Shown here in pieces: positions 1 to 64,000 of a DNA stretch of 64,000 nt. Position numbers and translations under genes: made by a program. The notes beneath the pieces are model-generated. The model was not told the DNA's origin. It saw nothing but the letters and a program-made list of their open reading frames with translations, and did no database searches. Position 1 is the stretch's first letter. Each line of letters opens with the position of its first letter. Origin of the DNA: Isoetes taiwanensis (lineage: Eukaryota > Streptophyta > Lycopodiopsida > Isoetales > Isoetaceae); the NCBI GenBank assembly GCA_021234155.1, contig JAJEKV010000002.1, positions 36,495,107-36,559,106 of the forward strand, in the 5' to 3' direction.

Positions 1-3000
1 TGGAAGAGCCGCCACGGGTCGCGGGTCGCCCCACACGCCGGCAAGCATCACATGTGCGGGCGCGGGCGAGAGCGCCTTTGAAGAGCGGGGCCAAAAATAA
101 CCAGCAAGAAGGATTTTGGCGCGTCGTGGTGTCACCATGAAAAATGACTACCACCGAGCCCTTCATGGGCTTCTCGAACAATATCCGGGACCTCATGAGG
201 GAGAACACGTCATCGGGCGATGGTATCCTTACCCTTTTGTAAAGATGGCCCGCAACCATGGTGTAGTCACCACCTCGGGGAGAAATTGATGTCGACGGGA
301 TTGTCGCTGGCCGAGAGAGCGGGCGCCCCTCGTGGAAGAGCTCGCGAGAAGATATCACTGAAAGTCATGGAACCAATGAGGTGTTGCCGCGACCGTAAAG
401 AGTTGAGCCGCCGAAAGGCGCCCGAGACTCCAAAGGAGGGATCATCCGTGGTGGATGCGGAAAGATAATCCGACAACATGAGATTTGCCGCCTTTGTGAA
501 CAATTTCAAAAGGTGCAAATTCCTGGTGTATGAGGACCCAACGAGCAATGCGCCCGTGGGCGGGATTTGTTGATCAAATAAAGAAGTGCCCGGTGGTCAA
601 CAAAGAATTTGATCCGACCGCCCAAAAGATAATGACGGAAGCGCTGGACGCAGTAAAATTAAACCCAAGGCTTCTCCCTGCGGGCGTAGTAGTTGCGCCG
701 CCAGAATTGAGTTTCCTACCGGGCGAAGGTTTGGTTTGTCAAGGCAGCGATCATATTATTCTTGAGAAAGAACAGCCCAATAGCAAAGGCCGGTGACATC
801 GACATGAACATGAAAGGGCTTGTCCCATTGAGGAGGAACAAGAACCGGGCCCGAAAAGCAAGAGCTTCAACTATTGAAAGCAAAGATCCGCCTGGAATTC
901 CAAGCCCGTGTGGATTCATCACCCGTGAGTTTATGAATGGACTCCGCAATGGTCGCAGTCCGTGAATGAAAGTGGAGTAATAATTGACCTTACCCAAGAA
1001 AGAGCGTGTTTCCTTGATATTGGCCGGTGCTTGAGCCTTGAGCACACAAACTGATTTTGGCAGATCCGTGGTGATACCGCTTTGTCACCACATGTCCCAA
1101 CAAACACCCGGCGACGCAAAAGGTGCATTTCTCGATTGAGACTAATGCCTGACTCATCACATTTCAAAAGACGAAGTTCCAATTTATCCAAATGGTCAGC
1201 CATGGAACCAGAGGCGAGAAGTCATCTTGAAAAATTTGCAAGAAGGGATTTTCCTTCATAAAATCATGAAAAAACCGAGAGCATGATACGCTGAAACGTG
1301 GATGGAGAGTTTGATAATCCAAAAGGAACCACCTTGTAGGCAAAAGTGACTTCCACCGGGTGGTGAAAGTAGTCTTGAGTTGATCGATTCTTTGATTGAG
1401 ATCCGATTGTAGCCGAAAAACCATCCATGAAGGAGTACATCTCATGTCCAAAGAACCTCTTCCGTAACCCGGTCCGTGGAAGGAAGTGGAAAATTATCAC
1501 GCCCGCGGGCCCGATTGAGTTTTCGGTAGTCCACGCAAACGCCGATTTTACCATTGTGTTTGAGTGCAATGACGATGGGGCTCACCCATTCGTAATGTTT
1601 GACCTCATAGATCAAACCCGCAGCAAGGAGTTTGTCAATTTCCGCCTTGACGCCATCACGCGTAATTGGGGTTGAGCCGGTGCATCGCCGCTATAATCGG
1701 ACGTGCATCGAATTTGGTAGGAATGGTGAGTTCCCCCAAGGTTTTGTTGATCCCCAAGATCTCGTAGCTCCGTGCGAAAAATGTGTTTGAACTTTTGAAG
1801 AGCGTGGACGCCCCCTGTTACGATAGGGTGTCTCAAGATTTGGCAAAGAATGCGACAGTCGATTGTTGCCTACGCCCACAATCTCGACTTCGTGAGTCCG
1901 GAATATGGGGATAACTTCCGCGGTCCCGACAATATGAGCAGGAGGTTGAAGCATAACAGATGCGGGCACTCAAGCGGGTGAAAAGAGAGGTTGCTGAGTT
2001 TCATCGCTGCAGGTTGCTTCATGACAGTGTACATCGGCGAGAGCGGCAGGAGGTTCAAAGATCCGAAAAGTGATCAACACGCTGGATTCGATTGCAAGGA
2101 GCCGTAAGGGTCAAGCAAAGCAGCCACACCTAGTCCCGGATCAAGAGTCATTTCTCCCCAAGGATCAGCATATTCGGGTAGGATGACAGAGGCGCACTCG
2201 CAGTGGAGCCCGAACTTGATAGATATTCGGGCGCCCTCGAATCTGTGGGGTCGAGAGAAAGGGTTCAGCATTGTCGACGGAAATGATTTTGCCTGCTTCC
2301 AAGTCCATGGTGGCATTGAGGTGACCATCCGTGATGACTAACTCGATCCGTGGCCCAAGAATGGATACTCTTGGCCCTGGCGGAGAAAAGGTCTCACACC
2401 AACATTTCATAATCACCGGATCTTCTCCAGCCTTCCAAACACCAAATTCCAAGGGAAATCCGAGATCACCAATGTTGATGTGAAGAAGAGGCGTGACGCC
2501 TTGAGGTCTCGTGGATATGGCCATTGGCCAATTTGATGTCATATGGGGCACGATAGAGTTGTTTGATGCCCATTTGTTTGGCGGAGTTTATCCGTGATGA
2601 GATTGACCGCGCTACCTCCGCCAATTTGAACATGATTGACTTGTTGATTGCCCACCGTGGCATGTACCGTGGGAGTAGAGGTAGCAACAGCCCCAACCAA
2701 AACAAATGGAGTGGTAACCGGTCCTTGAGAGCGTGACGAAGTTTCAAAATTATGGCCAAACTTAAAGGAATTTTGATTTTGGCTAGCTCCTCTTGGAGTT
2801 CCGTGAGGCACATGAGAAAAAGGATCTCACCGGATCCACTGCAAAAGGTGTGCGGGTAATGAAGCAAAGAACTTTTTTGAGTAGGTCAACCCCGGCAAAA
2901 TATTTGGATAGGTCCGAGAGCGTGGAGGTTGAGACGGGAAGGTGCTTCTTGTCTTTGTTGAGCTCGAGTAGTGGCATGAACATTAACCAACGTCGGCCTT

Positions 3001-3090
3001 CGCCAGCTTTGCATGAGGTTCAAAATGCTTTGGCTTAACTTTAGGCATGACATGCGGCATGAGTTTCTCCAAATCGTGTGCAAAGTGAAC
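1..3090 (-). pseudogene. pol remnant of Ty3 copy 1 (protease, RT/RNase H, start of integrase)
   Basis: The protease region is near 2,075-3,080. Its active site, which reads IDGGSAVNLI in copy 2, reads IGGGSAVNLI here, so the catalytic Asp is lost. Reverse transcriptase follows at about 1,000-1,990, recognisable from FGLSNSPSTFQRIM and the FQDDF box (the YxDD site). RNase H with the connection segment NIKETRSFLGKVNYYSTFI lies at about 530-1,045. The start of integrase reaches base 1. The frame shifts many times; for example RT is spread over three reading frames within 600 bases. In the intact family pol cuts the polyprotein, copies the RNA and inserts the cDNA. This copy is dead. Confidence 0.85.
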
Positions 3091-3149
3091 CTTTTTTTTC
3101 TTCTTCATGAGGAATGGTGTCGACGGCAAAGGCAAAGTTCTGCGTGCCA

Positions 3150-4980
3150 TTAGGAATAATGGTTATGGGACGACGCATTTGGTCCGGCGTGAAACCAAAC
3201 CAACCCAATTTGATGGCCGGACTGAGGATTAAGAGCCCGAAAAATTTCTTCATGTGCTTGTTGATCCATGTGAGGTTGATTGGCGTGAGCTGGTTGATAG
3301 CGGATTGCCGAGGCGCGAGGTGGCTTCCAAGAACAGACGCCGGCCTTGTTTGCCATTAGCAATCCAGAGTTGGTAAGCCGTGAGGCGGACCGATGTGGTC
3401 CGATTTGTGCCGTGAAGCCGCACCCCAACTTGTGGAAGTTGAGGACACGCCGCGGGTGGTATGACCCCATTCTTGACAAAGATAACACCGAAGCCAAGGA
3501 TCAAAAGGAGGACGGTGTTGGGTCCCCGTGGTTGCTCCCCGCTGCGATAGAGTTGATTGGGTTGCGCCCGCAGCGGGTGGTCGCCGATATTGCGATTGGT
3601 GCCGAGGTGTTGTTTGCACTTGATAAACCATCTTGTTATGAAAAGGTGTAGGATGAGTGCGAGTGCACTCTTCCGCGGGCATGATTGCACATGTTGCATC
3701 TTTTACAATGAGGCGGGCCATTGGTGGAGTTGCACTCATTAGCCAAGTGGCCTTGATATTTGCGCATATGGCACCAGATCCGATCAAGGCCGCATTGGCG
3801 GTTGAGGTTGAACAACAGTCCGGGGAACCATGACGGGTGGAATGAAAGGGAGCTCCCCAAGAGCCACGCCACCCGGAGGAAACATTGACCGAAAGTGATT
3901 GACAAGATCGATAGCCCGCTCCAAAGTCTTCGGGCGCAGGTATTCACCATGAGTCGGATAGTCGGAGGAAGTCCTTGGAGAAACCGCACCAAGATCCGCT
4001 CGCGGTGGGTACTCCTTGAGTTTGCCGAGCGTAATGTGAAGTCGACCGCAAAATCCCCGAGACTCCGCGGGCTCTTGTTGAAGGTCATTGAGTTGCTTGA
4101 GATGAAGCCGATCATCATCCGTGGGTCCCATAGTGAGAAAGAAAAGCAGCTTCTCATTTCGACCAATCTTGTTTCCAAAGTGGCTTTTGTTGGACATGAG
4201 CCATTGATGAGGGGAGCCACGCAAATGGGGTGGAAAAGATGTGGAATTTCAGCTTGAGGTTGCGATGACCATTCAGACAGCCGTAGCCTCAAATTCTTCC
4301 ATGTGGGCCCCGAGCACTTTGGTCTAAGGGTTTGCCTTCGTGTTGCCAAAGGTGGGATAAGTCACCTTAAGGGTCCGAAGGTAGAGGTGAAAGTGCTTGG
4401 CTGGACGGAACCGATAGGGATTATATTGAGGTGGAGTTGAGGGGGTATGGTGCCTAAAGACCCCGGCGAAGGGGTTGCCGAGGTGGAGGTACCGAGGTGC
4501 CCGATCATTGGTTTTGAGGTCTGTAAGATTGTAAACCTAAGAGCTGCGTGGGAAAGGTAGGGAAGGGAAAGTCCCGTGGAGGAGCAAAAGAGACATGTGG
4601 ATATCCTTGCCCACCCGGGGAGATGATGGTTGTGAAGGCAGAGGCGATGGCCGCATTTAATGATGGATGTAGGCATGTTCGGGGGTATGAAAGTAAGGTT
4701 GAGAAGGTGGAGCCTGATAGGGCTCCCCGATAGTGATGAGATGACCGAGGTCCGTGAGCAATGTTTGCACGCTTTGAGGTGGGGAATTTGGACGAGACAT
4801 GACATGAGGGGTGTGTGGCGCCGACCGAGCCCTAGACCGAATGTGGCCTCCTCAATGTCATAAGCAGATCCATACATGTCACGAACAGCCTTCTTCGATG
4901 ATGGCGCCCCAAGCGACGCCGTCTGGAAAGGAGTTCTTCCGCGTGAAGTTTCGGACGCATATTGCGATTTAAGAAAGGAA
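3150..4980 (-). pseudogene. gag remnant of Ty3 copy 1
   Basis: This is the capsid/nucleocapsid region next to the 5' LTR. It includes the conserved stretch around HMEEFEALAVLNGH seen intact in copy 2 and a zinc-knuckle remnant near 3,680-3,790, where copy 2 has CHICKYQGHLANEC (CX2CX4HX4C). Several frameshifts split it into overlapping pieces at 3,636-4,349 and 4,362-5,039. Function is by family: RNA packaging and particle assembly in the cytoplasm. It is not translatable as it stands. Confidence 0.75.
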
Positions 4981-5009
4981 AATCGAATCGACCCGCAGCG
5001 CGACATGCT

Positions 5010-5593
5010 GTTTGGGGTCCGGGTTCGAACTCCCCGCAAGACAGCCCCTCCGTGGAGGACCCTTGATCTAACAGAGAATCCGGGACTATGTCACGCGGGA
5101 TTTGCAAGAAAAGAACAAGAAGAAAAACAGAACAAAAGAGAACAATGAGAGGAAAATGATAAGCTTCCTTGATATCAATGATGAACATATATGAGCTCTC
5201 GCAATCGAGAGAAGACTGAAGAGAGACAAGACTCAAAACTCATCTAAACTCATGTGCTAGCTCTACTCATATATATAGTACAATGGCCTTTGGCCCAATA
5301 TAGACACTCTGACTGATCTCGGTGCCGACTCCTGGAAGGAGGCCTGATTTGCAGGAATGTTGGCGGTGCCTCTTGAAGTGCCTAGAATCACGCTGACGCT
5401 GACACCGGCGGTGATGGGTCATCACTTGTCGCGGCGCCTCTTGGTAGCAGACCCAGGCTTTGACTGCGTGGTCTGCTGCTTGGTCTTTTGCTGGGCTTTT
5501 GACGGCTGACCCGTGCCTGTCTGTGGATCCTTGAGCTTGACCTGGTCCGTCGTATGCATGAATAGTCCTGTACCAGGAGGCACAGGACTAACA
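5010..5593 (-). repeat. 5' LTR of Ty3 copy 1
   Basis: 584 bp. It matches the two LTRs of copy 2 (32,411-32,977 and 42,673-43,248) over its full length. On the minus strand it starts TGTTAGTCC and ends CCCCAAAC. A TATA-like stretch lies at about 5,269-5,276 (plus-strand catatatatag), read on the minus strand as the LTR promoter. Confidence 0.88.
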
Positions 5594-8330
5594 ATTGCAT
5601 GCTTATTATGAGGTCATAGTTGCCAATGTACATAAGTTGGTGCCGATGCTCTACTTTGCTTCGCTTGAGGTTGATGTCGAACTTGACTCTTGTTCCGTTG
5701 GTGCTGCTAATTACTTGGCCTAGGCTTAATTACTGGACTAGATTTAGACTTAAGAGTCTCGCTCTTAAAGATGTCCGTCATCTAGGAGGTGCAAAATTAA
5801 CATGTTAAAGAACTACTTTCATAAATCCTATGGCCATAACTTTAGCAAGCATAACATTACTTTTGGGCACACCTAGAAAACTATATGATTAGATAATTAT
5901 TCTTGCTTTAGATCTACTCTGTACTCTAGGATCTGCCCTTTCTTAATTATTGCCCTCTTGGAATAGTCCCACCTTTGAGTTGATGCCATCTAAGAAGTTG
6001 GCCGGACTTATTAGATTGCTTCCCTTCATTTGGTCGGATTATTCCTTATGCTGCGGAAGTACTCGTCATATACATAGTCGACGGTTATCCTATTATTGAA
6101 TGCTTCTTAGCGAGGTGATCAAGCTCATGAAGAGGTTCCAATACATTAGATATCTGCCAGCAATGTATACAATTGTTGTACTCCATACATTTTCTTCCCA
6201 ATCCTTGAAGCTTTGCTCAATTCTTGGGTCCATCTTTCTAAAAGAAAAAAACAAAAAAAAAATCTACTCGAAATTTCGTCCCAATCCCATCATGGATGCT
6301 ATCACCCATAATTCTAAGATACTCAACTATCTGATAGGTCATCTAACTCGCTTAGAGCTGGTGTAGTCGTTAATCGTTGGAGTAACAAGGCAATGATCCC
6401 TAATTTGTTGAAAAGTCTGGTATCCTTGGAGTTGTTATATGATCATCCAAGTGCTCTGCTTCCTTTCATTGAACATATTCTGACTCTACTCGTTCTTACT
6501 GTTGATGTTGACTATCATCCTTAACATTATCCCTCTTAGTGGACTTGCTGATGTAGATAACATAACGCTCGGTGTCGCATCCCAAAAGCTTGAGGGTAAT
6601 GTTCACCATTGCGTAGAATCTTTTGTGTTTAACTCATCTGCCTTGAAGGTTATTAGATTCGAGGATGATTCTTCTAACTCCTGAATTGATATTGTTGTGT
6701 TGAGCTTGTCGATTTGATTCTTCATCCTGGCGGCCACATGCTGCTGTTATAAGGCTGAAGACAATGTCGAGTGCTTTATCACTCCTAACTGTGCAACTTC
6801 TCTTGTTGAGAGAAGTTTATTTGCATCCATCTGCAAGGACTAATCTTGACTGATCAATTAATAATTCTGGTATTTGGTCCCTCATGATGCCTCTTCTTGA
6901 TGGTGTTTGACCTCCATCTCTAACGTGGAAGATCGAAGATCATCATGATCTTGAGATGATGCTTGCCGAGGTTGATGTAGCTGGTCTGAAGTATCGGGGC
7001 TGATGAGGAAGAAGTTTGTTGTAGTCTCGCCATATTCCTATTCCTGAGCAGCCCACCCTTGCTGGCTTGTAATACCTCCTTAGCCGAAGCATCTTTGCTT
7101 GAAGTCTAAATCTGATACTACTATGGCCTGGATACCTATGATAATTTCCCTTCCGAGGAGATATGCTCAGTCTCATCCTTCAGAACTCTTGATATCATAA
7201 GTTGATGAAGTCATCTACTTGTTGGTGGCGTAGCTGTGACATTAGTCGTCGATGTGGGGTCGTTCCTCGAGACAATATGGCACTTGGAGAATATCCTTGA
7301 CTAGGAGATGTTCCTCCCCTAATGTGATCAATTTTGTAAGTGCCACGATGCCCACTGGCTGTTGCATAGCCCTCTTGGGAATTCTTATGTCTAATGTTGA
7401 TGTCGCAATCGTTCTTCCTATAGGCTCTCCTTTATTTTTCGTGTTCGGGCTTCCCTGTACACCTTCTTGGCCTTGATTTGCTGAAGTTTCCTCCCTAAGT
7501 TTGCCCTCTGCTTTCAATTCGTTGATGTTGTCGAGTGGCTCCACCGCCGAGGCTCGAGGATCCGCAACGAAGGTTCTCCTGACCTATTTTACTGCAAGAT
7601 ACTGGAATGCATGGCAAGAGGCTAGAATATGCACTGAGAACTTTTCATCGCAATTTTGCAAAATTTTCGGATGAAGGCATATGAAACCGGGTCGCTGTGT
7701 GCAAATGAGGTCTGCGGCTCTAACGCACATGCCTTTTTCGCACAGCAACCCGATTTGCTTGATTTTTGCCAAGAGCCAACATTTTTAAGGACTATAAGGT
7801 CCCAAAATGCCTATTTGGATCAATCCTAAACTAACTAGCAACTTGTTTCATGCTAAAAAGATATCTAAAAGTGCAAGCATATGAAACCGGGTCGCTGTGC
7901 GCAAATGAGGTCTGCGGCTCCAACGCACATGCCTTTTTCGCACAGCAACCCGATTTGCTCGTTTTTTTGCTGTTTTTAGATATTTTTAACAAATTTAAAG
8001 TGCTACACTGCATTTCTAGACGATTTCTAAGCATTCTAACATCTTTTGGTACGAAATTTGGATCAATTTTGCCCTAATTCAAGTGACTCGGATGGGTTCG
8101 CCGATTTCGAGCCAATTTTTTATTTCTATTTCAAAATTTTATGCTACTTAGCCAATTAAGAGCATTCTAAGTAAGATGCAAAGGATTCTACTACAAGTAA
8201 TTTATACAAGAATATTTTTATATCCTACAAGCGATTAATTTACAGTAATTTTACTTCTAATGAGTAAAAACAATGTACATGAAAAACTTATATATATAGT
8301 TTGCTAGACTGGGACTCTTCACGGCTTCTC
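5594..8330. other. Internal region of the 1.6 kb-LTR element, no gene recognised
   Basis: About 2.7 kb without a convincing open frame. Short open stretches (for example 7,242-7,544 minus, 100 codons) show no motif I recognise. It holds the 88 bp direct repeat at 7,674-7,966. The sequence is AT-rich with homopolymer runs near 6,240. Confidence 0.5.
7674..7966. repeat. Duplicated 88 bp segment with an internal inverted repeat
   Basis: Two near-identical segments (about 7,674-7,762 and 7,878-7,966) lie 204 bp apart. Each contains an inverted repeat: CGGGTCGCTGTGCG near the start pairs with CGCACAGCAACCCG near the end, so each could fold as a hairpin with a loop of about 45 nt. Confidence 0.85.
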
Positions 8331-9511
8331 CTTGCGAATTCTCCTTGCCGGGTGGAGGTCTTTGGGCCTGCTTGATATGGATCACGCAGAGGTTGCCTTC
8401 TTCAAAAAGTTGTACCAGCTCCATCTGTACTGCCTCCTGCAGGGCTCAGACCATCAAGGGTGCAGATCTTGGCCTCCTCGGCTTTGGCCGCTCCCTGGCG
8501 AGATCCCGCCGTCGTTGATGTGGTTCAGTAGTCGTAGCCCATCTTGAACTCCTGGATAGACCTTTGATGTAGGTGCTCGAAAGGAGAGTTTCTGGATCAT
8601 CCGACTGGTACGCTGTTGGGAATGCCAAATATGCTGAGCAGCTCTACTGTGCTGGGGATTTGGCCCGTGGCGGACCTTCTTCGGAGAATCGAGTCGAGGT
8701 GGTGGAGGCTTGCTTTTCGCCCCTGGCTGGCTACCTTGTCAGATCCATTGGCGGAGATAAATCTTGCATGCTGCCTTCTTCTTCTCATACTCCATATCTT
8801 GCTTCAGCTTTAAGTAGCTTCTCGCTGATGTTGCCCCCCTTGGACTGCATTGGATATGGTTGCCGAGCGTAGACCGCGTCTGTTCTTCGGCCTCCTCCTC
8901 CTCTTCTTCTTTAGCCCCTTGCTCCCTCCTCTTGTTGGTGTGGTCTTTCCTCCTCGGGCTCATCCTCCTCTAGTTCGTCCGGCTGTGGTTCTCTGATAAC
9001 CATGCTCTCCCTACACCTAGCTTCACGCCTCTTTGTTCGCTTCTCCCTTGCATGGCATTGATTGCTCGCTCCCCTTGCTGCTGTTCTTACGGCTGGAGTC
9101 GCTCGTGCTACCGAGGTTGCTCCTACTGCTTGCTGCTCACCTACACTTCCTGGTGTTGGGGTTGCTCCTGCTGCTTGTTGCCCACCTACTCTTTCTGGTG
9201 TTGGGGTTGTTCCTACTGCCGAGGTTGCTCTTGCTACTCGCTCTTCATCTGCTCTTGTTGGTGTTGGGGTTGCTCCTGCTGCCGAGCTTGCTCTTGCTAC
9301 TTGCCTTCACCTCCAGAAGCAGACGCCACGATCTCAATTTCCCCTGAACCTTGCGATCATTCACCTGAAGTGTTAAGTCGTTGCTCCTCCTCGAGTGAAA
9401 CAATTCGTCTGAAGAGCTTGAGTGGCCAAGTTCGTCGTCTGGCCTAGGTCGCAGGGCCTCAAGAATTTGCTTGTCGCCGCCCACCGTGAGTGCTTCAACG
9501 TTCCAGTGCAA
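8330..9511 (-). pseudogene. Gln/Glu-rich gag-like remnant
   Basis: Minus-strand frames here encode an acidic stretch (KEEEEEEAEEQ near 8,880-8,920) followed upstream by tandem peptides of the type QEQPQHQ between about 9,060 and 9,300. Stops interrupt them. The position just downstream of the LTR and primer site is where gag sits, so a gag-like origin is inferred. No zinc knuckle is visible. The Cys/Trp-rich plus-strand frames over the same bases are shadows of the Gln-rich repeats. Confidence 0.4.
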
Positions 9512-10180
9512 GCTGGAGCCTCCAACCTTCCTAGCTACTTGTTTGGTCCTCCCAACAACTTAGCTTCCTTGATGGTGGCCTCTTCGAGCGATCTTGCCTC
9601 TATCTTCGCGGCTCCTTTGGATCGATCTCGTCGGCTGTTCGTTCGGTGGACACTCTTATGGCAGCTTCGGAGATTAGCTTCTAATTCGCCTTACAAGGGT
9701 AAAAGGGAGGTTCAAGCTACCATTTGGGAACTTCTAGGGAGTAGAGGTGCTTCCATAGGTTTATTAGCTACTTTTTCTTAAGAGTAAATTTATTATAACT
9801 ATGGGTTAATAATTAAGGTACCTCCCCTAATCACTTAACTATTTCTCAAAATTTCCTAATTCCTTTTTGGGCCAAGTAGTGGTCATTTCACGCCATTTCT
9901 TTCAAGCTTTATTTTGAGCGATTTCTCATTCAATTTTTCACTTGAAAGGTGCGGTTCATGAACAACTTGAGCTCAAATTTACTAGAAGGTTTCTTTTGAC
10001 TATATTATTTCTACCACTTAGACTATACTTAATCTAATTACGACCCTACTAATGGGAAAAAAATTTCTCCCACATTTCGCGGTTCAAGATTGGAATTCTC
10101 ATTCCATTCATTAGCTAGGCCAGTTAGTCTACCTATTCAGGGATATGGTCAGTGCTAGCTCTTGGTCAACCAAGAACATT

Positions 10181-10192
10181 GCTCTGATACCA
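10181..10192 (-). other. Primer-binding site of LTR element (initiator Met tRNA type)
   Basis: The minus strand reads TGGTATCAGAGC, the usual plant retrotransposon primer site complementary to the 3' end of initiator tRNA-Met. It lies one base inside the LTR end at 10,194, which fixes the orientation and the inner LTR boundary. Confidence 0.9.
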
Positions 10193-10193
10193 T

Positions 10194-11822
10194 TGTGACG
10201 CTCCCTGCTAAATATACGGTGCCCGGCCGTACACTCGGCAGGAAATCCCCCATCCGGTCCTTCAACCGCATGGGCCCTCCGTCTATCCCGCACTCTGAGA
10301 GGATCCTAGTGCGGGAAGGGGACACGAAGGTGTCTTGCGCGCCCTTCCCCTAAGGGCTCCTATCACAGCGGAAGCATAAACAACGTCAGAACTAGCGATA
10401 ACAATACAACATACTACCTCGAAGGGTAGTCCATCACATATCCACAAATGCAGTGAAGATAATCATAAACCACAAAACACGATAGCTCCTACCCAGGCTC
10501 AGACTCGTAAGGAGGATGACTGACCGGCTGGGCCTCAAGATAGAGCAGACCGAGTCATGGCAATGGCGAGGGCTGGCATAAGACAACGGCTAGGGTTGAC
10601 CACTCCATCCGCCCCTCCTGTGCATACTTTGCAGATGGGCTAAATCAGGCTCTGGCGTGACTCTAGTCTTCCAGATACGCAATCCCATGGCATCACCCAT
10701 CGGGACTACTCCAGGTTGCATCTTCCTGGTCCGATGAGGCAGGGAGGGTTGCATCTCCCCTTCCCGGGGTCTAGAGGTTCCGTGGGCGTCTAGAGAATCG
10801 TGACGACACACGATTCGCACCCGACTTAACCCCCCAAAATGAGAGCCAAGCCAACACTTGCAGCTCTCGAGAGGCAGGGCGACACCATTGCCCCAGGAGG
10901 TGTCGGACCCATGCTCGGCCCACATGAAGTGACCGACCATAAGTCTAGCCCACTATGGGATCCCCCGAAGCCCCCACTCGGCAGGGATCCTCCCTCCACA
11001 TTCCCTCTAGCCCCGTTATGTGGTGCTGAGTCACATCATAGCCTCGATAGCCTGGTGGGCTCCTATGCACAGGCCGCAACTAATAGGAACTAAGGGATCT
11101 AATCTAGGAGCATACTACATATGGCTCTAGGTCTCTACCCCCCTTCCCAATACAAGAGGAGCAAACATGATCAACCATCATCACATAGCATCATAACATG
11201 ATAATCATCATAAGAACATCTTAACCTAATCATACATATCTAACTTATAGTTAGGGTTCTTTGATTAGGGTTTAAGATGTTGATTACGGGTTCTAGGATG
11301 GCTCTACTCTAGATACGAAACACTAACCCATCTGGAGTGCTAACTTCCAGATGGACTACTAAGAGCACTACTCCACATACCTGCTCCAGAAGCACTCCCT
11401 CCCAATCCTGGCGTCTCCATGATCTTCAAGGTGTTCGAGGTAGCTCCCACTCCTGCTGATGCGCTCACGCTCTGGGGGCTGCCACGCTATGCTGTGCCAC
11501 AGCAGATGGTTCTCGAAACGGAGTTTCGAGCGCGAAGAAGGTTCCTAGACTGTTGGAGCCAGAAAAGAGGCCTAGGGTTAGGGTTTAGGCCTTTATAGGT
11601 TAGGGTTCACATGTTATGCCACATGGCTCCAATAGGGTAAGTCCGTGTGAGGTTAAGGCCACGTGGAAGTGGTCTTAACCTAAGGTTGGCTAAGTTATAT
11701 GAATAACTTAGTCATGCCCCCTAGCCACTTTCTAAGGCATACAAGGCTACATAGGTAGACTTGTATGGTGACGGGTCCAGGAATATACGTATTTATAGCG
11801 TATATTTCCCTGGAACGTCACA
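10194..11822 (-). repeat. 5' LTR, 1,629 bp
   Basis: Ends are TGTGACG and CGTCACA, giving the TG...CA termini and a short terminal inverted repeat expected of an LTR, and the primer site abuts the inner end. On the minus strand a TATA box (CCTATAAAGG, plus 11,592-11,601) is followed by telomere-like boxes (AAACCCTAACCCTAG, about 11,572-11,586). No second copy of this LTR is visible in the window, so target duplication cannot be tested. Confidence 0.8.
11572..11601 (-). promoter_or_regulatory. LTR promoter: TATA box followed by telo-box
   Basis: On the minus strand CCTATAAAGG precedes AAACCCTAACCC. The telo-box is a known element of promoters active in dividing plant cells, for example of ribosomal protein genes. 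Its place just downstream of the TATA box in the LTR suggests transcription tied to cell division. This is inference from motif and position. Confidence 0.5.
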
Positions 11823-12137
11823 AGTTCTTGGTGGATCTTGCACTTCCTTGTGTGTTTCTGGAATTTTCTGGATCTTTTTCGACTGGAGCACCTCCTTTCA
11901 GTAAGAATGTTTGATTCTTGCTTGATTCTTGTTTGATTCTTGTCTGGCGTCTTATTGTTTATTTGTTTTAGCAACTGCACCTTCAACTCGGAGATTGAGA
12001 CTGCTTGGACGACTCAGACTACTTCTAAGAACCCGGATTTTGATATAGGTAATCATTTTTGCTGCATTTTCTTTTAGAATATATATATTTTTAGTGCCAA
12101 ATGCCTTTTTTTTTTTCTTGCATGCAGAATCTGAAGC

Positions 12138-14367
12138 ATGTTCAGAATGTCTAGTGGTAGAATTTTTGTCCTTTTTGTTTTATTGTATCAAAATACGATT
12201 GGAAGTCTCGAGTTTTTAGGAATGGCAGATCTGCCCAAATTCAATGTTTTGTGTGATATTACCAATGGCCAGAATAAGGATGGAGATGACTCTGGCAGTT
12301 TGGCAAAGAAGGCAAATGTGGATTTTGAGGCAGAGATTAGCAAAGAGTTTTCAGAATCGGTTATATTCTGAATGTTTGAGAATGTGCACAAGTTTCCAGA
12401 ATGTTTGACCGTCCGGTTCTGCCCAAAAACCGTAGCATAATTGGTTTGAATGGTGAGAGAATACCATTTATAGATATTGATGACAAGCTTTGTAAGAAAG
12501 TTGATGCTGGAGGTGCTAAGAAGTCACAGAAGAAGATTGTATGGGCTAGAAATAGGTTTGATTTGTGGAGAGAGTATCGGGGAATTTCATGTGAGAAGAC
12601 AATTGAAGAGCTTGACCTTTTGGATTTTGCGAAAATGCTTGAGGAGTTCATGCTGCAAGTAACCAAATTAGATGACCAACTTTATCCTACCGAATCGTAA
12701 GTTCTAGTTTTTTTTTTCTTTTTTAGATTCTTTTCGTAAGTTCTACCGAATCATAAGTTCTAGTTTTGCATTCTTTTTTATTCTGGTTTTATTCTGCTTC
12801 ATAAATTCTAGTTTTATTTTGGTTTATAAATTCTGATTCTTTTTTATTCTGTCTTGCAGCTTGCAGGATTGATTCAGGAAATTTGGGAGCATGATTCGGC
12901 GTCATAGGGAAATTCAATCCGCAAAGGAAGGCCGCATTGAATTCCCATTCGATATTCGACACAGTCCTATCTTTGAAAGAGCAAGGTTGGCTTGCGTAGC
13001 AACCATGAGGAGGTCTAGGATGACCCCTGGTGTTGTAAGAAGAGAAAAAAAGTTGAGGAGATTACTTTTGCTGATGAGACAGCATTGTTAAATGATATTG
13101 ATCATCAAATTTACCATAATCATGGTCTGCAACGGTGATTCCTATACTATTGTGTTGCTAGGTTTGCCATTCGTGCAAAGGAAGAGTTGCATAAGCTTTT
13201 AATTACTGACTTTGTGGTTGGTAACGATGATGGTACAAAATATTTAGAATATTCTGAAAGGGTTTCAAAGAATCATGATGTGGACATGAATCATTATCAG
13301 GAAGAATCGTTCAGATTACCTTGCAGGTGTTTGGAAGGTGACATCATTCTTACATACAAGCAACTTTTGAGGCATCTACCTGAGGCTGAGTCTAGTTCTG
13401 ATCCTGCGAAGCCTGCTAAAAGGTTTGCTTTTATGCAGGTATGAATTTTCATTTGCTAGTGTCTTTCTTAGTCTGTTGTATTAATTTTTATTTGTATTAG
13501 GTGATCTTTTCTCCACGGACGCCAGTGCGGTATAACTCTAAGCTTAGGGTTAGTGGTCAGGCATTAACTGGCATGGTCAAATATATGATGAAGACGATTG
13601 GCATCGAAGGTAATTTTTCTGGCAAATCAGGGAGGACAAGTGTGATTAGCAGGATGGTTAGGGCTGGTGTTCCGAACGCTGTTGGGATGCAGATTACTGG
13701 GCAAAGGACGCCAGAAGCATATCATAGGTAATTTTCTTGCTTTCTTGTTTAATTGTTTCTGATTTTTTGATTTATTTGTTCATTTATAATTATTTGTTGT
13801 ATTACAGATATGACAAGAGTGTTGAACTCCGGTCGAAATGTGCAATGTCTGTGGTTAGTAAGCCGTTTGATGATTTTGGGAATCGGCGAATGTTTGAGGA
13901 TGTGTACAAGGAAGAACTGAAAAGACGTGACGAGTCTGAGAAGTGCATCTGCCATTCCATTGGCTGATAATGTAGATCAACATGAAGGCGTAGGAGCAGA
14001 CGTGCCACATGATTCTGGGCAGTGTTCCATGGAAAATGATTGTGGTGAGGATGTCATTTCTGGTAAGAAATCTGAGACTTCTATTGCTGAACTTGCAACT
14101 CGTGGAGTGCAAGTTTTAGATTTGAAGAATAGGAGTTTGGAACAGATTGTAGATGCCACCTAATTTGATGTTGATGAAGCTGAACTAGCGAAGTGCCCGA
14201 TAGCTCGCAGGGCTTTGAATCTGAATATAAACATTGGGAGTTCTGTAGGTACGCACATATATGGTGATTCATTTAGCAACCGCACGTTCACTGCTTCTGC
14301 TGCACTTGAGAAAGAATTTCAGGAATTTATGATCGAGAAGAGAAACAAACTGCGTAATTCTCTGTAA
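12138..14367 (+). pseudogene. Crypton-like tyrosine recombinase, spliced remnant
   Basis: Several plus-strand exons together resemble the tyrosine recombinase of Crypton elements and the related DUF3504 family. An N-terminal part contains ARNRFDLWREYRG and LYPTES (12,401-12,698). A middle part has FAIRAKEEL (first catalytic Arg, about 13,163-13,190), and the C-terminal active site has SGRTSVISRM ... GQRTPEAYHR-Y. Introns with GT-AG ends are inferred at 12,699 to about 12,866, at 13,439-13,500 and at 13,728-13,807; the last splits the protein right before the catalytic Tyr. Inactivating marks are a frameshift near 12,370-12,400, a frameshift at an A7 run near 13,050, a TGA at 13,136, a frameshift near 13,925 and a TAA at 14,161. 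The HxxR His is replaced (KSGR) and the GH motif reads GQ. No RT is nearby, which argues against a DIRS or Ngaro element. Confidence 0.7.
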
Positions 14368-14639
14368 TCTCTGGAATCTGGATCAGAAATCTCTGTAATC
14401 TCTTTAATTGAATGAAAAACTGAATGTGCTTAAAAACTGGAGTGTTCTCAAATTGAATGAAAAACTGAATGTTCTGATTTTATAACTGTAATAGTATAAT
14501 TGTGTTTTCTACACATATATAATCAATTATAATATAACTGTGTTTGGAAAACATATTTTTGAGTTAAAAACGCACCAGAGAAAATTTGGAGAATCGGTGA
14601 TTCTGAAAAAATAGACTCGAAGAATCATTGTTTCTGGGA

Positions 14640-14735
14640 AAGAATGTGTGCCACGTGGCACACAGAGATTGGCGGATGGGGCAGAAAATGCCCCACCCAA
14701 ATTTTATGAGATGTAAAGTATTGCCACGTGACAGA
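14640..14735 (+). promoter_or_regulatory. G-box elements upstream of the TRAIP-like gene
   Basis: A palindromic GTGCCACGTGGCAC lies at about 14,649-14,662 and a second CCACGTGAC at about 14,723. Both contain the CACGTG core bound by plant bZIP and bHLH factors. They lie 200-280 bp before the start codon at 14,933. Regulation by them is inferred from motif and position only. Confidence 0.45.
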
Positions 14736-14932
14736 ATAGAAATGAAAGCCAACTAGAAAAATCGAGCTGGAAAAAAATATACGCCCGGGAAAAAAAGAAA
14801 TTGAATCACTTAGAACATTCCCGCGTTTAAAGTGTTTTTCGATGATCCATGGAGTTGGACTCTGCCTTCAAATATTAGGCTGTTAAGATTGCTGCTTGAG
14901 AATACGTGCGAAGACGTATGTCAAATTGAAAA

Positions 14933-17900
14933 ATGCCCGGTGTTATTTGTGCAATCTGTTATGAAGATGCACAAGCTGGCCGTCAAGATTTGCAATCTGT
15001 CTCTGGCTGTGGTCATGTGTTCCATGAACTCTGGTAAGCTATAAACAAAAACCCTCAAATGCATGTTACATTAGGGCAATTATTGTGATATCCAGTTGAT
15101 TAGATTGAACAAACTACTGTGGCTCCTGTCTGGCAAGTGGGATGTCCATTACCATACTACCTCTCTAACTATGTTATGGTATGCTTGAAGTTTGCAACAA
15201 TGGTTCGAATATTGCCCCAATAATCGGCAACCAACATGCCCCGTTTGTAAACAAACATGCTCAAGAAAGGATGTCCATCGGTTATTCTTTCTGTCAATGG
15301 ATGAGCTCTCTCAGGCGAACAGCCCATCACAGAGTTCTAAAAGACTGTTAGCAGATGGCCAAAGTTTCGAGGTAAGAGTACTAAAAATTATTATCCAAAA
15401 GTTTACATATTCGTATCAAATTAATTATTGTCTTGCAGACCTGTCAAGCTGAATTGAATAAGCTGGAAGGACAGCTTAAAGTTACAAATTCTGCCCTGCA
15501 AATACATAAAGAGCAGTTGTTGGAGCTAGATAACAAAGTAAGTTGTCATGTATTTTGAAATTCACGTCCTTTGTTTGGAAGATCTGACTTCAGGATTCAT
15601 CATGCCCTTTGAAAAAATAATGGTTAGATCCCTTTGTAAATTAAGTTTAGTTCTTATTGAGAATCAGATTAGAGGTGAATCAAGACATTTTTTACTCAGG
15701 TCATCAAACCCAGATCAATCCCTAGTATGATTTCTTGTGTCAAGTTGGCAAACTTATGTCTGCTCATTTTCAATCACAAATAGATTATGTTTGGTTTAAG
15801 TAACGCACTGCGCATTTCTTTGATAGCTTGCAAACTGCAAAATGCTTTTGGAGAAATCAGAAACAGCTAGACATTGTGCCATGAAGGAGACGGAAAGGTT
15901 CCAGTTAGCTCTTAATAAGGCTCAGCAGGTATTTGAGCGATTCCTTAAATACCTCGATGGTAAAGTAATATATTTGAATGTTTTTTGGACTGTGCAATTG
16001 ACATAGATAATTGATCACTCTGTGATGGCTACTGCTTGGACTTTCCTGCTTGCTTGACTCATTAAAAATTTTCAATTTACCTCTTTCTGAAGCATTGGAC
16101 ATTGGATTTTCCATTTAACGTAGTCATACTTTGTTGAAATTGTTGTTAGTTTTATTGAGCTTTTCATTCTAACCCCATAGGTTTTATATACAATTTTATC
16201 AGTTTTAACACATAGTAGTCTCTAGTGCAGCTGCAATTTAGTGATCTCTTCTGTCATAGCAAATTAGATTTGAATATTTACAATAATTTGTTCATACTTT
16301 TATAAAAATTGTTTTTATTTTTGTTGTCTGCCCCATAGGTTTCTCATTCAATTATATCAGTTTTAAAGGCATAGTTAGTGATCTCTTCTGTCCCAGTAGA
16401 TTAGATATAGTCCCACACATCTTTGTACATGTCATCCGCTGTATTAATATAATCCTTCTTTGTCAGTATCTCAGATAATGATTGCAGAGGGGGATAAGGT
16501 ACCTAGATGATACGAAGCCCTTCATTAGCCTGGTCCAAAATGTTGTATTATCAACCAGTTGTAGTGATCCAGTCATTTGCTTAAGTGATTAGGAGTATGT
16601 TCATTTCCATCAACAACCTAATATGATGCCAGATGAGGAATGCATACCTTCATTTGCTTAACATTAGTTACACTCATGATGAGAGATAAATTGCTACTAT
16701 AAAAATTAGCTCTGTTCTGATGCGTTATGTTTCTTAGGACCTGAAGAATGTAGTTACTGAGAGGGACAAGCTGGCTGAGAAGAATGTAGTTTTGACACAA
16801 GATCTTGCATCTATCAAATTGTACGTTTGCAGTCAATTGTGCTGGTTTTTTGTCTAATTTTATGCAATATAATGAACATGGTGTATCTCTTTCCTGCAGG
16901 ATAACCGACGTAAATATTGATGAACATGAGGCAGTAAAATTAGCTCAAGTTCAAGTTCGATGTGCATCAAACAAAAATGAGGTTATCAACACGCTTAGCA
17001 AGTCCCTAGTACTTCGCAACAAGTATACTTGCTTTATCTTTTTCTAGTAAATACATGGGGAAGAAGAGTTAATTATTTTGAAAAAAGAGAAGTGCAATAG
17101 TCACAAGACATGTGATAACTAATAAATAGCTAGATGAGAAGCTGGCATGCATTTGGAATCTGCTTTGATAGAAGCATAATGAAATGGGACAGGATATTGG
17201 ACTCTGCTTGTGTATTATCATAGAGTTTCAATTGGAAAAATTGCATGAAGCTGTCTAGTATATTTTGTCTATAATAGATTTGAGACACATGTTATTGGTC
17301 GTGTTTTGTAGAACCTACAAGGAGCTCATGACGAAATGTAGTGAGCTGGGAATGAGTGAAAGCTGTGCTTTAAGGAAGGTTGCTAAAGCTACGGAGCAAA
17401 TCAAACAATTGAAGGTCACCTTGCAATTTAAACTGGTCATTTATTCTAGAGATTCTGTACCCATACTTATTTAAATTAAATTGAAAGCAAAAGCATGTGC
17501 TGTTTAGATTATGCCTTTATATCACTGTGTAGGCTAGAATGCACTTTTTAGTTTATAGGTGGAAGTGTTAATTGCGCTTAGGTGTCTAAGGTTAGTACAT
17601 GGTTTTGCCTATGCAGGCGCATATACAAGGACTCGAAAGATCTTTGGACAATAAGGCCAACGCGGAAATAAGATTAAAAACTGTGTTAAAGAAAAAACCA
17701 TGTCAAATGCCCGATCAGGCTCAGAATAAATTATTACCTGGCAGATCTTCTGCAGGAATAGAAGCAGAGACTTCTTGCCTTTCTTCTGATCAATGTTTCC
17801 ATGGTCATGATCAATTCATTTTGGGTAATGAAAATGTATCTGGAGGTGGGGATAAAAATTATAGCACTAAACCTCAGGGGAGAGAGAATGATGCTGGCAT

Positions 17901-18600
17901 TACATTGTATGATGAGCAAGAAGATAGAGGAATCGGAATTCATCTAAAAAGATTACATGAGCAATCACATCTTGGAGAAAACAAAGGTCCCGTGTGTGTC
18001 TCAGGATCTGGCAGTCCTGAGAGCAACGATGACTGCATAATTCTTGATAGCAGCAAGCATACCAGGTGTCCAAATATACCCAGAGAAACACGGCAAGATG
18101 CTTCAAATGACTTTGGTTTGTCATTCTCCATCCGCAGGGAAGTGGGTATTTCGCAAAAACAAAGCTACAATGGTCCATCCATAATTGCAGGTGCATTTTC
18201 ATCATGCTTAATATTTCTGTTATAGATTATCATATCCTGTGCTCATAATTTCTGTTTTATTATAGGTGATGCACATCCTGAAAAGGATGTCCAAATGTAT
18301 GGGAAGATCTTCGGCAGGCCGCAAAAGTATTCTGATTGCGATTCTAATGGGAGCTTCATCCTTTCGGGGCCAAATGGGAGGGGTGGCCGTGTTAAAGTCT
18401 TCAAGCCTCCAGCTCCTATGGTAAGCTTGAATTTTATTTTCCACATGTTTTGGGCAAGTGTTCAATTGTAAGTGCTTGGGCAGGGAATTGTTAATACCGT
18501 CTGTAAACCTGCTAAACGGTGCAAGACGATGCCGAATGCTGGTAATCGAAATGGTGCGCTGCAGATTGAACACTTTTTTGGTCCAGGCCGGGGGATTTGA
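14933..18600 (+). CDS. TRAIP: TRAIP-like RING E3 ubiquitin ligase (10 exons)
   Basis: Ten exons with GT-AG introns join in frame into 545 codons plus stop: 14,933-15,033; 15,191-15,371; 15,439-15,537; 15,827-15,928; 16,738-16,820; 16,900-17,022; 17,312-17,414; 17,617-18,190; 18,266-18,420; 18,484-18,600. The N terminus MPGVICAICYEDAQ is followed by a RING finger (CAIC ... CGHVFH ... CPVCKQTC), split by intron 1. Residues of about 95-260 are Leu/Glu/Lys-rich coiled coil. Next come a low-complexity region, a conserved GGRVKVFKPP segment and a C-terminal PCNA-interacting-type peptide (ALQIEHFFG) eleven residues or fewer from the end. This order, the start next to the RING and the terminal PIP-like box are those of TRAIP, a nuclear ligase that acts on stalled replisomes and DNA crosslinks and ubiquitinates CMG helicase in animals. 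The length is near the family size (human 469). The start was chosen because it immediately precedes the RING, as in animal TRAIP. It is the only intact host-type gene in the window. Confidence 0.88.
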
Positions 18601-18726
18601 TATCATATGTTAATCCAGGAATTTTCTAACAACCATAAAATAAGACATTACTGGTTCAGATTGCACCCCACAGTTTTGAAGCGACATCTTGTACAACACG
18701 GTTTCTTAGTCTGGCTATCTAAAGTC

Positions 18727-18876
18727 TAAGGGTGCTTTCCCATGGGCCCAAAACCTTAGAGATTCCCAGGTCAAGACCTGGTACGGCAATCCGCAATTTT
18801 TTTTTGCCTAGGTCAAGACCTGGTATGGCAATGCAGGTCTGGCAATACAGGTCGAACCCATGGGAAAGCACCTTAA
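18727..18876. mobile_element. MITE with GGTGCTTTCCCATGGG termini
   Basis: About 145 bp flanked by inverted repeats: GGTGCTTTCCCATGGG at 18,731-18,746 and its complement at 18,857-18,872. TAA lies at each side, which suggests a 3 bp target duplication of the PIF/Harbinger (Tourist) type with one extra base. Internally there are two copies of AGGTCAAGACCTGGTA. Superfamily assignment is inference. Confidence 0.65.
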
Positions 18877-20904
18877 GCTAGCACGAGTTACTCAAAAATC
18901 ATCGAAATGTAAATTTGAGCCTCAACTTTATTATGTTTGATATTTTCCACCATCAAATGTCCACATTGCATCGAATTTGTTTTCTAAACTATAAAATACA
19001 TTTAACAACAACAATATCATAATCGAGCCGACATTTTCTTTGGTGTTGGCCGCGGACGATAAAAGAACCTTCCTTCCCTCCTTCCTATGATGTCATATGG
19101 CATCAACGAATATCATAGAATGACGATTGGGTCCACGAATTCTGGTTTACTGGTTCAACTGGTGGATGCGATCAAGAATTTTCATTCAAGAAACCATTGG
19201 ACGCGATCAAGAAGCTTGCTTGAACACAAAATTTGATGCACAAGAACTTCTGTTTCGGCACACAAAATCCCGTGCACAAGAATTCTTTGTTTTGGCAGTA
19301 CAGAAACCCCATGTTTTTGCTCAGAATCGTAGGTTTCATCGAGAAATTTCCTATGGTTACTTTGGCCAGTCAGATATCTTGTGTTTAGAGCCGGAAGTTT
19401 TCATTGTCTTAATAGAAAACCATAAGAAAACTCGCCGGAAAAGTTCCTACGACATACTAACTTAACCAGAAAATTCTTAATTTCAACCGGTTGGTTTATA
19501 GTGTTTCCCAAACCTTAACCCTCAGAAATACCCGGTTTTTGCTTACAAAATACCCTGCACAGGAATTCCCTGTTTTGGCAGTATAGAAGCCCCATATTTT
19601 TGTGACATAGAATACCTTGGACATGCTATGTCTTTGCTTGGATCATTGGAGTAAATTTCTTGAATATGCACGAAAAATAAAGGGAATCTTATCAAGATTT
19701 CCAGTGCAAGCAATGCAGAAGGTGGTTCCGACAGAGATTTCAAGGGCAGAACAGATGCATGCTCCAATTTTTGAGACATTTTCATTGATCTAACAAGATT
19801 TAAACTCTGAAATCGGGTTCTAGGCTCCCTGATTGAAGAAAATGCCTCTTCGATTATGATACTGTAAGGGTATATGTTTTAGTCAGCAATTCCTTGTTTG
19901 CTTCTGGTGGATTGTTCCCGGCTACCGTCGATTGCAGTATCCACTCGGCAAACAGGGAATTACATCTTAAAAAGCTTACTCTTATACAATGTTTTATTAA
20001 GGGTTAGGCTGGATCACATGAGCATTCGCAGCCCTCACCCTCATGTAAAATGCCTCGTCATTTTATGCCCACCATCACAAGCCATCGTCAATTTGCACAA
20101 GGTATAATAGGGCCTCTCTCCAGCGACAGTTGCATGTGAACTGGCTCTTAAGAGACCAATGTTTTATTAAGGGTTAGTGAGACGATGCAGCTTTTCATTG
20201 TCCTCATGCATTATGTACCAGGTAATGCCCACCTGGAAGACATTCTAGCGGGTAATTTTCTAAGGCAGCTCTGCCATACGAGGCAGAGCACGAGTAGTGC
20301 AAGTGTACCGTCGAGTGTAGTGGCATCGCCGAAAAAAAAATTCGCAAGAATTTCTGACGGGCAAGCATTACAGACGTAATGACAGGTCGTTTTAAATTTC
20401 ATGTGGCACTAAAAAGCTATGTTCTGACGACTATGGCAATGTATGTGGTGCCACTCTATCTAATATTCTTACCGTAAAGGGTGACCTTGTACTTTATCTA
20501 TAACCTCTTTCTTTTCTCTCTACCTATATTATTCAAATCTTCAACCAAAAAATACCCCATCAAAACTTCGGAGCTCCATAGCTCAAAAGTATTTCACTGT
20601 TCTTATAAAACCAAAGAAACATTAAAACAAAATATGAGTAATCATTCATGCAAATAAATGGAAGCTTGCACGTGATGTAAAAGCTTCAAGATCAAACGTA
20701 ATAAAAAATCAAAGCCAGGTAGGGTATATGCAGCAAGCAAAAAGTTGGGGACATTGTTTCTAAGACACACAAGGTTGAGCATATATAAATGGATCACGAC
20801 TAAAAGAACATTCCTTAAGCAAACTAGAGAATTCAAGACAAAACAAGTCAGCTTCCCCAAAGACAAAATTCGTCACTAAAGGGAGAAAAAAAATATTAGA
20901 CAAA
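18877..20904. other. 2 kb without a recognised gene, dispersed short repeats
   Basis: I see no convincing coding sequence. A 59 bp segment at about 19,261-19,318 recurs diverged at about 19,543-19,601 (shared TGTTTTGGCAGTA). A 20 bp sequence AATGTTTTATTAAGGGTTAG recurs at about 19,988 and 20,159. A 112-codon open frame at 19,127-19,465 covers the repeat and has no motif. Confidence 0.5.
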
Positions 20905-21354
20905 CTACAGAAAAAACTCCTCCAAATCTGAAGGATTGAAGAACTTTGTATGGCAAATGCTTTTTCTTAACAGGCCTGGCCTTCTTGAGGTGTTAAAGAA
21001 CAGAGCATTCGTTTGTGCTATAGCTGAGAAGTGATTTTTTAGCATAAAGCATTCATTTGCATGCTTGAGTCCATGATTTTCATTCAAAATAGACAAAGTA
21101 AAGCCAGGAAGACAAGATTTTTCATCTACACTTAAAACCACAAGAGGAACCCATCTACTCTGCCGATCTTGATGCAGATCGATCGACCCTTGAATTTTGT
21201 TACCTACAATTTGGGAAGCAGCGCGGCTCCTCAGAATACGAAGCCTTATTCCGCCTTGTAATTCTGGTGGAATAATGTCGATGGGTTTTCTGGTACTCCA
21301 TTTAGTGCACTTCAATAAACCCTCCCCAATTTTCCATGGAAACCTCCCCACCAT
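20905..21354 (-). CDS. Unrecognised 149-codon open frame
   Basis: I do not recognise this protein. It is a continuous frame of mixed composition with no obvious membrane segment, signal peptide or zinc motif. It starts next to GGAGGTTTCC-type repeats and could be an exon fragment of a decayed gene or a chance open frame. Neighbours are the TRAIP-like gene 2.3 kb to the left and a Helitron remnant to the right. Confidence 0.25.
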   Translation of the reverse strand: MVGRFPWKIGEGLLKCTKWSTRKPIDIIPPELQGGIRLRILRSRAASQIVGNKIQGSIDLHQDRQSRWVPLVVLSVDEKSCLPGFTLSILNENHGLKHANECFMLKNHFSAIAQTNALFFNTSRRPGLLRKSICHTKFFNPSDLEEFFL

Positions 21355-21480
21355 TCTGTGGAAACCTCCTCAACTTTCCTTGAAACCTCCTCTCGTCCAT
21401 AGAAGCCTCCTTGTCTTCTTTATACAACTTGTGGAGGTTTCCACTCCAGAAAACAGGGGAGGTTTTCATGGAAAGTTAGG
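21318..21480. repeat. Cluster of GAAACCTCC / GGAGGTTTC motifs
   Basis: Four forward GAAACCTCC-like motifs (about 21,340-21,400, one reading GAAGCCTCC) face two reverse GGAGGTTTTC/GGAGGTTTCC motifs (about 21,433-21,470). Each is preceded or followed by CCATGGAAA-type sequence. The arrangement is partly palindromic. No function assigned. Confidence 0.6.
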
Positions 21481-21629
21481 AATGTTTCCATAAAATAAAA
21501 TAAAAAGTCTCCTCTAAATATGCACAAAGACAAAGATTCATGCTCCCCTGCACCTCTCGGTCCATGTGCTTTTTAAATGAGGAGGAGTAAGTGCACCTTG
21601 GTGGTTGTGTAAATTAATAATTATATATG

Positions 21630-24600
21630 TATACACAAGAACTTTGACGGTCTATTAGAACTTTGACGGTCACGAACTTGGCATGCATTGAGCATACTAT
21701 AACTCTTGCGTTTTTTACGCGTCCTCTATCTTTGTCCAATATTTTTGTGATGTGGCATATGGTGTTGGGCTTTAATTGGAGTTCGTGTTATGGAAGCGCT
21801 GGGTGTTTGTAGCTGTTGAGGAAGTCCGTCATTGCCATTGGCTTGTTGTCGATGGTCTGATCATTTTCTGTCCATTTGTCGACATTAAAGTGGTTTGCTA
21901 AGATCATTCGTATGATTTCGATGTTGAAGTCGTCGACGCGGATGTTCTTGGGAGATAAGAATGGTCTCTTCTCCCATAGGGTAGGTGTTAGCAATATGTA
22001 TACGTTATATAAGAAGTTGATGGCGTCCTCTATTTTGGTTGTTGTCTTGAATATGTTAGCAGAATGTCATTGAGTAGATGGCCCTCTCCGATGTCATCGA
22101 CGAATCGTATGAGGTCTGGATCAGCTGCGTTTCTTACTGGTTCATTGAGCTCCAGGATTTCGAAGTGGTTCCATGGTGGGAAGAGATGATGGATGCATTT
22201 ATTATTCCTGTTTTTTCTCCTCATTTGACGACGGGAGCGATCTGTCTAAAATCACCCGCTGCTATAAGTAGCTTTCCTCCGAACGGACTGGCTATGCCTG
22301 TTATGTTCTGTAGGAGAATATCGACTACCTCTATGACTGCTCTGTTTGCCATGGGAAATTTGTCCCATATGATTGTTATTGCGGTGCCGATCAACAGGGC
22401 CCTTGGGGAATGTGGGTCAAATAGTGAATGGATTCTGATATTGTCGTCGATGATGGGTATTTGGAAAAGGGAATGTGCTGTTCTCCCAGCGGGATACTGC
22501 AGTGATGCTCATGCCGTAGTGGCGCATGGTAAGATTATTTGGTTGAGTCCTCGTATGTAAAGACAGATGGCATTGAGTACGTATGTTTTTTCGGTTCCAG
22601 CTTTTTCGTACACGAAAATTGGGGTTGGTGAATTCTTCTTGTTGATAAGTTTGCATATGTATGTGTAGATTGAGGTCTGGTTTTGGTTCATGGTCTCTGA
22701 CATAGTTGAGCTCTCTGCATGGAATGTTGTGCGTAGGCAGACCGAAAGCTTCAGCACTGGTTCCGTGCTGGATCAATATGTTGTTAATGGCGAGGAGACT
22801 TTCATTGATGGCAGCTGATTGATTTTCTGGGTATTGTTGTAGGATGTCGGCTATCATTTGGTCTTGAAATATTTCTCACAGTTGAAGTGCTGGTCCATAA
22901 TCTAGAATTAGCAACGGGAATAGGAATCGTTGTTGTGATGGAATCTACAGGCATGAGATTGCCTCCTGCATTACTGTTATGGATTTGGTTACTGGTGCCA
23001 TTAGTCCCATGGCCTGGGCAGTTTCCTGATATGTTTCATATTGTTTCTCGTCATGGATTTTGAGTTCGTTCCAAGATCATGCGGCTTTGTGGAGTAGGAT
23101 GAGTCTAAGGTAGAAAGGCTCTCTAACCTTTGGAAGTAGTAGTCGTATTCTATAGATTACCTATCCTCTTGTTCTATCGTGGATGATGTTTTGGGTTGCG
23201 CCTGTGGCTTTCTGCTCTAGATGATCGGTGGGATTGAGAACAATGCTTGATCTATATGTAGTAGAAGTGCATTGTTCATTGTACTCGATGTAGGTTATAT
23301 GATCAAATTTAGGAGCAAGCGGGCGTAGGAAATACCTGTCTAACAGGGAAATTCAAGTGTCTGTGGATGTGTCCCTGAAACAGTTTCTGTTGTGTCCTTT
23401 CAAGTGTAGGGGAAGGCACTTTACGGAGGGGTGCTTTTCAGTCATGTAGTCGGACATGATCCTCCATATGGCTTCCATGGATGATAGATATCATGCAGAA
23501 ATATAATCTTGGACTTCATTTTTTGTGTGATTTAAATCAGTAATAATTGTTGTGAAAGGCTGTTTAGAGATATTTGTGCCTGGCGCATGCTTTACAGGAT
23601 CAATATCAAAACGAGTCGCATCAAAGCCTTTGTATATGTAGCCATAAATGTATGCGAATATATGTACGGTCTGCAATGTCAACATAGACACGACAGTCCA
23701 TTTCTCTCAATAGAAATGGGATGTGTGGAACAACATTTACGTCTGCTTCCGTTCGACGACTGTATTGTACGTATCCTTTTTCGTTGATGTAGGCCGTTGG
23801 GTTTAATGGTTTTGGGTACTTATAGCAGCATTTGTTATTTTCTTTGAGGCAACGCTTTGTGTGTCCGTGGATCATGTAATTCTCAACTAGTGCTCTGAGT
23901 GCGGGGTCTGTTGGTAGTTCGACAGATATTAGATTATCAATCATTTCTATCGAGATCTCATGCTCTGTCTTTACAACGATGTGTCCATGGGGTAGTCCAC
24001 GCTTTTGGAATTCAATATGTAAGAGTAAGATAAGGATCCGAGATACTTTCGAATGATGTTCTTTACATGTTAGACTCTTTCATGACATGGTCGGACAATA
24101 ATAGTAGGGTTGTCAGATGCATTTTGGCCGGGGTGTAATTTATGCTTTATTTCTGGCCAAGCTGGATTGGTTGTCATGGTTATGAAGAAGCTCGGTCTTC
24201 CTTTGATCCTTGCGAGCGCAAGGGCATCTGCTACCTGGGCGGCGCACCATTGTCTGGAGGCCAGAAAGGATGCTGGCAGAGTTTTGTAATGCGAATTGTC
24301 GTCCTCGACGTCATTGAACTCATCTTCATGTTGTGCTAGGTTTCGTCGATAGCCCTCATTTACGATGTAGTTGAGTCGCTCTTCTTTGACTCTAGAATAC
24401 ATGTCACCATACAATCTACCTAGTTGTGAAAAGCGAGGTTCGTGAAGTAGTCTAGTTCGGTATCAATCTATTTGGGACATTTTTTGGTCATTATGTGGAT
24501 GCCATCCTAGTGTTCCGTGTGGGAAGAATAATGGGTATTGAAGCGATTCATATGTGGGATCAAGGATACACAAAAATACTGGATTATGGTCGTGCCGCAT

Positions 24601-25080
24601 CCAGATCATTGCAGTTCTAGGTTATATAGTAATGCTATTGTTAGCATGGACAATGGCAGCTATTTCATCTGATGTGGCGGACTCTGCGAGCATAAGTCTT
24701 GTGGGTGGATGTAGTTCTTTTACTATTTTCAATTCTTTGACATATGGATTGATGGCATTTAAGACTGTCAACTTGCATAATCCGTGTGGACTACACTTGC
24801 ATGTTGGTAGCAACGATATATCTCATTGAATTGTCATATATGTACCAGTGAAGAGTGCTCGTAGGCATGGCTGCAGATAGGAGCCGATGGTATGTACGAC
24901 CCATAATTGCAACAGATGATGGTATTTTTAGGTGCATAAAGTCAGCCTCCACACCGAGGGCAGTGTGCGAATTATCAGAAAACTCATGGATGGAGTAAAG
25001 TTCCTCCAGGGTTCATGGTAGAGGTTCAAGGGATGGGACCATTGTTGCAACAAAATGAGAGTCGAGTAAGTCAATATGGC
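21630..25080 (-). pseudogene. Helitron Rep/helicase remnant (copy A)
   Basis: Scattered minus-strand fragments match the intact Helitron at 45,281-60,772. These include a helicase part with RVDDFN near 21,940, Rep central parts RWCAAQVADALALARIKGRPSF-type near 24,180-24,300, and an HUH/tyrosine neighbourhood (YIYGYIYKGFDATRF near 23,610-23,690). At least a dozen stops and frameshifts are present. In an intact Helitron Rep nicks and joins DNA for rolling-circle transposition and the Pif1-type helicase unwinds it. Confidence 0.8.
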
Positions 25081-25473
25081 ATATACTATATTTTTTTTGT
25101 CCATTTTAATGGTTCATGTCCTTCAGTTCCTGTCTTGCTGCATCATATGCCAATTTGCTTTTGCCAATGCTAACTTGCAAAATTACAAATCGACATATTG
25201 GAATCAATGGTTATTGTACTTTGGTCATTTGTTCCATGGAGGCCATATGCGATTCTCCATCTTTGTCTATCTCACAATCCTTAGAGGTAGCGAGTTCCTT
25301 CAGTTTTTTTTGCTCTATATTCTTGATAATAGTTTCGGCGACTAAGAATCTTGTTTATCTCATTGCCGGGAAGCCCTTCTAACGTAGCCGCAGAGAGCCT
25401 ATTAAAGGTAGGATTAAAAAGGTATCAATCAAATGTAGTAACCTTCACTACATATGAATTGCACATATATGGC

Positions 25474-25853
25474 TTGCCTTGATGATAGTAATAGGTTTTC
25501 AAGATCAAAATTGAAGAGGCATAATAAACACTATAGTGTACGAAAATGTAAATATCATTTTGCCAAGAAATGAATGTATGGAATTATTTTAACTAAATAT
25601 AATTAACTGAGCTATGCATCGATAACTGTATAGCGTTTGTACTCACCTTGGACGGCCTCTTTTTTTCGTCCTTGGTGATTTTGGCATACCTTCATTTCGT
25701 ATAATAGGATTGCGTTGTGTTTGAATGCTATGAATAAACCATAGAAAAATATATAGTCTGTTAGAGACATTTTATTTTATCATGCCTTGATGATAGTAAT
25801 AGGTTTTCAAATTCAAAATTGAACAAGCATACTAAACGTTATGGCATACAAAA
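25474..25853 (-). repeat. Tandem-duplicated Helitron intron/exon segment (A-B-A')
   Basis: A segment of about 65 bp (A, 25,474-25,540) recurs at 25,785-25,853 (A'). The B segment between them (25,541-25,784) recurs at 29,803-30,055. The order is therefore A-B-A'-island-B', as expected if an A-B unit was duplicated in tandem and a 4 kb piece then entered the second copy between A' and B'. Confidence 0.75.
25647..25727 (-). pseudogene. AT-hook exon of Helitron copy A
   Basis: An 81 bp minus-strand exon with TAG before it and GTGAGT after it. It encodes RNEGMPKSPRTKKRGRPR; the KRGRPR core is a classic AT-hook that binds the minor groove of AT-rich DNA. A second version lies at 29,909-29,989 with the core changed to KRGHPR. 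Confidence 0.65.
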
Positions 25854-25857
25854 ACAA

Positions 25858-26677
25858 GGTGCTGCGCACGAGGGGTTGCCCTCTGATGGCTCGAGGTTGT
25901 GGTTTCATGGGTTCTGTTTCGTTCTTTTGTGCTCGAATGAACGCAAGAACAATAGTGTTTTTTATTAGTAAAGTTGCTATTCATTGAGATGGTTGTATAT
26001 GTTGTTCTATCATTTACATTAGGGTTGGAACATAAAAACACTCTGTATAATCCTGAGCTCAACTCTCAGACGATTTTTTATTTGCATTAAGATGGGTTTT
26101 GGCCATTAAAATGAATATATATAATTGTATGGTGACATGATATACCAGAATGTCACTATCGGACACAAAAATAAAGAAGAAAGAACATGCAAAGGAAGAA
26201 CAATATTTGCAAGCTCAGCATGTAACTCAGCTTGTAGCTTGTTTCAAAATAACTCAGCATATATTTCCACGGCGTTATGCAAGTGGGGGGGCAGTAGAGG
26301 GAAAGGTAGGCAAGAAAAACATGCAAAGGAAATATTCACAAGCTCAAAACAGGACAAAGCAGAAAACTATGAGTCCACACGCCATTGAACTTGGTTATTC
26401 AGTAAATAAACACCTTATTAGATCTTTGGTTTCCCATCAGAAGTAGAAATGAATTGTTCCAAGGCCCATGCTTGGTTTCGGTTGAGAGGCCATCTAGACA
26501 ACTAGAGGATAGCCAGCATTGATTTGGGGTTTTAATTTGCATTCCAATCCTCTTCAATTTGGATATCAGTGCTTTTGCTGCGCTGTAAGCTTTAATGGCT
26601 TAACACTCAATTTATCCTTAAATTGAAGGATTGAAACCTGGCAACTCTAAAAATTCCTTTCTGATTATCATATAACC
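25858..26677. other. Island left part, no gene recognised
   Basis: A plus-strand frame of 98 codons (26,150-26,446) is Lys/Gln-rich with no motif. I see nothing else that supports a gene. Confidence 0.4.
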
Positions 26678-26686
26678 AAGCTCAAA

Positions 26687-26948
26687 GGTCTGGATGTGGC
26701 AGATAATCGTGTTCTCCAAGAAGCTCAAGGTTACATTGTAAAGTCGTATCATTGTTCTTCACTTGTCCCTCACTAGAGGCGATTGATTTTTGAGGAGTTT
26801 TTGGATGTGCACTCTTATGCTTAGGCAGGTTGCTTCACTCGGTGGGTCTCCGCTTATCCGCTGAGATTTTATTCCTGTCTCTGCATTTATACTTGTATTT
26901 GACTCTTTGATTGAATAAAGTCTGACGTCCTTCAACAAAAAAAAAAAA
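26687..26948 (+). mobile_element. 5'-truncated poly(A) retroposon (L1-type 3' end)
   Basis: The sequence ends TTGAATAAAG, a short spacer and twelve A residues (26,937-26,948). It is flanked by a 9 bp target duplication AAGCTCAAA at 26,678-26,686 and 26,947-26,955. About 260 bp long. No coding sequence remains, so it could be a truncated L1 or any mRNA-derived copy made by L1 machinery. Confidence 0.7.
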
Positions 26949-27420
26949 GCTCAAATAAATTTCGTCTGCAAATCAACACCACCCTACCAATTAAGGAAGA
27001 TTTGATGAATTGTAACCTCTTTTCTGCCCTGAAATCATAAAATTATGATCCAATCAAACAATTGTTTACCTCCATTGCAGACTTATGTACATGATATGAA
27101 CAGAATACTAAATCCTTCATTCCCCTAGTGGTGAAATTGGCAAGGTTTAACACACAACACAATGAGAGTGCCATTCTACCACAAATATCAAGAATTCTGT
27201 AAAGGAAGCCGAAGCAGTTCTAATATATGTATGATGTAAAGCATAGTAGAAATATCATAGAAGGATGTTAGAATTGGTAAATATTTGTATAGTACATGGC
27301 TGTAGTTCTTGCCCTTATTGCAGAATTCGTAATACTTCATAATGGACTGGCTCGTTTGCTAAGGATTCTTCGCTTCATCTTTTGCTCAAGAACCCTGAAA
27401 AGGTCTGCAGCGGCTGGAGA

Positions 27421-27895
27421 TTAAGAAACAGGTGATTTCTTTTCCTCAAAACCTACTTTGTCACTGGAAATATCCTTTGAGCTTTTTTCAGGATATGGAG
27501 ATGTCCCGCTATATCTTTGTTTCCGTTTTAACAGAAATCTATGCAGCGAAGCTCTCCTCGCTTGCTTGATATCTGAGAATCATGAACAATGTTACTTATT
27601 CTGACCTGTTTTTACATGTACTGGGGAAGGAAATGCTATTACCAAGACCGCCATCATCTGAAGGTGTTACAGGCTGAGAAATATTGGCTGAGGTTTGTGT
27701 ACCTCCCACAGCTTGACAACTGGCAGCTGCAATGTTCATTAAAGCATTTGCCTGAAAGATGAACATGGTGAAATCTCAACTGTAGAAATATGTGCATCAA
27801 CAATAAGTCCAACCAAACCATACAGTTGCTTCAGGAACACGATCATAAACATTCACTTTTCCCGCATAGAAGATGGTGAGATGTGCAAGAGGGGT
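27421..27895 (-). CDS. TIFY/JAZ protein fragment (ZIM and Jas domains)
   Basis: Three minus-strand exons join in frame with GT-AG introns: 27,824-27,895, 27,643-27,751 and 27,421-27,572 (stop TAA). Exon 1 gives the TIFY core LTIFYAGKVNVYDRVPEAT and exon 2 completes the ZIM domain (ANALMNIAAAS). Exon 3 gives a Jas motif (ARRASLHRFLLKRKQR, five residues, then PY). JAZ proteins repress jasmonate-responsive MYC factors in the nucleus; the ZIM domain recruits NINJA/TOPLESS and Jas binds MYC and the receptor COI1. The usual LPIARR degron start reads IKQARR, so hormone-triggered degradation may be impaired. The N-terminal exon is not found; a 30 bp exon near 27,949-27,978 is possible. The frame is open, so it may be a recent capture or a truncated gene. 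Confidence 0.8.
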
Positions 27896-28390
27896 CTATG
27901 TGTGCCATACATTCTATGCACGTGGAATTGGAACGTAAGACCGACAAACCTTTGTGACATCAAGGATTTTCAGGGGCCTCTAAGCTGAAGGTGGAATGTA
28001 TGATCCGGATGGGCAATGCCACAGAAACATCATGGCAGATCAACAATTTGATAAAAACTCACGTCTTCAAAATTAGTGACCTTAACTATTATATTTTTGT
28101 CTGAAACTTGAGATATGGCATAGGGAGTGCAAAATATTCAAAAAACTTGTTAGAGGTTTTGTTTGCATGTACTGTAAACCCCATCCAAGGAAAGGGCATA
28201 ATAAAATTACCTTGAGTCCAGCAGGTAAATCCTGTAATCCTACGCTTTACAAGCATCCTGTATGGCGGCAGTCATCTGGCTGGAAGTGATCTAAAACAGA
28301 AGTCCAACATTACTGACTCATCTAAGAATGTTGTACTTGCACAGGCTTCCAAGAAGTATCTACAGCTAGCCTGAACATGACCGAAGCTGA
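27896..28390. other. Interval between TIFY and MCM-like pieces
   Basis: No firm exon. A stretch at about 28,211-28,292 on the minus strand has AG before and GT after it, but its frame holds a stop. It could be intronic or a broken exon of either neighbour. Confidence 0.3.
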
Positions 28391-29717
28391 ATGAAAGCTA
28401 TGCACATGTGACACAAGATGCTTGTTCATCTCTTATAGAACAGGCAGGTGAAAACAGTAAGTTCAGCTCGGTTCCAAGTTGATAACTGAGGTGCAACAAA
28501 GCTGACAAAAAATTTGAAGTTGCATCCAGCTGCCAAGCATTTGGATACCCAATACGAGGGCAAATTGCACAGGGTATTTCCAACATTCCTCTTAAGGAAA
28601 ATGCCTCAAAACTTAGCTCACTTTACATAGCTTAAAATCCCATCCGTTTATGTTTAGAAATCATATTATTGCCTTGGTCTCAATGAATCCCTGGAAATGT
28701 CTATTATGCATACTCCATCATTTGCAAGAGCTAGGCTACCAGCATAAATTTTTTGGCCAGTTGAGGATATAACCTTTGCAAGAAGATTTTTGCAGCCACT
28801 AGAATGTTGAATACTGCGTGTTGCAAGTAAAGACAAAAGACATTCCAAGTACCCTTGCCAATGAACGTGAAGAATAATCTAAAGTCTGGTAAAGAACATG
28901 TATTGATTTTCTTTCTGTCTTCGGATCATTACCAAACTTAACTTCCGATGCATAATGTTTCGATGAAATGCTTGTCACTAAGCTAAGCAAGAAGGAAATA
29001 TCTGTCAGCTGTGAATAGATATTTCCCTGGTCTGCTAAGAGATTCAAGGAGACTATACCATTCCTTGTTTTGAAGTGCTTTTCTAGAATAGGGGCAATAG
29101 GCAATCTCATCGAATTCAAGTTAATTATTTTAATATTATTTGCCTTGATTTTTAAATGGCAGAGCATGTGAGAATGAGCCGACTGTGTTATCGAATTTGA
29201 AGCTGCTGTGATGAACCTTAAGTGGCCTATAACAGATATTGAATCACATGTTTTGCATTTGAAACATCGCAAGAATGCCGTCTTCAAACTGGAATTAAGG
29301 AAATAAGCACAACCTAAAGATCTAAAGAGAAGAAAAGACTATGGATCCAAAACGAAAACAAAAATGAAAATCAAGAAAAGCCTAAAATTGTGAAGAAGAT
29401 TATCTACCACCGGCGCTTGTTTGCTTTCATAACGATGGCAGAAAGCTTCTCGGGCCTCTTTTTGCTCCGGCGGATCCATGCCGCCCTAGCCATTCAAATG
29501 CTTCCATAACGATGGCGGAAAGCTTCTTGGGATTCTTGAGCAGAGCAGAACCAAGATGGACATCTTTTTGTAGAAGCTCCATCGCATCGATTTGCAGAAT
29601 GAAGGCATCAGAGGGTGCATTTGTTGTTGAAGAAATCTGCCGGAGTAGATGCGAAGGAATGGGGCTGGATGACCGAGAGTTTACAGGCAGCAGGCAGTTT
29701 GGAGCAGTCACCAGCAT
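28390..29717 (-). pseudogene. MCM-like gene remnant, MCMDC2-type
   Basis: Minus-strand pieces in order. 29,427-29,717 encodes DAFILQIDAMELLQKDVHLG, resembling the N-terminal domain of MCM-family proteins. 28,799-29,287 is a 162-codon frame with CFKCKTC and a hydrophobic DISFLLSLVTSI segment. 28,666-28,848 encodes KIYAGSLALANDGVCIID, which resembles the Walker B neighbourhood of MCM AAA+ domains, with the acidic DE pair altered as in MCMDC2. Near 28,560 a YPVQFAL stretch fits the next MCM strand. The pieces change frame near 28,820, and the first exon contains a tandem duplication of about 88 bp around KLSAIVM. MCMDC2-type proteins act in meiotic recombination in animals. The assignment rests on short motifs and could be wrong at subfamily level. 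Confidence 0.5.
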
Positions 29718-29802
29718 ATGCTAGGCATATGCCGGCATATACCTGGATATGCCCGCATACCCACATAAACGAGGGTTTGCCCCCCTAGGGGCAACCCAAA
29801 AA

Positions 29803-30263
29803 TGAATGTAAATATCATTTTGCTAAAAAAATGAATCTATGGAATTATTTTAACTAAATATAATTAACTAGTGCTATAGATCTATAATTGTATAGCATTT
29901 GTACTCACCTTGGATGGCCTCTTTTTTTCGTCCTTGGTGACTTTGGTATATCCTCATTTCGTATAATATAATTGCATAGTGTTTGAATGCTGTGAATAAA
30001 CCATAAAAAAATATATAGTTTGTTAGAGATGTTTTATTTTATCATGTTCTGAGAATATCAAATTGCATAATTACCATATATACATACACAATATTTGCTT
30101 TCTCTTTGTTGTGTCAATATGACTGTCTGTATCGTTCTCTTCATTGTTTGCCGTTTTAATCTTCAATTTCTTTCGAGCTTGGTATTCTCGCTGCTGTTCA
30201 CGACGTTTTAGAACTTTTGCTGCCTGATTAACTATAGTATTATTTGGGCTCGGTGGGGGCAAT
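29803..30263 (-). pseudogene. Helitron copy A N-terminal exons
   Basis: There are two exons: 29,909-29,989 (AT-hook KKRGHPR, with ACAG before and GTGAGT after) and about 30,073-30,263. The second starts after AATAG and encodes PPPSPNNTIVNQAAKVLKRR followed by a Lys/Arg-rich basic stretch. Both are on the minus strand and precede the Rep part of the remnant. Confidence 0.6.
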
Positions 30264-30301
30264 CTATTGAAAGTGAAATGTGGTAAATGTCTTTGAAATG
30301 A

Positions 30302-32410
30302 AGAATAGAATAGAATAGAATAGTTTTTTTATCGTCCACTGAGACCAATCGGCCTATGGGACCCAGAAGGAGCGCAGCAAACTTATTACTGTCCGGGTTA
30401 AAAAACCCCCGCCCCGAAGGGTTTTCGAGGGAAAAACCGTGGCAGTAATAAGAATGCTGTCAAACTGTACAAGTATACATCATCATGAAATAAATGTGTA
30501 TGTACATGTCAAGTGCGTGCCCGAGGACATAGCTGATCTCGCATGTCCATGACCTCCCTCGTAGTATGATCCTAGCATCCGTCACGGATCACAGGTGCTC
30601 AATGTCACATATAGCGGCTGGCGGGCCCGACCAACTCAAAGATAGCGTCCGGATTTGATCATATGTTGGGCAACTTTGAAGGGTATGAGATTCATCCTCA
30701 ATGACTCCCATTTGGCAAAGATTGACAGAGCAGCCCGCCCGACGTGGCTCACCAATCCATCCGCCTGTCTCAATTCGAAGATGATGTGCCCCTGCGGCGA
30801 ATGGAGGCAATGAGTCTCCGTCTTTTCATGGGCAAGTGGGTGCATGTAGCATTGTGGGCCTCGCTCCAATGTGGGATTTATGTGCGCCGTAGTGTCTTTG
30901 TGTTGACTGTTCAAGGGCGCCGGCATCCCAAAGCTTGCTGATGAAGCAAACGCCAAGATATTGCCTCACGCCATGGCGATCGCCTCTGCTTGCACATGTA
31001 TGCACCTGCGGTTCCCGCACATTCCATCTAGCCATCCATTGAGCTCTCTTTCCCTCCAAAGAGGCCTTGAGGCGCTGTGGCCCCATTGCCATGATATAAG
31101 CTAGTTTTGGGAGACGAGCATCGTCCATGTTGACCACCTTCCTTCAAAATAGACAATGTGGCGATCAAGGGCCACCCTCCTAAGAGGCAAGAATCCTGTT
31201 TCCTCGCAGAGAATTTGATATGGGACTGTGGACTTCACCCCTAGTGCTTTCGTGCCAAGAAGGCTTTCTCGCACCGCCCAAGTCATTCCAAGTAGCGAGG
31301 GATACCATCGGGCCCCATACTTCAACCCCGTATAAAAGGACAGGCTCCACTAAGACTTTGAACAGGTGTGACTGATGGGTCCAATCATACAACTCCGCTT
31401 CTATGACTATTGTTTTGCATTGCATATAGTGCTTTCCAGCCGCAACTTCGTGGCCGTATGGATGTGTCCCAAAGCATAGTAGACGGAAACTCCACTCCCA
31501 AATATTTGTATGTGGATGCTACTTCCACATTCTCGCCCCTCGATAACGGAAGGAGGGGATCCTCTACCGTCGTGAAGATGATATGAAAACCACCTTAGTC
31601 TTGGCCAAGTTGACGCCATATCGGTCACTTGGCAAAATGTGTCCGTGGCATCGAGATGTCGCTGCATGTCCGCTGGTGTGTAAGCTAGAGGTCCACATCA
31701 TCAGCATATATTAACCGCTGATGATCCGGTAGAGAAGGTGAGCCCCGTCGCCCCATTATCGCCAAACCGCCTCTCCAATTGATCAATGTAAAGCCCAAAC
31801 AATGTTGGGGAGAGGGCATCCCCGGGAACCCCGATACTACTATCAAATGGTTGGCTTGTCGGCCGCAACCGACCCGAGCATCTTTCATAAAGCTCGCATA
31901 ATCGCATTCTCGCAAATCTATCGAACCCCAAATTGCCGCAATCTTGCCCATAGTTTTTCCCGAGGCACGCTGTCAAATGCCTTTGCAAAATCCACGGCAA
32001 CAACAATATAGATCCCGACGGGCGGTTCTCGCTGTCTTCAACCGTGAGCTCGCAATGTGAAGATGTGGTCAATGGTTGAGTGTCGGGTTCGAATCCCGCC
32101 GGGTGAGGGCCCTTATCTCTTGCCTCCCCCCGCCGGCTGCTTTCGAGAATCCCAAAGCAATTTTGCAAACACCGAACCGACCATGTTTTGTTCGGTAATT
32201 ACGGGCAAAGGCGGGTCACCCGCCTTTATAGATGGGAACAACTCGCTATTGGTCCATCGCTGATCGGAAGCCTTCCCCAAATGCCTTGTTGAACAAGGCG
32301 GTCAAGACTGGTATTATGGACGCCTCCCTGCCCACTTAAGCAATTACGCCTCGCATGCCATCCAGTCCCGGCTTTCCCATTGGCAAGACGCCGTAAGCCT
32401 TGTTCCACGG
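30302..32410 (-). mobile_element. LINE copy A, 3' part (RT and zinc-binding C-terminus)
   Basis: Minus-strand non-LTR retrotransposon ORF2 remains. The RT has HSTIDHIFTL, VVAVDFAKAFDSVPR, GVPGDALSPTLFGLYIDQL and IYADDVDL boxes spread over three frames (about 31,690-32,110). The C-terminal zinc-binding motif reads CQMGVIEDESHTLQSCPTYD (about 30,640-30,720). The element ends in a (TATTC)n tail on the minus strand (plus 30,302-30,323) rather than poly(A). It is interrupted at 32,410 by Ty3 copy 2 and resumes at 43,249. The right end of this part carries the CCACG target site of the Ty3 element. Confidence 0.85.
30383..30452 (-). other. Conserved stem-loop in LINE copy A 3' UTR
   Basis: Outer arms TTATTACTG and CAGTAATAA and inner arms AAAAACCCCCG and CGAGGGAAAAA can pair across a short loop containing CCCCGAAGGG. 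The same structure with changed bases is found in LINE copy B (63,188-63,257). Confidence 0.6.
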
Positions 32411-32977
32411 TTTGGGTCTGGTTCGAACTCCTGGAAGACAGCCCTCCGTGGAGGACCCGTGGATCTAACAGAGAGTCCGGGGACTATGTCACGCGGGATT
32501 TGCAAGAAGAGAAGAAGAAGAAGAAAACAGAACAAATGAGAGGAAAATGATAAGCTTCCTTGATATCAATGATGAACATACATGAGCTCTACGAATAGAG
32601 AGAAGAACCGAAAGGAGACAAGACTCAAAACTCATCTAGAACTCATGTGCGAAGCTCTAGTCATATATATAGTACAATGGCCTTGGGCCCAATATAGACA
32701 CTGACCGATCTCGCCGACTTCTCGGAAGGAGGCCCGATTTGCAGGAATGTGGGCGGTGCCTCTTGAAGTGCCTAGAATCATGCCGACGCCGACGCGGGCG
32801 GTGACGGGCTGTCACTTTGTCCGAGCGGGCGCCTTTGATAGGCTTTGATCGCGTGGTCTCGCCGCTGGTCTTCTCGGCCGAGCCTTTGATGGCTGACCTG
32901 TGGCGACTGAGGATCCTTGAGCTTGACCTGGTCTGTCAGATGATGAATAGTCCTGCACTGTGAGGCACAGACTAACA
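32411..32977 (-). repeat. 3' LTR of Ty3 copy 2
   Basis: 567 bp, the same family as the LTRs at 5,010-5,593 and 42,673-43,248. A purine-rich tract (minus GGTGGGGAG) abuts its start at 32,977, as expected of the 3' LTR. A TATA-like CATATATATAG lies at about 32,662-32,672. Confidence 0.92.
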
Positions 32978-33339
32978 CTCCCCACCAAACGACACTGAGT
33001 GAAGAAAAGGAGGAAGGGTTTCTGAGGGCTGAAAGCCATCTCTGTTCGAAAGTGATCCTCACGGGAGGAGGATCGCACCATTATGGTATCGCCAATGAGA
33101 TCCCGGGCGTGTTTGAAGAGCAGTGAGGAGTGTTGTGGCCAAGGGCAGGATCTGCATCAATAAGAAAGCGAGATCGCACCATATCTTCAAGGGGCAGATG
33201 GGCTCCCGAGAAATGTCTTAACGACATTCCATGAGGAGGCAGTGTCCGAGGCCAAAGGCACCGACACCGCATTCGGATTGCGCGGAAAAATGGGACGCCG
33301 CCGATTTAAGGAGCCGAGCAAAATGCATTTGAGAGCAGC

Positions 33340-35945
33340 ACAAAAACTCGCTTGAAGATGGATCAAGGATCGTGAGGTGGTGGCATTCTCAAGAAGGTGT
33401 CAAGACCATGAAGCGCATCCGCCGGCCGCTGCCAACCACGCCATTAGCAATATAGATCCAATTCGTGGTGGTATCCGAGTGGCACCTTCTTCCCAATGTG
33501 AGCGGGCGAACAAAAACGCGGATCCCACCGAGATCCGGCCGAGATCCGAGGTGGAGTCCATCCGCATGACCATCCATGACCTTGGTCCAAAAGGGGCGCC
33601 AATCAAAAAGTCAGAACCTGGGGCGTGGAGGTACGCCCGTGGGAAGCATAGGGAGAAGGAACCATGCCCGTGGGCGGGGTTCTTGGCTGTCTCCTGAATT
33701 GACCGACAAGATCCCATCAAGAGCTTGACACCAACGACCCCAAAGAGAAGCAGAGAGTTGAGAGTTGACAGGAGGGCTATCCCATCCCGTGGGGACCGTC
33801 TTGCTATCCAACAGAGCCCGTAATTGATTATAACCTGCGAGGTGCTGCATATAAATTTGTGCATAGGGAAGATCCTCGGATGTCCTAGATACTTCCTTTA
33901 TCATTGCGGCCGCTTCCCTTGCTAGAGAGATAAATGATTGGCAAGCTCGTGCATGTACCCCTCGATGAAGAGTGTGGGTCCGGAAAGCATGATCCGCAAG
34001 ATATGGATTGTTATCCCGAAGCAACCATTGCATAGTGGGGTCACCCCGAAAGAGTCCGGCGCGGCCCATCTCTAAGTGTTCCCGTGTATCACCCGCATAG
34101 AAATCATGAAATATGTAAGCCATGGGCTGAACAACTCAAGGTGATAAAGTCCGATCGGGCATGTTGTAGGAGATCAAAGACCAAAAGGGCACAGCATAAC
34201 CCTTTGTCTTCAATGGAGAGTTCTCGCCAACCAAGAAAATCTGCAAGGTTTCGGGGAATATCCACAGTCCATCCGCCGCATGCCACTTCGAAAAGGAAGA
34301 GGTGGCGCGCGAGCAACCACATAATCGCGATAGCAGGAAGGAACCGGGAAGTCAAAAGGCATTCTCGTTAATAATGGCGGTATGGCCGCAAGTTTTGCTT
34401 GAGCCTCATCGCCAGATCAATAGCTTGCTGCAGCCGTTGTTCAAGATCACGGATCCGGGTTGTCCTTTTCTAGCAAAGAAGCGTGATTGGTCACGGACCC
34501 GCTTCGAAAGTGTTGACTGGAGGAGGATTGCCCCGAGTATTGAGACGGGCACGGCAATCTCCGGGCCATCAAGAATCTTCGCTTTACGCACCTCCGTAAG
34601 CTGATCTTGAAGAGAGGTGAGCCGAGAGGTCTGTAGAAAGCCGAACCGCCAAGGAGGCAATTCGAGCGCCCCCGCCTCAGAAGGTTTTGAACTTGAGTGC
34701 TGAAATTTTCACAAAGTTCTGAGTACAAGGCGTTGAGCTTGGCAATATCTGCAAGGCCCTTGGTACCCGTGAGAGCTTTTGGACTTGGTGTGCTCCAATA
34801 AATTCTGAATTTCGATTGAGCCGAGCCCCGTGATCCGCAAGTTGGCCGACTTGATCCCGGCACTTTTTGAGATCCTCAGTATGAGCCCTGTAAGAGAGCT
34901 CCGTGCTTGTCTTGAAGTTTGGCCTCCAAAGTTGCAACTTGGGCAGTGGCAGCTTGAAGGTCCCGGTGTACCGCCTCAGAGGCCTCTAGTGCCATTTGAA
35001 CCCCGTTCATAAGAGCGTCTTGGGATTCTTGTAACTTGAGAACAGCAGTTTGAGCATCCTGCTGATACTGATACAACAACTGACGAGGGTGTTGTGGTGG
35101 TGGAGCCGGCTGTTGCCTGGTTTGTGATGTTTGGGAAAGATGGTGTGAACTGGATGGTGTAGCTGAGGAGGAGACAGTGACATGGGTGTGCGGATTTTGG
35201 ACATGACCAGTGGAAGAAGGGCGTGAAGTGCCAACTCGGTTAGTCTGTGGAAGGGACCGTTGAGTGGAAGTATGAGAATTTGGTGGTGTGGGAGGGAAGT
35301 AATGACGGATGAGGGCTTGAAGGTGGCCTCCCACAGAAACTTCAGAAATGGAAGTGGCACCCCGAAGGCGGTCCACTTCTTGGAGAAGACGATAGAACAT
35401 CAATTGGGGCCAATCTATGTGGTGGTTGGAGTGTGTAGCAGTGATGACCATGTTATAGAAAGGCTTATTGATATGGGTGTTCTTGATAGAATACCCAAGA
35501 ACTTGGCGCCACGTAAACTTAACAAAGGTTTCGTGAGGCTTGTCGATATTGGTCGACGATGCACATTGGCATGATAAGGAGGTGCACCAAACTCGCGGAC
35601 ATCTAGATCCCGTATGGCGCACCATGATAAACAAGGGGTTTGCAAGGGAATATGAAATACCTCAAAAATCAAATGTTGAGTCAAATGGTGGTGTCATCGA
35701 CCACAACGCTGGTGTATCCATGCGGGTCGTTAACGATATTGGCGATGAACCGCTTCTGCTGATCGATTTGGAGCCGAAGTTCCATTTGAGAGAATTCGTT
35801 AAAGCTTTTGTCGCTCCGGGCCGACTTCTTTATTTGGGCCAACAAGGGCTTCACGGAAAGTGGAGGCCAAGAAGGATACAGACTCAAAAAGAGCCGGATC
35901 CTTGGGAACAAGAGCTTGAAGTGTAGAAAATCTTGGTGCAGCCAT
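33340..35945 (-). pseudogene. Extra sense ORF of Ty3 copy 2 (coiled-coil protein)
   Basis: The start is the minus-strand ATG at 35,945, giving MAAPRFSTLQALVPKDPALF. It is followed by a His/Pro/Ser/Thr-rich linker (SSSATPSSSHHLSQTSQTRQ, about 35,100-35,160) and an Ala/Gln/Leu-rich coiled coil (QMALEASEAVHRDLQAATAQ, about 34,930-35,010). A C-terminal part carries AYIFHDFYAGDTREHLEM (about 34,070-34,120). Several frameshifts and a stop interrupt it. Extra ORFs in this position are known in some plant Ty3 clades; their function is unsettled. I do not recognise a domain. Confidence 0.55.
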
Positions 35946-36438
35946 GGTAACGATTTGCGTAAACGAAAGAGTGATTCAAAGGCGAGGACGAAAAGCCAAG
36001 TACGGAGGACGGCGGCGCAGGAAACTAAAAGGTTTTAGGGCGCATAACCGGAGGCTTAAGAGGTATGATGAGGGCTTAAACCGAGCCGCTGATGGTGCCA
36101 AAAATAAAGATGCCAAGGAGTGTATTGAGAGGCAAAAATTTGGCTAAGTCCCCGAAAAACGTAAGGGAGAAGCAATGAACGGTGAGGATGAGACTTGAGA
36201 GAAGGATCGATGTGACAAAATAAAGGACACATATTAATTGTTGACGGGTATGAAAAGAAGCAAGGGCATTTAATGCGTGCAACTCGGGTGGGATATCATG
36301 AAAACGAATGTGTCGTGAGAGTACCACGCTAGTTTTAAGGGGCGGGAGAAAAGATTCTCAGTTTAGAAAGAGCCTTGCATTGCAAACACGTTGGCGAATT
36401 TCTGATTGGTCCACGTCGGCTAGCAGTTCCTCGGTTGG

Positions 36439-36447
36439 CTATATAAG
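36439..36447 (+). promoter_or_regulatory. TATA box antisense to the Ty3 element
   Basis: CTATATAAG lies 30 bases before the ATG of the plus-strand ORF at 36,477. A GATTGGTCC (CCAAT-type) box is found about 40 bp upstream near 36,400. The spacing matches a plant class II core promoter with a very short leader. Confidence 0.6.
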
Positions 36448-36476
36448 ACGAACCGGGAGGGAAGCGAAGACATCCG

Positions 36477-36743
36477 ATGGCGCTGAGCATGGCTGCTGCT
36501 GGTTTGAATGAAAATTGCACGATGCCCACCAATTGTCAGGAGTGGATCACCTGTAAAATGAACTGTCTGGATCTCTGGCGCTGCCACAACCGTGGCATTC
36601 GAATGGATGGCTGGTGTTCCGGGATGGCTGAACATCCCGACCCTATGACCAACGGGATGGAGGTGGTTCTGCATCTTCGCTGGGACCCTGAGCAGAACCT
36701 CTACTATCTCCTCCGCATCACCTCTGCTCCGAACCCGGAGTAG
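36477..36743 (+). CDS. Antisense ORF inside Ty3 copy 2, 88 residues, Cys/Trp-rich
   Basis: An intact open frame on the strand opposite to gag-pol, between integrase and the extra sense ORF. It has four Cys residues in its N-terminal 45 residues (NCTMPTNCQEW ... KMNCLDLWRC), then a WCSGMAEHPDP segment and a hydrophobic VVLHLRWDP stretch. It has its own TATA box and CCAAT-type box upstream, and GC-rich hairpins (GGGCTCTGAGCCC, 36,775-36,787) downstream. It is unbroken while every neighbouring frame is broken. I do not recognise the family. Antisense ORFs in this position have been described in some Tat-clade elements (Grande gene23 is one). Copy 1 does not reach this region, so conservation cannot be tested here. 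Confidence 0.55.
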   Translation: MALSMAAAGLNENCTMPTNCQEWITCKMNCLDLWRCHNRGIRMDGWCSGMAEHPDPMTNGMEVVLHLRWDPEQNLYYLLRITSAPNPE

Positions 36744-36929
36744 AGGGTTTTTCCTCTTAGGTTTTTAGTAGATAGGGCTCTGAGCCCGTTTTTGTATCTA
36801 GGGCAGTGCCCATAGCGGAAATAGTCGGGCGCGGCCCGCGATTTTGTAAAAATTATCCACTATAATATAATATGCCGCCTTTCTAGTCACTTTCTGGTGT
36901 TTGCTTCTTGAACTCAGATCCTTTGTTGA

Positions 36930-38080
36930 TTGTCGCTTACAGGTGATGAAATGTTTTGAGACGAAAACCATTAACCAATGTAGGTAATGGAGTGCCATCT
37001 AACTCTGCCAGTTGGAAAACGCTGGGTCTAACCACTTGAACAATTTGATAAGGGCCAAGCCAACGAAACTTGAGTTTACCCGGAAAATTTTTGTACCTGG
37101 AATCATAAAGAAGAACCAAATCGCCTTCTTTTTGAATGTTTTTGTCTTCGACGCTTGTCATGTAAAGATTTTTGCAACCGTTGTCCATGAAGAACACGAA
37201 TATAAGCATCCCTTCAAGTTCATCCAACTGCTCTAATTGATAGACCCTTTCTTTGAGTGCAAAGCAGTGGATTATGAGCAAGAGCCGCTGAAAAACGGAG
37301 TGTTGGAAGGATGTATTCAAACGGCATGAGAGCTTCCTGACCATAAACCAATTTAAAAGGAGTGTGACCGGTAGCAATCTTGAAACAAGTATTGTAGGCC
37401 CAAAGAACGATAGGGAAGTTTTGTGTGCCACCAGTGCGGAAGCGCCACAAATTTTCTTGAGAATGGTGACCAGAGTTTTGTTGGTGCTTTCGCCAAACCA
37501 TTACCTTGAGGATAGTAAGGTGTGCTCTTGTGATGATGTATCGAGATAATCCGTCAACTCCTTGATAGTATGATTGATGAAATGGACACCACGATCACCG
37601 ACCAGCTCCGTAAAGCAGCCGAATCGCGTGATAATTTGTTGATAGAGGACCCTAGCTGTGCTTGCTGCAGTGTTGTCTGGAAGTGCACAAGCTTCCCATT
37701 TGGTAGCGTGAAGTCGGTGAGAACCAGAATGTAACGGCAATGTGTGTGCCGCAGAGGATCTATAGGTCCCACAAAGTCCATTCCCCATTTGCTCGAAGGG
37801 AAGTGGCGCATGGCGACCGGTGTCAAGGGGAAGAGCCGCCACGGGCCGGGGCCCCACCACCGGCAAGCGCCACACGCGGCGGGCGGGCATGAGCATCTTT
37901 GAAGAGCGGGGCCAATAATACCCAAATAGAAGGATTTTGCGTGTCGTGGTGTCACCATGAAAATGACCACCACCTAGCCCTTGATGAGCTTCTAACAATA
38001 TCCGAACTTCATGAGGTAGAACACAAATACCGAAGGATGGTGTCCTTACCCTTTTGTAGAGATGTCCCGCAACCATGGTG
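36930..38080 (-). pseudogene. Integrase of Ty3 copy 2
   Basis: The minus-strand N-terminal zinc-binding part starts HQGLGGGHFHGDTTTRKIL (about 37,920-37,980), followed by a catalytic core with VGDRGVHFINHTI (about 37,560-37,610). The C-terminal part GDLVLLYDSRYKNFPGKLKF plus WLGPYQI (37,040-37,110) is the conserved GPY/F-type module. No chromodomain is seen after it. Two or more frameshifts separate the parts. Intact integrase inserts the cDNA into the chromosome. Confidence 0.85.
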
Positions 38081-38329
38081 TAGTCACGACCTGTGCGGAG
38101 AAATTGATGGCGACGGGATTGTCGCTAAGTGAGAGAGCGCCTCGCCTTCCCTCGTGGAAGAGCACCGTGAGGAGGTACTGCTGAAAATCATGGAACCAAT
38201 GTGGTGTTGCCGTGACTAAAAAGAGCCGAAAGCATCGTGAAAGGCGCCCGAGACTCCAGTTGCGGGATCATCTGTGTGGATGCGTGAAAGATAATCCGGA
38301 TCTACATGAGATTTGCCGCCTTATGAACA

Positions 38330-39850
38330 ATTTCAAAAGGAGCAAATTCTTGAGAAGAAGGACCCAACGAAAGCAATGCGCCCGTGGGCGTGGACTTGTT
38401 GATCAAATAAAGGAGTGCTTGGTGGTCCACAAAGAACTTGATTTGACTGCCCAAAAGGTAGTGACGGAAGCGCTTGGACACGAAAAAATGAGACCCAAAG
38501 CTTCACGCCTGCGGCGGCGAATAGTTGCTCGCCAGAATTGAGTTTTCTGCTGGCGTAGCGATTTGGTTTGTCAGTGTGCGCATCATATTCTTGAGAAAGA
38601 ACAGCTCCAATAGCAAACGCCGAGACATCTACATGAACATGAAAGGGCTTGTCCCATTGAGGAGGAACAAGAACCGGTGCCTGAGTAAGCAAAAGCTTCA
38701 GCTGTTGGAAAGCAGCATCCGCCTGGGAATTCCAAGCCCAGGTGGATTCGTCACCCGTGAGTTTATGAATGGGATCTGCAATGGCTGCTAGTCCAGGTAT
38801 GAAGGTGGAGTAATAATTGACCTTACCCAGGAAAGAGCGTGTCTCCTTGATATTGGCTGGTGCTTGAGCCTTGAGCACAATAACCGATTTTGGCGGGATC
38901 TCGTGGTGATACCGCTTTGTCGACAACATGGCCTAACGTAACACCGTGAGGTGACACAAAAGGTGCATTTCTCAGGATTGAGACTAATGCCGGACTCATC
39001 ACATTTCTGGAAGACGAGTTCCAATTTATCCAAATGGTCAGCCATGGAACTGTAGGCAGAGAAGTCATCTTGAAAAATTTGCAAAAAGGGATTTTCCTTC
39101 ATGAAATCATGAAAAACTGAGAGCATGATGCGTTGAAACGTGGATGGAGAGTTTGATAATCCAAAAGGAACCACCTTGTAGGCAAAAAGTGCTTTACCGG
39201 GTGGTGAAAGTAGTCTTGAGTTGATCGATTCTTTGATTGAGATCCGATTGTAGCCGTAAAACCATCCATGAAGGAGTACATCTCATGTCCACCCACCTCT
39301 TCCTTAACCTGGTCTCCGTGAAGGGAAGTGGAAAATGATCACGCCCGCGGCCCCGATTGAGTTTCCGAGTAGTCCACACGCACGCCGGATCTTACCATTG
39401 TGTTTGAGGGCAATGACGATGGGGCTCACCCATTCGTAATGTTTGACCTCATAGATCAAACCCGCAGCAAGGAGTTTGTCAATTTCCGCCTTGACGCGAA
39501 AGCACGGTAATTAGGGTTGAGCCGGGTACTATCGCTGCTAAACCGGGTCGTGCATCATCGATTTGGTAGGAATGGTGAGTTCCCCAAGCTTTTGTTGATT
39601 CCCCAAGATCTCTGTAACTCCAAAGAAAATGTGTTTGAATTTTTGAATAGCAGACGGCCTGCACGATAAGGGGCCTAAGATTTGGCAAAGAATGAGGACA
39701 AAGTTGATTGTTGCCCACGCCCACGCATCTCGACCCGAGTCCTGAATATGGGGTATTACTTCCGGTATCCCGACAATGTGTGCGGGAGGTTGGAGCATAA
39801 CCGATGATGTGGCACTTTGCGGGTAAAAAGAGGGGTTGCCGAAGTTTCAT
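38330..39850 (-). pseudogene. Reverse transcriptase/RNase H of Ty3 copy 2
   Basis: RT boxes are visible: VPFGLSNSPSTFQRIMLSVF, then FLQIFQDDFSAYS (YxDD box as FQDD), then SLNPEKCTF at 38,960-39,174. The connection segment SFLGKVNYYSTFIPGLA and the RNase H start FHVHVDVSAFAIGAVL with its Asp lie in the open frame 38,333-38,929. The frame changes at least four times across the region. Order and motif wording match copy 1. Confidence 0.87.
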
Positions 39851-39905
39851 CCAAATAGGGTTGCTTCATGACAGCCGTGTACATCAACAGGGAGTTGCAG
39901 GAGGT

Positions 39906-40910
39906 TCAAGATCCGAAAAGTGATAAACACGTTGGATTCGGATTGCAAGGAGCCGTAAGGGTCAAGCAAAGCAACGGCATACCGTCCCGATCAAGAGTCA
40001 TTTCTCCCCAAGGATCGATATTCGGGTAGGATGACGTGAGGCGCACTCGCAGTGGAGCCTGAACTTGATAAATATTCTGAGCTTCTTCAGAATCTGTGTC
40101 TGAGAGAGAGGGTTCCGCATGTTCAACAGAAATGATCCTGCCTGTTTGCAAGTCCATGGTGGCATTGAGGTGACCATCAGTGATGACTAACTGGTCCGTG
40201 GCCCAGTAATGGATACTCTTTTGGCCCTGGCGGAGAAAAGGTCTCACCGACCAACATTTCATAGTCACCGGATCTTCGCCAGCTTTCCAAACTCCAAATT
40301 CCATGGGGAAGCGGAGATCACCGATGTTGATGTGAAGAAGAGGTGTGACGCCTTGAGGTCGCGTGATATGGCCATTAGCCAACTTGATGTCATATGGGGC
40401 ACGAAAGAGTTGTGTGATGCCCATTTGTTTGCGGAGTTTATCCGTGATGAGATTGACTGCGCTACCTCCATCTATTTGAACATGGTTGACTTGCTGATTA
40501 CCCACCGTGGCATGGACCGTGGGTGTAGAGGTAGCTACGTACCCAACTAAAACAGTTGGGAGTGGTAACTGGTCCTTGAGAGCAGGATAGAGTTTCAAAA
40601 TGGTTGCCAAGCTTAAAGGAATTTTGATCTTGGCTAGCTCCTCTTGGAGTTCTAGAGGCACATGAGAAAAAGGATCTGCTGGTTCCACTGGTGCTGGAGT
40701 GCGTGGTAGTGAAGCAGCAACTTCTTTGAGTAAGTCAACCTCTGCAGCAATATTGGGATACGTCTGAGAGCGTGGAGGTTGAGATGTGGAAGGTGTATCT
40801 TGTCTTTGTTGAGCTCTGGTGGTGGCATGAACATTTGCCAATGTGCGGCCTTCAGCAGCTTGCATGAGGTTCAAAATGCTTTGGCGAACTTTTGGCATGA
40901 CATGTGGCAT
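39906..40910 (-). pseudogene. Protease region of Ty3 copy 2
   Basis: A 334-codon open frame. Residues of about 140-155 contain the retropepsin-type active site VQIDGGSAVNLITDKL, with the catalytic Asp kept. The upstream part is a linker rich in Pro/Gln/Thr (TTRAQQRQDTPSTSQPPRSQ); downstream is a beta-rich stretch. The protease cuts the Gag-Pol polyprotein. This is the longest unbroken frame of the element. Confidence 0.85.
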
Positions 40911-40999
40911 GAGCTTCTCAAGTCGTGCAAAGTGAACCTTTTTTCGTCCTCATGAGGAATGGTGTCAACCGCAAAGCGCAGGTTGCGTGCCATTCGAAT

Positions 41000-42640
41000 A
41001 ATGGTCAAGGGGACGTGATGCCCGGTCTGGCGTGAAACTAAACCAACCCAATTTGACTACCGGACTGGAGGATTAAGTGCCTGAAAAATTTCCTCCTGTG
41101 CTTGTTGATCCAGCTGAGGTTGATTTGCTGGAGCTGGTTGATAGCGTGATTGCTGAGGCGCTCTTGGTGGCTTCTTAAGAACTGGTCTCGGGCCTTGTTT
41201 GCCATTAGCAATCCAGAGTTGGTAAGCCGTGAGGCGGACCGATGTGGTCTGACTTGTGCCGGGAAGTCGTACACGAACTTGTGGAAGTTGAGGACACGCC
41301 GCGTGGTATGACCCCATTCTTGACAAAGGATAACACCGAAGCTTTAGAAGGATCAAAAGGAGTACGTGGGTTGGGTCCCCGCTGTTGCCCCCGTTCTTGC
41401 TGATAGAGTTGAGTGGGTTGCACCTGAAGTGGTGGTCTGCTGATAGTGCGATTGTTGCTGAGGTGTGGTTTGCACTTGATAAACCATTTTGTTGCGGAAC
41501 GGTGTGGGATGAGTGCGAGTGCACTCTTCCGTGGCATGATTGCACATGTTGCATCGCTTGCAATGAGGCGGGCCATTGGTGGAGTTGCACTCATTTGCCA
41601 AATGGCCTTGGTATTTGCAAATATGGCACCAGATCTGACTGCGCTGTGGATTAGCGTGTTGAGGCTGAACAGCCGTCTGTGGAACCATGACAGGTGGAAT
41701 GAACGGGAGCTCCGTGGGCTCTTGTTGAAGTTCATTGAGTTGCTTGAGATGAAGTTGATCATCATCCGTGGTCCCATAATGAGACGTAAAAGCATTGAGT
41801 TAGCATTTCCGACCCCATAATGATCTTGTTTCCAATGGCTTTTGTTGGACATGAGCCATTGATGAGGAGAGCCACGCAGGGTGGTGGAAAAGATGTGGAA
41901 TTTCAGTTGAGGTTGCGCATGACCATTTAGGACAGCTAGAGCCTCAAATTCTTCCATGTGGGCCTGAGCACTTTGGTCTAAGGGTTTGCCTTTCGTGTTG
42001 CCAAAGGTGGGATAAGTCAGTTTCAGAGTCTGAAAGGTAGATGTGAAAGTGCTTGGCTGGACAGGAACAGTATAGTGAGGATATTGAGGTTGAGTTGGAT
42101 GTGGCATGGTGCCTGAAGGACCCTGATGAAGGGGTGACTGCGGTTGAGGAGCTTGAGCATTGGTTTTGAGATCTGTAAGGTTGTAAAACAGAAGGGCAAA
42201 GGGGAAATGTAGGGAAAGGATATTCCCCGGTAGGCTTAAAGAGACTTGTGGATATCCTTGCCCACCCGGGGGAGATGATGGTTGTGAAGGAAGAGGCGTA
42301 TGGCCTGAAGAATGATGGATGTAGGCATGTTCAGGTGTATGAAAGTACGGTTGAGAAGGTTGAGCCTGATAGGGCTCCTGATAGTGATGAGGTGAATGAG
42401 GTGACTGAGGTTGTGAGCAATGTTTGCACGCTTGGGGCGGGAACCGGACGAGACAGACACGAGGGGTTGGTGGCGCCGATCGAGCCCTAGACCAAGATGG
42501 CCTCCCTCTATGTCATAAGTAGATCCATACATGTCGCGAAACAGTTTCCCCGACGATGGCGGCCCCAAGCGAGAGGCCGTTCGAGAAAGGAGTTCTTCCG
42601 GGCGTGAAATTTCTACGCACATGGCGACATGTAAGAAAGT
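41000..42640 (-). pseudogene. gag of Ty3 copy 2
   Basis: A capsid-like stretch (HMEEFEALAVLNGH, GSPHQWLMSNKSHW; 41,205-42,107) is followed by two zinc knuckles: CHICKYQGHLANEC (CX2CX4HX4C) and CNMCNHATEEC near 41,560-41,640. The upstream 42,236-42,622 frame gives the N-terminal part. Frameshifts break it near 41,800 and 42,200. In the intact element Gag packages the RNA genome. Confidence 0.83.
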
Positions 42641-42672
42641 GGGATGGAATCAGACCCGCAGCATGCGATGGT

Positions 42673-43248
42673 GTTTGGGGTCCGGGTTCGGGACTCTCGA
42701 AGACAGCCCTCTGTGAGGACCCGTGGATCTAACAGAGAGTCCGGGGACTATGTCACGGATTTGCAAGAAGAGAAGAAGAAGAAGAAAACAGAACAAATGA
42801 GAGGAAAATGATAAGCTTCCTTGATATCAATGATGAACATACATGAGCTCTCGCAATAGAGAGAAGAACTGAAAGGAGACAAGACTCAAAACTCATCTAG
42901 AACTCATGTGCGAGCTCTAGTCATATATATAGTACAATGGCCTTGGGCCCAATATAGACACTCTGACTGATCTCGGTGCCGACTCCTGGAAGGAGGCCTG
43001 ATTTGCAGGAATGTGGGCGGTGCCTCTTGAAGTGCCTAGAATCATGCTGACGCTGACGCGGGCGGTGACGGGCCGTCACTTGTCTGAGCGGCGCCTCTTG
43101 ATAGGCTTTTGATCAAGCGGGTCTGGCCGCTTGGTCTTCTCTTTGAGCCTTTGATGGCTGACCCGTATCGACCGAGGATCATTGAGCTTGACCTCGGTCC
43201 GTGTCAGATACATGAATAGTCCCCGGGTACCAGAGGCACGGACTAACA
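42673..43248 (-). repeat. 5' LTR of Ty3 copy 2
   Basis: 576 bp, TGTTAGTCC at its minus-strand start. It differs from the 3' LTR at many positions, often CCG against CTG, as expected of methylated-C decay since insertion. The primer-binding site to its left was not identified: the sequence after CCCCAAAC does not begin with a TGG that I can match to a tRNA. Confidence 0.92.
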
Positions 43249-43705
43249 CCACGCCCTGAATCTGTGCGGATTTCCAAAGATCGGGCCTTCTTTTGGGTAA
43301 TGCTGCATGTGCACCCTGAGGGTCGTATAGCTGTTGCAAGTATTGCCTCCACTGCTCGGGAGTGATGTTCCCTGTGGGCTGTACTGGCTTTTTAAGAACC
43401 CTTCGCCAGAAGGTCCTGGGGTGACGTTCCAGGAGATAAAACATTTCCCTTTGATGTGCTGCAATGTACCTGGCTTTCTTAGCTTTAAGGAAGACGCGGT
43501 ACTGTCTGACTGCATGTGGGCGTAAAGCAGGGTCTGTGACTTGGCAGAGCCAGCGTTTGTGTTCCTTGCACTCTGCATCAAACCATTGATTACGTGGGAA
43601 GGTTGTGTTCCTGGAGGTCCGTCGCGGGCGGCTTATCCCAAAGCATCTCTCTGCCGCAGTCCTAAGCACATCAGTCAGCCGGGCTGTATGAAGTTCAATT
43701 GACAT
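43249..43705 (-). mobile_element. LINE copy A, 5' part (truncated ORF2)
   Basis: Minus-strand frame encoding the segment between endonuclease and RT: NQWFDAECKEHKRWL, then YRVFLKAKKARYIAAHQREMF and LLERHPRTFWRRVLKK. This is typical of LINE ORF2 upstream of RT. It ends abruptly near 43,705, so the element was 5'-truncated on insertion and lacks endonuclease. It joins the piece ending at 32,410 once the Ty3 insertion and the CCACG duplication are removed. Confidence 0.82.
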
Positions 43706-43810
43706 GGATACGAAATTTGCTTACCTTGGACGACCTCTCTTCTTTACTATTGTTTCATCTTGGATACCTTGTTCTTCGACATTATGGCCTTCGAGCTTCT
43801 CAACACTTTT
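43706..43810 (-). pseudogene. AT-hook exon of Helitron copy A, right of the LINE
   Basis: Minus-strand exon ending KKRGRPR followed by GTAAGC (donor at 43,724). LINE copy A begins only about 19 bases into the intron. The exon ends in phase with the exon starting at 30,263, which places the LINE in a Helitron intron. Upstream residues are acidic (EEQGIQDETIV). Confidence 0.65.
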
Positions 43811-44043
43811 AATAGATCATTAAAAGTAAGACAAAGGCATTCCATTACCAAGTTTTTATCAATAATGCTTTCATTCAACCAAGTTTTGTGTGTGAACTTC
43901 ATCAACAATCTGAAACATGAGATAATGGCATGCATTATAGAATCGAATTGTTGTAAGGAACTCTAGTTTATACAACAATTTACTTACACATTTTGCCATT
44001 TTAATTTACCTACTTGTTTTTGTTATATATACAAGAAACTTAT

Positions 44044-44067
44044 CGTGGCGGCCTATCGGCCGCCGCG
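44044..44067. other. GC-rich perfect hairpin
   Basis: GTGGCGGCC, TATC, GGCCGCCGC in an AT-rich surrounding. Helitron 3' ends carry such hairpins, but no CTRR end follows on the minus strand, so this is not assigned. Confidence 0.5.
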
Positions 44068-44089
44068 AACGTTTCTCTTCACCAACTCA

Positions 44090-44765
44090 TCTATACGTGG
44101 TAGAACATGCAGGATTTGAACCTGCACTTTTTTTTTTTGCCTTGTGTCCAGCGCCTGCACGATAGAAGAATGCTGACCATCACGACTATAGGATGCCCTT
44201 TTTTTTTTGACAATCATGTCATGCAACAATAGCCAGTGGGTTTTGAACCTGGACAGGGGAACACCCATATCCATTGGTCTAACCACCAGGCTATGATCGC
44301 CATGACATAGATCATCCATGCCACCCAATAATGGTCAGTGGGATTTGAGCTTGGACAGGGGACACCCATATCCAACAGCCTAACCACTAGACTACTACTG
44401 CGATAAGCACTTTTCATAGATCAATCACGCCACCCATTGATAGCAAGTGGGGTTTGAGCCTGGGCGGGGAATACCCGTAACCAGTAGCCTAACCACTATA
44501 CTGCCAATGCGATAAGCATTTCTGCCATGTAAGCAAAGGGAATCCCATAGTAACTATGTAGCACGTCGTCTATTGAACAGGCTATATATATGTATAGGTA
44601 TGCACATGTACTTTATTGTTTTGAGATGGATATCTCATTTCATCTCTTTTTTTTTTTTCCTTTTTTTTAACCACCCGATGATAGTCAGTGGGTTTTGATC
44701 CTGGCTAGGGGCCACCTATAACCAAAGGATTTACCACTAGGCCATCACCGCGATGGATGGTTTTT
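44090..44765 (-). repeat. Tandem tRNA-like (SINE head) modules
   Basis: Five minus-strand units at about 44,100-44,190, 44,228-44,300, 44,330-44,400, 44,440-44,510 and 44,680-44,760. Each has a box A-like TAGTGGTTAGG (or a variant) and a box B-like GGTTCAAAACC about 35-45 bases later. In one unit ATAGCC and GGCTAT could pair as an acceptor stem. They are diverged and have no clear anticodon arm or poly(A). They look like tRNA-derived SINE heads or decayed tRNA genes amplified in tandem. Confidence 0.6.
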
Positions 44766-44794
44766 AGTTGTTCACTTTTATCAAACTTGGTCGA

Positions 44795-45067
44795 GGGAAA
44801 TCCCGTTATAATCAAACAGCACGTCATGCATCACACAGGCGGGTAATAGTACCCGTTAAAGTATAGGAAAAATACCTTATTTGAGTCCAGTTGACGTATG
44901 ACGTACTTGCTTAACCTACAACTGAAAAGGGAAATCCCGTTATAATCAAACAACACGTCATCTATCACACGGGCAGACAATAGTACCTGTTAAAGTATAG
45001 GGGAAGTACCTTATTTGAAGTCCAGTTGACTTATAACGTACTTGCTTAATTTGCAACTAAAATGCAA
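44795..45067. repeat. 144 bp tandem duplication
   Basis: Two units start at 44,795 and 44,939 with GGGAAATCCCGTTATAATC, share TAAAGTATAGG and CAGTTGAC, and diverge by about 10 percent. No function seen. A run of twelve G lies just beyond, near 45,101-45,112. Confidence 0.85.
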
Positions 45068-45280
45068 GGAAACATGTTTGTGATACCGGCCGAGAGAAGG
45101 GGGGGGGGGGGTCCGCCTTACTTGAACTCCAGTTCTCTATCACTTTCCTGTGGAAGGGTATTGAGGGAGTTATATGCAACTACCACTTACTGCAGTGGTG
45201 GAAATTCCTTCAAATTTGTTAGCAAGGTAACACGCATCAATGATAGATGTATGATATGCTAGAGGAAATGTACCTTTTTG

Positions 45281-46588
45281 TTAGAGTAGCTCCTTGTAGA
45301 TGACGTTCACAGTACTTCTGGTTATGTTCTTTGGGGAGAGGAGTATTAGCAGGTCTTGTCTGTTTCGTACACGCGTAAAGGCCGTATATAACTGGCCATG
45401 TGCAAAGACATTTGTGCGCAGATCAATGACCACTCGATCCAATGTTAAACCCTGACAGCTATTAAACGTGGTTGAATACGATAGTCGGAGTGGTAATTGT
45501 CGTCGATGAATAGTCCATGGGCGGTTTTCTGGTTGATAGAAGAAATCTGTTCTGGAAATCGGGTACATGTTCCCTTCTGGATCACCTAAAACCCTCACCA
45601 TTACAAACTTCTCATGCATCGATTCAATCACAACTCTAGCATTCTTCACAAGTCCCTTCTCCATGTCTAATCGTTTCATCACATGACATATCGCCCCCAC
45701 CTTAAGTGTGAGTTCATGATTGGGAATCCCAGAGTGTGTGAAATTATTCAAGAAATCCGATGTTGCGTAGGGATGGTCATGAATAAGTTGGTCTTGTTCG
45801 GTTATATGATCATGGCTGTAATACAACTTATCCTGGTTAGGAACCCTGCTTAAGACCCGACCATTGAAATCGTCAACGTGCCTGTTAATTGGAGCGAGGG
45901 AAACTCGTTTGTCACATTCGACTGGATCGTGGAGGATATTTGTTGGATAGAGGAATTCAACTGTATCTGCAATGTTTGTAGTTATGTTGAATAAATCCAA
46001 CGATACCGTAGTTTGTTCCCAGTTCTCCCCGATATTGTCAACAAAATGCATGAGCTCTGGATCTCCTGCATTTCGTATTGGTTGATGCAACCTCAACACG
46101 CGAAAGACTTTCCATAACGACGATGATTTTATAGATGCACTGAATGCTGCAATTCTTCCCCCACCCTTTACTACAGGTGCGACTTGCCTAAAATCACCAG
46201 CAGCTATGAAATGTTTTCCACCAAAAGGAAGATTGTTTCCACACAGTCGTTGCAACACATGATTTACGCTTTCTATTACGGCCTTATTGGCCATTGGAAA
46301 CTCATCCCAGATAATGACCTTAGCCGCAGCGATGAGTTGTGCTGCTCCTGAATCGGGGTCCAACATCGAATGAAGCCCAGCATTATTTTCAATTACAGGG
46401 ATCTGAAATAGGGAATGCGCCGTTCGCCCGCCTGCATATAGTCGGGCTGCCAGTGCCGTTGTACCACATGGAAGGACTATGCCTCTGTTGCTGCGTATGA
46501 GAAAGCATATGCATTTCAAAACAAATGTTTTCCCTGTGCCAGCTTTTCCATCTACAAATATAGGGTCATTGCTTAGAGGAGATTCCAA
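45281..46588 (-). CDS. Helitron copy B helicase part (Pif1 type)
   Basis: An open frame of 435 residues, a fragment of the Rep-Hel protein. Walker A GKAGTGKT is at residues of about 13-20, followed by Q/T motifs (CGTTALAA), Walker B IIWDEFPM near residue 92 and GDFRQVAPVV near 131. The Helitron helicase signature NRHVDDFN and the C-terminal TFNSCQGLTLDRVVIDL and QLYTAFTRVRN come later, as in Pif1 helicases. It unwinds DNA during rolling-circle transposition. Its upstream end was cut from Rep by the TIR transposon 6 bases before the apparent start, so the apparent Met is not a true start. Confidence 0.88.
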   Translation of the reverse strand: MESPLSNDPIFVDGKAGTGKTFVLKCICFLIRSNRGIVLPCGTTALAARLYAGGRTAHSLFQIPVIENNAGLHSMLDPDSGAAQLIAAAKVIIWDEFPMANKAVIESVNHVLQRLCGNNLPFGGKHFIAAGDFRQVAPVVKGGGRIAAFSASIKSSSLWKVFRVLRLHQPIRNAGDPELMHFVDNIGENWEQTTVSLDLFNITTNIADTVEFLYPTNILHDPVECDKRVSLAPINRHVDDFNGRVLSRVPNQDKLYYSHDHITEQDQLIHDHPYATSDFLNNFTHSGIPNHELTLKVGAICHVMKRLDMEKGLVKNARVVIESMHEKFVMVRVLGDPEGNMYPISRTDFFYQPENRPWTIHRRQLPLRLSYSTTFNSCQGLTLDRVVIDLRTNVFAHGQLYTAFTRVRNRQDLLILLSPKNITRSTVNVIYKELL

Positions 46589-46593
46589 CCATT

Positions 46594-46614
46594 GGGTTAA
46601 AGCATGGTATAGTG
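46594..46614 (+). repeat. Left terminal inverted repeat of 10.1 kb transposon
   Basis: 21 bp, the exact complement of 56,702-56,722. The next bases (GCTCAA) still resemble the right end's inner sequence. Confidence 0.95.
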
Positions 46615-47569
46615 GCTCAATATGTTAGTTTTGCAACATCAAATAATAGATCCAAAATAGTGGGAATTTTAGTCCAAAAATAGCTCCAAGAACTTCGACC
46701 AACTCGAATGGCGAGAATGACGGAATTTTGGGGGGAACTCGTTTGAAGCACCCAAGAGCTTAGCCTTTACCGCATCTCCAGAACCAGATGTTCACACACA
46801 GACGCCTCCATCAAGAACACGATTTGGGGGCTTGCAATTGTGGCGTCAATTAAACAGTTACAACAGGATTTCGAATTTTTCAAGGTCGAATTTGCACTGC
46901 ATGTATTGACAGGGTGACAGGGAAGCTACCATTTGAAGATTCGAAGTTATTGAGTAAGATTGGTTATGCACATAGACTATTACAATTTTTTCTTTAGCCT
47001 TGGCATTCGATTTGCTTCACCCCTTTATTCTAGCTTTGGTGGAACCTTTTAAATCCACTCTTTGGAGTCGGATTTGTGAAGACCTGAGAGAATTTTTTGG
47101 TTCCCAGATAAGATAAATTTTAGATATGAGCAGCAAAGCCATCTAACTGTGGCCAAGAATTTCATATTAAAACTTTTCAAAGGTTGAGCAATATGAAAAA
47201 AGTGGCTGCCATTTAGAATACATTTGTTTTGTTCTGAAATTCTTATTAAAGAAAGCATTGTTGATTCTGACATTATTAAAGTCTCAACGCATGTATATGT
47301 AAATGGTCGTGTGTTTCTTGTTATTTGCTTTAGCGGTGCTTTTGCTTTTATTGAAGCTAACGGTGTAAGTGCACATTTGCGTGGAAGTTTTGCACATTTG
47401 TAAGTCCGCAAAGCTTGCATTTGTATCATTTTTGGTCAGGCCCTAATATTAGTCAATGACTTGCTACATATCAAAGAAAGATAATGATCACGACATAAAA
47501 GAGTTTAGAACACTCATTTTCCCAAAGAAGTCTTTCTTTTTATTATTATAGTCGGTTTGTGGTTTGTAA
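46615..47569. other. Left subterminal region of the 10.1 kb transposon
   Basis: About 950 bp without a gene I recognise. A minus-strand 126-codon frame (47,049-47,429) has no motif. Confidence 0.5.
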
Positions 47570-50110
47570 TTGTGCTTTTCATTTTTATTTTCGGGTTCAT
47601 GGAAGAAGATAAGCGAGCGTGACCGACAAAGAGAGGGGATCACCTATAAGGATTTGTATAAATCTGAGGAGAAGGTCGATGACATTGAGAGATCACGGAA
47701 GATGTGGGGTGAGAAAGTGAAGGGTAGAGCTTGTTACTGTATACAAGCTTCTACAAGAGAAAAGAAAGAAGGAGTTCATGGATCTATACAAGAAAATATT
47801 CAACAGAGATAAAGTTTTAGGCGGGCAGGTTCCAGGTGCTTTAGCGATGGCTTTTGTGTTACATTGCAATGGGCAGACGATAGATTGGCTTAGCTTTTAT
47901 GAGCATGCATCTTCAGCCTCAAGAACTAAAAGAATGAGTCATAGTGCTGAAGATGTCGTTACAATTGATGAAGAGGAGGAGAATGACGTACCTAAAGTCA
48001 TATCGTCTCCAAGAGCACCCAGCTCCTATGTAACATCTAACACTAAGCGAGAGCAACTTCCAAAGACAATCCACAAGGTAATTTAGATGTATCTTTCTTG
48101 TTTGATGAGTGTATAGATAAGTTGGCAGTTTGCCATAGTTCATAGTTTGTGTCTGTGTCGTTTGCATACGTTTAAATTTCTGTTGTTTATTTTGAGCTCG
48201 TGTTCATGTTAGTTACATTTGACATTTGAGTGGCAGTGTTAGTTTTAGTTAGTGAAGTCTTATTTTTAGTTAGTGTTAGAAGTTGTTTATATGCAGTAAT
48301 AGTTGCAGTGGCAGTTAGAACTGGTGGAGTTCTAGTTTGGTGTTCAATTTGCAACTTTGGCGATTCTGATTCGAGTTGAAACTACTTTGAGTTACTGATT
48401 CGAATGTCGATTCTGCAGTGTAGTGTCACCGCGATTCGAGTTGCAACTCTTGTTAGAGTTATAGCTCGAATGTCGATTCTTGCGATGTAGTTCTGATTCG
48501 AATGTTTTTGTTGGTAGTAGTTGCAGGTTGGTGGTAGTTTCAGGTTTGTTTTAGTTTCAGTTAGCTATTAGTTGCGGTTTCAACTCAAACAATGCTCATT
48601 TGTTGTTGCGGTTTGTATATACAATTTTGTCTAATTAGATGCATGTTACAAAGAATGTCAACGGGTTTGAAAGAATGGATTTCGGGGATAGAAGATAAGA
48701 TTAGCAGATTGGCATTGGAAAGCCGTCCAATGAATGACGATGCAATGACTTAACCGACAAAATCAAAGGCCTTGGCGATAAACAAAGCACACTTGGAGGG
48801 TGACATTGGCGGATATGAAGCATTAATTGCAACCTTACCCACTATAGCAAGGGTTGGCATTGAGGTCGTCATTGACCCTCTGAAAAAAGAACTTGGCGAG
48901 ATTACACCATGTCATAAAGGATGCAAGTAGCGACACATTACTTTCAGAAATTTCTAGGGATGGCACATTGGATGAGCTGAAAAAGTTAAAATCTTGTCTT
49001 AAAAAGAATGTTACTTGCTAGACAAACTATGAGTCGATCATTTGATTTGGATCCTTCACGCCACGAGGGAGCAATAGTTATGAGTATCTGAAGGATAGTA
49101 TTGAATTGAACGAAGCGTGCCCATTTTGTCACGGATCATTGAAAACAGATGGCATGCTTCTACCTACCATTGTTGCAATGCATGCATGCGTATCATCTCC
49201 CTTGTTGTCTTGTGCATTTCGTAGTTGAACATTATCACTCTTTTGCCTCATTTTCTTTTAACTATTTAACCATGTATGTCTCTTGTGTAGTGTATCGGAA
49301 GAATGTTTGCGAGATCCATTGTGAGCACAAGATATCAATGACATGGATATCTCTACTTGGTCCGAATCGGACGAAAAAGAGTGCAAATGAACACAATGAT
49401 AGAGTCTTGTGATGGTTGGTTGTACATTTATGATAAGTTTGAAATGATCATACCTTATATTGAGGAATGTTTATGCATGTGGAGCAGATAGGAATGGAGG
49501 ATTTGCAATGGCTGCCTTTACTCCAACATCCATGTCCTCTGCCAAGGAAAACAAAAGTTCTTTGCCAAGACGTTTGAGTGCTGATTTGACCGTTGAAGAA
49601 GAACACAAAAAAGATCGCGTTAGTCATTACTGAAAATAATGTCAAAGAAGGTAATGTAATCTTTGTATGAGTTGAGGTTATATGCATGTTTAAAATGACA
49701 TGCGTTTATGACAGTAGGTGCAGGTTATGAAATTGTTACTGCAGGTTTTGATTCGAACACCAAGGTTAAAGAAGTTTTAGCTGATATTAAGAGTGAAGCA
49801 TGTTTTGAAGTTGAGAATGACATTTATCTTGAAGAGACAGAAGATTTGGCCACAATGTCACTTCCACCAGGTAGCTTATAGAAAAATGGAAAGGTCAATA
49901 AGTGAGTTCTTAGTCCTTACAATATTTAAAGCGTTTGCAGATAAAGAACATATGCCGGAGAGGCCATATCATGGACAAGAACTAAGTGATACTGCATCAT
50001 CACCTAGTATGAAAAGCAAAGTTGATCACAGTCCATGTAAGGAGAAAAGAGGGACTAACCAGGCCTTAAGCAGTCAATTTGAGAAGAAGAATGTTGAGTA
50101 CCACTCGTGA
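47570..50110 (+). pseudogene. Unrecognised spliced gene inside the TIR transposon
   Basis: Plus-strand exon pieces. 47,778-48,078 encodes MDLYKKIFNRDKVLGGQVPG, ends with an acidic patch (DVVTIDEEEENDV) and is followed by a GTAATTT donor. About 48,635-49,020, after ATTAG, contains GDIGGYEALIATLPTIARVG with two stops. Near 49,110-49,150 there is a CPFCHGSL Cys pair. A frame at 49,793-50,110 precedes the HAD ORF. Stops and frame changes show decay. I do not recognise the family. The VVTIDEEEE patch resembles a SUMO-interacting motif followed by acidic residues. Confidence 0.45.
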
Positions 50111-50277
50111 AAAGAATTATGCGTTGAAGGAGCGAGTATAGGCAGCCCGAAACAAATAAGTCAATCCTTGAGATCAGAGGAATCATATTCACCTGGTAAC
50201 TTAGAAATTCCATCTCTTAACTTCCACTTAGTACGTGTTTTTAACATTTAAATTCTACAGGAAGTACAAGAGAGCAG

Positions 50278-51003
50278 ATGGCTACTATAAAGAAAAGTAA
50301 ACGTGGCGGTGACATACATAGCAGTCCCTCTATGTTGCGAATCAATAAGCGGCTTAAACTGCCTATGAAGCTTTTAATTTTTGAGCTTGAAGGAGTTTTG
50401 TGCAAGCTGTTTGAGAAAGGGGAACTATTGCCCAGCAGCCTTCAAGATGATGCAGAGGCAAAGCATCTCAATCTCTCAAAGATATTGGTTTTGCGTCCAA
50501 GAGCATTCGAGTTTTTGGAATGGTGCGTGGAGCACTTCAGGGTTGCTATCTGGACAACATTGACGAGTGTGGCTGCAAATTTAATCCTGAAGCATACCTT
50601 TTCAAGGAGTCTTAGAGACAAGTTGCTATTTACTTGGCACTCAGATGTGTGCACAAACACATCATTTAAAGTGAGCAAAAAGCCTATTCTGCTGAAAGAT
50701 CTCAACAAGGTCTACCACGACTCTAGATACAAGGGAACATGGGCTGAACACAACACAGTTTTGATTGATGACATGTTATACCGCGGCTACAAGAATACTG
50801 CGGGCACAGTAGTGACCCCAAACAGTTATCAGCCATCTCGCCGTGAAGGTAATTTTCTCTTGGAGCATTTGAAACCTTTCCTTGCGGGGCTGTTGGAAGT
50901 TGAGAATGTGAAAGACTACGTGCTTGAGAAGAAACTATCCAATCTGTTGGATAAAGAATCTAAGCAAGCAATGGATATCCTGAAAAAGTTTAAGTACTCT
51001 TGA
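50278..51003 (+). CDS. FCP1-like HAD-family protein with altered active site
   Basis: A 241-residue open frame. Residues of about 30-200 match the FCP1 homology (NIF) domain: LLIFELEGVLC, LRPRAFEFLEWC, VAIWTTLTS, KLLFTWHSDVC, the HAD motif III-IV region TVLIDDMLYRGYKN, and TPNSYQ. The family removes phosphate from proteins such as the RNA polymerase II tail using DxDG(T/V). Here the nucleophile Asp is Glu (ELEG), so phosphatase activity is doubtful, while the later IDD pair is kept. It resembles plant HAD proteins of the Ublcp/FCP1-like type more than SSPs. It may be the last exon of the gene upstream. It lies within the TIR transposon, either captured from the host or an accessory gene. Confidence 0.75.
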   Translation: MATIKKSKRGGDIHSSPSMLRINKRLKLPMKLLIFELEGVLCKLFEKGELLPSSLQDDAEAKHLNLSKILVLRPRAFEFLEWCVEHFRVAIWTTLTSVAANLILKHTFSRSLRDKLLFTWHSDVCTNTSFKVSKKPILLKDLNKVYHDSRYKGTWAEHNTVLIDDMLYRGYKNTAGTVVTPNSYQPSRREGNFLLEHLKPFLAGLLEVENVKDYVLEKKLSNLLDKESKQAMDILKKFKYS

Positions 51004-52790
51004 TGTACCTGATGCCAGATTTGCATTTAACATTTTGGATAATGAAGTTTGATTATGGTTGGTGATTGATCAAAGATCATGTTGTTGCCATCTTGATAAT
51101 GTAAATTGATGTACTTTTTGAACTGCATTTGTTTTTGATGTTCAACATTGTCTCTGCTCTGATTTGGAAGTGCATCAGTTGTAACTAGTTTGGTTTTTGT
51201 ATTTCCTTTGACAGTATTAAGTAGGACTTGCAGAAAAAGATGATTCACATAGTAAATACATTAATAGATCTGGAGAAAAGAAATTACACAGGTTTACGGT
51301 CAAAAAATAAATTACACAAAGTTTACGTCAGATATTAAGGTCTTGTCCAAGTAGGACTTGCAGAAAAAGATGATTCACATAGTAAATACATTAATAGATC
51401 TGGAGAAAAGAAATTACACAGTTTCTGGTCAAAAGAAATTACACAAAGTTTCTGTCATATATTAAGGTCTTGTCCAAGGCTTGTCGAAGCCTTGAGTCCT
51501 ATACTTTTGTGTTAATCTGTTTGTTGTAGAAGAGGATTAGAGCCAGGAACTGAGGTCTTTTCCAAAGAGGTTATCCCATATCTCGTCCAAATAGCAAAAA
51601 ACTGTCTCTGTTAACAAACCTGCAAAAACCAAACAGATACTATTGCATCTCAAAGGAGGCAATACTGTCAATGTATGTCTCATCAGGAATGGTAGGAATC
51701 TTTGGATCATCAGAGTTTATGGCAGTATTGAACAGTTGGTTATAGGATTGAGTGAACAGATAGGTAGTGAATAAGTTCACAGTATTAACTAGCAATGAGA
51801 TTAGCTATAGTTTCACGAAAATTTTGCAAAAGGATAGCAATGAGATTAGCTATAGTTTCACGGAAATTTGGCAAAGTTCACAGTATTAACTAGCAATGAG
51901 ATTAGCTATAGTTTCACGAAAATTTTGCAAAAGGATAGTAATGAGATTAGCTATAGTTTCACGGAAATTTGGCAAAAGGAATGGCTGCTCATGGATTCCA
52001 GGGTGCCAGGGGTCCATGAACAACCAATCCAACCTAAATTTGTGCATAGGTCCAAGACAACTGTGCATCAAGAAGGCATCCAATGCCCCCACATTAACCC
52101 ATTTACTAGAAATAATTTTTTAATTGCTTATATGTGAAGCCCTTTCATTTGGGTTAGGTTTGTGGGATATACGCCAGCAATAACCATTGGTTTTTTTTTC
52201 TAGGGTTCACGGTTCACTTCCTTCCAGATCTGCCCTAAACCTGAAGTCGCCAGCAAGAGTGGTACATGTATGAAGTGATGGGTCCTTCCTATGCATGCGA
52301 ATTCTACTAGGAGCAGAAAAGATGCTTTTTATAAATATATTTGCCTAATTTGGTTGCATGGCCTTTTTGGGTTGGCCTTTTTTTATCTGTATCAGATGCT
52401 ATATTTAGAGCGGGACTTTATGTATGCAATCTGATTTGTTCCAATCTGTTTGTAATATAAGTGTTCATGTTTTGTATCAGGAAGTTTTGTCTTAGAGCCC
52501 TTCCAAATCAAAACAGTGATAATACAAATACACATCCAATCTGATATTTCCAAACCAGAGCAGGGATATTTGTTTTATTCAAGAAAAAGAATAATTACAA
52601 TAGAAGTCCAAAATTTGACTTCAAAATTAATCGTTTGTTGATGATGCAAAGAAAAACATCAACAACATAATAACAGCATACATCATAGCTGCACACAATA
52701 TAAATCAGACCCTTCGATCTGTTTGTTTCACTTAAAGCTTCAAGTACAGGAACTGCAACACTAACTACATTCCAACTGTAAACTGAATAT
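51004..52790. repeat. Transposon middle: two tandem repeat blocks, no gene
   Basis: 51,222-51,473 is a 126 bp unit twice (GACTTGCAGAAAAAGATG start). 51,774-51,976 is a 101 bp unit twice, each made of two 47 bp units (AATGAGATTAGCTATAGTTT), so a nested repeat. Nothing else is recognised between the convergent genes. Confidence 0.85.
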
Positions 52791-55700
52791 TTAATCCTCT
52801 TCGTCTGATAGCACATCAGGGAGATTGTCTAAAATCTTTTCACTGTCAGCTTCACAAAGTTTGTAAACAACCTGGTTTCCTTTCAGCCTATGTTTTGCTT
52901 GTGCCATATCAAGTCTTATTGAGCAAACTTGGGTAGCATAAACAATGCCTTTTGGCTCGTTAGAACATAAAGTGTAACCTGTAAGCGATCTTGGGACTTT
53001 TTTGTAGTAAGTTCCCTCTAAAACTTCTTCCCCTTTATAAAACCAATTCCCATAGGCTTCAAAATCTGTCTGAACCACATATTTCTCTTTCGTACACAAT
53101 AATATCCAAAATAAAGTGTCCTCATCATTGTCCTTTGGAGCGGCGACAAATGGGTTATCTCCTTCCCTTACCAAATCACTCAACACACAGTTTTGCATCT
53201 CCGGAAAATAGAGCTCTTTCGGATCTGCGCCTTCATTCATTCATCAGCTATAGCCTTGCTTGGCTCAACAACTACTGAGCTCCCAATCATCTACATATTC
53301 CTTGTTCAGACACTTCTCCCATTGTGCATCAAGGCAATATGCACAAAAACAAGATAAACGCCTTATATGCAATTGCGTAGGAGATGCTAAGTTAAATGCA
53401 TGCACAGAATGAATGTTCCTCGTGTCCTCCACAGTCTCAGCACCCCATGCATTCTTTCTATCCACATTTTTCACTTCCCAAAACGACCTTCTTCTTGGTT
53501 TCTTGTTCACACTTGAAGATGGAGCAACAAAGTGAAATTCTCCCCGGCTATATTCACAATATCAGCGACACATTCTACTTTTTACGATGTGATCTCTTCA
53601 TCATCTCCCTTAGCCAATTGTTTCAACTCTGCAGCCTTCCCATCATGCTCCCTTTGCGTGATTGGAGCCGAAAAAATTCCACATCATTTCAATGAGTGTC
53701 TCATGAGAATACCTTCCTACAAAATAGAATGGCGGGCAGCTTTGAATTGGGATGCAGCTCCATCCGAAAATACCCAATGCTTTTTGGATGTATGCCCTCG
53801 TTCTTTCATGAATTCGTGATGCATCATAAATGCATGCTGGACCGAATAGTGTGTCATGTTTTGTATCATCAGATATATAGTAATGGGTGTCCTTGATGAC
53901 ATCACCTGATGAAGGCTCCAAATAGTATGTGATTTGTACAAGAATGGTGACCTGTTTGCTTGTCCAGTACGCAGATTGAACTTGATCCCCGCGAATCGAT
54001 TGTGAAGTTCTCTGCAAAGTCTACTACAGATACAATAACCCCAAAAAAGGAGGTTGTCTAACATATCCCTAAACTGCATCGCTTGCCATTTGTGCCTAAA
54101 GCTGTGCACTGGAAACTTTGCCAATCTGTCAATCAATGTGTGCATAAGATCTTTTGGTTTTGTTTTCCTCCACAGACGCTGGAGTACTTTCTTGGGTTTC
54201 CCCCACTTATCCTTACCTCCTTCCTCATAATCCCAAGCTCCCAACTCACAAATCCTTCTTCTGGACAACTCTAGAGGACACACAATTGTAGCCGAGACAC
54301 ACCACACTGCTCACAATCTCCATAAATGCAATCTTTCTTGTGGAATTCTTGATTTTCTTCTTTAGGACACAATATGGATTGCCAGAGCTGAGTGGTTGAC
54401 TTATACTTCTTAGTCTTGGCAGCACATAGTTGGCCTGTAGATTGGCATACCTCACATGCACAGGTGCAACATTCTACATGCATATTTCTAAGTGAATTTA
54501 AGCCATCCAAGAGCATCTGCAGTCTCACATGATGAATGCAACAACATGAATTGAACTGTTTCAATTTCATTACATACCATGGTTTTAGTTTTTCAAATGC
54601 TCTTTGGCCAATTGTAATTTGTGGGTGCTGCTCTTTGAATTTAATGAACATCTCTGACTGCAAAAAACATAATCAAGAAATATGTGAGTAACAAGTCAAA
54701 TAACAAGTACACATGAACATGTAACTCTACTCTAACTGCAACTATAAACTGCCACTGTAACTCACTATGACAACAAAAACACAAACTACAAACATACAAC
54801 CTGCAACTAATGGTCATAACTGCAACACCAACTGTAACTGCAACAAACATAATCACAAACTGCAACCACTGACATAACTCGAACACTTGCTGAAACACTA
54901 ACTGTAGTCTAACTATTTAACATGCTCTCTGCAACACAAACTGAAACTATGTAATGGAGCTCAAACACTAAGCGCAACATCAATGCGGACTAACAACCTA
55001 AGTTGAATCTCAACCACCAACTGCGCAGCAAAGCAGCTTCGAAATGTTTAAGTTGCATATTAAGAACTGTACTTCAAACCTTATTTGCAACACCAACTAC
55101 ATCTACATAAGCTGCAACAACAACTACATCTACAAATGATGCACATATCACCAAAAATCAACAAAAGATAATTTGCACTGAGTATCCTCCGGATAATGTG
55201 TAGCATGTCCCTCCTTCACATTTCTTTCCGGTCTTACGAACTTCACATCCTTTGCATTAGGGGAAACTCTTGTATTTGTGTCCCAAAAACTTTGAACCAG
55301 TTCAATGACATATTTGTCAATTGAATCAAACCTCCGTGACCTTCTAAAATATACCCATCCCTCCTTATTAAACTCCACTTCTTTATGTTTTTCCTTGGTC
55401 GCTGCAATACATCTAGGATGGACTCCCAAAACTTTTCCCAAACTTCTCTTGCTAATAGCTTGATTTAAAGTCTCCTTCCCAATAGACATGGCAAGTACAC
55501 TTCTTCTTGCAGCCATAGAATCTAAACTACTAGATCCTTTTATAGTCCGAATAGATTCTCGAATGTTCTCAATCACATGGCTTTTGACTTCTCAATCCTT
55601 CAAGTGATCAGCGGTGACATCCTTCATTTCTTTGTGCTTCAAGAAATCATTTAGCACTTCCCTTTTATCTTCCAAATCCATTTGACAAACTTGCCTTTTG

Positions 55701-55928
55701 AATGAGAACACTAGATTAGACACAATCTTTTGTTTACTCACTTGATTGGCATAAGCTTTGGACTCCAAAGATCAAAGCATTCTTCTCTTCTTTTTTTCTT
55801 TTCTTTGTTTCCTCTTCTTTAGAGTCTCCTGCTCTCTTGTCCTCTTCCTCTTTCCCATAAAGTTTCTTTGCTCCACTTCTTCCATCTTGATTGCTCGCAA
55901 ACGCCACCTTCGCACCTATAATAGTCAC
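52791..55928 (-). pseudogene. Transposase-like gene, family unnamed, decayed
   Basis: Minus-strand pieces in order: an AT-rich Lys/Glu N-terminus (55,734-55,928); SFWDTNTRVSPNAKD and RNVKEGHATHYPEDTQ (55,148-55,576); a Cys region CCCIHHVRLQMLL ... CTCACEVC (54,440-54,560); and HSFRHKWQAMQFRDMLDNL. Then come VDFAENFTI (about 54,015-54,030), QSAYWTSKQVTILVQITYY, YYISDDTKHDT, WVFSDGAASQFK (about 53,760) and WNFFGSNHAKG (about 53,660). A Cys cluster LSCFCAYCLDAQW follows (53,325-53,365), and a last domain with YGNWFYKGEEVLEGTYYKKV (52,940-53,060) resembles BAH-type folds. Asp in VDFAEN and in FSDGA and an acidic residue near the HAKG motif could form a DDE/D site. The same motif order occurs, from memory, in uncharacterised cnidarian and other invertebrate proteins. 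At least three frames are used between 53,640 and 54,060. Confidence 0.65.
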
Positions 55929-56701
55929 TGCTTACAAAATTAACGAGAAGTAAGAAAGTATCATATAGAAAAGGAATTACATAGCGTAATACTTTAAGTC
56001 TTCAATATGCCAAAAAAAAAATCAGAATTCACCACATTAAACCGGATATATTTTTCATGCATGGCTCTTGAATGCATGCCGGATATATTTTTCTGGATGA
56101 TTACAAGAAGGAAACCAAATCTACATGCAAATCAAACACAAAACAAAGAGAGCACTACAATCAATTTTAATTGCTAGAATGAGAATAATCTGTGATTAAA
56201 AGCAAACTTTGAATGGCAACATACCCAAATTTTAGTCTTCAAACGAAATTTCAAGAGGCCTTACAATCTTGAAATTCGAATTTGATCTTCTGCAAATAAT
56301 AAGAGACCCGAAAAAATTTAAGGAAACCAAAGGTACATGCAAATAAAAAACAAAGCAAAGTCATGTCTATTGAAATCAAATTACAATGAAAGAAATCTTG
56401 GATTCAAAGCAAAGCAACAGACCCGAAATTTTGTCTTCGAAAGAAAGTATGCAAAAAGGCTCTACATTCTTGTAAGGCCGAATTTGATCTTCTGTCAGAC
56501 CCAAATCTTAGGAGAAAGTCCATACATTCTTCTTCATCAGTGATTAGTGATGGTGCACCGAAAATTCTCCCCCAAATTTTGAATTCTCTCGGGCGGGCGG
56601 TGGTGGTTGAAGCAAGGAACGAAAATAGGTAAGTGGCTAACTACCTTTCGAACTAATTTTCGAACTAATTAGGGGGGGACAGGGGGACAACTAAAATAAG
56701 A
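55929..56701. other. Right subterminal region of the 10.1 kb transposon
   Basis: No gene recognised. The motif CATGCCGGATATATTTTTC-type repeats twice near 56,041-56,095, and AAAAATCAGAATTC-rich sequence precedes it. It presumably contains the promoter of the minus-strand transposase. Confidence 0.4.
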
Positions 56702-56722
56702 CACTATACCATGCTTTAACCC
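56702..56722 (-). repeat. Right terminal inverted repeat of 10.1 kb transposon
   Basis: 21 bp complement of the left repeat. It is flanked outside by CATTG, which recreates the Helitron frame. Confidence 0.95.
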
Positions 56723-56727
56723 CATTG

Positions 56728-57690
56728 TTTTATGGAATGAAATATTTCTAGCTGGTTATCATTCATCATACTTGACATTTGAAGCATAGATTCTAGGTAC
56801 GATGCGTGGTCAGAAAATTTTGTTAGCTCGTGCATCACATCTCTGCCAATACGATGTTGCAATTGCAGCCCAAACGCCATGATGTTAGTCCCATGTTGAA
56901 CGCGAATATTATTGACTAAGTGCAGAGATTCATTGAAAGCAATTACATCATCATTAGGATATTCATCTAATAAGTCAAGGCTCATAGGCACCTGAAACTT
57001 GGTCCATAAATCGACTGCTGGTCCCTGATCAAGTATTAACATGGCAAAAAGAAAACGTAGCTGCGTAGGACTCAACGATAGAGAAGTTGCCTCTTCCATA
57101 ACTAGCATTGCTTCATTGTGTGCCGCAAGCAAACCCCCCCGCTTCTGCAGCCTGTTGATATGTCTCATATGTTTGATCATTAACCCTCTTTAATTCATCC
57201 CACGTCCTGGCCGGACGGTGCAACAAAATTTGTCTTAAGTAGAACGCCTCGCCGACCTTAGGTAATAGTAAACGTATTCTACATACTAATGGTTGTCTAA
57301 TCCTTTTCCTCACAATGCTTCGTGTAATTCCTTCTTGCTCTTGTTCTACATATGATCCAGATTCAGATGCTAATGATGGGTTAAAGGGTGTTAACGTATA
57401 TTGTTCGTAGTATTGAATATAAGTCAGCGTATCAAATACATGATCAGGCGGTCGTAAGAAGTATCGATACAACAATGATCTTGTATTTGGTCGCAACAGA
57501 TGCAAAGGCAGACATTTAACAGCAGGGGACTTATTCGTTATGTCGTATGACATTATTCTCCAAGACGCCTCCAGGCCGAAAGGTATCGTGCCTTTAAGTA
57601 CTCACGTATCTCATCTCTAGGAACCGATGCAGTAATATGCGTCTGCGGAATGTTTTCAGAGCAATGACCTGTATTGAGATTTGTATGCGC
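56728..57690 (-). pseudogene. Helitron copy B, Rep-helicase linker
   Basis: Two overlapping frames encode the middle of the Helitron protein. 57,113-57,553 carries WRIMSYDITNKSPAVKCLPL and LPKVGEAFYLRQILLH, which are well conserved in plant Helitrons. 56,716-57,180 carries LFAMLILDQGPAVDLW and LNxLF-type helicase lead-in. A frameshift lies at a run of eight C (57,134-57,141) and another near 57,570, just before LEASWRIM. Otherwise open. Confidence 0.8.
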
Positions 57691-57938
57691 CCCGGGGGAT
57701 TCACATAGTGTAGGCCGTATATACCATGTGAATGGACGATAAGGGGTTTTTTTTAACCTAAAGCGTACGAATACGTACGGGAAGGGGTTCTTTAGACCTT
57801 AAAAAATCCAATCTCTAGTGATGTATTTCATACGGAAAGGGGTTTTTTAGACCTTAAAAAAAGCGTATACGAAGGGGTTTTTTATGACCCCTTCCTCGCA
57901 CATGGCGTATCCCTTATACACTAAGTGATATCCCCGGG
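57691..57938. mobile_element. MITE in Helitron Rep gene, 8 bp target duplication
   Basis: 248 bp with imperfect inverted ends (CCCGGGGGATTCACATAGTG and its near-complement at 57,917-57,938). It is flanked by GTATGCGC at 57,683-57,690 and 57,939-57,946. Removing it and one duplicate restores the Rep frame. The interior has repeats of AAGGGGTTTTTTAGACCTTA. An 8 bp duplication fits hAT-type mobilisation, but that is inference. Confidence 0.85.
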
Positions 57939-57945
57939 GTATGCG

Positions 57946-60772
57946 CATCATTCACTTGTGTACCTCGTGTGATCGGAACTCTCTGCTGATCAAGGCCCGA
58001 TGACGTCTCCGTGTTTGTATGCCTCTCTTGAGTAATTTGAAATCTTGCAGTATCAAAGCCCTTATATATGTAACCATAGAGATAAGAGAAGACATGCACA
58101 GTGGATGCGATGTCAACCATAATATGGCAATCGAGTTCATGAAGCAAGAATGCATTATATGGAACTACCCACGCGTCATCTACACTCCTCCTCCTATATT
58201 GCACGTACCCTTTCGAGTCAAGGTGCGTCGTTGGATTAACTAGCTTTGGATAGTTATAGCAGCAAGAAGCACCACGTGGGGAGCATCTATTAGAATGTCT
58301 ATGCATCATAAATTTTTGGACCTGCGCCCGAATAATCGGATCACTTGGTAGTTCTGCAGATATAATTTCATCAACACATTCTATTGGTATATCTGGTTCG
58401 GTACGTAACACAAGATGCGAATGCGGTAATCCTCGCTTCTGAAACTCTACTACTGTTATTATATAAGATACCCGCTGAAAGAATTTATGCAACAATTCTT
58501 TTAGGCGTTGCAACCTTCCATGAAAACATCGAACAACAGTGATAGGTATATCAGAAGCATTTTGTCCAGGCCCAAGGGCAGCCCTTATTTCTGGCCAATC
58601 CGTGTTAGTCGTCATCGTAACGAATAGAGTTGGCCGGCCTTTTGACCTAGACAATGCCAACGCATCAGCAACCTGTACAGAGCACCACCTTTGACAACCC
58701 AAGAACGACAAAGGAAGGATAACATCATTTTGATTGTCATTTTCTCGCTCAGAGTAATCTTCATCGTATTGAATCCTCCTATTCCTGAAGGCGGAAGTCC
58801 TAAAGTAATTTAGTCGTGCGTCCTCAACCCTTGAATACATATCAACGAGATACTCCCCACATAAGCGGCCTAGCTGAAGGAACCTATCCTCATGCAAGGT
58901 TCTTGCTCTGTACCATTGTAGTTGCGTGAGACCATATTCATTCTTAAGACCCCACCCTGGTGTACCATGCGGAAATAGTAGTGGATATTGCAAAGGTTCA
59001 TACATGGGATCAAGAATATTCATAAAAGTCGGTTCACCCTCATTTCGAGCCCAAAAGCCCGCAACTCGGGATGCAATATCAGCCGTATTGCTGACCTCTG
59101 CAATTGCCGCTATTTCATCGCTCCCAATTATTCCCTCAACTGTAATATATGCCGAAGGCATATGCACACTCCCCATAGTTCGAAGGTGTCTAATAAATGG
59201 ATTTGCTCGATCGAGAATTGAACCAATGGTTGCAACCCACTGAAAGGGCACACCCTGAAGTCCTGCTTGCACATAACGTTGCGAATCGTCATATATATAC
59301 CAGTGTATGGGATTTCCAGTATCTCTTGTTGGAAGCAACCGATGATACGTACGACCCGTGATCGTCACTGATGAAGGGAAGTCCAAGTTGACGAACTCCC
59401 CATCAACTCCAAGCACGCTGAAGCAAAATAGTCTATTTATCTTTCTACATACTCCATTAAAACCCGGCATGTTGTATAGATTAACCAATGCATCAGGCAA
59501 GGAAGGTAACTGCGGGAGCAACCACTTTCCCTTATTACAACAAAACCCATTTTGTTCAACATTCAACAATGGAATATTGCAATACGTGCATCGTTTATTC
59601 CATGTGCACATCGTGAACGTTCGATTAATTGCTGTTCTCATATGTTGTGCACGAGCCTGCCAATGTGTAAGCACCCTTGACACTGAGTCCTCCTCCATAC
59701 TACCTGCTTGCATTTCAATATGGCTAGATGTCGTGCCTGCAGCAGATATATTTGTATGACGTCCTCTGCTTATTAGACGTATACGATCCCTTTCTTCATC
59801 AGGCAAGTTCGCATAACGCTCTCTTCGTCTATGGCGTACTTCATCTCTGTCCCCCTCATTTAACCTTGCATACCATCCTGCTTTGTACGTGTTACGATCG
59901 CTCGCATTTGCCGATGAGTCATTGACCAACTCGTTTTCATTGGTCGTTAACACGTTTAGAGTTGGAACAGTTCTATTTGTTCCATCTCCATGTATGTTTA
60001 CCATTCCAGGTTGAGGCTGTCCTGCCTGATGTCCACTCCTAGCACGAGATGCATCTCGAGCAGCTTCTCGTAAATTTCTATATCGCTCTATTTGCCTACG
60101 TCGCACCTCATCCCTGCCTTCCTCACTCAAACTAGCATACCATCCTGATCCATACGTACTCTGTTGGCCTTCAACTACTGGTGACCCCTCGTGTAACTCG
60201 CTTTCAAATGCAGGTAGGACATCCAAATTTGAAACAGATTCACTTATCCTAATTCCAGCTGCAAAGGAGGATTCACGTAAATTTGCATACCGTTCCCTTC
60301 GCTTACGACGCACTTCCTCCCGATCTTCCTCACTCAATCTAGCATACCAGTTCGAGTTACAGGTATTCTTCTCACCTGCAACTACCGGTGACCCCTCGAG
60401 TAGTCCGCTTTCACTAGCAGACGGAACATTTGCACTTACAGCAAATTCGTTTACCGTAAGTCCATTTGTATGCAAAGGAGCTCCATCTAAGTCGTTAGTC
60501 CTCCCAGGTTGACGTTGTCTTGGTCGTCGTCTCGCCCTCTCACGTACCACCTCTCGAGCAGCATCACTCAAGCTTGCATGCCGCTCTCGCTCCCGCTGTT
60601 GACTCCTCTCCCTATAATCTATTTCTGGTAGAGCACGAGGGGTCTCTCCTATCTGCCCAGCTAGATGCCATCTAGCACGATCTCTTGCCATTGCTCGCAA
60701 ATTTACATACCGTCCTATCCTTCTAGATGAGTTATCATCCATATTCAATGCAAATTCTATTGCGACGCGCAA
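57946..60772 (-). CDS. Helitron copy B Rep (HUH endonuclease) part
   Basis: A 952-residue open frame whose last few codons lie in the MITE. The N-terminal 330 residues hold at least three copies of a repeat of the type WYARLSEEDREEVRRKRRER (Arg/Glu-rich). The central part carries CTYCNIPLLNVEQNGFCC (zinc-like) and the conserved PHGTPGW. The HUH site GLPHSHLVL and the tyrosine motif YLYGYIYKGF (two Tyr) near the end are the nicking and joining residues of Helitron Rep. No stop or frameshift inside, so it was recently active. The first Met was chosen because the frame opens there; earlier exons may exist upstream, as in copy A. Confidence 0.92.
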
Positions 60773-61281
60773 TGATGTAGAAGAAGACTTACATGTCTGT
60801 CTACTCTGCGAATACCTTCCATTCGGATAGATAGCAATGAGATTGGGAATCTGTAATTAGGATCAAAGGAATTGCATTATTAAGGTAGCTCATCATGCAT
60901 TACATGACACAACCATCTAGTACATACATGGCATCTAGATATCACATCCATCAGCTCACAACATATACCTTGTATAATGAGTTTATTGTGATGGAATTAT
61001 ATTGATAGTATATTACGCGTAAATAAAAAAAATACATATATCTAAATCCGCTTAAATACGCATGGTTACCTAATTATCATTTGCCGGGGAACAAGCACAC
61101 TTGGAGAGCGCTGGCATAATCCATAATTCATCCCACATTATATACCTTACGTAACATGTTTATTATAACGAAAATATATTCAGAGCATATTACGACTCAC
61201 AAGAAAAAAGTATCCTATAATATGTCCACGGCAGTGGCAGTATCATCTAGTTATCATAAGCACATAACATGATCAAGTCAT
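60773..61281. other. Upstream of Rep, no gene
   Basis: AT-rich; no open frame or motif that I can support. It probably includes the intron or promoter region of the Helitron gene. Confidence 0.4.
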
Positions 61282-61689
61282 CTACATATCTCCCTCTAAT
61301 ACTGCCGACATTACAGCATCCTTCGCCTCAACAATTTGCAACAATCGGTGGAGACGTGTTAATTGCGCAGTGAGCCTTTTAACACTGATCGTAAGAGTGA
61401 TATAATCCTTAGATATTTTATCGAGCTCTTCAGAAAGTCTCTCCAACTGTTTTTGAAATTTCCTTGTGATTACTGGAGGAGCACGTTTCCTATGCGATGC
61501 TATGTGCAAAGCAATTTGGTTCCGTCTGTACTTGTGAAGGATTCCCTTCCTGACAGTCATCACGGATACCTTGCGACTGTTCTGATTATTGTTCAAATGC
61601 ACATTCATATCACGAATAGTTAGAGACTCGTCAGTACCATTATCCAGGTCAACTTTAGCCCCAGCGGTCTCCTCAACCAATTCTGCCAT
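61282..61689 (-). CDS. Unrecognised coiled-coil ORF upstream of Helitron Rep
   Basis: 135 residues. The acidic N-terminus (MAELVEETAGAKVDLDNGTD) is followed by a basic His/Arg segment and a C-terminal heptad-like helix (LERLSEELDKISKDYITL, then LTRLHRLLQIVEAKDAVM). It is in the same orientation as Rep, 510 bp upstream. It is intact, which suggests either recent insertion of the Helitron or selection. I do not recognise it. It could be an accessory Helitron protein, a captured host fragment or a small host gene. Confidence 0.5.
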   Translation of the reverse strand: MAELVEETAGAKVDLDNGTDESLTIRDMNVHLNNNQNSRKVSVMTVRKGILHKYRRNQIALHIASHRKRAPPVITRKFQKQLERLSEELDKISKDYITLTISVKRLTAQLTRLHRLLQIVEAKDAVMSAVLEGDM

Positions 61690-61851
61690 TTACTACAATG
61701 CAAGATACAACAAACAAAAATCAAAATAAATCCAAACATGAACATTCCAACCCCACAACACACATTAAGATTATGTAAAGGTTAACATCGATATTAAATT
61801 AAACAAAAGTACATTCAATAATCCAAGTTTGTTCAATAACTAACTATAGGA

Positions 61852-62196
61852 TTAGATGTCACTGAATATCCCAACTTCAATCCTACCATCCACCATTTCA
61901 GTCTCCACCCTAAAGATACCTGCAGGTTCAATGGAGCCACAACCCATGTACTTCTCAAGATAATAGGATATGGCGCCTAAAGGGTAATTTGTTTCGATTA
62001 CTTCTAGTTTGTTGAGTAAGGAGCTAGGCAGAAAACGTTCCACAACTAAAGTATCAAAAAGAAACTCCGAGGATCCCTGTATCCAACCACATTCCACATG
62101 GTATAACTCATCTCCCTTTACTTTAATCGTTACATATAGAAATTTTTTAATCTTAGACGTCATCATAACTATGGCCTCCGGCAATGGCTTGCCCAT
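61852..62196 (-). CDS. Unrecognised ORF upstream of Helitron Rep
   Basis: 114 residues, on the minus strand, 160 bp from the coiled-coil ORF. It is beta-rich in appearance (KKFLYVTIKVKGDELYHVEC, then GIFRVETEMVDGRIEVGIF) with no Cys pairs or membrane segment. The alternating strands could be a small beta-barrel or OB-like fold, but I see no diagnostic motif. It may form a unit with 61,282-61,689, since both are intact and co-oriented. Confidence 0.45.
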   Translation of the reverse strand: MGKPLPEAIVMMTSKIKKFLYVTIKVKGDELYHVECGWIQGSSEFLFDTLVVERFLPSSLLNKLEVIETNYPLGAISYYLEKYMGCGSIEPAGIFRVETEMVDGRIEVGIFSDI

Positions 62197-63100
62197 CTGA
62201 AATTAGTAGACATTATTAACTCACAGAGCAAAGAAAATTCAAGCAAAATTGAACTTCATAAAGGGATCAAAATAAGTGGTAATAGTGTACATGGAATATT
62301 AGTGTAGATCTTGAGGGAGACATAATACATTTATAGAATGGTCGAGAGAAGGGAATGAGAAATATAGAATGCAAGAAGCAAGAAGAAAACTGCAAAGAAT
62401 TACCTTAGAAGTAGGAGCAGTGCAAAAATAAGCGCCCAGAGGAGTTCGATTTGTGTTCGACCCTTTCAAGATGCCTTCTATTTATATGCCAATCTTAACA
62501 TGCGCACGTTTTTTTAAAGTAGAATAACATGCAAAGATCAAGAATCTAATGAATCTAATATTTATACGGTACATATATTATTTGATATCCACGTGATATA
62601 TAAAGCGATTCTAATAATGTGGTATAATAATGGCCTGCACAATGGTACGATGGGAATAAAGACACCTCATAATTAATGATATAATGATGGTGCAGTTATT
62701 GGCTCCAGCAATATCCCTGTCCCCCAAGGTGAGCCGGAGATCTTGAGAGTTAAAAATAAAAAATTCATTTCTAACAATGTGGATAGGCTATCAAGCTTTC
62801 AGATCAAGAACTTAAGAACTTGATCGCTATCAAGCTCAGATCAAGAGCTTTGAAGTAACTCAGAGAATCACATTTGAGCACAGAAGATACATGCCATTGG
62901 GCACAGAAGCTTTTGCCCATTCCTTCTAGGCACAGAGATTTGCTGCCGCTGCCGCCAAATCAGAAGTGCTGCCGCTGTTTGTTTTTGGTCTAAAGATTGG
63001 GGAGGTCCTGAGGGCGGGACTTACATGGGTTGGGGTGTGCAATGCCTTCCTGCTTGGAATAGTATTGCGGAGAGCATATGGACGGCAGGGTCTTCTTATA
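62197..63100. other. Intergenic, no gene
   Basis: About 900 bp without a coding frame. A direct repeat ATCAAGCTTTCAGATCAAGA / ATCAAGCTCAGATCAAGAG near 62,789-62,850 and GCTGCCGCTGCCGC near 62,941-62,955 are the only features. Confidence 0.5.
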
Positions 63101-63187
63101 GAATAGAATAGAATAGAATATGATTTTATCGTCCACGGAGACCAACTGGCCTATGGGACCCAAGTACAAAGAGAGAGAGCAGCAAGC

Positions 63188-63257
63188 GTATTACTACCAG
63201 GATTAAAAAACCCCCGCCCCGAAGGGTTTTCGGGGGAAAAACCTTAGTAGCAATAAG
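63188..63257 (-). other. Conserved stem-loop in LINE copy B 3' UTR
   Basis: AAAAAACCCCCG (63,205-63,216) pairs with CGGGGGAAAAA (63,231-63,241 region), with outer arms TATTACTACC and TAGTAGCAATA. Bases differ from copy A but pairing is largely kept. Confidence 0.6.
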
Positions 63258-63477
63258 GATGCTGACATACTGCACAGTTATATACATAATCACAAGTACA
63301 ACTGAGGTTAATGTCGGACGGGGGCATAACGAAGTCCGCGTATCCATTACCTCCCTCCCGGTAATGATCCCAACAAGCCTACAGAGGCCGTGCTCAGTAG
63401 CTCATGCAAGGCCTGATGGGGCACAACTAACTGAGCATACTGAGCCCGGATATGCTCGTACGCCGGACAGGCCTGGA

Positions 63478-63600
63478 GGGCGTGACTTTCATCCTCAATG
63501 GCGTCCTGTTGACAAAGACCGGCGGACTCTGCCTCCTCGGCGTGACTTTCATCATCCTCAATGGCGTCCCGTTGGCGGACAAAGACGGACGGACTCTCGT
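63478..63600. repeat. Tandem duplication within LINE copy B zinc region
   Basis: A unit of about 60 bp (GGCGTGACTTTCATCCTCAA ... GACTCTGCCTCC) is present twice, with 3 bp indels. It duplicates part of the C-terminal zinc-binding coding sequence; copy A has one unit. Confidence 0.8.
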
Positions 63601-64000
63601 CCTCCGCTGCGGCTCCCGAATCCATCTCCCTCGCCTCAATGCGGAGGTGGTGTGCACTGTCGCGAATGGAAGCAATCACCTGCGCGCTTTTCATGGGTAG
63701 ATGGGTGCGCAGTAGTGGTGTGGGCCCCTCGTGAGCATGGGATTAACCCGCCGTCGATAATTTGCCACCTTGACATGTGATAGGGCCTCAGATCCCAAAG
63801 CTTGGCCATGAAGCAAGCATCCAAGTACTGCTTCAAGGCAGCGCGTTCCTTCGGTGTATGCACTGGTCCACATCTGTGTGCCTGCACATTCCATAGCGAG
63901 AACCACTGGGCTTGCTTGTCTTTCCAGCAGGCTTTGAGTCGCTGCGGGCCCATCGCCACTGCCAAAGCAAGGTTGGGCAGCCGGGCTTCATCCATAGCCA

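Follow-up and report, generated by a model that had tools for sequence, protein, structure and literature searches.

Introduction

The Sola superfamily of DNA transposons was reportedly described by Bao et al. in 2009. Target site duplications (TSDs) are of 8 bp in hAT elements, TTAA in piggyBac, 3 bp in PIF/Harbinger and in CACTA, whose ends start with CAC, and 4 bp or 3-4 bp in Chapaev and Academ. Those of MULE elements are of 7-12 bp and that of mariner is TA, according to the accessible text of PMC10741241. In the accessible parts of PMC10741241 and PMC6786969, Sola elements are described as having a DDD transposase and a 4-bp TSD and as occurring in mosses and ferns. They are mostly 2-9 kb long, some exceeding 15 kb, with terminal inverted repeats (TIRs) of 11-1124 bp (PMC10741241), and they are also treated in PMC9033089, PMC3627910 and PMC4455052.

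Here we analysed a window of 64,000 nucleotides from the genome of Isoetes taiwanensis and found that its segment 46594-56722 is one TIR transposon inserted in a Helitron. Our overall reading, to which we give a probability of about 0.8, is that of a degenerate large cut-and-paste transposon with a DDD transposase, a 4-bp cut and an accessory module.

Results

Ends and insertion site of the element

Sequence comparison within the window revealed perfect 21-bp TIRs flanked on both sides by CATT (Table 1). When the window was searched with a 14-mer of the TIR allowing at most one mismatch, two places only were obtained, which are the two TIRs (0.03 expected). Genome-wide, the terminal 20-mer has 97 forward and 89 reverse matches with up to 2 mismatches, against 0 for the control. 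An exact 4-bp duplication is found outside the GGG...CCC ends in 20 of 24 facing TIR pairs, where about 0.1 would be expected at a chance of 1 in 256, and is absent from the other 4; the duplicated sequences are varied and their length is 4 bp. Taken singly, the window copy and 3 other copies could also be read with a 6-bp TSD (CCATTG in the window). This reading was rejected, as nearly all pairs have their outermost base within the TIR and a length of 4 bp holds in general.

Once the element and one CATT are taken out, one frame runs across the junction with 0 stops over 219 codons, against 20 and 18 in the two remaining frames, and it reads into the Pif1 helicase of the Helitron. The host frame thus closes as the original prediction had claimed. 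In addition, 16 places in the genome match the joined site with at most 3 mismatches (control, 0), and 15 of them have CATT at the junction. TIRs, a TSD of fixed length and empty sites are the features of a cut-and-paste TIR transposon. These data bear out the proposal of a single mobile unit that has a transposase of its own and further genomic copies with such ends and TSDs.

The bounds given for the predicted 10.1-kb element were correct, but this copy is a shortened one: 10 of 15 sibling elements are 12.2-13.3 kb long, and all 15 span 10.5-16.0 kb. What the window holds is a degenerate relic of a larger element, shortened internally and frameshifted. The transposase and accessory gene regions are both common to the siblings, and inspection by eye of the ORFs of 4 siblings gave no convincing further gene in the middle region that the window copy lacks. 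Since its transposase and its RING-like region are broken, nothing shows present activity of the window copy.

Table 1. Features of the element and of its insertion site (positions in the window)
Feature	Position	Strand	Basis
Left TSD, CATT	46590..46593	.	Duplication in facing pairs; CATT in 15/16 empty sites
Left TIR, 21 bp	46594..46614	+	97 + 89 genome-wide matches to its 20-mer
Right TIR, 21 bp	56702..56722	-	Matches left TIR and genome-wide ends
Right TSD, CATT	56723..56726	.	Same duplication as left
Host Helitron interrupted by the element, Rep and Pif1-helicase ORFs	45281..60856	-	Pfam PIF1 1.3e-44, Helitron_like_N 2e-31
Putative transposase exon 1, N-terminal region	55178..55885	-	Start and intron boundary inferred from sibling reading
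Putative transposase exon 2: Cys/His cluster, VDFAEN, ISDDTKHD, FSDGAASQFK, NHAKG, C-terminal domain; frameshifted	52794..54654	-	ORFs, sibling reading
VDFAEN	54024-54007	-	Translation
SDDTKHDT	53873-53850	-	Translation
FSDGAASQFK	53770-53741	-	Translation
NHAKG (HGKG in relatives)	53663-53649	-	Translation
ORF shared with the majority reading of the siblings, without family match; may be exon 1 of the accessory gene	47721..48086	+	
Coding region for a coiled coil and a RING-like zinc finger, frameshifted	48652..49225	+	zf-rbx1 match, genome-wide relatives; coiled coil by eye
NIF/HAD phosphatase-like domain, in open 252-aa frame 50245-51003	50338..51000	+	Pfam NIF E=1.1e-9
Approximate site where the window copy lacks about 2.5 kb found in most siblings	51755..51756	.	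Sibling comparison

The transposase and its relation to Sola

The transposase protein was read from the siblings and from two intact relatives, P0001 and P0002, and the sibling reading suggests a gene with one intron. The four motifs listed in the original prediction are all present on the minus strand, but they do not lie in a single frame of the window copy because the gene is frameshifted; the label of a BAH-like domain for the C-terminal part found no support in Pfam. P0001 and P0002 are 46% identical, and the acidic motifs VDFAEN, ISDDxxHD, FSDGAASQFK and HGKGEHDG are invariant between them. Such motifs would suit an RNase-H-like DDD enzyme, with a presumed fold and triad. Between relatives, dN/dS is about 0.15 (0.49/3.34, with dS near saturation); by this ratio, the frame is shown to have been kept under constraint. 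Among the matches listed to the 618-aa query, 15 of 80 are free of stops, and 3 of 80 (C1033:1677488, C928:1080305 and C23:260672) span nearly the whole query without any stop.

No Pfam transposase model matched the protein at E<=10, and no credible NCBIfam model or PDB chain was found at E up to 10. Short back-translated patterns, which give weak negatives, retrieved no relative beyond the source genome from viral contigs or genome contigs, and a text search of the literature with the motif strings returned no paper. The invertebrate homologues suggested in the original prediction may serve as a lead.

We favour, with some reserve, the Sola superfamily as the closest named kind, a placement made from anatomy by comparison with published descriptions and not with sequences. 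The transposase family, which the original prediction could not name, has indeed no profile match, but a named superfamily has the same anatomy as far as the available descriptions go. The 4-bp TSD agrees with the Sola definition in the accessible text of PMC10741241. The 21-bp TIR is also as described there, and the siblings are longer than most Sola elements but still within the published range. The acidic triad here would be of the DDD type, as in Sola. Differences exist with particular Sola groups: in the parts available, the TSDs of Sola2 of two amoebozoa are described as AT-rich (PMC3627910), unlike those of the window family, and the mean length of curated Sola1 elements in bivalves is 5.4 kb (PMC10294476), which is shorter.

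The transposase could instead represent an unnamed superfamily of its own, having only the 4-bp TSD and the acidic triad in common with Sola. The failure of the Pfam, NCBIfam and PDB searches and a distinctive motif set that is invariant at 46% identity argue for this reading, which we consider possible but clearly less likely, since TSD length, size and TIR length all fall inside the Sola description as available, and absence from Pfam proves little, as Pfam may have no model of Sola.

The accessory module

The NIF phosphatase-like gene is the most distinctive feature of the element. This plus-strand gene was missing from the original prediction. The PF03031 (NIF) model scores 38.6 bits on the window ORF and 61.1 bits on P0003, above the curated cutoff of 21.8, and at least 150 NIF relatives were scored in the genome. 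The PDB chain nearest to P0003 is 3shq (UBLCP1, E=1.1e-4). As in NIF/HAD (NLI-interacting-factor-like) phosphatases, the later motifs LKD and IDD are kept; unlike them, the gene is carried by a transposon, and a Glu takes the place of the nucleophile Asp in L072 and the window lineage. The HAD catalytic motif I is DxDx(T/V), whereas the nucleophile motif is FELEGVL in the window, FELDGVL in L072 and LDFNGVL in P0003; none of the three fits this pattern, and the first Asp is kept only in P0003. The Glu at this position argues against phosphatase activity in the window lineage. The RING-like region matches Pfam zf-rbx1 with E=0.0034 and 18 bits, below the cutoff of 31.

A NIF gene lies downstream of the transposase and convergent with it (tail to tail) within 15 kb at no fewer than 40 of the 71 transposase loci, where about 0.0013 would be expected per locus. 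Among the matches listed, the gap between both genes is 0.9-1.4 kb in 14 of 17 such loci of at most 60% identity, and the convergent NIF is present in subfamilies with transposases about 49-54% identical to the query. A same-strand NIF follows within 6 kb at least 72 of 122 RING-like loci, at 1.0-1.7 kb for 64 of these 72, and a convergent RING-like locus is found within 15 kb at 24 or more of the 71 transposase loci. As read from the sequence, the accessory module consists of a coiled-coil/RING-like ORF and, downstream of it, a phosphatase-like NIF/HAD domain; it is convergent to the transposase and kept in several subfamilies. At a single transposase locus out of 71 (C909), the NIF is upstream on the same strand. 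Among the matches listed, no NIF lies within 15 kb of 30 of the 71 loci, that of P0001 included, and of the 50 P0002-type loci a single one has a NIF at this distance, upstream and divergent. The missing NIF at these 30 loci and at nearly all P0002-type loci may be a real absence.

Both genes might be passengers, pieces of host DNA that were picked up a single time and have since been carried along with no part in transposition. FELEGVL at the nucleophile in the window lineage and the lack of a NIF within 15 kb at 30/71 transposase loci and 49/50 P0002-type loci (among the matches listed) would agree with this. However, NIF frames are open at many loci about 40% identical to the window NIF, the dN/dS of NIF is about 0.25 (0.59/2.40, with dS near saturation), and gene order and spacing hardly vary among loci whose transposase shares about 49-54% identity with the query, which makes mere passengers unlikely. 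The retained accessory module is preferred here.

The publications on NIF and transposase, on Sola and on accessory proteins, in the main-text parts available, describe no NIF-carrying transposon, and the Sola descriptions among them mention no NIF or RING-like partner gene, unlike what is seen in the window family. The chimeric Sola2-Fanzor elements of amoebozoa (PMC3627910, in part) are, as likened by description, 4-bp-TSD transposons with an extra protein, as is the window family, but Fanzor1 is a protein of another kind than NIF or RING.

Discussion

As the original prediction had proposed, hAT, MULE, Tc1/mariner, piggyBac, PIF/Harbinger and CACTA can be set aside, with no Pfam transposase model at E<=10 and a TSD of varied 4 bp. 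A member of CMC (CACTA/Mirage/Chapaev) or Academ with a diverged transposase would account for the TSD length, as duplications of this size are made by Chapaev and Academ, but it is very improbable given that no CACTA or other transposase model of Pfam matched and that the ends begin with GGG and not CAC. The idea that the TIRs arose as an inverted repeat by chance, or from a join made in assembly, has no point in its favour and is ruled out by the 97 + 89 genome-wide ends, the TSD in 20 of 24 pairs and the 16 empty sites.

The reading as a degenerate cut-and-paste transposon builds on the ends, the 4-bp TSD, the empty sites, the dispersal and the constrained transposase frame observed in this genome. 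We propose that the transposase would recognise the GGGTTAAAGCATGGTATAGTG ends, and that the unit would be excised by an RNase-H-like DDD site formed by the D of VDFAEN, the D of FSDG and the D of HGKGEHDG. In P0001 these three acids would be D213, D298 and D339. Insertion would then proceed through a 4-bp staggered cut, in a presumed cut-and-paste manner. The module most likely would act on host chromatin, transcription, protein turnover or the transposase itself, in favour of the element.

A transposase-like group that has no credible Pfam match gains defined ends, a TSD length and empty sites, and its activity is testable because relatives with intact frames exist in the same genome. More tentatively, and with the odds against it, these elements might form a plant transposon superfamily, either separate from Sola or branching deeply within it, that has kept a coiled-coil/RING-like and phosphatase-like regulatory module while transposase identity fell to about 49-54%, the module controlling transposition via host transcription, ubiquitin or silencing, or via the transposase. 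Such an accessory system would differ from the captured cargo that other DNA transposons are known to carry. Should transposition depend on the NIF module, this family would consist of DNA transposons whose signalling-type partner gene is conserved, a kind of which we know no other case. That many relatives carry a phosphatase-like gene in a constant position is unusual and open to testing.

Ends, target-site duplication and empty sites

The perfect 21-bp terminal inverted repeats (TIRs) described in the original prediction are present in the element (Table). For the window copy taken by itself, a shifted boundary would also allow a 6-bp reading, CCATTG. A search of the whole Isoetes taiwanensis genome (1,658,258,908 bases, 1110 contigs) with the end 20-mer, allowing up to 2 mismatches, gave 97 forward and 89 reverse matches, showing that further copies with these ends exist. 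Among 100 listed end places, 24 pairs, one of them that of the window, face each other at a spacing below 50 kb, and we examined them all. An exact 4-bp target-site duplication (TSD) lies outside the GGG...CCC ends in 20 of the 24 pairs, against about 0.1 expected, which bears out the short duplication claimed at the outset. Its sequence differs between pairs (CATT, ACAG, TTAT, TCCC, GTAG and others), and it is missing in exact form from four pairs of end places: L045/L046, L053/L054, L057/L058 and L067/L068. Two widely spaced pairs, L001/L002 (47 kb) and L014/L015 (29 kb), carry an exact 4-bp duplication all the same; at such spacing, they may represent giant forms or elements enlarged by nested insertions.

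When the element and one CATT were excised in silico, the host Helitron frame closed as had been predicted: a single frame is open across 219 codons and leads into the Pif1 helicase, while the remaining two frames over the joined site contain 20 and 18 stops. The host Helitron matches the Pfam families PIF1 (E=1.3e-44) and Helitron_like_N (2e-31). This empty site recurs at 16 further places in the genome with 1-3 mismatches (control 0), with CATT at the junction in 15 of them. Three long minus-strand open frames elsewhere in the window (Table) gave no Pfam match at E≤0.001.

Table. Features of the element and other open frames (window coordinates)
Feature	Position	Strand	Remark
Left TIR, perfect 21 bp	46594-46614		flanked by CATT
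Right TIR, perfect 21 bp	56702-56722		flanked by CATT
NIF ORF	50245-51003	+	PF03031, E=1.1e-9
Interleaved 76-bp and 48-bp repeats	51219-51478		mid-element
Tandem 101-bp repeat	51773-51974		mid-element; 99% identical
Open frame	41205-42512	-	435 aa
Open frame	39906-40949	-	347 aa
Open frame	34876-35661	-	261 aa

Sibling copies

The lengths of the 15 siblings fetched span 10.5-16.0 kb, with 10 siblings at 12.2-13.3 kb. Most align with the window copy in its left 5 kb as well as in its right 5 kb; compared with them, that copy lacks about 2.5 kb of mid-element sequence. Tandem and interleaved repeats adjoin the site of this absence. Pairwise differences among 14 copies average 6.6% of aligned bases (range 3.9-10.3%), a divergence that suggests an old burst of amplification.

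Transposase

The transposase gene of the window copy matches P0001, an intact relative read from the genome, in three pieces lying in three different frames. A column-majority reading of 16 copies suggests a gene of two exons and one intron, and the 618-aa query built from it returned 80 rows, or 71 loci once 9 second fragments were set aside, at 45-95% identity. Fifteen rows are free of stops, and three of these cover nearly the whole query. P0001 (place L069) and a second intact relative, P0002 (L070), are 46% identical and share unchanged D213 (VVDFAEN), D263, D264 and D268 (ISDDxxHD), D298 (FSDGAASQFK), and E337 and D339 (HGKGEHDG). An RNase-H fold with the triad D213/D298/D339 would suit the order of strand- and helix-like stretches around these motifs, as judged by eye. 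No credible match to the transposase was found in Pfam, NCBIfam or PDB, the top PDB match being a muscarinic receptor at chance level (E=0.034). A similar motif order may occur in invertebrate proteins, which we take as a lead only.

Three further stop-free relatives, 41-43% identical to P0002 (C623:442714-444573, C1089:16101636-16103504 and C1035:17003170-17005041), apparently represent further clades and are possibly recently active.

A phosphatase-like gene accompanies the transposase at many loci

The NIF/HAD phosphatase-like ORF has at least 150 relatives in the genome, as does P0003, a NIF-domain protein of a distant subfamily; both searches pooled give 278 distinct places among the matches listed. 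Among these matches, a NIF gene lies within 15 kb of 41 of the 71 transposase loci and of none of the other 30, P0001's own locus included. It is downstream and convergent at 40 of the 41 (about 0.0013 expected per locus), and upstream on the same strand at the last, on contig C909. Convergent NIF genes were listed for 23 of 36 loci above 60% transposase identity and for 17 of 35 at or below it, identities being computed through stops and frameshifts, so that a few of the 55-60% loci belong, in decayed form, to the family of the window element itself. In 14 of these 17 the gap is 0.9-1.4 kb, and these include loci at 49-54% identity.

From the 78 rows of the P0002 search we kept 50 P0002-type loci; 19 loci that had entered the earlier count were dropped together with second fragments and, inadvertently, those on C104 and C1003. 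Among the matches listed, only one has a window-NIF relative within 15 kb, upstream and divergent (C1046:8037433-8038071 and 8041896-8043725), against 40 convergent pairs elsewhere. These locus counts (40 of 71; 1 of 50) show a transposase-NIF partnership for the lineage of the window element and for two more groups; they do not show one for the P0002 group.

The NIF gene is preceded by a RING-like ORF (match to zf-rbx1 under the cutoff, E=0.0034), for which 150 listed rows merged into 122 loci. Paired with the window-NIF relatives plus one place from the P0003 search, 72 of the 122 are followed within 6 kb by a NIF on the same strand among the matches listed, at 1.0-1.7 kb in 64 cases. A convergent RING-like locus was listed within 15 kb of 24 of the 71 transposase loci.

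Comparison of P0001 with P0002 (dN 0.49, dS 3.34) and of the window NIF with P0003 (43% identical; dN 0.59, dS 2.40) indicates constraint on both genes, the ratios being rough because dS is near saturation in both pairs. At the HAD nucleophile motif, the window and 10 of 15 siblings have FELEGVL and two more siblings FELEGVF; the motif is scrambled in two, and its region is uncovered in one. It is FELDGVL at place L072 and LDFNGVL in P0003. The downstream LKD and IDD motifs are retained. Phosphatase activity is accordingly doubtful for the lineage of the window element, and for that of P0003 it is possible.

Relation to Sola

The anatomy of the element agrees with published descriptions of Sola. 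Passages on Sola describe a DDD transposase, 4-bp TSDs, TIRs of 11-1124 bp, lengths mostly of 2-9 kb with some above 15 kb, and occurrence in Physcomitrella (PMC10741241, PMC9033089); SOLA elements are also mentioned for the fern Azolla (PMC6786969). In contrast, curated bivalve Sola1 are described as shorter than the window element (mean 5.4 kb; PMC10294476), and the AT-rich duplications described for Sola2 of amoebozoa (PMC3627910) count as a departure from the fit.

The window element is genuine and degenerate, and it belongs to a large transposon group whose host is very probably a lycophyte and which is probably Sola or Sola-like. As far as the literature searched shows, the phosphatase-like module carried by several subfamilies is a new feature of this group.
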